34,829 nucleotides of DNA from Sphingomonadales bacterium (GTDB lineage Bacteria > Pseudomonadota > Alphaproteobacteria > Sphingomonadales > JAKSBY01), in assembly GCA_022360855.1 (NCBI GenBank), contig JAKSBY010000565.1:1-34829 (forward strand), in the 5' to 3' direction. This document shows positions 1 through 34,829 of the stretch, in pieces. The notes beneath the pieces are model-generated. The model was not told the DNA's origin and ran no database searches. It saw only the letters and a list, made by a program, of their open reading frames with translations. Made by a program: the position numbers and the translations under genes. The stretch's first letter is position 1; each line of letters begins with the position of its first letter.

Positions 1-1
1 A

Positions 2-514
2 ACCATGCGCCGCTTCCTTGGCGGCCAGCAGCGCTTCCTGCCGGAGTTTACGGCCTTATCGGCGCCCACCATCAATTCCTACAAGCGGCTCTGCCCCGGC
101 ACCTGGGCGCCCACGCGGGCCACCTGGGGCATCGACAACCGTACCTGTGCGCTGCGCGTGGTGGGCCGGTCGCCCGAGGCCCGGCGGATCGAGTTTCGCG
201 TGCCCGGTTCCGACGCCAACCCCTATCTGGCGCTGGCCGCGGCTTTGCTGACCGGCCTCCAGGGTCTGCGCGACGGTCTGGAGCCAACCGCCGCGGTGAA
301 CGGCAACGCCTATGCAGAGCCCACCGACGACCATGCCTCTCTGCCCGGCAATCTGGCGGAGGCGACGGCGCTGTTCAAAGAGTCGGAGCTGGCCCGGGCT
401 GGTCTGGGGGCCGCTTTCGTCGAGCAGTTCTGCCTGAGCCGGGAGTGGGAGGCGGAGCAATTCGCCGCCGCCGTAACCGACTGGGAGCTCAATCGCTACT
501 TCGAGGCTATTTAG
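2..514 (+). CDS. Glutamine synthetase-like protein (GlnA/PuuA-type), C-terminal part, 5' truncated by window edge
   Basis: Open from the window start; contains NSYKRLCPGTWAPTRATWGIDNRTCALRV and RIEFRVPGSDANPYLALAAALLTGLQGL, typical of the GS catalytic C-terminus. Confidence 0.92.
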   Translation, partial: TMRRFLGGQQRFLPEFTALSAPTINSYKRLCPGTWAPTRATWGIDNRTCALRVVGRSPEARRIEFRVPGSDANPYLALAAALLTGLQGLRDGLEPTAAVNGNAYAEPTDDHASLPGNLAEATALFKESELARAGLGAAFVEQFCLSREWEAEQFAAAVTDWELNRYFEAI

Positions 515-1918
515 GTGTCGGCCACGTCCGGCTTCGATGTGACCTCGCCGGTGGACGGCCAGGTGTTTGCGCACCGGCCCTACGCTACGCCGCCGGAAAT
601 CGAGACGGCCCTCGGGCACGCCGTCAGGGCGCAGCGGTGCCTCGCCGACACGGCACTGGAGACGCGTCAGGAGCTCTGCCGCAAACTCGTGTCGTGTTTG
701 CGCGCCGGGGAGCCGGATCTGAGCGCCGAGATCACCTGGCAGATGGGGCGGCCCCTGCACTTCGCCACGGGCGAGCTGGACGGCGTCGAAGAACGCGCCA
801 CCTATATGATCGACGTCGCCGCCGAGGCTCTGGCAACGCGTCGCGCCCAAAGGCAGGGGACCCTGAGCGCCGAGCTTCATTTCGAGGCCGCGGGCGTGGT
901 GCTGGCGATCGTGCCCTGGAACTATCCGTTCCTGACCGCCGTCAACAGCGTCGTGCCGGCGCTTGTTGCCGGCAATGCCGTGATCCTGAAACCGTCACCC
1001 CAGGCGCCTCTCAGCGGTGAGCGCCTCGCCACCGCCGCACAGGCCGCGGGGTTCCCGGACGGCAGCGTGCAGGCGCTGCATCTGAAGAACGGGGATACGC
1101 TGCGCCTCGTCGCCGAGCCCCGTATCAGCCATGTGGTCTTCACCGGCTCGGTGGCGGTGGGGCGGCTGATCGGCGCCGAGGCCGGCAGATCCCTGACCGC
1201 GGTTACGCTGGAGCTGGGCGGCAACGACGCCGCCTATGTGCGGTCCGACGCCGACATTGCCGCCACGGCGGAAGCCCTGGCGGAGGGCGCGTTTTTCAAC
1301 AGCGGCCAGTCCTGCTGCGCCATCGAGCGCATCTTCGTGACGCGCGGGGCCTTCGCGGATTTCATGGATGCCTTCCTGTCCGCGCAGGCGGCCTGGCGGC
1401 TTGGCGATCCATTCGATCAGGACACCCGGCTCGGCCCCATGGTCAGCGCCGAGGCCGCCGCAGGGTTGCGGACCTTGATCGAGAAAGCCGAGGCATCCGG
1501 CGCAACCCCGCTCGGCCCGGAACCGACCGACGGATTTCCCACGCCCGCCTACGTTCCCGCGCGCAGCCTGCTCCTAAACGGGGAAGATAACCGGATTCTG
1601 GACCAGGAGTTGTTCGGCCCGCTCGCCTGCATCGTGCCCGTTGACGGAGACGACGACGCCCTGTCGCGGATCAACGACAGCGACTACGGCCTCACCGCCT
1701 CGGTCTGGACCGAGGATGGCAATGCCGCCAGACACATCGGCGAACGGCTCGAGGTCGGCACCGTCTACCAGAACTGCTGCGATTATCTGGACCCGTTCCT
1801 GGCCTGGAGCGGACGCAAGAACTCCGGTATCGGGCTCAGCCTCAGCGCCCTCGGCTACCAGCAACTCACACGCCCCAAATCCTATCACCTACGCACCACC
1901 CTTCGACGCCCGCGCTAA
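515..1918 (+). CDS. Aldehyde dehydrogenase family protein
   Basis: GTG start directly after the GS stop; ALDH motifs IVPWNYPF, FTGSVAVG, LELGGNDAAYV, FNSGQSCCAIERIFV, QELFGPLA; C-terminus LTRPKSYHLR as in GS-associated ALDHs. Confidence 0.95.
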   Translation: MSATSGFDVTSPVDGQVFAHRPYATPPEIETALGHAVRAQRCLADTALETRQELCRKLVSCLRAGEPDLSAEITWQMGRPLHFATGELDGVEERATYMIDVAAEALATRRAQRQGTLSAELHFEAAGVVLAIVPWNYPFLTAVNSVVPALVAGNAVILKPSPQAPLSGERLATAAQAAGFPDGSVQALHLKNGDTLRLVAEPRISHVVFTGSVAVGRLIGAEAGRSLTAVTLELGGNDAAYVRSDADIAATAEALAEGAFFNSGQSCCAIERIFVTRGAFADFMDAFLSAQAAWRLGDPFDQDTRLGPMVSAEAAAGLRTLIEKAEASGATPLGPEPTDGFPTPAYVPARSLLLNGEDNRILDQELFGPLACIVPVDGDDDALSRINDSDYGLTASVWTEDGNAARHIGERLEVGTVYQNCCDYLDPFLAWSGRKNSGIGLSLSALGYQQLTRPKSYHLRTTLRRPR

Positions 1919-2000
1919 GTCATGCCCCCAGACGAGCGCCGAGCCTATAGGCGGTTCAAGGAGTCGCTTAAGGCATGGTAGGCCCGCTCAGCCATAGCCC

Positions 2001-2050
2001 GGCAGCATCCGAACCTGCGACCTTCAGGTTATGAGCCCGTCGAACTACGA
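2001..2050 (-). pseudogene. Degenerate initiator tRNA-Met (CAU) 3'-half-like fragment (anticodon arm plus T arm)
   Basis: Minus strand reads tcgtagttcgacgggCTCATAAcctgaaggtcgcaggttcggatgctgcc, close to the typical fMet tRNA ...GTAGCTCGTCGGGCTCATAACCCGAAGGTCGCAGGTTCGAATCCTGCC. Stems carry mismatches and the 5' half is not recognisable. Confidence 0.65.
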
Positions 2051-2274
2051 TCTCGATTTTGAGTCGTGGGCAAGCTCTCTTGCATTCTCGAAACCAATTT
2101 GTCGTGGAGATGTCAATTAATAGTAATTCTGATGGTAAGAAATTTCTCATTCCGAGCTTTGGGAAATGAATTCAATGATTTACCGACCAAATTCGATTCT
2201 GCCCCTGACCGGCGGCATTACCGCCGTCGGCCGCGTTCTGCGGCTCGGGCGTCTGCTGGAGAGCCGCACCAATC

Positions 2275-5200
2275 CTACCCCGGGTCCGGCCCCGCGCCGA
2301 TCGAGAACACATCGTAGAGCCGGCCGTTGACAATGACGTATTGAATATCGTCGGAATGACGGATGTCGCGCGAGGGATCGGAATTCAGAACCGCGATGTC
2401 GGCCAGTTTTCCCGGCTTCAGCGAGCCGATGTGTTCGTCCAGCCCGAGATACTTCGCGCCGTTGATCGTCGAGACCTGCAAAGCCTCCAGCGGTGTCATG
2501 CCGCCCTGGACAAGGCTCCACATCTCCCAATGCGCGCCGAGCCCCTCGCGCTCACCGTGGGATCCCATCTGAATGGACACACCTTTGTCATAGAGCCTTT
2601 TGACAATGCGGGCGGACGCGATATGCCCGTCGATCCCGCCGGTTTGAGCGTCCAGCGCCGCCTCGTCCTTCTCCAGAATGCTCCGGGGCACGTATCTGCG
2701 GAGCAGCGGGTGGGCAGTGACATCGCTCTGCCGAGACCAGTAGCGCTTGCCATAAAGCCCGCTATAGGCGGCGGTCAAAGTCGGCGTATAGGCGACATCC
2801 GTGCCGGACCAGAATTGCAGCACATCGTCATAGATGTTCTTGACCGGCAAGGCATGTTCGATCCCGGTATGCCCGTCCAGAACCGCGGACATGATCGGCC
2901 CGAATGTGCCGGGAGATTCGAGGACGACCCGCATGTCCAGCTCACGGGCGGCGGCGATAACGAACTGCCGCTGGTCACGCCGGGGCTGTGAATAGCTTTT
3001 CGCCGTGAAAGCGCCTGCGGATTTCAGCCGGATCAAATGGCCGCGGGCATCATCCGGGCTGTCTATCATCGCCCGGCGGGCAGACCCGTAACCGTAGAGA
3101 ATCGAGCCCGTCGCGAAGATGCGCGGGCCGATGACCCTTCCCGCTTTCACGCGTTCGGCGGCGGCAAATATCTCACCCGTATCGTGGGACGGGTCATGAA
3201 TTGTCGTCACACCGAAGGCGAGCGTGGCCAGCAGATTCCAGTTTCGCTGCGGCATAATGGAATCATCGGAAAGCCGGCCATGCCAGTGCACGTCGACAAG
3301 GCCCGGGATGATCGTCTTGCCGGTCGTATCGAGAATCCGGGCGTCGTCGGGAATGGGAAAGCTGCCCGCGGCGCCCACCCGCAGAATGCGATTGTCGCCG
3401 ATCAGAACCGCTCCTCGCGGAATGATCTCGCCGCCTTCCATCGTTATTACTTTTCCGCCCACCAGCGCCAACTTGCCCTGCGGCGCGGAGGACCTCTCAC
3501 TGAAACCAATCGGCGTGGGGTCCTGCGGCGACGGCGCTTCGGCCTCGGCGTCATACCGGTAAAGATCAGGGCCAAGGGTCCAATACAGTCGGTCATTGCC
3601 GGCCCAGGCGAATTCCTCGGCGCCGTGCCTTGTTATGCGGCGGCATGTGCTGGCCTGGCAGTCTTCTCCGAGGCTCACCGGTTCACTAACCTCCTGCAAA
3701 GGCATGACATAGAGGTGAAACCCGGCCTTTACGGCAATCCGCATGCCGTCCGGGGAAATCCGGTAGGCCGTTGCCCGGTTGCTGGCAACATGGACGCGCA
3801 AGTCGGAGCCGTCGAGCGAGACGCTGGCGAGGCTATATCCGTTGTGTCGCGGCCTTCCATTGGGGGACGAGAAGTAGAGCCGTTCTCCATCCGGCCCGAA
3901 TTGAGGCGACACACCGCTCCGGGTGACCCGCTCTGCCGCCCTGCCGTCCAAAGCAAGCGTGAAGATACCCGCCTCCTGGCTCTCATCGGGGCCGGTCAAC
4001 GGCCCAGCCTGCACGCGACGGAAAACGATCGCCTTACCCGTCGGATCGAAGCGGGGCTCCACATAGCGCCCGGGCTCGGACGTTACCGTGCTCGCCTTGC
4101 GGGCGGCCAGATCGAAGACCCGGATTGCGCCAAGACGCCGGTCATTCCAAGCCGCGAAAACGACGGCTTTCCCGTCAGGAGAAAATGACGGATGAAACTG
4201 AAATGTGTCGGCCTCGGCCGGCAAGGGGTTCGAGGAGCCGTCCGCAAGGGATCTGAGATAAACCCGCCCCAGCGCTTCATAGACGACATGCTTCCCGTCC
4301 GGGGAAACGTCGATGGACCGCAGCATCCTGACATCGAAATGCTCGGAAAACGGCGCCACTGAAAACCGCGGCGCCGTGGTCACACGGTGGGTCTGCCTTA
4401 CGCGAAACGGTATGACCGTCACATCGCCGCCATGAGCATCGGCCCGCCGGATCTTGCCGCCGGCCCAAAAGACCACCGCCTGGCCGTCCGGGGTCCAGGC
4501 CATGGCGGGATAGACGCCCTGATAGCCCCACAGGCCCTGCAAATCCGCGTCGAGATCGGCGTAAAGAACCCGCTCCGCGCCCGAGCGGAGGTCTTTGACC
4601 AGAAGGTTCGAGCGCGCGCCATCGCGCCTGACGAAGGCCAGCATTTTCCCGTCCGGGGACGGCGTCGGACGGATGGCCCGCCCGACCGCATTGGCGATGC
4701 GCCCGGTACCCAGCTCCAGCTTCTTGATTTCGTAAATCTGCTCGCCGGCATATTTGGCAACAAAGAACGGCGGTGTCGTATCCTCGCTGAAATACAGATA
4801 CCTGCCGTCGGCCGAATAGGCCGGCTCACCCAGGTCTTTCCGGTATTTGGGATGGTCGACGATTTTTCGGCCGTCGCCACCGAGACGGGGATAGACCCAG
4901 ATTTCGCCGGAGCCGAGAACCGAGCGGTCGCTCGGCTGCTTGCGAACCGCGATATGCTCCCCGTCGGGATGCCAGACGGGGCTGCTGACGAAATCCCGCG
5001 ATTCATGGCTTGCCTGGCGCAGGGTTCCATCCTGCAGCGCCATGACCCAGAGGTTATCGGCGCCGCCCTGGTCGCTGATGAATGCGATCTCCCGTCCGCC
5101 GGGGCCGAATCTCGGCTGCATATCCCAGGCCGAGCCGCTTGTCAGTGCGCGTGCCTCGCCACCGGAGGCCGGCATCACGAAGATATCGCCCAGGAAGTCG

Positions 5201-5367
5201 AACGCGATCCGATCGCCGTCGGGGCTTACATCGAGGTTGAGCCATGTTCCCTCGTCGGTATCGACGATCACGTCCGTGCAGTCGGCGCAGGACGTTTCGG
5301 TGGCACCGGCCTCCGCGGACACTGCCAGGGCTAAGCCGAAAAGACATAATGCGTAAACCAGGCGCAT
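2275..5367 (-). CDS. Amidohydrolase with N-terminal TolB/PD40 beta-propeller, exported
   Basis: Repeated SPDGK/GPDG motifs, then an amidohydrolase domain (IIPGLVDVHWHGR ... GLDEHIGSLKPGKLADIAVLNSDP). Signal peptide MRLVYALCLFGLALAVSAEA places the start at 5367 rather than the ORF start 5574. Confidence 0.92.
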   Translation of the reverse strand: MRLVYALCLFGLALAVSAEAGATETSCADCTDVIVDTDEGTWLNLDVSPDGDRIAFDFLGDIFVMPASGGEARALTSGSAWDMQPRFGPGGREIAFISDQGGADNLWVMALQDGTLRQASHESRDFVSSPVWHPDGEHIAVRKQPSDRSVLGSGEIWVYPRLGGDGRKIVDHPKYRKDLGEPAYSADGRYLYFSEDTTPPFFVAKYAGEQIYEIKKLELGTGRIANAVGRAIRPTPSPDGKMLAFVRRDGARSNLLVKDLRSGAERVLYADLDADLQGLWGYQGVYPAMAWTPDGQAVVFWAGGKIRRADAHGGDVTVIPFRVRQTHRVTTAPRFSVAPFSEHFDVRMLRSIDVSPDGKHVVYEALGRVYLRSLADGSSNPLPAEADTFQFHPSFSPDGKAVVFAAWNDRRLGAIRVFDLAARKASTVTSEPGRYVEPRFDPTGKAIVFRRVQAGPLTGPDESQEAGIFTLALDGRAAERVTRSGVSPQFGPDGERLYFSSPNGRPRHNGYSLASVSLDGSDLRVHVASNRATAYRISPDGMRIAVKAGFHLYVMPLQEVSEPVSLGEDCQASTCRRITRHGAEEFAWAGNDRLYWTLGPDLYRYDAEAEAPSPQDPTPIGFSERSSAPQGKLALVGGKVITMEGGEIIPRGAVLIGDNRILRVGAAGSFPIPDDARILDTTGKTIIPGLVDVHWHGRLSDDSIMPQRNWNLLATLAFGVTTIHDPSHDTGEIFAAAERVKAGRVIGPRIFATGSILYGYGSARRAMIDSPDDARGHLIRLKSAGAFTAKSYSQPRRDQRQFVIAAARELDMRVVLESPGTFGPIMSAVLDGHTGIEHALPVKNIYDDVLQFWSGTDVAYTPTLTAAYSGLYGKRYWSRQSDVTAHPLLRRYVPRSILEKDEAALDAQTGGIDGHIASARIVKRLYDKGVSIQMGSHGEREGLGAHWEMWSLVQGGMTPLEALQVSTINGAKYLGLDEHIGSLKPGKLADIAVLNSDPSRDIRHSDDIQYVIVNGRLYDVFSIGAGPDPG

Positions 5368-5378
5368 GAGGACGCTGC

Positions 5379-6608
5379 CTACAGGGCTTCGGCTTCTCGG
5401 AACAAGTGCTCGATAATCAGATTCCTGGCTTTGCCCGTAGAGTCCGCATTCAGGAAAACAATCACGCCGACACCGTCCTTTTCGCGGAATCCCATATATG
5501 TGTTGACTCCGGGATCGCTTCCCGAATGCCCCCACATGAGATCGCCATTTTCCAGCGTCCGCCGCGCCCAGCACAGGGCCCGGCCATCCCGGGCGTCCGA
5601 CAGCATCAATTGCACGGTCGCATCCTGCAATATCCCCGGTGCGGCGCCGTTTCCGCCCGCGGCGTAAAACGACAGGAACAGCGCAAGATCCTCAACGGAC
5701 GTGCGGATCAGGCCGTCAGGATAGTTGGGGAAGCTGTAAAGGCAATGCGGCATGCGGGCATCCGCGCTCATGCGATCGAGTGAATAGCCCGGCGCCGGCA
5801 GAACGGCCTGAAACGAGGCACGCGCCATCTCCAGCGCTTCGGCGGAAACCTTGCCGTATAAAACGGCATGACGGTCCGGTTCTATCTCGCGGATATGCCA
5901 GCCCGTGCTGTTCATGCCCAAAGGCATGAGGATATTTGCTTTGCAGTAGTCGGAAAAATCGGTGCCCGAAACCCTTTCCACGAGGTTGCCGAGAAGGCCA
6001 TAGGCGACGTTGCTGTAGCCCCGCGACCGGACGTTTGGCTCCAGGGTTCCCGGCGGCCAGTCATGGAAATTGTCGTCGGCATCGTGGTAGGCGCCGCCGG
6101 GCCTGAAATATCCCTCGATCCAATCCGTCAGGCCGACGACCGGATCGCCACAGGAATAGCTGTTCCTGTAGAAACCTCCGTCCCTGATGGACGACCGGTG
6201 GTTCAGCAGCTGCCGGACCGTGATGACCTCGGCCGGAAATTTCGGATTCCTGACCGGGAAGGGAAAGTGATCCCCGACGTCGCTATCGAGGTCAATCCGC
6301 CCCGCCTCCCACAACTGCATGACCGCGGTTGCGGTAATCGTCTTCGAGATCGACGCGATATTCATGACGGTCCGGGAGGTCATCGGCACCTTTTTACCGA
6401 TATCCGCCCATCCGTAGCCGCCCGACCAAACCAGCCTGCCGCCCTTTACGACCGCAGCGGCGCAGCCCGGGACGTCGAACTCCCGCAGCGTCCGCTCGAT
6501 AAAAGAGCCCGCTGCATGGCCGCTCCTGGCATTTCCGGCGCCGAGCACGGCATAGGCACCGGCAAGGCACGAGCTCATCAGGAACGAACGACGGTCCATA
6601 TTTATCAT
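5379..6608 (-). CDS. Class C beta-lactamase-like serine hydrolase, Tat-like N-terminus
   Basis: SISK (SxxK) and YSN motifs, HSGSDPG near the C-terminus; N-terminus MINMDRRSFLMSS. Start may be 6608 or 6599. Confidence 0.92.
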   Translation of the reverse strand: MINMDRRSFLMSSCLAGAYAVLGAGNARSGHAAGSFIERTLREFDVPGCAAAVVKGGRLVWSGGYGWADIGKKVPMTSRTVMNIASISKTITATAVMQLWEAGRIDLDSDVGDHFPFPVRNPKFPAEVITVRQLLNHRSSIRDGGFYRNSYSCGDPVVGLTDWIEGYFRPGGAYHDADDNFHDWPPGTLEPNVRSRGYSNVAYGLLGNLVERVSGTDFSDYCKANILMPLGMNSTGWHIREIEPDRHAVLYGKVSAEALEMARASFQAVLPAPGYSLDRMSADARMPHCLYSFPNYPDGLIRTSVEDLALFLSFYAAGGNGAAPGILQDATVQLMLSDARDGRALCWARRTLENGDLMWGHSGSDPGVNTYMGFREKDGVGVIVFLNADSTGKARNLIIEHLFREAEAL

Positions 6609-6633
6609 TATGGTCTCTACTTTAGTGCGGCGT

Positions 6634-6663
6634 GGCCGAGGCGCGCTTTAACACGCCTCGGCC
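6634..6663 (-). terminator. Intercistronic hairpin after the TonB receptor stop
   Basis: Perfect 10-bp stem ggccgaggcg / cgcctcggcc with a 10-nt loop. No clear U-tract, so it may be a 3'-stabilising or attenuating hairpin rather than a classical terminator. Confidence 0.55.
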
Positions 6664-6673
6664 GAACCGGCTG

Positions 6674-9121
6674 CTACAGCTTGGCGGATACCTGGAAGAG
6701 CACGGTGCGCGGCTCGCCCGGGAAATTGCCGCCGCGAGCGGTGAACCCGCTGGACTGATACTCGTCGTTCAGCAGGTTCTTCATGTTGATCTGGAAACTC
6801 AGATTCTTCCACTGCGTTTGCCAGCTCAGGTCGAAGATCACGTAGGACTTGACGTCCTGACCATTGAAATTGATCCGCTCGCTCACGTAATCCATGCCGC
6901 CGGCAATGGCGGAGCTCAGGAACGGTATGTCGTACCGGGTCCACAAACCGACCGTATGTTCCGGCGCGTTCGCAAACCTGTCTCCCACGGCAAAGCTGAC
7001 GAATGTGCCGGCGCCCTCGATGATCCGGGTATCGTTATAGGCATAGTTTGCCATGAAGACCCAGCGGGAGGTGACATCCGCGATCAAATCCAGTTCAACG
7101 CCCTTGGCCCGCACCCGCCCGAACGAAACGAGCGAGTTGGGCGGGGCATTGGGGTCGGGATCGGCCTGCAACAGATTCTCTTTCGTAATCTGGTAGATGG
7201 CCATGCCCGCCTGCACCCGGTCGTCAAAGAGATAGCCCTTGACCCCGGCTTCATACTGAACGCTTTCTTCGGGATCGAACGGGCCGCTGGGGGAGAACTG
7301 GCTTGCCTGCCCCTGGGCGCGGAAACCTTCCGAGTAGGACAAGTAGAGCGATACGCCCTGCCACGGTTTGAAGACCCCGCCACCCCGGAACGTGACCGCG
7401 CTGTCGGAGAAGTCATTCAGACCGCCGGTCTTGTCCTTCTGCTTGAAGTCGTCGTAGCGAAGACCGCCGACCAGCTGGAACCAGTCGGTGATTTCGACCT
7501 GATCTTGCAGATAGATTCCGAAAAAGGACGTCTTGTTATCGATGAGAAACAGGGTCGGCAGATCGCCTACGAAAGACGTTCCATAGACCGGATTGGCCAG
7601 AGACAGGGGCGCCGCGCCGCCGCCGCCGAGATCTTCAAACGCATCCTGGACGAAGTAGTCGCCCCCCACCAGAATCGTATGCGCCATCCCCCCGATCTCG
7701 GTCTGATAGACCGTATCGAGCGTAAGGCTCAGCTCCTCGGTTTCACGCTCCTGCTCACGCTGCTGCCGCCTGACGGAATCGACTACGCCGTCGGCGTCGG
7801 AATCAAATGCGCCGCGGGGTTCATGGTAACGCTGGTCCCGCTCATTGGAGATATACCGGGCCGTGAAATTCGTTGTCAGGCTGTCGGTGAACTCATGCGC
7901 GACTCTCGCCTGCACGACGTGCGCCTGCAGCGTCTGGAAGTCGGTCGGCTCGGCAGCGCTCCAGCTTATGTCGGCCAGGAACTCACCGTCATTACTGACC
8001 GGCACGCCCCGGATACGATGGCCCATCAGGTCCTGATCCATATAGGTCGCTTGCAGCAGCAGCGACGTGCGGTCGGACACCTCATATTCGAGGCCGACGT
8101 CAATCAGCGCGTGGACTTCCTTGGTGTTGTTCCGGAACGGCTTCTTGGTCTGATAAAAGCCGCCGAGCCTTATCCGCAGCCGCTCGTCATCGGTTACCGC
8201 GCCGGAATACTCTCCGGAGAGACCATACAGGTCATAACTGCCGGTAAACAAGCTGACGGTGGCGTCCTTATCGGCGGTCGGCTTTTTGGTGACATTGTTG
8301 ATCAGGCCACCGGGATTCGCGCCGCCATAGAGCATGCCGCTCGGCCCTTTCAGGAACTCGACCCGCTCGATATTGAACAGATGCGGCACGGCAAATTCGG
8401 AGAAGGGGTCGCCCCTGACGCCGTCATAGCGAATCTCTTCCTGCCTGAAGCCCCTGAAGGTCACGGCGGAATAGGCATATTGAGTCACGCCGCTGACGGA
8501 TCGGTACAGGTCGGTCACCTGCCGCGCCGCCTGGTCGGCAATCAACTGCTGCGACAGCACCTGTATGGACTGAGGTATATCCAGCAGGTCTGTCGGCGTC
8601 TTCATGCCCGTGGTCGTTTCCTCGACACGGTAGAATTCCTTCACCCGCCCAACAACGACAATCTCCTCAACCTCACCCGCGTCGCTGCCCTCGGCTGCGA
8701 TATCCGCGTCGTCCTGAGCAACGGCCCCACCTGAGCCGAATAGTATTGTGGCGATACTCGCCAACAAGGACTGTTTCAGTTTTCCTCCCGGCACACTTCC
8801 CTCCCGGTCTTGGTTTTTTGCAATTATCAGATGGCCGCCCTCGTTGAAGGAGGCTTGAAGACCGGTGTCTTTAAGGAGAAGTTCAACCGCCTTGCTAACG
8901 GTGTAATCCCCCTTAAGCCGATTTGCGCTGTACTCTTTGACAAGGTCAAACTGGTACAACACCGATATATCGGCCTGCCGGCCAAAAGCCGTAAGAGCGC
9001 CATCCGCTCTTTGCCGGGGAATATCAAACCGAATACGCTGCTTTTCCGCGCTTACAGGCTCAGGCGTTGCCAAAAGAATGGCAGCCCCGATAAGGGCCAC
9101 CCCCAGCCTCGCAGCATGCAC
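6674..9121 (-). CDS. TonB-dependent siderophore-type receptor with N-terminal STN (secretin/TonB short N-terminal) signalling domain
   Basis: STN domain RIRFDIPRQRADGALTAFGRQADISVLYQFDLVKEYSANRLKGDYTVSKAVELLLKDTGLQ; plug domain QSIQVLSQQLIADQ...GGANPGGLINNVTKKP; C-terminal beta-strand TVLFQVSAKL. Confidence 0.96.
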   Translation of the reverse strand: MHAARLGVALIGAAILLATPEPVSAEKQRIRFDIPRQRADGALTAFGRQADISVLYQFDLVKEYSANRLKGDYTVSKAVELLLKDTGLQASFNEGGHLIIAKNQDREGSVPGGKLKQSLLASIATILFGSGGAVAQDDADIAAEGSDAGEVEEIVVVGRVKEFYRVEETTTGMKTPTDLLDIPQSIQVLSQQLIADQAARQVTDLYRSVSGVTQYAYSAVTFRGFRQEEIRYDGVRGDPFSEFAVPHLFNIERVEFLKGPSGMLYGGANPGGLINNVTKKPTADKDATVSLFTGSYDLYGLSGEYSGAVTDDERLRIRLGGFYQTKKPFRNNTKEVHALIDVGLEYEVSDRTSLLLQATYMDQDLMGHRIRGVPVSNDGEFLADISWSAAEPTDFQTLQAHVVQARVAHEFTDSLTTNFTARYISNERDQRYHEPRGAFDSDADGVVDSVRRQQREQERETEELSLTLDTVYQTEIGGMAHTILVGGDYFVQDAFEDLGGGGAAPLSLANPVYGTSFVGDLPTLFLIDNKTSFFGIYLQDQVEITDWFQLVGGLRYDDFKQKDKTGGLNDFSDSAVTFRGGGVFKPWQGVSLYLSYSEGFRAQGQASQFSPSGPFDPEESVQYEAGVKGYLFDDRVQAGMAIYQITKENLLQADPDPNAPPNSLVSFGRVRAKGVELDLIADVTSRWVFMANYAYNDTRIIEGAGTFVSFAVGDRFANAPEHTVGLWTRYDIPFLSSAIAGGMDYVSERINFNGQDVKSYVIFDLSWQTQWKNLSFQINMKNLLNDEYQSSGFTARGGNFPGEPRTVLFQVSAKL

Positions 9122-9283
9122 CCGTAAACGACCTAACGCTCCCCGGCCTGCAATGCCCGAAGGAGCCGGATCAGCCGCCTCATGAGCACCGCATGGTGGT
9201 AAGACCGGAAAAGCGCGAAAAACCCTTAATGCTCGGAAGAGAATTCTTTTTTTTTATGAAACGCCACGAAAAGGGACCGATAA

Positions 9284-10417
9284 TTATAGTGCGGACAACT
9301 GAATCCTGTCTCCCTCCAAGGTTTCCACTTTAAGGCCGAAACCGGCGCTGAGAGCGGAAAGCAAGGCATCGATGTCATCCGTCTTGTAATGTCCGCCGAT
9401 GCGCATCTTGGCAACCGAGTCATCCGTTATAATCAACTCTTTATCGGTATAGCGACCGATTTCCGCCAAGGCTTCCTCCAGCGTTTCACCAGAAAAAATC
9501 AAGGCACCGTCGCGCCAAGCCAGCTTGCGCTCTAGGATTTCGTCCGGAATCTGAGCCTCCAAAGTCCGGATAACCTCATCATAGCGCGCAGACTGACCGG
9601 CCGTAAGAAGCACGTGCTTGTCCGGAAGCTCTTTGTTGTCCGAAGTCTCGCCGCCGGGAATGAGAACCGGTGTATCGTCCAGCACTCTTACCGTTCGCGG
9701 TGTATACGAATCCGCAAGAACGCGAACGACCCCCTCGGTGACGGTCACGTCAACGAGCGCGCCGGTAATGCGCACATTGAAAACCGTACCGACCGCTTCT
9801 GCGGAGCCCGACCCTGCATAAACCACGAATGGGCGGCCGGGATCTTCGGCGACCTCGAAACCGGCCTCACCGGCAAACAGGGTAACGGAGCGCCGGGCGC
9901 CATCATAGTCTACCGACGCACGGCTGCCCGTATTCAGCGCAATCACCGAGCCGTCCTCCAAAATGTGACGGGCCTGCTCACCGGCCGCCGTCTCATACTC
10001 CGCCGGCAGCGGTGCATTCGGGGCAAAAAGGGCCGCCGCGACAACCGCCGATGCCAAGGCGGCGGCGGCACCGAACCAGGCCAGGCGCGCACGGGAGCCG
10101 ATTCCCGGCCGCGACGGACCACCCGGGAGCCCGTCGCCGCGGTACTTCTCTTCCTGGCGCCTTTCGGATTGAAAATCGGCAAGGGGAAAGATATCCGCCA
10201 GCCCCTCGAGGATGGCCATTGAATCCCAATCGCCTGCCATTTTCACAAGACACTCGCGGTGCCGGCGACTCCTGCTCACCCATTCCCGGAGCGCATCCAA
10301 TTCGTCGGCGGACAGCGCGCCGCGGTCCAGACGGACAATCCAGTTCGCCGCCTCCGCCGTTACTTTCATGTGGTCGGGAAATGCGATCAGTTCGCTCCCT
10401 GTCCTGGCGCTAGCCAT
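9284..10417 (-). CDS. FecR-type anti-sigma factor
   Basis: N-terminal DUF4880-like WIVRLDRGALSADELDALREWVSRSRRHRE; single TM segment; FecR domain YETAAGEQARHILEDGSVIALNTGSRASVDYDGARRSVTLFAGEAGFEVAEDPGRPFVVYAGSGSAEAVGTVFNVRI; C-terminal STN-like part. Confidence 0.95.
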   Translation of the reverse strand: MASARTGSELIAFPDHMKVTAEAANWIVRLDRGALSADELDALREWVSRSRRHRECLVKMAGDWDSMAILEGLADIFPLADFQSERRQEEKYRGDGLPGGPSRPGIGSRARLAWFGAAAALASAVVAAALFAPNAPLPAEYETAAGEQARHILEDGSVIALNTGSRASVDYDGARRSVTLFAGEAGFEVAEDPGRPFVVYAGSGSAEAVGTVFNVRITGALVDVTVTEGVVRVLADSYTPRTVRVLDDTPVLIPGGETSDNKELPDKHVLLTAGQSARYDEVIRTLEAQIPDEILERKLAWRDGALIFSGETLEEALAEIGRYTDKELIITDDSVAKMRIGGHYKTDDIDALLSALSAGFGLKVETLEGDRIQLSAL

Positions 10418-11090
10418 GGCTCAGCCCACCGTTCTTGGCTATTCTGCCAATCTCCTCCTCCAACGCAAAATCACCGAGCGGGGCCGCCTCCAATTCGTTC
10501 ATGTAGTCGCTACATTGGATAATGGCTTTCGTCAAATGCGCCTCAACGGTCTTCAGACTGATATTCATTTCATCTGCAATTTCCTTTTGCGATAGCCCGT
10601 ACACGCGTCGCAGAACGAAGGCGCGGCGGCGCCTTTCCGGTAATTTGCCCACGGCACGGCAGAAAACCGCGAATTTTTCGCGGTATTCGAGCTGTTGATC
10701 CATGGACGGCACTTGCGACACAAGTGTTTCGGAGAGCAGATCTCCCAGCGTATCCGTCAAGCGGTACTCGCTCTTTTCCAACTTCTTAAGAGCAAGGTTC
10801 TTGGCCGCTTTGTACAGATAGGCCTTGGGGAACCTGATCTCGCGTTTGTTTTGGGCCTCGATAGCCTTGACAAAGACCTCTTGGATAATGTCCTCGGCAT
10901 CATGTGGCGCCTTCTTCAGATAGCGCGCGACAAACCGCATGAGAGATTTGCGCATATCCGCGTAGACCAATCTCAGTTCGAAAAGATTGTTTTCAGCTTG
11001 TGAACTGCCGAATAGGGGATCTCTCTCGGTCTCTTCGTTTCCCAGCCCCCCTATTCCTGTGTTGACTTCCATAGTCATGCGCCATTTCAC
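10410..11090 (-). CDS. ECF RNA polymerase sigma factor, FecI-like
   Basis: Region 2 RFVARYLKKAPHDAEDIIQEVFVKA; region 4 LPERRRRAFVLRRVYGLSQKEIADEMNISLKTVEAHLTKAI; overlaps the fecR-like start by 8 bp. Start codon uncertain (11090, 11075 or 11069). Confidence 0.95.
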   Translation of the reverse strand: MKWRMTMEVNTGIGGLGNEETERDPLFGSSQAENNLFELRLVYADMRKSLMRFVARYLKKAPHDAEDIIQEVFVKAIEAQNKREIRFPKAYLYKAAKNLALKKLEKSEYRLTDTLGDLLSETLVSQVPSMDQQLEYREKFAVFCRAVGKLPERRRRAFVLRRVYGLSQKEIADEMNISLKTVEAHLTKAIIQCSDYMNELEAAPLGDFALEEEIGRIAKNGGLSHG

Positions 11091-11140
11091 CAGTTTTGGG
11101 GCCTACGGGTATTCAAATAAACAGCCTATAGACGATTAAT

Positions 11141-11160
11141 TACATATCATTAGAAATGTA
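11141..11160. promoter_or_regulatory. Candidate operator copy C: TACATATCATTAGAAATGTA
   Basis: 20-bp imperfect palindrome TACAT-N9-AATGTA, about 50 bp upstream of the sigma-factor start; same arm spacing as the sites at 11539 and 34566. Confidence 0.4.
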
Positions 11161-11170
11161 TATTCTAATG
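11148..11170. promoter_or_regulatory. Inverted repeat CATTAGAA-N7-TTCTAATG
   Basis: Perfect 8-bp arms with a 7-nt spacer in the sigma-factor upstream region; overlaps operator copy C. Confidence 0.5.
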
Positions 11171-11538
11171 GACTGCCAGTTGAATAGCAACGGCTTTTGT
11201 TTCAGCCAAGATGCTCGGGATCAGGCTGCTCCGCGCACTTCGAAACCGACAACGCCCAGTTTCGCAGCCATTATCCCATGCGCACGCCGGCGATATCCGT
11301 CATAGGCGGCGGCCGTGCCCTCGGCGCCATCATCGGCACACGAGTGCCAGCACCATGAAAGCAAAAAGCAAGACCGGCTGACATACGTGTTTCCCTGTTT
11401 ATCCCATTCGTCAGTCTCCACCCTTCGATTCCGACTTGGATTCACCGTTTTTTCCGCGATCCAGATCCACCTAACGGGCAAGAGCAGCGTTCGATGAGCG
11501 CAAGGTCTCTCTAACCGCGATCTCGCATTTAAAACATT

Positions 11539-11558
11539 TACATTAAAACTAAAATGTT
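11539..11558. promoter_or_regulatory. Candidate operator copy B: TACATTAAAACTAAAATGTT
   Basis: Palindromic, upstream of the TonB receptor at 11698; lies within a perfect 8-bp inverted repeat aaacattt/aaatgttt (11532-11539 and 11552-11559). Confidence 0.5.
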
Positions 11559-11697
11559 TCTACTATGCCTCACAACTTCTCCCTCGGGGAAAGCCGCCTG
11601 GATCGGCTCGCCGTGAGGGGCAAAAAATGGGTTTGCCGCATGCGCCGGCCCGTAGCGGGGGTTCTTGCGACGCCCGTTGGAATCTGAGGAGGAAACA

Positions 11698-14331
11698 ATG
11701 AAATCGAACAGGCAAGCGCTGCTTGTTGCAGCCGCAGCTCTCGGCGCGCTCGGGACAACGTCCGGCGGCATTGCGCAGAATGCGGAGGACCACGAGGAAG
11801 AGATGGAAATGATGGTCGTTGTGGGCAGCGCGATCCGCACACCGACCGCAGAATCCGATACAACGTCGCAGCCGGTGCAATATCTGACGCGTGAAAGTTT
11901 CGACCTGACGCCCGCCGACTCGATCGCCGATTTTCTGCAACAGCTTCCGGTCGCGACCGGTTTCGGCCGCACCTCCATCAACGACGAGTACAACGGCGGC
12001 CGCGCGTCGATCAACCTGCGCGGTCTCGGCCAGCAATACACCCTCGTCCTAGTCGACGGGCGCCGGCTTGGCGGCGAGAATGTTCCCGACATCGGTGCGA
12101 TCCCGCCCGGTGCGATCGAGGGTATCGAGGTGCTGAAGACCGGCGCATCGGCCATCTACGGCTCCGATGCCGTCTCCGGTGTGGTCAACATCCGCCTGCG
12201 CAAGAATTACGAAGGCATCGAGTTCCACTCGTCTTACGGCGGCGCCACCTTGGGCGGTGGCAAGACATTCCGTGTGGGGTCGGTTTTCGGTCTTCAGGAG
12301 GGGCCGTTCTCTTTCACCGGCAGCTTTGAATATCAGGACGATAAAGGCTTCCAGAAGTTCCAGCGCGAGCTCACCCGGAGCCGTGACCACACGCCCTTCG
12401 GTGGCCTGGACCGGCGCAGTGGCACCATGACAGAGCCGCACCAGATCTTCCTGGCCACTGGTGAGCGGTTGGTTATGGACACCTCGCGCTTTGGCCCGGG
12501 CGTCGTGGCCACAGGCCCGGCGGACTTTGTGCCGCGCACGCCGGACTTTGCCATGTCCGGACAGGAGCAATCCAAACAGCCGCCCCAGGAACGCTGGTCG
12601 GCCCATTGGGCTTCGGAATACGAGTTCATGGATGGCGCGGTCAGCCTTTATACGCGCGGCTATATCGACAACCGCCAGCGGAATCTCATCATCCACCCGC
12701 CGATGACGTTCGTGACCGTTTCCGCGGATAACCCGAACAACCCGTTCGGTGTGGACGCGGGCGTCTTTTATCTCTTCAGCCCGACCGTCGATGTTCAAGG
12801 CGTCGACTTTGGCGAGACACCCTTCGACGACCTGATGCGGATCGATTCGAATACGCTGAACCTGCAAGGCACGGCCGGATTGGAGGGAACCATCGCCGAA
12901 CGCTTCACCTGGGACCTCGGCTATACCTATTTCAGGGAACGCGCCAACATATTCCAGCGCAATGACATTGCCCTCTCCCCCGCTCGGGAAGCCGTGGACT
13001 CGGGCCTGTTCAATCCCTTCTGCATCTTCTGCAACGGTCAGGATGTCATCAATGCCGTCAGTGTCGACACATTTACCCAACGCATCAACAAGGTGCAGAC
13101 CATCGACTTCACGATCTCCGGCGATCTCTTCGATTGGGGCGGCGGCACCGTCCAGTTCGCGGCCGGCTACCAGCACCGCGAGGTCGACTTCGCCCTTCGG
13201 CCGGACGAAGCGGCGCAAACCTACAGCTTCTGGTGGAACGGCTCGGCGTTCGGTCCGGAAAGTGGCAGCCGAAACGTCGATGCGGGATTCATCGAGCTGC
13301 GCGCGCCGCTCTATGACAATCCGGATGCGGATTTCTTCGAAGGAGCAGAGATCAGCGGGGCCGTTCGCCACGAAAACTATAGCGATTTCGGCTCATCGAC
13401 CGTCTGGCAGACTTTCGGCAAGCTGACATTCGTGGACGAGCAGGTCATTTTCCGCGGCAGCTTCGCCAAGACCTTCCGGGCACCGAGCGTCGATGCCTTG
13501 ACGACGCCCGAGGTGACGGCCTTCCAGGGCGGTCTCGCCTTCTTCGATCCGGTCATCGACGGGATCGTCAGCGAGCTCAACATCACATCGGGCGGCAATC
13601 CGGATCTCGCTCCGGAGATCGGCAATACCTTCAACTTTGGCCTTATCGTGCGCCCGGAATCGGTGCCCAACCTGTTCTTCAGCATCGATTATTGGCGTAC
13701 GGACATCACCGATATCATCCGCACACCGAGCATTCAGGGCCTGTTCTTCGGCACCGAGACGGGGGGGTCGCTGAATCGCAATACGCAATCGGGCATTCCC
13801 GATGTCGATGTCCGTTTGGATAACGGGGGCAAGCTGGAAGCCGCCGGGATCGATTTCAGCGCCACCTACCATTACGAGGTTGGCCGGAACGACCTGTCCT
13901 TCTTCGCCAACGGCACCCGGCTCACCACATTCGAGGAAAGCGCCAATGCCGAGACCATCGTCCATCTGGGCGAGTTCAGCCAGTCCTTCAACGCGATTCC
14001 GAAATGGAAGGTAGTGACCGGTGTCACACTGGACCGCGGCCCGCTGGACGCTGCGTTGACGTTTAACTACACCGGCGGCGTGCGCGATGCCGTGGCCGAT
14101 ATCGAGCGCAAGACGGATTCTTACGAGACCATCGATATTCAAGTTGGCTACGACCTTGGCGCCTCGTTCGGCAACGGCATCCTGTCCGACACGCGCATCT
14201 ATGTCGGCGCCGACAATGTCCTGGGCCACAAACCGATCTTCATCGCCGAGTTCTCGGACGCCGCGCTGGAGACATCGCCGAATACACTTCTCGGACGGTT
14301 CATTTACGCCGGCATCAGGAAGAAGTTCTAG
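11698..14331 (+). CDS. TonB-dependent receptor (no STN domain)
   Basis: ATG 11698 preceded by aggagg; signal peptide MKSNRQALLVAAAALGALG; plug with SINLRGLGQQYTLVLVDGRRL and IEGIEVLKTGASAIYGSDAVSGVVNI; terminal IYAGIRKKF. Confidence 0.95.
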   Translation: MKSNRQALLVAAAALGALGTTSGGIAQNAEDHEEEMEMMVVVGSAIRTPTAESDTTSQPVQYLTRESFDLTPADSIADFLQQLPVATGFGRTSINDEYNGGRASINLRGLGQQYTLVLVDGRRLGGENVPDIGAIPPGAIEGIEVLKTGASAIYGSDAVSGVVNIRLRKNYEGIEFHSSYGGATLGGGKTFRVGSVFGLQEGPFSFTGSFEYQDDKGFQKFQRELTRSRDHTPFGGLDRRSGTMTEPHQIFLATGERLVMDTSRFGPGVVATGPADFVPRTPDFAMSGQEQSKQPPQERWSAHWASEYEFMDGAVSLYTRGYIDNRQRNLIIHPPMTFVTVSADNPNNPFGVDAGVFYLFSPTVDVQGVDFGETPFDDLMRIDSNTLNLQGTAGLEGTIAERFTWDLGYTYFRERANIFQRNDIALSPAREAVDSGLFNPFCIFCNGQDVINAVSVDTFTQRINKVQTIDFTISGDLFDWGGGTVQFAAGYQHREVDFALRPDEAAQTYSFWWNGSAFGPESGSRNVDAGFIELRAPLYDNPDADFFEGAEISGAVRHENYSDFGSSTVWQTFGKLTFVDEQVIFRGSFAKTFRAPSVDALTTPEVTAFQGGLAFFDPVIDGIVSELNITSGGNPDLAPEIGNTFNFGLIVRPESVPNLFFSIDYWRTDITDIIRTPSIQGLFFGTETGGSLNRNTQSGIPDVDVRLDNGGKLEAAGIDFSATYHYEVGRNDLSFFANGTRLTTFEESANAETIVHLGEFSQSFNAIPKWKVVTGVTLDRGPLDAALTFNYTGGVRDAVADIERKTDSYETIDIQVGYDLGASFGNGILSDTRIYVGADNVLGHKPIFIAEFSDAALETSPNTLLGRFIYAGIRKKF

Positions 14332-14369
14332 CGCATATATTAAAGCGGATAGATACTTGACCGCCCATA

Positions 14370-14417
14370 GGGCCCGTAGAACAGGATGACGGGAAATGCC
14401 TCCTGCGTTACGGGCCC
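14370..14417 (+). terminator. Stem-loop downstream of the TonB receptor
   Basis: Perfect 9-bp arms gggcccgta / tacgggccc with an inner cagga/tcctg stem, starting about 40 nt after the stop. No strong U-run. Confidence 0.45.
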
Positions 14418-14593
14418 ACCGGCAAGCCAAAAAAGCCGCCGGCCTGCTCAAATGTCGGACATTGCCTCCCTGTTAGACGCAAGCGGAAAAAAGGCAGGCG
14501 TTTTCTCTAAAAACCAGGAAAACCCGCCCGCAATGACTGCGATACGGGAAAAAATCCCTGCAACGTATTTGCTATCCTCGCACGGTCTGAAAA

Positions 14594-15580
14594 ATGCAAT
14601 CGTCGCTTGGCCCCATCGAAACCGTCACGCTTCATAACGTCCTCATGGCCCGAGAACGCATCCGCGGGATCGCATCGCGGACGCCGTTGAGGCCCTCCCT
14701 CGCCCTGGGACGCGACACCGGCCGCGCGGTTGGTCTGAAAATGGAGATCATGCAGGCGACGGGGGCGTTCAAGCTTCGCGGCGCGGCCAACTGCATCCTG
14801 GCGCTCGATCCCGAGCGACGCCGGAGCGGCATCGTGGCGGCGTCCTCGGGCAATCATGGTCGAGCGGTCGCCTATGTCGCGCAGAAACTCGGCATCCCAT
14901 CGACCATCTGCGTATCGGAGCTGGTCCCGCCGGCCAAGGTCGCGGCGGTCGCGAGTCTCGATGCGGAGGTTATCGTGACCGGACCGGACCAGGATGCGGC
15001 AATCGCCGCCGCCCGCGAAATCGCGACGACGCAGGGCCGGGCCTATATCTGCCCGTTTGACGACCCCCACGTCATCGCCGGACAGGGCACCATCGCGCTC
15101 GAAATCATGGAAGACTGGCCGGATGTGGAGACCGTCATCGTTCAGGTCAGCGGCGGCGGCTTGGCCGCCGGCGTCGCGATGGTTCTGAAAACCATCAATC
15201 CCGAGATTCGGGTGATCGGCGTGACCATGGAGCGAGGCGCGGCCATGTATCACAGCCTGCGGGCGGGCAAACCGGTGCATGTGGACGAAGTCGCTACGCT
15301 GGCCGATGGCCTTCAGGGCGGCGTGCTGGCTGAGAACCGCCATACCTTCGGTATGTGCCAGCGATATCTTGACGAGATCATGCTGGTATCCGAAGACCAG
15401 ATCGCCGACGCCATAACATATGCCTTCACAAAGGAGCGCCTGATCCTGGAAGGCGCCGGCGCCTGCGGCATCGCCCTGCTTAGAGACAAGCGCGCCGCCC
15501 AGCTCGGGCAGCATATCGTTGCCATCTGCACCGGCGACAATATCGATCCGGGCAAACTGCTCGAGATCGTGGGCGACTGA
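14594..15580 (+). CDS. PLP-dependent threonine/serine/hydroxyaspartate dehydratase family, EutB-like
   Basis: Fold-type II PLP motifs TGAFKLRGAANC, ASSGNHGRAVAYVA, VSGGGLAAG; EutB-like block GVTMERGAAMYHSLRAGKPVHVDEVATLADGLQGG...ENRHTF. Confidence 0.88.
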   Translation: MQSSLGPIETVTLHNVLMARERIRGIASRTPLRPSLALGRDTGRAVGLKMEIMQATGAFKLRGAANCILALDPERRRSGIVAASSGNHGRAVAYVAQKLGIPSTICVSELVPPAKVAAVASLDAEVIVTGPDQDAAIAAAREIATTQGRAYICPFDDPHVIAGQGTIALEIMEDWPDVETVIVQVSGGGLAAGVAMVLKTINPEIRVIGVTMERGAAMYHSLRAGKPVHVDEVATLADGLQGGVLAENRHTFGMCQRYLDEIMLVSEDQIADAITYAFTKERLILEGAGACGIALLRDKRAAQLGQHIVAICTGDNIDPGKLLEIVGD

Positions 15581-15590
15581 AATCCAAATC

Positions 15591-17195
15591 TCAATCTGCG
15601 GGGCCGGCGAAATCCGTCTGCGTCAGGGTGATTCGATCAGGCGCCCCATCAAGGGCCTCGCCGCGCAGGAACCGTTTTACGAGTGGACGAATGACATCGG
15701 GTTTTTCCCGGTAGAGATCACGGAGTACGCCATGGGTGCCGTTCTCGACGACTACAAGATGGCCGTTGGGGAAGTCGGGCATCATCTCAAGCGCGTTCAT
15801 CAGCGGTGTCGAGAGATCCCAGGTGCCATGGACGAAAAGCGCCGGAATGTCCGACGGGGCGGCCGCCGGGAGCGCCGCTCTGGCGTTTGGCGGCGCCCAT
15901 TCCTCGCACAGCGCAAAGTAGTGCGCGTTGATGTTGCCGAGAAGCGCCAATGCCGGATCCGACACGAGCGTCTTGCGTCGTTCGGCGGTTGGCTGGAGGC
16001 CGCAATCGATAGACGTAAACATGGCTTCCCGGTTGCCCGCCGGCGCCGGATTGTACGCGCCCTTGAATTGCGCCGTCCGCTCGGCCGCTTCGCGCAGATC
16101 GCCGTTCAGGAGCGGCAGCAGCGAAGCCGGCCAGTCCTGCGTTCCGACGCGCCCGACATGGCGGCGCCAGACGCGGCGCAACTCGTGGGCTCCAACAACC
16201 ACATCGACGGCCTCGCCGGTGTAGGGGTCCCGAACCCGCACGGTGGCCGGGTCGCGGCCCAGCTTGTCGATGAGCGCGCCGACGGCGGCCAGGAAGCCTC
16301 CTTCCGGAACGTGAGGCGCGAGGTCGACGTCCTGCTCGGCAACGGCGAGAATGGCGCGGACCGAGTTCAGGACGCCGGTCGGCATATCGAAGGTATGGGC
16401 AGTGCCCTCGATCCCGCGAAACAGCACCCGCTCGACAATCTCCCGATGCCGCCTAAGCGTGACAAATCCCCATTCCGATCCGAAACTGCCGCCGAACAGG
16501 CTGATCTTTCCGTAGCCCAGCGCGCGCCTGAGATCGTCGATATCGTCGGCAAGCTCCAATGCCGTGTAGCCGTCCGGGTCGCGCCCCTGATCGATCCAGG
16601 CCTGCTTGCAGGTACGGGCGAATTCTCTGTACGACGCCGCCAGTGTCTCGGCGGACAACAGCCGGTCCAAAGGCGCCAGCCGCTGATGATTGGGGCAATC
16701 CAATTTTGGAAGAGAATGGCCGGCACCGCGCTGGTCGATGATCACGACGTCAGCGACCGAGCGCAGATCCTCAAGCATCGCAAGTGTGACCGCCAGATCG
16801 CCCTCGGCCGGATGTCCGACACCCTCGGTCCCGGCCCGGAGCCCCGGAAACCAGGAGCCGCCCGGCCCGCCCGCCAGCATGAAGACCGGCGTACCCGGCA
16901 CCTCCGCCGTGCTGTCGAAGCGCATGAAATGAACCGCGACGAGCTTGCTGCCGGGCTTGTTCCGGTTTTCGGGCGCAAACAGGAACCCGCGATCCGCAAA
17001 CAGATGCCGACCATCGCCAAGATCCAAAACCTCCGGCGTGGAGAAAACGTCGCCCGCTTCCTGGGCAAATACCGGGCAGACCGACACCACGGCCGCGATC
17101 ATCGAAATCGCCATGCACAAACCCAGCGAAGGTAGCCCTGAGACAGTTCCCGACACAACTATCCTCCCTGTTCCGGCAAACCGTACTCGAGTCAT
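15591..17195 (-). CDS. Alpha/beta hydrolase, S33/TAP-like (proline iminopeptidase-like), exported
   Basis: AGGPGGSW oxyanion motif, VVIIDQRGAGHS, nucleophile elbow LFGGSFGSEWG, C-terminal PALFVHGTWDLSTP; N-terminal hydrophobic signal. Confidence 0.9.
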   Translation of the reverse strand: MTRVRFAGTGRIVVSGTVSGLPSLGLCMAISMIAAVVSVCPVFAQEAGDVFSTPEVLDLGDGRHLFADRGFLFAPENRNKPGSKLVAVHFMRFDSTAEVPGTPVFMLAGGPGGSWFPGLRAGTEGVGHPAEGDLAVTLAMLEDLRSVADVVIIDQRGAGHSLPKLDCPNHQRLAPLDRLLSAETLAASYREFARTCKQAWIDQGRDPDGYTALELADDIDDLRRALGYGKISLFGGSFGSEWGFVTLRRHREIVERVLFRGIEGTAHTFDMPTGVLNSVRAILAVAEQDVDLAPHVPEGGFLAAVGALIDKLGRDPATVRVRDPYTGEAVDVVVGAHELRRVWRRHVGRVGTQDWPASLLPLLNGDLREAAERTAQFKGAYNPAPAGNREAMFTSIDCGLQPTAERRKTLVSDPALALLGNINAHYFALCEEWAPPNARAALPAAAPSDIPALFVHGTWDLSTPLMNALEMMPDFPNGHLVVVENGTHGVLRDLYREKPDVIRPLVKRFLRGEALDGAPDRITLTQTDFAGPAD

Positions 17196-17533
17196 AGCCT
17201 GGCGGCATCGACGCAGGTCACCGAATTACCGCGCTTTCCAGAAAATCTGTCAGGATCTCGTTGTGAATTCGGTGATTTCATCGTCTCAATCCCTCCTGTG
17301 CGACAGATGGTTACGGCCGCCCTCTAATTCCCCGGCTTCCATATCCGCGCACTCCCATTTTTCGGATGCGCGTAACCTGGATTGCTGATCGGCGAGTTTC
17401 TTCGCCAAGTGGCGGGCTGGTTTAGCGTTTGCGCAGACTCGGGTGCCCTTTCCGCTAAGCATCGGCATCGATTCGCACAGCACTCTGTATCAGCACGAGC
17501 TAGCTTGGCCTTGAGCATCAGGGCACGATACGG

Positions 17534-18994
17534 ATGACCGCGCGACAAAAAAACACCGATTCCGGCCACGAGCTGACGACGGACGAAGCTTTCGAAATCG
17601 GCATGCTGGACGCTCATGACCAGGCGGCGCTGCAAGAGAGAAGGGAATTGGCTCCCGGCGGACTCGTCGAAGCCGCCATTCTCAGGATCGAGCAGATCGA
17701 TCCGCAGCTCAACGTCATCACCTTTACCGACTTCGACAAGGCACGCAGGCGAGCCCGGCGCGCCACCGGCGACATGGCCGGCGTTCCGTGGCTGCTTAAG
17801 GACGGCCTCGATTATCCCGGTATGCCCTGCCGCGCCGGTTCCCGATCGAGGATATCGGCGCCGCCGGGCACGTGCTCGTTTCCGTATACCGACCGGCTCG
17901 ACTCCCAGGGATTGGTTGCCCTCGGCAAGGCCAATGCGCCGGAGTTCGGACTGCTGCCGACCACCGAGCCCGTGCTCTACGGGCCGACACGCAATCCCTG
18001 GGCGCGCGACCGCTCGCCGGGCGGCTCAAGCGGCGGCGCGGCGGCCGCCGTCGCCTCCGGCATGGTCCCGCTTGCCCACGCGGCCGATGGCGGCGGCTCG
18101 ATCCGCATCCCCGCCTCCTGTTGCGGCGTCATCGGGTTGAAGCCGGGCAGGGGCAGCAATCTGCGCGCGCGCGCACCGCATCTTATCGAAGATCTGATCG
18201 CCTGCGACGTGCTGCTGTCGCGCTCGGCACGCGATGTCGCCTGGGCGTTACACGCCGCATCGCCCGGGGGCGACGTGCCGGCGGAACGGCCGGCTTCCGG
18301 CAATCGCCGCCGCGTGGCGCTCTGCATGGACAATTTGTGGGGCGATGCGCCGGAACCGCAGGTCTGCGACGTGATCGCCCAAACGGCGGAGCTATGCGCG
18401 TCTCTTGGCCACGATGTGGAAGAGCGTTCCCTGCCCGTTGACGGCCCGGCCGTGCTGAAGAGCTTTCAGACCCTATGGGGATATCTCGCCCGCGACGTGG
18501 TAGCGCTTTGTTCGGCCGCCGAAAACACTGACCTGCTGGAGCCCTGGACGCGTGACCTCGCTGCATGGAGCGATCGTCTCGGCGTTCTCGACATGGAAAG
18601 CCTGCTCCTCGAAACCGCGCGCGCCACGGCCGCGCTCGACGCGTTCTTTGCGGACTACGATCTCATCCTGTCCCCGGTTCTGCGCCGGCCCGCGCTGGAG
18701 ATCGGCGCGCTGTCGCCGACCCGCGCCTTCGACCATATCATGACGCTGATGTATGATTACGTCTCCTACACGCCGTTGCACAATCTGACCGGCTTTCCCG
18801 CAATCTCACTGCCGGTGTTTTCCGGGGCCGATGGCGTACCCATCGGCAGCATGTTCGCAGCCGCGCGCGGACGCGAGGACCAGCTCCTCGGGCTTGCCGG
18901 CGAACTCGAGGCAGCGACGTCCTGGACCGACCGCTGGCCACCCATATCTGTCGGGGCGCTGGGCGGGAAGAAAAATCAAGTCGATGGCGACTAG
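17534..18994 (+). CDS. Amidase (amidase signature family)
   Basis: Catalytic Lys in WLLKDGL; signature SPGGSSGGAAAAVASGMVPLAHAADGGGSIRIPASCCGVIGLKPGRG. Confidence 0.95.
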   Translation: MTARQKNTDSGHELTTDEAFEIGMLDAHDQAALQERRELAPGGLVEAAILRIEQIDPQLNVITFTDFDKARRRARRATGDMAGVPWLLKDGLDYPGMPCRAGSRSRISAPPGTCSFPYTDRLDSQGLVALGKANAPEFGLLPTTEPVLYGPTRNPWARDRSPGGSSGGAAAAVASGMVPLAHAADGGGSIRIPASCCGVIGLKPGRGSNLRARAPHLIEDLIACDVLLSRSARDVAWALHAASPGGDVPAERPASGNRRRVALCMDNLWGDAPEPQVCDVIAQTAELCASLGHDVEERSLPVDGPAVLKSFQTLWGYLARDVVALCSAAENTDLLEPWTRDLAAWSDRLGVLDMESLLLETARATAALDAFFADYDLILSPVLRRPALEIGALSPTRAFDHIMTLMYDYVSYTPLHNLTGFPAISLPVFSGADGVPIGSMFAAARGREDQLLGLAGELEAATSWTDRWPPISVGALGGKKNQVDGD

Positions 18995-19028
18995 TACTGC
19001 CGTACACTATTCTGAGATAGTGCCGACG

Positions 19029-20360
19029 ATGCACGGTTCCCTGCTTTTCCTGGTCCTTCTGCTTTCCGCCCCCATGGCACGTGCCGACGAGGTCGCGGAG
19101 TGGATCGCGCGAGAGGCGGTCCCCCTGAGATCGGTGGAGCTGACGGACGATTTCTCCGACCTGGCCCCGCTCAAGCCCATCATTGGCGATGCACGCATCA
19201 TCAGCTTTGGCGAAGGAACGCATGACGTGCATGAGTTATGGGCCTTCCGAAACCGTTTGTTCGCCTACCTGGTGGAGGAACACGGCGTGACCGCCATGGC
19301 CGCGGAAACCGGCCTGGCGCCATCCTTCGCCACCGATGACTACGCCCTCGGCAAAGACGTCTCGCGCATCCGCGCGGCCCAGGGGGTGTTTTCGTGGTCC
19401 GATAGTGTTTTCGACGAAAATCTGCAGATTGTGGATTGGATGCGGGCCTATAACGCACGCCCGACGACCACGCGCAAGATCCGGTTCTACGGCCTGGAAA
19501 TGAGCGGATGCATGCGCCCCGAGGGCCGCCCGCTGATCGAAAGCGCGCTCAGCTATGTCGCCCGGCTGGATCCGGCGCGCAGTAAAGCCAGCATGCGGGA
19601 ATTCGCGCGCCTCCTGCAAAAGTTCAGTCGCGACGGCTATGGCGCGCTTACGGCAGACCAAAGAACATCTCTCCTGGCCGCCGTTCAGGACCTGGTAAGC
19701 CTTTTCGAGCGTCGGCAGGTGGTGTGGATATCCCGCACCTCGGCGCTCCAATACGAACGAGCCTATCGGCAGGCGGTCGCGGCGCGCCAGCTAACAGCCC
19801 ACTTTCGCATGAAAGGCGAAGGCCGGGATATCGCCGCCGCCCAGAATCTGCGCTGGGCGCTCGAACGGGAGGGGCCGGAGGGGCGCCTCTTCGTCTTCGC
19901 CCATAACAGCCATGTGGCGAAGTGGCGGAAGCGCCCCGAAAACGACGACGATCTGCACAGCACCATGGGCGAATTTGTCAACGACTACTTCGGCGAAGAC
20001 ATGGTGGTCATCGGCTCGCTCTACGACCGCGGCACGGCGCGCGACCTGCTGGGCCTTTTTCGGCCCAGGAACGAAACCTACACCGTCCCCCCGTCAAAGC
20101 CCGGCAGCTTGAACGGATTGGCCGCAAAGTCCGGAAGGGCCCGCTTCCTGCTCGACCTGAAAAAGGTCCCGGACTCGGGGGCGGTCCCGCAGTGGTTCTC
20201 ACGCTTGAGAACCATTCGCAACATCAACGTCAGGAGCGGCTATCACGAGATCGATACGCTCGCTGCCTTCGATGCCCTGGTCTTTTTGAGGGACATCACG
20301 CCCCTACGTTTGAATACGAAGGCGAATTCCGTGACCGCGCCTCACGGCTGCACGCGGTAG
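19029..20360 (+). CDS. Erythromycin esterase family protein, exported
   Basis: Signal peptide MHGSLLFLVLLLSAPMARA; IISFGEGTHDVHELWAFRNRLFAYLVEEHGVTAMAAETG; VFAHNSHVAKW. Alternative start at 18984 overlaps the amidase end. Confidence 0.9.
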   Translation: MHGSLLFLVLLLSAPMARADEVAEWIAREAVPLRSVELTDDFSDLAPLKPIIGDARIISFGEGTHDVHELWAFRNRLFAYLVEEHGVTAMAAETGLAPSFATDDYALGKDVSRIRAAQGVFSWSDSVFDENLQIVDWMRAYNARPTTTRKIRFYGLEMSGCMRPEGRPLIESALSYVARLDPARSKASMREFARLLQKFSRDGYGALTADQRTSLLAAVQDLVSLFERRQVVWISRTSALQYERAYRQAVAARQLTAHFRMKGEGRDIAAAQNLRWALEREGPEGRLFVFAHNSHVAKWRKRPENDDDLHSTMGEFVNDYFGEDMVVIGSLYDRGTARDLLGLFRPRNETYTVPPSKPGSLNGLAAKSGRARFLLDLKKVPDSGAVPQWFSRLRTIRNINVRSGYHEIDTLAAFDALVFLRDITPLRLNTKANSVTAPHGCTR

Positions 20361-22063
20361 AATTCAACGTCGGTTATCCAGCCGAACTGGTAGGTCAGCA
20401 CAAGACCGGTGAGCGCGCCACCCCGCTCTCTCGTGAAACGGATCACCAACCGGTCGGGGATGGCTACGAACTCGTCCTCGATCAGGGGCTCGAATGTGAA
20501 TGGCGATATGGAGCGGGGCTCCTTTTCAAGGATGCGGGCCATCAGCTTGCCGCCTTCGACGCTGAATCGATAGGTGGCGTCGACCTCGGGGCTGTAATAG
20601 TCGCCTGCATATTCCGCGATCTGCCGTTTCGCCAGGCTGAGCCTTTCAACGCGCTCGAACCGCCCGGCCCCGTATTTGCGACCCTGCTTTTGTATGAAGA
20701 AGCGGGCGCCGGCCTCCGACCGCCCCTCGAACTCGATGATTAGGTTCTGCTTGTTTCGGAAACGGCTCATGGCGACGGGCTCGAAGATGCTGGGCGACGC
20801 ATCGCCGGTAACAAGAAGACCGTTTCCGCGGCTCTCGACAATCATCGGCAGCCGTAGCTCGTTCTCTCGGTACACCCCCGTGAAGTCCTTCAGCTGCGCG
20901 GGCGATAGCGTGATCGCCGGCTCCTTAGGATCGGCCTGCCCATCGCTCGCGAGATCCAGGAATATGTCGGCAAGGCCCATCACCACCGGCTGGGCATAAA
21001 TCCCGTTGTTGCAAAACCCGAAAACGCCGAGGGCGCGGTCGGGAAAGATCACCGTATGCGCCTTATAGCCATAGCCCGAGCCGCTATGGCCGATTGTTTT
21101 CAGGCCCCGGTAACGAAGAAGCCTCAGTCCGAAGCCGTAAGGCACGGGCGATCCATCGCGCAACCGGCCGTTGGCGCGCAGCATCCGCGTCAGCTCCGCA
21201 CCCCCGGCAAGCCTGCTCTCGTCGGCAAACAGATTGGCCGTCCATTTTGCAAAATCATCCAGTCTTGTCATGAGACCCGCCGGGCCCCAATCGCCCGGGG
21301 CCTCGGGCAACCACTCTTCGCCGCGCCATTTCTCCTGAGTGTAGGAGTATGGAAGCGCCCGCCCATCCTTGCCGCGCGTGGCCGTGCCGAAATAGCTGTC
21401 CTTCATCCCGAGCGGACGAAAGATGTTCTCCTCCACATAATCCGCGAACGCCTGTCCGCTCGTGCGCTCTATGAGCTCGGCCAGCAGCAGGTAGTCGGAA
21501 TTGCCGTAGCGATAGTCCGTTCCCGCCGGGAAGTTTGTCGCACGCTGCCGGGCCAACAATCCGACACGGCTGTCTTGGCCGAGGTAGCGCCGCATCTTGC
21601 CCGTAAGCAGGATCAGCCGGCCGATATCGCGCAATCCATTGGTATGGTGTATGAGATCCCGGATCGTGATCGGCGCGCCGTAGTCAGGAATCTCGGGAAC
21701 GTATGCCCGGATATCGTCACCCAGGGAAAAATACCCCTGATGTGCGGCGAGCGCGACGGCGGCGGCGGTAAACTGCTTCGTGACCGACGCCACGCCAAAG
21801 ACCAAATCGGGCGTATTCGCAATGTCGTGTTCAATGTCGGCAAGTCCGTAGGCGCCCTGATAGACCCACGACCGGGTATCCAAATCCAGAACGCCGAGGG
21901 CGCACCCCGGTGCGCCGGCCTCATCAAGCTCGCCAACGAAGACATCGGCGCGCTCAATGGCTTCGGCAACACCGGATACCGTGGCGACCTGGCCCCAGCA
22001 AGGCGGAGCCAGAAGGAGGAAAGTGCCCAGGAACGCGATTTTCACGATAGACATTCTGCACAT
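20342..22063 (-). CDS. Class C beta-lactamase-like serine hydrolase with C-terminal extension, exported
   Basis: SVTK (SxxK), YGN motif, HSGSGYGYKA; start probably 22054 (MSIVKIAFLGTFLLLAPPCWG signal peptide). Confidence 0.93.
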   Translation of the reverse strand: MCRMSIVKIAFLGTFLLLAPPCWGQVATVSGVAEAIERADVFVGELDEAGAPGCALGVLDLDTRSWVYQGAYGLADIEHDIANTPDLVFGVASVTKQFTAAAVALAAHQGYFSLGDDIRAYVPEIPDYGAPITIRDLIHHTNGLRDIGRLILLTGKMRRYLGQDSRVGLLARQRATNFPAGTDYRYGNSDYLLLAELIERTSGQAFADYVEENIFRPLGMKDSYFGTATRGKDGRALPYSYTQEKWRGEEWLPEAPGDWGPAGLMTRLDDFAKWTANLFADESRLAGGAELTRMLRANGRLRDGSPVPYGFGLRLLRYRGLKTIGHSGSGYGYKAHTVIFPDRALGVFGFCNNGIYAQPVVMGLADIFLDLASDGQADPKEPAITLSPAQLKDFTGVYRENELRLPMIVESRGNGLLVTGDASPSIFEPVAMSRFRNKQNLIIEFEGRSEAGARFFIQKQGRKYGAGRFERVERLSLAKRQIAEYAGDYYSPEVDATYRFSVEGGKLMARILEKEPRSISPFTFEPLIEDEFVAIPDRLVIRFTRERGGALTGLVLTYQFGWITDVEFYRVQP

Positions 22064-22086
22064 TTGCCCAGGGGCCGGGCTTTAGG

Positions 22087-22125
22087 AAAAAACAGGCGGA
22101 CCATGCCTGATTCGCATGGCCCGCC
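22087..22125 (-). terminator. Rho-independent terminator of the third TonB receptor gene
   Basis: Minus strand: ggcgg-g-ccatgc-gaatcag-gcatgg-t-ccgcc stem (one mismatch) followed by TGTTTTTTCC. Confidence 0.8.
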
Positions 22126-22148
22126 ATCCACTAAAGACCGGAAATGGC

Positions 22149-24230
22149 CTATAGTCCAAGCCTCACCCGCGCAAGAAAGGTCCGCGGCGGGTTGATGTCT
22201 ACGTTGTTCGACGACCCGAAGCCGGAGAAGATATCGGCATTGGTCACGTTGTTGGCGAGGATGCCGAGCTCGACGTGATCGGTCACCGAATAGTTGATGC
22301 CCAGGTCGATCCGCACGAAGCTCGGCACTTCCAGCGCATTGCCGGCGCCGAGAAAGCGGTCGTCGGTGAACTGCAGGGCAGCGGTCAGGCCAACCCCCTC
22401 GAACGGTCCGGAGCCGATGTCATACCGCCCGGTGAGCGAGAAGGTGTTTTCCGGCGCGTAGCGGAGGTCGGTACCGTCCAGGGAGGGGTCGTTGCTGACC
22501 ACGTTGCTCGTCATGTAGGCATAGGCCGCATAGACGGTGAGACCGGGAAGAGGCTCGCCGCTCACGGACGCCTCGAACCCTTTCGTGGTGACGCTGCCCA
22601 GGGGAACCTGAAACCCGGGATTATCCAAATCCGGGGTCAGAACATCCGGCTTTTTCACCCTGAAGAGGGAAACCGTACCGGACAAGCCGCCCATACCGAA
22701 CTTGACGCCGCCCTCGTATTGCACGCTGCTCTCCGGCGCGAACACCGTATTGTCGGCAGTCGTTCCCGAACGGGGAATGAAGGATTCCGAACGGTTGCCG
22801 AAAACGGATATGGCGTCGGTGACATCGGCAACGATGCCGAACATCGTAGGCACGTCGGACTGGCTGACCTTGTTGCCGGTGTTCTCCGACGTGATCTTCG
22901 CGTAGCGAAGCCCGGCGATCAGATGCACACGGTCGCCGACCGACATCCGGTCCTGTATGAAAACCCCGACGGTCTTGTCGTCGATCTCGGAAGGCAGGAA
23001 ACGGATCCTGTTATCCAACTCCAGGACCGCCCCATATACCGGCGCGTACAAATCGATCGGATTCACAATGAACCGCGTCTGCAGATTGTTGAATTTGGTC
23101 GTGAAGTATTCGCCACCGACCGAGACTTGGTGAGTGATCGGACCGGTGACGAATTTACCTGCCAGGTCGACGTAGCCGGAATAGTCGTCGCCATCGCTGA
23201 CATTGCCGATCTGCAGCCTGTTCAACGTACGAAAATCATCCTGAAGAAGACCGATGATCGACTGATCGTCCCGCTCGACATGCGTATAGGAAAAAACCGC
23301 CCTGGCGCTCAAAGAATCAGTGAACTGATGCCTCAGGGTAACCTCGATATTCGCCGTCTCCCGGGTCCGCCCGACGCCTTCCTCATCGGGACTTTGCACA
23401 TAAAAGGATCTCGGGTAGTCGCCGTTTGGGTTTTCGGTGAGAAGGCCGGCCGCGGGTCCGCCCAGATATCCGCCGGCAGGCTGATCGGTTTTGGCATAAA
23501 CGCCGAGAATATTGAGGGTTGTATCGGAGGACAGCGCCCACTCGATCACCGGCGCGATGGTCAGCTTTTCCTCCTCCCAAAAATCAAGAAAACTCTCCCT
23601 GTCCTGGTAGACCGCGTTCAGCCGGACGCTTACGCTGTCTGTAATCGGACCTCCGACATCAAGCGTAAAGCGCTGATGGTCGAAGCTGCCGAGCTCGGCC
23701 GCGGCCTCCAGATGGAACTCTTCCCGCGGCGTTTTTGTGACGATATTGATGACAGCGCCGGGCTGCATGGAGCCGTACAGGACCGACGCCGGCCCCATCA
23801 AAACCTCGATACGCTCCATGAGCTGCGAGTCCAGCGGGAAATTGGCGGTGTTCAGCCGGGCACCGTTGATGACCTGGGTGATGCTGAACCCGCGCACGAA
23901 ATACGCATCCGCCAGCCATCCGATTTGAGAATATTGCGTAGAGGCCGACGGCACGAACCGCACGATATCGGTGATATCCACCGCAGCCACGTCGTCAAGG
24001 AAGCCCGTATCGAAGACCTGGGCGGTCTGCGGCACGTCGCGCAAGCTGTCCTCCCGGCCCCGGCCGAAGACGGTAATCGACTCTAACGCCCCGAGGCTAT
24101 CCTCGTTACCATCCTGCGCCCGTGCCGTATCCACCCCCGCAACAAGCGCTGTAGTCGAAAGCAGCGTAACGATGAATTTGCGGCATACTGAATGAGGAGA
24201 CCGCATGGCTCGTGGACTTCTTATACACAT
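22149..24230 (-). CDS. TonB-dependent siderophore-type receptor
   Basis: ATG at 24230 preceded by GGGAAGGAAAT; signal sequence FIVTLLSTTALVAGVDTARAQ; plug VPQTAQVFDTGFLDDVAAVDITDIVRFVPS...YGSMQPGAVINIVTKTP; C-terminus NPPRTFLARVRLGL. Confidence 0.96.
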   Translation of the reverse strand: MCIRSPRAMRSPHSVCRKFIVTLLSTTALVAGVDTARAQDGNEDSLGALESITVFGRGREDSLRDVPQTAQVFDTGFLDDVAAVDITDIVRFVPSASTQYSQIGWLADAYFVRGFSITQVINGARLNTANFPLDSQLMERIEVLMGPASVLYGSMQPGAVINIVTKTPREEFHLEAAAELGSFDHQRFTLDVGGPITDSVSVRLNAVYQDRESFLDFWEEEKLTIAPVIEWALSSDTTLNILGVYAKTDQPAGGYLGGPAAGLLTENPNGDYPRSFYVQSPDEEGVGRTRETANIEVTLRHQFTDSLSARAVFSYTHVERDDQSIIGLLQDDFRTLNRLQIGNVSDGDDYSGYVDLAGKFVTGPITHQVSVGGEYFTTKFNNLQTRFIVNPIDLYAPVYGAVLELDNRIRFLPSEIDDKTVGVFIQDRMSVGDRVHLIAGLRYAKITSENTGNKVSQSDVPTMFGIVADVTDAISVFGNRSESFIPRSGTTADNTVFAPESSVQYEGGVKFGMGGLSGTVSLFRVKKPDVLTPDLDNPGFQVPLGSVTTKGFEASVSGEPLPGLTVYAAYAYMTSNVVSNDPSLDGTDLRYAPENTFSLTGRYDIGSGPFEGVGLTAALQFTDDRFLGAGNALEVPSFVRIDLGINYSVTDHVELGILANNVTNADIFSGFGSSNNVDINPPRTFLARVRLGL

Positions 24231-24383
24231 ATTTCCTTCCCTTTTTTTGCACGGATAATTGTTGCTTTCAAAGCTCTGGTCAGCCGCGAGCCTTGGCGGG
24301 ACGATCCGTTTGCAGCGTTGACGGTCGCCTGGATCCCTCATCATCCCTGACTGAGAACACTATTCGCGTGCCGCAGTGGCCGC

Positions 24384-24521
24384 TTAGCACCCTGATCTCG
24401 CGGCCTAGCTTTTGGGATCGGGGCCCGCATATGCCAGGGAAACCGAGCGCCTAGGGCGGAATGATTGCGCTCCTCGGCCCCGCCGCAGCTCAAAAGCTAG
24501 GCCGCGAGATCAGTATGCTAA
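24384..24521. repeat. Long inverted repeat/hairpin: perfect 23-bp arms (24392-24414 and 24491-24513), extended to 29 of 31 pairs
   Basis: ctgatctcgcggcctagcttttg ... caaaagctaggccgcgagatcag exact reverse complements; outer ttagca (24384-24389)/tgctaa (24516-24521); inner cggggcc (24419-24425)/ggccccg (24476-24482). Confidence 0.9.
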
Positions 24522-24554
24522 TTGCCCGGCGTAGCGCGTTGTTAATGTCGTCGA

Positions 24555-25748
24555 TTGGCGCTCATCGGAGACGCAGTTCTGGCATCAAATCCGACACTGG
24601 TTTTTGCGATCCTTGCGGCGATTGCCGCGGCGGTCTACGCGATGAGCATAACGCCCAGGTTCAGCGGCCTGTTCAGGCTGGCACCGCCTGTGGTCTGGCT
24701 TTATTGCCTGCCGATGCTTCTATCGAGTCTCGGCCTGCTGCCGTCCGAAAACGAACTGTACCGCTGGCTGGCGACCTATATCCTTCCGTTCTCGCTGTTG
24801 TTGCTGACGCTTACGGTCGACCTCAAGGCAATGGCGAAGATCGGGCGGCCGGCGATTATCATGCTGCTCGCGGGCACCGGCAGTGTCGTGCTGGCCGTCG
24901 CCGTCGTATTCCTCTTCACACGCACGTTTCTGCCGAGCGACGCCTGGCAAAGCCTTGCGATGCTGACTGCTTCCTGGATTGGCGGATCGGCCAACATGCT
25001 GGCGATGCAACAGAGCCTGGAGGCGGACGCCTCGCTTTTGGGGCCGGTCATTGTAACGGATACCGTAGTTGCCTATGGCTGGCTGGGCGCCGCAATCGCG
25101 CTGAGCGGCTTCCAATCGGCGTTCGATCGATATCTGCGCGCCGATCCGGCTATCCTCGACACGGTAGACGCCGAATTGGGCCGCACCCAGGCAACACGTA
25201 AGCCGGCCAGGATTGACGACATCATGATCATTGTCGGTGGCGGTTTGGCGACCGCAATCCTGGCCCGGACACTCGCCGAATCCCTGCCGCCGCTGGGCGA
25301 CCCGGTCATCATCAGCGCCTCGAGCTGGACGGTTCTTTTCGTTGTTACGCTCGGCATTGCCTTGTCTTTCACTCGGATGCGCCGGCTCTCGGATGCCGGC
25401 GCCGGTGACATCGGATATTGCGGTCTCTACCTGCTTCTGCCGGCGATCGGAGCGCAGGCAGACCTACGCGCCATTCTCGAGGCGCCGCAGCTCATGGCGG
25501 TCGGGCTGCTGATCCTGCTCATCCATATCGGCGTTTTGGCGATAACGGCACGACTATGCAGGTTCCCGTCTTTCTTCCTGATCGCGGGGAGCTTCGCCAA
25601 CATTGGAGGTGCCGCGAGCGCACCGGTCGCGTCCGCCGCCTACCGCGCCAGCCTTGCTCCCGTCGGCGCGCTGATGGGCGTCGCCGGCTATCTGCTCGGC
25701 ATCTATATTCCGCTCGCCGTCGCGGCCTTGCTGGCGGCAATGGCTTAG
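24555..25748 (+). CDS. DUF819 family (YjcL-like) integral membrane protein
   Basis: Multiple TM segments; FSGLFRLAPPVVWLYCLPMLLSSLGLLP and TASWIGGSANMLAMQQSL typical of DUF819; TTG start proposed. Confidence 0.88.
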   Translation: MALIGDAVLASNPTLVFAILAAIAAAVYAMSITPRFSGLFRLAPPVVWLYCLPMLLSSLGLLPSENELYRWLATYILPFSLLLLTLTVDLKAMAKIGRPAIIMLLAGTGSVVLAVAVVFLFTRTFLPSDAWQSLAMLTASWIGGSANMLAMQQSLEADASLLGPVIVTDTVVAYGWLGAAIALSGFQSAFDRYLRADPAILDTVDAELGRTQATRKPARIDDIMIIVGGGLATAILARTLAESLPPLGDPVIISASSWTVLFVVTLGIALSFTRMRRLSDAGAGDIGYCGLYLLLPAIGAQADLRAILEAPQLMAVGLLILLIHIGVLAITARLCRFPSFFLIAGSFANIGGAASAPVASAAYRASLAPVGALMGVAGYLLGIYIPLAVAALLAAMA

Positions 25749-27904
25749 TTCGCTTGATTATGCCCGGCACGGCCGGAAGCCTGCAGAGTGTTCTCGATGA
25801 ACGCGTCGATTTTCCTCAGGTAGCCGATTTGGTTGCGATAGAGACGAATGCTGTGCGCTTCGCCCGGCATGATAAAGGCATCGACGGTCTTTCCACGTTT
25901 CTGCAAGGCGAGGTAGAGTTCAAGCGTCTGCTGCATGGCGGCCGAGCCGTCATTGTCGCCGTGCAGGAACAGTACCGGCTCCCGGCCCCACTGATCTATC
26001 TTTGATATGGCTGAAGACTCGTAGGCGAGCCGCTCCAGCTCCAGCCGTTGCGGAATATTGAACTGAAGGGGTTCGTTGAAGTCCTTTTCCATTTCGACGA
26101 CCCAGTCTCCGACACCGGCGGAGACAACGCCGAGCGCAAAGACATCGGAGCGCGCCAAGGCGTTGGTGACGATATGCCCGCCGTAGGAATGGCCGAAGGC
26201 CACAATCCGGCCGGGATCGATTTCAGGTATGTTTGCCTTCAGATACTCTGCGGCGGCGATAAAATCCCGGGCATCGTCGGCTCCGCGGCCGCCATATCTC
26301 TCCGGTTCACGGAAGTCCAGGCCATAGCCGATACCGCTTCGGTAATTGACGCTCAGGACAACACATCCCCGGCTTCGGTAGTATTGCAGTATCTGAGGAT
26401 AGCCGAAAAAGGCTTTCCAGACGGGATAGACCTTGTCCCGCGGGCCGCCATGGGCGTGAACCACCACCGGGCACCCTTTTTTGATCTTCCGGGGGCGCCA
26501 TAGGACGGCGGGTATCTTCATTCCATCGAACGAGTCATACACTATGACCTCGGCATCGCCGGCCTTCCTTGTGATAGGATCGCCGGGGTGCGGCCCGGTG
26601 CTCAGCTGTATCTCGCCGTTCTTTTCGGTACGAATCATCAATCGTTCGGGGACCGACGCGCTCGCATGGACGTAGAGTATGGCGCCGTTTTTCATGAACT
26701 GCGCCTTGGAGCGCATACCCGGTTTGCCGGCCGCCACGCGCCGGGGCTTCAAGCCGGTGCGCAGAGCCATGCGATAAAGGCCGAGGCGATGGGGTTCGGA
26801 TTGCGAATTGGCCCAATAGGCAATGTTTTGTCGGTCGGGCGACTGCACCGCACCGTCGACCTCAAAATCTCCAGGCGTCAGAAGCCGCGCGTCTCCGCCG
26901 GACGCGGAAACGCCGTAAAGCAGCTTCCAGCCGGTTTTTTCATACGGAAAAACCAGTGTGCCGTCCGCCAGCCAGAGAAGGTTCCCCGCGCCGCCGAGGC
27001 CTGAATAGCCACTGGCACGAAACCCGTTGAAGCGAGCGCCATAGCCCACATCGGAGGTCCAGACCTGGTTTCCCAGACCGCTCAGCGCGTCGGCAACGAC
27101 AACCGAAAACGGCGCGCCTTCACGGTGATTGGAAAACCGCCAAGTCTTCGGTTCGTAGCCAAAACGAATGAACGCGATCTTGTCGCTTCCCGGAGACCAG
27201 ACGGGACTCTGGTCGATTCCGACGCCGGGCGCCATGTAAAGGAGGCGCCGCGTATCCAAATCGAACACACCTACGAAGGCATATTTGCCCCGATCATATC
27301 CCGAGCGGTCGCTCGTAAACGCAAGCTTGGTCCCGTCCGGCGAGAGCAGCAAATCACCGAGCGCCCCTCGCGTGGCGAAGAGACGAAGCGGTGCTGCTTC
27401 TCCCGACAAGGCATAGGACCAGACGGCGCCGCCTTTCAGCACGAAAAGCCTGTTGCCATCCGGTGAAATAACAAGATCGTCACCAAACGCGCTTTCGCCA
27501 AGGTCAAGGCGTTTAACGTCTCCATCCCTCAGCGAGAGAACGAAAACCATCGGCACGGGCGGATCGGGGAGATGCGCCGGATTAAATCCCGCCTTGCCGC
27601 GAACGAAGACAAGGCGGCTTTGGCCGGGGACGAATCCGACCAGCCTGATCTCCGCTCCGTCATCGATGTCATAGCCTGTTACCTGACGGGCCTCGTATTG
27701 CGGCGCCTCGGCCAGGAATATGTTCCAGATTCCCCTTGTCTGTTCGACCCAGGCGACCGTTCCGTCCTCGGCCGCCGCAACGTCCCTGACAGCCGGTATG
27801 GCCAGGAGCTCCTCAAAAGCAAATGGCCTTGGCGCGGCCGTCTGTGCGGCGGCACCGGAGATGCCCATACATAAGCACAGCAGCATCAAAACCAGCCTGT
27901 TCAC
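25745..27904 (-). CDS. S9 family prolyl oligopeptidase, exported
   Basis: Beta-propeller with SPDG repeats; catalytic domain VVVHAHGGPRDKV, GHSYGGHI, FLHGDNDGSAAMQQTLELYLALQKRGKTVDAFIMPGEAHSI; signal peptide MNRLVLMLLCLCMGISGAAAQ. Confidence 0.95.
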   Translation of the reverse strand: MNRLVLMLLCLCMGISGAAAQTAAPRPFAFEELLAIPAVRDVAAAEDGTVAWVEQTRGIWNIFLAEAPQYEARQVTGYDIDDGAEIRLVGFVPGQSRLVFVRGKAGFNPAHLPDPPVPMVFVLSLRDGDVKRLDLGESAFGDDLVISPDGNRLFVLKGGAVWSYALSGEAAPLRLFATRGALGDLLLSPDGTKLAFTSDRSGYDRGKYAFVGVFDLDTRRLLYMAPGVGIDQSPVWSPGSDKIAFIRFGYEPKTWRFSNHREGAPFSVVVADALSGLGNQVWTSDVGYGARFNGFRASGYSGLGGAGNLLWLADGTLVFPYEKTGWKLLYGVSASGGDARLLTPGDFEVDGAVQSPDRQNIAYWANSQSEPHRLGLYRMALRTGLKPRRVAAGKPGMRSKAQFMKNGAILYVHASASVPERLMIRTEKNGEIQLSTGPHPGDPITRKAGDAEVIVYDSFDGMKIPAVLWRPRKIKKGCPVVVHAHGGPRDKVYPVWKAFFGYPQILQYYRSRGCVVLSVNYRSGIGYGLDFREPERYGGRGADDARDFIAAAEYLKANIPEIDPGRIVAFGHSYGGHIVTNALARSDVFALGVVSAGVGDWVVEMEKDFNEPLQFNIPQRLELERLAYESSAISKIDQWGREPVLFLHGDNDGSAAMQQTLELYLALQKRGKTVDAFIMPGEAHSIRLYRNQIGYLRKIDAFIENTLQASGRAGHNQAN

Positions 27905-27908
27905 CTTT

Positions 27909-29387
27909 TTAAAACTCGGCAGCGACGGTTTCTTTCAACGCCTCGATCGCCTGCTTGTCAAAGACCCGGCCGGAGAAAATCACCGCCGCGATCTCGGCGG
28001 CATTGGCGATATCCCGCAGCGGATCGGCCTCCAGCAATACAAGGTTGGCAGACATGCCGACGGCGATTCCCCCGAATTCGCCCTCACGTCCAAGATATCG
28101 GGCCGGCACGATAGTAGCCGCACGCAGAATCTCCATCGGCTCCAGGCCGGCCTTCGCAAGATGGCCGAGCTCGTCGTGATAGCTGAAGCCCGGGAAGACC
28201 ATTGTATCGTTCGCATCGGTGCCGACCATCACCGGGACCCCGGCTTCGTGCGCCATCCGGGTAATCGTCAGCCCATGCCGGTAGAAATGATCATAAAGCG
28301 CCGATACGGCGGGGGAGACGGACGCGGTCTCGTCAAGATCGCCACGCCACTTCCGGGCCATAAGCGGTTCCGGGATATATCTGAGCCGCGGGTCGTTGCG
28401 ATAGGCGGCCTCGCCGGCGCGCGCGTCCATTTCCCGCGTCTCGTGGGTCGGCACATAGTAAACGCCGAATCTTGCGAGACTGTCGAGCACCGCCTTGCAC
28501 CGCGCCGGATTGTACCCATCAAGCGTTTCCCGCAGCCGCGTTTCGTCATCGGGCGCTTCGCCGGCGGCCATTGAGGCGCGGTAGCTCGGCCCGTAGTCAC
28601 TGCAGTCGTAAAGCAGGACGCGCGCGTGCTCGATGGAACGATGGCCCGCCGCGGCGGCTTCCAGAACATCCATGGCCCGCGGAACATGGCCGGCCACGGG
28701 CAAGCCGAGCTTCTTTGCCTCGTCCATCATCGCGAAATAGGCCGCTGGCGGAACGCTGGAATAGGATTTGATGAAATCCACCCCGCGCTTTTTCAGAAAC
28801 CGCACAAGCTCACGCGCCTCTGCCGCGGTCTCGGGGTGGTAGAAATCCGGCGCCCCTTCCGGAAGTTCCTCGCGATATGCGACCCCTTTGACGAAGTCGC
28901 TCGAGAGCGCGAGAAGATGGGGGCCGACCGTCTCCCCTGCTTCGATCCGCGCGCTCAGGACCCGCATATCGTCAACACAAACGGACTCGTCACCACGCGG
29001 CTCCCAGCAATCGGACGACATGTCACGGACGCCCGTCACGCCATTGGCGATGAACAGCGGACCGCTGAAACGTGCGAGCAACGGATGCTCGGCCATATGC
29101 ACATGCATGTCGATCAATCCCGGGATCAAAAACCGGCCCTCACCGTCAATCTCCTCGGCGGCGGCATAGTCGGGGGCATCCTGCGATCCTGTGATCGCGA
29201 CGATCCTGCCGTCATCGATGAAGATCGTGCTGTCCGGACGCACCGTCCGCGTGGCCGGATCGATAAGAGTGACGTTGGAAACGGCGAGCGCTACCGCCGT
29301 TGGCAGCGGCGGCACCGCCTTGGACCCACACCCGGATAACAGCAGCGCCAGACAAAGCCCGCCGATTTTCCATACCCCCGATAGCAT
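27909..29387 (-). CDS. Amidohydrolase family lipoprotein-like protein
   Basis: Lipobox-like LALLLSGCGSKA; metal motif LIPGLIDMHVHMAEH; GTDANDTMVFPGFSYHDELGHLAKAGLEPMEILRAATIVPARYLG. Confidence 0.93.
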   Translation of the reverse strand: MLSGVWKIGGLCLALLLSGCGSKAVPPLPTAVALAVSNVTLIDPATRTVRPDSTIFIDDGRIVAITGSQDAPDYAAAEEIDGEGRFLIPGLIDMHVHMAEHPLLARFSGPLFIANGVTGVRDMSSDCWEPRGDESVCVDDMRVLSARIEAGETVGPHLLALSSDFVKGVAYREELPEGAPDFYHPETAAEARELVRFLKKRGVDFIKSYSSVPPAAYFAMMDEAKKLGLPVAGHVPRAMDVLEAAAAGHRSIEHARVLLYDCSDYGPSYRASMAAGEAPDDETRLRETLDGYNPARCKAVLDSLARFGVYYVPTHETREMDARAGEAAYRNDPRLRYIPEPLMARKWRGDLDETASVSPAVSALYDHFYRHGLTITRMAHEAGVPVMVGTDANDTMVFPGFSYHDELGHLAKAGLEPMEILRAATIVPARYLGREGEFGGIAVGMSANLVLLEADPLRDIANAAEIAAVIFSGRVFDKQAIEALKETVAAEF

Positions 29388-29624
29388 CGTTACCTCCCTA
29401 ACCCGATGGCGTACCGCTGCTTCGTCTGGATACGCCCAGTTTCCATCATCTGCTCTGGTCCAATCAGTTCCAACGAATACGAGACCGGGGGCCGCGGCTC
29501 TGTCTTAGCGCTTGAGGTCTGCCCTTAGCGGACGGCCGCGGTCCGGATCAAATCGCTAACCCCGCTTCTTAAAGGCAAAGAGGCTTGCCATGAAGTTGAG
29601 AGATGCTCGGACAACAATGAGGGC

Positions 29625-30689
29625 ATGACCGGGATACAGCAAGGGATGCGAATGGAACGCAACGCGCGGGCTGCCAAAGACGGGCATCCTCCTCCGCCTT
29701 ACCTTTTGTTTCTGGGCGACGTACCGCTGCAGCCGATGGCAAAAACGGCGGCGGGCCTGCTGCAGTGGCGCCCTGAACTTTGCGTTGGAAAGCTCACGCT
29801 TCCGGGATGTGCCGTCGAGATGGACATTCCGGAAATGACCCCCAAAGAGGCTGTAGGAGCGGGTGCGAAAACTCTGGTCATTGCCGTGGTCAATCCGGGG
29901 GGAACACTCCCTGACGCATGGATTCCGGCCCTTGTAGAAGCGCTGGAAGCCGGTTTGAATATCGCCTCCGGCGCGCATGTTTCGTTGTCCGTCTTCCCTG
30001 ACCTGAAGGACACCGCAGCCCGGCTCGACAGAACCCTCTACGACGTTCGACTGCCGAAAATGACGTTCGATGTGGGCGATGGTGTCAAGCGGGCAGGCAA
30101 ACGGATCCTCACGGTGGGGACGGATTGCGTGGTCGGCAAGAAGTATACCGCCCTCGCGCTGGAAAAAGCGTTGCGGGAACGGGGCGTGGACGCTGATTTC
30201 CGTGCCACCGGTCAGACCGGCATCCTTATCGCGCGGCGCGGCGTCGCGATAGACGCGGTCACCTCGGACTTTATCTCGGGCGCCGCCGAATGGCTTTCGC
30301 CGGCCAACGCCCCGGACCACTGGGACGTTATCGAGGGGCAAGGCTCGTTGTACCATCCCTCATTTGCCGGCGTCACCCTCGGGCTCATTCACGGCAGCCA
30401 GCCTGACGCGCTTATTGTTTGCCACGAGCCGATACGCAGACAACTCCTGAGCCTGCCCTACCCTATCCCGCCTCTTAAAGAGTTCATGAAGACCAACCTC
30501 GACGCGGCGCGGCTGACAAACCCCAACGCCATCATCGCCGGGATGAGCCTGAACACATCAAAGATGTCGGCCCAAAGCGCCGAAGAAGCGGTTGTCGCCA
30601 TGGAACAGGAGACAGGATTGCCCTGCTGTGACCCGATTCGTCACGGCGCCGGCAAGATTGCCGACCATCTGATTTCCGTTCTCGCCTGA
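29625..30689 (+). CDS. DUF1611 family protein (DgcN-like)
   Basis: P-loop-like VGTDCVVGKKYTALAL, ATGQTGILIARRGVAIDAVTSDFISGAAEWLSP, DVIEGQGSLYHPSFAGVTLGLIHGSQPDALIVCHEP: characteristic DUF1611 pattern. Confidence 0.9.
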   Translation: MTGIQQGMRMERNARAAKDGHPPPPYLLFLGDVPLQPMAKTAAGLLQWRPELCVGKLTLPGCAVEMDIPEMTPKEAVGAGAKTLVIAVVNPGGTLPDAWIPALVEALEAGLNIASGAHVSLSVFPDLKDTAARLDRTLYDVRLPKMTFDVGDGVKRAGKRILTVGTDCVVGKKYTALALEKALRERGVDADFRATGQTGILIARRGVAIDAVTSDFISGAAEWLSPANAPDHWDVIEGQGSLYHPSFAGVTLGLIHGSQPDALIVCHEPIRRQLLSLPYPIPPLKEFMKTNLDAARLTNPNAIIAGMSLNTSKMSAQSAEEAVVAMEQETGLPCCDPIRHGAGKIADHLISVLA

Positions 30690-30716
30690 GTTCTGCCGAT
30701 GCCGGTCCGGCACGGG

Positions 30717-31784
30717 CTAGGAACGATCGGTCCCCTTCGGCGCAAACTGTGCCATGCGGCGCATCTGGATCGGCGAAACACCGAAAGCGGCCTTGAACGC
30801 GCGCGTAAAGCTGGGTGGATGGCCATATCCAATTTCCAGCGCGATCTCGATCATCGATTTATTGGAGTTTTTCACGAGTTCCAGCGCGTGTTCGGCCCGC
30901 AGCTTATCGCGAACGCTGCCGACGGTATCCCCATAAAGATGGCGAAAGCCGAGCTGCAACTTCTGCCGCGTCATATCAACAGCGTAGGCAAGCTCGGCGA
31001 TATTCGGCGGTTCATCCAACGAGGCCTTCAGATAACGCATGGCGCGCTTTACTTTCGCGCGCTCTTTTGGCGATAACGTCATACGGTCCGCATCGCACGA
31101 AGACGCGGCGCCGAATTCCTGAAGCATGAGATAAACGAATTCCAGCGCCTTTGCCGAAAGATACGCGCGCCGATATCCGGCCTGCATCCCGCATTCCAAC
31201 AACTGGGTCGCGACATAATAGGCATTTGGCGACAACATGATATTGCGATATGGAACACGTGCCGTGCCCGAAACGAACTGGTTAATCGCGTCCGGAACAT
31301 CCCGAGGGCCGAGACCGGTGGCCTCAAACAACAAATCGCGATCGATAATGATACTTACCCAGCGAAGACTTTGGCCGCGCTCGTAAACCGTTTCAAACCC
31401 CTCCCCATGATCCATGCCGTAGACCGTGCAACACCCATTGCTGAGCTCACCATCCAACCCCTGTGAGCCGCTGATTTCGACACCGCCATTGAGCACCGCC
31501 GTCAACACCAGCTTGCGCCCGAAACTATGGCGGCGGAACAGAGACCGTTGCGCGACCATATCGACGGTAATCAACCACAGCCCATCCTGGAGCTGGCGAA
31601 ACTCCCATTCCCCGGTCGCGAATCTCTTGTCATAGATGCAACGATACCCGGCGTCATCGAGGATTGGCTCGCGCCAGCCGTCGGGCAGGCGCTCGGCTGA
31701 CTTCGACGCCAGCACAGAGAGCAAGCTGTCAAAATCACGATGCGCATGCGCGCCGACGATTACCGCTTCTTCCACGCCATTCAC
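30717..31784 (-). CDS. AraC family transcriptional regulator
   Basis: C-terminal HTH: NIAELAYAVDMTRQKLQLGFRHLYGDTVGSVRDKLRAEHALELVKNSNKSMIEIALEIGYGHPPSFTRAFKAAFGVSPIQMR. Confidence 0.95.
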   Translation of the reverse strand: MNGVEEAVIVGAHAHRDFDSLLSVLASKSAERLPDGWREPILDDAGYRCIYDKRFATGEWEFRQLQDGLWLITVDMVAQRSLFRRHSFGRKLVLTAVLNGGVEISGSQGLDGELSNGCCTVYGMDHGEGFETVYERGQSLRWVSIIIDRDLLFEATGLGPRDVPDAINQFVSGTARVPYRNIMLSPNAYYVATQLLECGMQAGYRRAYLSAKALEFVYLMLQEFGAASSCDADRMTLSPKERAKVKRAMRYLKASLDEPPNIAELAYAVDMTRQKLQLGFRHLYGDTVGSVRDKLRAEHALELVKNSNKSMIEIALEIGYGHPPSFTRAFKAAFGVSPIQMRRMAQFAPKGTDRS

Positions 31785-31947
31785 CCTTTACTAAAGCGCG
31801 CCGCAGGAGCTGATACGAAGGAACGACTCTATCATTAATTGGAAGGCCAATCCATAAATTGACACATAAGCTTCACAGTTGCGACTGGCACAGATTGCTC
31901 ATCCCATGCCGACGCCACTCCCTGTCATAAAGCAGCTTTTTGAAATT

Positions 31948-31966
31948 GCAACTCATTTTCATTAAC
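31948..31966 (-). promoter_or_regulatory. Fur-box-like sequence upstream of the AraC gene
   Basis: Minus strand GTTAATGAAAATGAGTTGC matches 13 of 19 positions of GATAATGATAATCATTATC by eye. Confidence 0.3.
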
Positions 31967-32067
31967 TCCCTGTGAAAAAACCTGATGCTGTTGATAGGCG
32001 TGGTTTTCCGGCCGGCTGGAATGTCCTTCCCCTCTAAAACCGTTCCAAAATCATCTTAGCATTTTAT

Positions 32068-32096
32068 CGGCTCATCCCCGTGCGTGCGGGGAACGC
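32068..32096 (-). repeat. Solitary type I-E CRISPR-repeat-like 29-mer
   Basis: CGGCTCATCCCCGTGCGTGCGGGGAACGC; 22 of 29 identical to the E. coli I-E repeat CGGTTTATCCCCGCTGGCGCGGGGAACTC, with conserved CCCCG/CGGGG stem and GAAC/CGG..CAT.. ends. No second unit at the expected 61-nt period on either side. Confidence 0.7.
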
Positions 32097-32216
32097 CTCG
32101 CACAGCGCCATCTATCCGACCGCTGCGACATCCAAGCTGTGAAACACCAGCGGATGCCAGAAAATGAAGGTCCAGCACATCCGCACAAAACCCTACACTC
32201 CCAAAACAAACGGACC

Positions 32217-33713
32217 TCATGGCTCGCCCATGGGGTTGCGCTGTCCTGACGGCGGGGAGCCTGACAGGCTCCGAAACACGGCCGCTTGAGATGTGCGGAA
32301 ACCGGTCACGGTTCCATCCTGGCTCAAGATGACGTCGGCCGTGAATTGCGGCCCAGTATGATAGGGCCAAACCTTGTGCGCCTCGAACCTGGTTGGCGAC
32401 ACCGGCAGCAACAGGAATTCAAGGGCACCCACTTCGAGGATGAAGCGCTTTCCTTGGCGGATGACGCGGCTGCGGCCAAAACCGGTATCTTCCTGATAAT
32501 CGCCTTCCAGCGGCGCCAGCCAGGCGCACTCTTGTTTGCTCAGATGCTCTCTGGGCGGATCGCACAGCTGTTTGCCACCGCCCGCCTCGTTTTGATATCG
32601 CAGGAACGTCTCGCTCCAATCCCGGCCGCCTCTTCCCAGGGCATGATCGATCAGCGTTTGAAAAATCATCCGCGGCAAAAACGGGTTGTCCGCATTCGCG
32701 AGGACGGAGACGGCGAAATCCAGGTCGGGGATCAGCCCGGTGATGGCGCGAAATCCGTCGATGGAACCGGTGTGGTAGACGATCCGATGCCCGCCATAAC
32801 GATGCGTGTACCAGCCGAGCCCATAGGCCGCATCCGTCACCTCGCCCGCGAAATCCCCCATGGCCTGCGACATCTCCGCCTCGGCAAACGGCCCTGTATC
32901 CGGCGTATGCGGAACATGGGCCTGCTGCAGGGTCTCCAACGGCAGCAGGGTTTCGCCGCCGGGGGTCTTGCCGGTCAGCAGAAACGAAAGCCACCGCGCC
33001 ATGTCAGACGCAGTGCTGTTGACCCCGCCGGCGGGCGCGGCGACATGATCCTCGTAGCGCCACGGGATGAGCCGGACCCGACCGTCGGTCGCGCGCAGAT
33101 GGGGATGCGCGAAGTTGCCGGCGGCCTGCGCCGCACGATGGCAGGCATTGGTGCGCCGCAGGCCGAGAGGCCGGCTTATGCGCTCCTTCAGAAACTCGGG
33201 CCAAGCCATGCCGGACGCCGCCTCCAGGACTTCGCCGAGCACCGTGAAGGCATCGGTGCAATAGCCATAGCCGTCGCGAAAAGCATGGCGAAAGGGCTGG
33301 TGCCGCATCCGCGCGATGAGGTCTTTGCGGTCCGCCGCCGCCTGCCTGTGCCGGCCTTCCGAGGGCAGAAGCCCGAGACGGTTGCAGAGTAGATCCCTGA
33401 CGGTGACCTCTTCGGTCGCCCGAGGGTCCGACAGGCGAAGCTCCGGCAGGAACCTCGGGACCGGGTCGTCCAGGCCGAGCCGCCCCTCCGCCTGCAACAT
33501 CAGGGCGGCGGTGACCGCAAACGGCTTGGAGCAGGAGGCCAGCGCGAACACGGTGTCGTCGTCGACGGCGGGCTGGCTGTCGACGCAACGGATCCCGTAG
33601 CCACCGGCAAACACCGTATCGCCGGCAACGACCGAGAGCGCCAGGGCCGGCTGCCGCCAGTCGTGCAACGCTTGCTCCACAAGAGTTTCTAAGGCGCAGC
33701 GATCGAAGTGCAT
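32217..33713 (-). CDS. Class C beta-lactamase-like serine hydrolase (no obvious signal peptide)
   Basis: SCSK (SxxK) motif, FALASCSKPFAVTAALMLQAEGRLGLDDPV, HTGSIDGFRAI. The second motif reads YCT instead of YxN. Confidence 0.92.
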   Translation of the reverse strand: MHFDRCALETLVEQALHDWRQPALALSVVAGDTVFAGGYGIRCVDSQPAVDDDTVFALASCSKPFAVTAALMLQAEGRLGLDDPVPRFLPELRLSDPRATEEVTVRDLLCNRLGLLPSEGRHRQAAADRKDLIARMRHQPFRHAFRDGYGYCTDAFTVLGEVLEAASGMAWPEFLKERISRPLGLRRTNACHRAAQAAGNFAHPHLRATDGRVRLIPWRYEDHVAAPAGGVNSTASDMARWLSFLLTGKTPGGETLLPLETLQQAHVPHTPDTGPFAEAEMSQAMGDFAGEVTDAAYGLGWYTHRYGGHRIVYHTGSIDGFRAITGLIPDLDFAVSVLANADNPFLPRMIFQTLIDHALGRGGRDWSETFLRYQNEAGGGKQLCDPPREHLSKQECAWLAPLEGDYQEDTGFGRSRVIRQGKRFILEVGALEFLLLPVSPTRFEAHKVWPYHTGPQFTADVILSQDGTVTGFRTSQAAVFRSLSGSPPSGQRNPMGEP

Positions 33714-33731
33714 GGCTGGTCAAAGCAAATA

Positions 33732-33751
33732 GACATAGAATTTATAATCTA
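33732..33751. promoter_or_regulatory. Weak candidate operator copy D: GACATAGAATTTATAATCTA
   Basis: Extended by 2-3 nt it matches 14 of 21 positions of TTTACATTAATTTTATAATGT; lies between the divergent serine hydrolase and tetR genes. Confidence 0.3.
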
Positions 33752-33884
33752 TATATAATGAAAAGAGAAATGTAATTAACCTGAAAAAACCTCGTCAAGC
33801 AGTAGCCAGAGGCTTTACAGTTTGAAATCTATCTGAAATTTCAACTACCCTCGCTCCAAGGGAGCGGGAGACCGGAACGAAGGC

Positions 33885-34496
33885 ATGCAGAAGACCAGGC
33901 GCTCACAGGAACAGCGGCGGCAGGAAACCCGAAGGCGATTGATTTCCGCCACCATTCAGGTGATCAACGAAAAAGGCTTCGCCGCCATGCGGACCGGCGA
34001 TATCACCAAAAAGGCGGGCGTGACCTGGGGCGCGGCACAGCATCTGTTCGGCGGCAAGGCGGAGCTTTTGACCCAGGTCGCTTCCGACGTCTCCGACACG
34101 CTGATCGATACTCTGGAGACCGATATCGACGCCGACCTGCCCGCCCGAGACAAGCTCGCGCTCATCATCGACCAGACCTGGGAACTCTACAGCAGCCGCA
34201 CCTACTTCGCCATGGTCGAGATCTTGCGAGGCACACGCAAGGATCCGAGCCTCCACGACAACATGGTCGACGCGCAGATCAAGATTACGAAGAAGATCGA
34301 GAAGCTTTGGGTCCGCATCTTCAAGGCGGACGAGATCGCGGAGCAGACCATCTTGCGGCTTTGCCACATCGTGACCCTCTATCTCGCCGGCCTCGCGGCA
34401 CGGAAAATCTACGCGATGCCAGCCACCGAAACCGAGCGCTATATCTCCTACATCAAAGACATGACAGCCGCCGAAATCGCCAGAAAGCATAGCTGA
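33885..34496 (+). CDS. TetR/AcrR family transcriptional regulator
   Basis: N-terminal HTH RRQETRRRLISATIQVINEKGFAAMRTGDITKKAGVTWGAAQHLFGGKAELLTQVASDV. Confidence 0.95.
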   Translation: MQKTRRSQEQRRQETRRRLISATIQVINEKGFAAMRTGDITKKAGVTWGAAQHLFGGKAELLTQVASDVSDTLIDTLETDIDADLPARDKLALIIDQTWELYSSRTYFAMVEILRGTRKDPSLHDNMVDAQIKITKKIEKLWVRIFKADEIAEQTILRLCHIVTLYLAGLAARKIYAMPATETERYISYIKDMTAAEIARKHS

Positions 34497-34506
34497 GGCG
34501 GACACG

Positions 34507-34536
34507 CACCGGCCGAGTAGCCCCTCCCGGCCGGTG
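34507..34536 (+). terminator. Stem-loop after tetR
   Basis: Perfect 9-bp arms caccggccg / cggccggtg with a 12-nt loop, starting about 10 nt after the stop. No U-tract. Confidence 0.5.
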
Positions 34537-34565
34537 GCAGACGAGGCGGACACATTCACTCTATT

Positions 34566-34585
34566 TACATTAATTTTATAATGTA
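34566..34585. promoter_or_regulatory. Candidate operator copy A: TACATTAATTTTATAATGTA
   Basis: Perfect 7-6-7 inverted repeat (tacatta-atttta-taatgta) between tetR and the M24 gene. Confidence 0.6.
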
Positions 34586-34665
34586 TGTATAGTATCTGCA
34601 ACATGGCTGATCGCAACGACGCTCAGACATGAGTTGCCTGATCGAAGAGAATGAGACGAGCATCT

Positions 34666-34829
34666 ATGGCCAACGAACACGCCGCCCCGGCGCCCCGGAA
34701 GCTGCTTCCGTTTACGTCGGAGGAGTATCGGGGGCGGCTGGGTAAGATCCGGGCCGCCATGGGGGAGAGGGATTTGGACCTGCTGTTCCTTTCCGACCCG
34801 TGCAACATCTTCTATGCGACCGGGTATGA
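34666..34829 (+). CDS. M24 family (creatinase/Xaa-Pro peptidase-like; ectoine hydrolase DoeA/EutD-like) N-terminus, 3' truncated by window edge
   Basis: Translation MANEHAAPAPRKLLPFTSEEYRGRLGKIRAAMGERDLDLLFLSDPCNIFYATGY..., a creatinase N-terminal pattern, open through the window end. Not listed in the supplied ORF track. Confidence 0.8.
   Translation, partial: MANEHAAPAPRKLLPFTSEEYRGRLGKIRAAMGERDLDLLFLSDPCNIFYATGY

Follow-up and report, generated by a model that had tools for sequence, protein, structure and literature searches.

The question raised by this locus is what a 138-nt inverted repeat is doing between two divergently transcribed genes, one encoding a TonB-dependent receptor and the other a DUF819 membrane protein. 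Within the window, that is, the whole 34,829-nt stretch of DNA that was analysed, the relevant features are the following.

17344-32049, no strand: block shared with a second host, 93.8% identical to its contig C57 (genomes G101/G391)
22149-24230, minus strand: TonB-dependent siderophore-type receptor; the reading frame is open to 24344, with a likely ATG start at 24230 after GGAAGGAAAT
24384-24414, plus strand: left arm, 31 nt, composed of TTAGCA, a 2-nt mismatch and the core CTGATCTCGCGGCCTAGCTTTTG at 24392-24414
24415-24490, no strand: G+C-rich loop or spacer, 76 nt (75 nt in the homologue, 76% identical)
24491-24521, minus strand: right arm, an inverted copy of the left arm, with its core at 24491-24513 and the outer end TGCTAA
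24555-25745, plus strand: DUF819 (PF05684) membrane protein, TTG start
30717-31784, minus strand: AraC-type regulator within the shared block, putative reader of the arms

The cores at 24392-24414 and 24491-24513 were exact reverse complements of 23 bp each, separated by 76 nt, as the first-pass annotation had described. The outward pairing of ttagca with tgctaa that it had placed beyond a 2-nt mismatch was also found, and lengthened the arms to 31 nt (24384-24414 and 24491-24521, 29 of 31 positions paired). A perfect inverted repeat of 23 bp is far above chance expectation, and this was the only one of at least 12 bp with a loop of up to 300 nt in the 34.8-kb window. The DUF819 start, previously placed 34 nt downstream, was corrected to the TTG at 24555, 33 nt past the outer arm. 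The receptor could start at 24230, about 150 nt from the left arm.

When the proposed RNA folding was carried out, the hairpin reached -86.6 kcal/mol (z -5.35), far below the shuffled sequences, none of which was equally stable, and the arms contributed most of this energy. The further inward pairing of cggggcc with ggccccg was present in this fold, but was not conserved in the homologue described below. Neither an intrinsic-terminator-like site, sought as a short G+C hairpin followed by a T-run, nor a sigma-70-like promoter matching the consensus was detected in 24220-24640. Rfam gave no match in 24200-24650 at E <= 1, and none across the window at the gathering score. Inside the arm, the best dyad was no better than in shuffles, and no direct repeat exceeded 4 bp.

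The hairpin was single-copy in the MAG to which the window belongs. With up to 3 mismatches allowed, the arms had no other copies in that genome, the second host or a sample of 387 genomes of the class; 100 relatives from the order contained no DNA similar to the hairpin, and no further copy was detected among plasmids and phages. When 85,462 species were scanned for the two 15-bp arm ends, as an exact two-arm pattern with a gap of 50-80 nt, one further locus was returned, on contig JANQPV010000052.1 of the alphaproteobacterial MAG IP29b_bin.177 from coral skeleton; the name IP29b is used for a sample in a study of skeletons of the coral Isopora palifera (PMC9868349). In this second host the hairpin was again single-copy and lay at the same position between the same genes; its stem was perfect over 34 bp, and the region folded at -106 kcal/mol (z -10.5). 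Other contigs of the window's own genome (248 kb) and further retrieved DNA (388 kb, largely of the second host) contained no repeat with arms longer than 20 bp and a loop of 30-300 nt apart from this homologous copy. Beyond it, the search for copies in the host genome and relatives that had been suggested yielded nothing. No similar hairpins were found near DUF819 genes in other genera, and distant versions of the cluster were not detected, the other DUF819 relatives being at 45% or less and lacking this neighbourhood.

Comparing arms, loop and flanks at one homologous locus can show whether a hairpin is a control element under constraint or a product of chance or a relic. The arm cores were identical at 46 of 46 positions between the window and the homologue, and the arms themselves were the longest two stretches without any change in the intergenic region (24392-24421, 30 bp, and 24486-24514, 29 bp), whereas not one of its 212 other 23-bp windows was unchanged. 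Identity was 60/62 in the arms, 57/75 (76%) in the loop and 74/87 in the near flanks, the flanks of the hairpin being about 82% identical (arms versus loop, p 0.0004; arms versus loop plus near flanks, p 0.001). The leader of the receptor gene (24231-24383) differed between the two genomes by a 53-nt insertion or deletion. The first-pass annotation had named a unique, unconserved sequence as what would count against it; the hairpin is indeed single-copy in each genome, but its arms are conserved at the one homologous locus found.

The loop, at 76% identity, evolved faster than fourfold sites of the block genes (88%), whereas the arms were only mildly slower than those sites (p 0.03). Other intergenic regions of the block were better conserved, with 14-20% of their windows unchanged, and therefore the inference of selection on the arms leans on the local rate. 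From one comparison of two genomes, the 23-bp arms look selected as sequence, inverted and 75-76 nt apart, the spacer length being nearly fixed (76 nt in the window, 75 nt in the homologue). The core of the stem was wholly unchanged and offered no compensatory changes, and both changes in the outer stem broke pairs. The loop fold did not surpass column shuffles on either strand (z -0.9 and +0.9), and its conservation was rejected. Because both outer-stem changes disrupt pairing and the fold of the loop is unconserved, the constraint appears to act on the sequence of the arms and their symmetric position, and not on the RNA fold as a whole.

The hairpin lies within a 14.7-kb block in which window positions 17344-32049 matched positions 226-15000 of the second host's locus L038 at 93.8% identity; contig C57 was present at the same positions in G391 as in G101. 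The block encodes an amidase, an erythromycin-esterase-like protein, a beta-lactamase-fold hydrolase, the TonB receptor, the DUF819 protein, an S9 peptidase, an amidohydrolase, a DgcN-like DUF1611 protein and the AraC-type protein. By class-level search, the second host belongs to a different family and order from the window's genome. Its block had 61% G+C versus 53-54% around it, and the block's tetranucleotides lay closer to the window's genome (distance 0.147) than to its own (0.251), while on the window side the composition of the block matched its own genome. Given the different order of the second host and the foreign composition of the block in it, the cluster of TonB receptor, peptidase, DUF819, DgcN-like and AraC genes was probably transferred horizontally, and transfer into the second lineage is the simplest reading. 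The sharing could still reflect a chimeric contig, an assembly artefact or mis-binning: both genomes are MAGs, that of the window with 5.5% contamination, and one block junction lies near a contig end.

Further features lie outside the block. Fragments of the 3' end of a CAT-anticodon tRNA were seen in both genomes, at L038 15574-15619 (plus strand), about 0.6 kb beyond the block, and at about 2005-2050 of the window (minus strand), where the fragment is degenerate; they are possible remnants of island attachment. Just past the block edge, window positions 32068-32094 hold a single CGGCTCATCCCCGTGCGTGCGGGGAAC, similar in appearance to a type I-E CRISPR repeat; no second copy was found in the window.

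The hairpin is most likely a commonplace type of element, namely a paired control site, whose symmetry is unusual. Two identical inverted sites between divergent genes of one cluster would most simply be two sites for one protein, and the unconserved fold and fast evolution of the loop favour two arms over a single RNA fold. Our tentative reading, at somewhat less than even confidence, is that the arms form a DNA-level regulatory module through which one protein acts on both the divergent TonB receptor and the DUF819 permease. Two identical binding or promoter units, with a 23-bp core and up to 31-34 bp in all, would stand inverted and back to back between the genes, so that a single protein would control the outer-membrane uptake receptor and the permease jointly. 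As all four arms in both genomes end outward in TGCTAA, two bases past the core, each unit may also carry promoter elements facing its own gene, although no sigma-70-like promoter was detected. We infer that a protein reads the arms, that the AraC-type regulator of the same block has this role, and the sign of the regulation. Of the earlier proposal of a 5' control element for the DUF819 gene, the conservation of the arms supports control in general, but an RNA leader suits the data less well than paired sites in the DNA.

The position of the arms between divergent genes of one cluster speaks for a paired site, as does the AraC-type protein at 30717-31784, the sole DNA-binding regulator recognised within the shared block. 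Among the 387 class genomes, relatives of that protein at E <= 1e-45 were confined to the 2 that carry the block; as the whole block co-occurs, this is not independent evidence linking regulator and arms. Its AlphaFold model, from a single sequence, had a pLDDT of 40 and was left out of the evidence. No arm-like motif rose above shuffles in the cluster's other intergenic regions, including that upstream of the AraC gene, which counts against an AraC-type operator pair, though further sites at other promoters of a regulon are not strictly demanded of one. The lack of a consensus promoter is a further point against. The length of the arms, identical over 23-34 bp, also speaks against a paired site, being more than operators usually need; operator half-sites are rarely identical over such a length, and AraC-type regulators bind as dimers to asymmetric sites of about 17-21 bp. 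As in the paired operators of the AraC/XylS family, which lie between promoters or upstream of them (AraC I1/O2; the inverted half-sites of RhaS/RhaR), there would be two sites per regulator, a spacer free to vary and a regulator encoded near its targets. The half-sites of that family, however, are usually about 17-21 bp and degenerate, against two identical putative sites of 23 bp (to 34 bp) here. In the case of AraC itself, two operators far apart are joined by a DNA loop (PMC4486848).

A stronger form of this proposal, in which the identical outward promoter/operator pair of 31-34 bp and a dedicated AraC-type reader make up a self-contained mobile control module co-driving receptor and permease, is doubtful. 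If it were true, hyperconserved arms around a fast-evolving spacer would represent an unusual operator architecture. To our knowledge, the function of DUF819 proteins is unknown; should the arms act as the switch for a transferable peptide- or siderophore-uptake cluster, they would mark its regulon and offer a testable handle on these proteins.

None of the rival explanations shows all of its own defining features, and the more probable two among them are an RNase III hairpin and a domesticated MITE. An RNA-level element, unlikely but credible, would require the region to be transcribed, as the leader of the DUF819 or receptor gene or as a separate RNA, and its 23-34-bp duplex to be bound or cut by RNase III, setting the mRNA level. 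The very stable stem (z -5.35 in the window, -10.5 for the homologue with its 34 perfect pairs) suits this, as does its size, in the class of elements with RNase III-cut RNA (PMC2649163, PMC10969869); in transcripts carrying Correia/NEMIS elements, processing by RNase III is reported to set the mRNA level. On the other hand, the strict conservation of the core sequence exceeds what pairing needs and no compensatory changes accompany it, both outer-stem changes break pairs, the loop fold is unconserved and Rfam has no match. The last two results also weaken the earlier suggestion of a structured small RNA.

That the hairpin is a single domesticated or relic MITE-like element at a TA target site (IS630/Tc1- or Correia-like), with the arms as terminal inverted repeats, is rather unlikely. 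A length of 138 nt with inverted ends of 28-31 nt lies within prokaryotic MITE dimensions (PMC10969869), and the element is short, non-coding and, with arms of 23-31 bp, comparable to terminal inverted repeats of about 4-30 bp. If the ends are taken as GCACACTG...CAGTGTGC, TA flanks both the window copy and the homologue; TA, however, is self-palindromic and sits inside a longer palindrome, so that its presence on two sides follows by symmetry, and there was no target duplication beyond it. A relic would not be expected to hold both arms better than the flanks. Correia repeat enclosed elements/NEMIS of Neisseria and QMITE2 of Coxiella resemble the hairpin in having 23-29-bp inverted ends within 100-200 bp, possible TA flanks, a stable RNA hairpin and positions near promoters, but they occur in tens to hundreds of copies, whereas the hairpin is single-copy in both genomes, with one further match in 85,462 species, and its arms are conserved and its core is not. 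In neither genome did other matches to the end sequences rise above background. With a single copy per genome and no partner ends, the living MITE family that had been offered as one option is unsupported, and what is left of that option is a single domesticated copy. The TA flanks keep a MITE origin alive, and origin and present function are separate questions.

An invertible switch, in which a recombinase flips the 76-bp spacer to turn a divergent gene on or off, is very unlikely. Searches for invertons target inverted repeats that bracket short intergenic segments close to genes for the cell surface (PMC11892184), and promoter invertons share with the hairpin such repeats by a TonB-receptor gene; unlike them, the hairpin has no recombinase recognised in the shared block and no promoter in its spacer, and its arm lacks the inner dyad usual for recombinase sites. 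Nor was there any sign of inversion, since both assemblies have the spacer the same way round (alignment score 36, versus -12 when inverted). Least probable of all is a functionless inverted duplication made by template switching and kept alike through quasipalindrome correction: there is one independent comparison, and selection on the arms rests on one genome pair, but correction would equalise the arms within a genome; it would not keep them unchanged from one genome to another across a 24% divergence of the loop.

Elsewhere in the window, outside the shared block, positions 6674-11090 encode a second TonB receptor and, beside it, FecR and an ECF sigma factor, which make up a classical set for cell-surface signalling.
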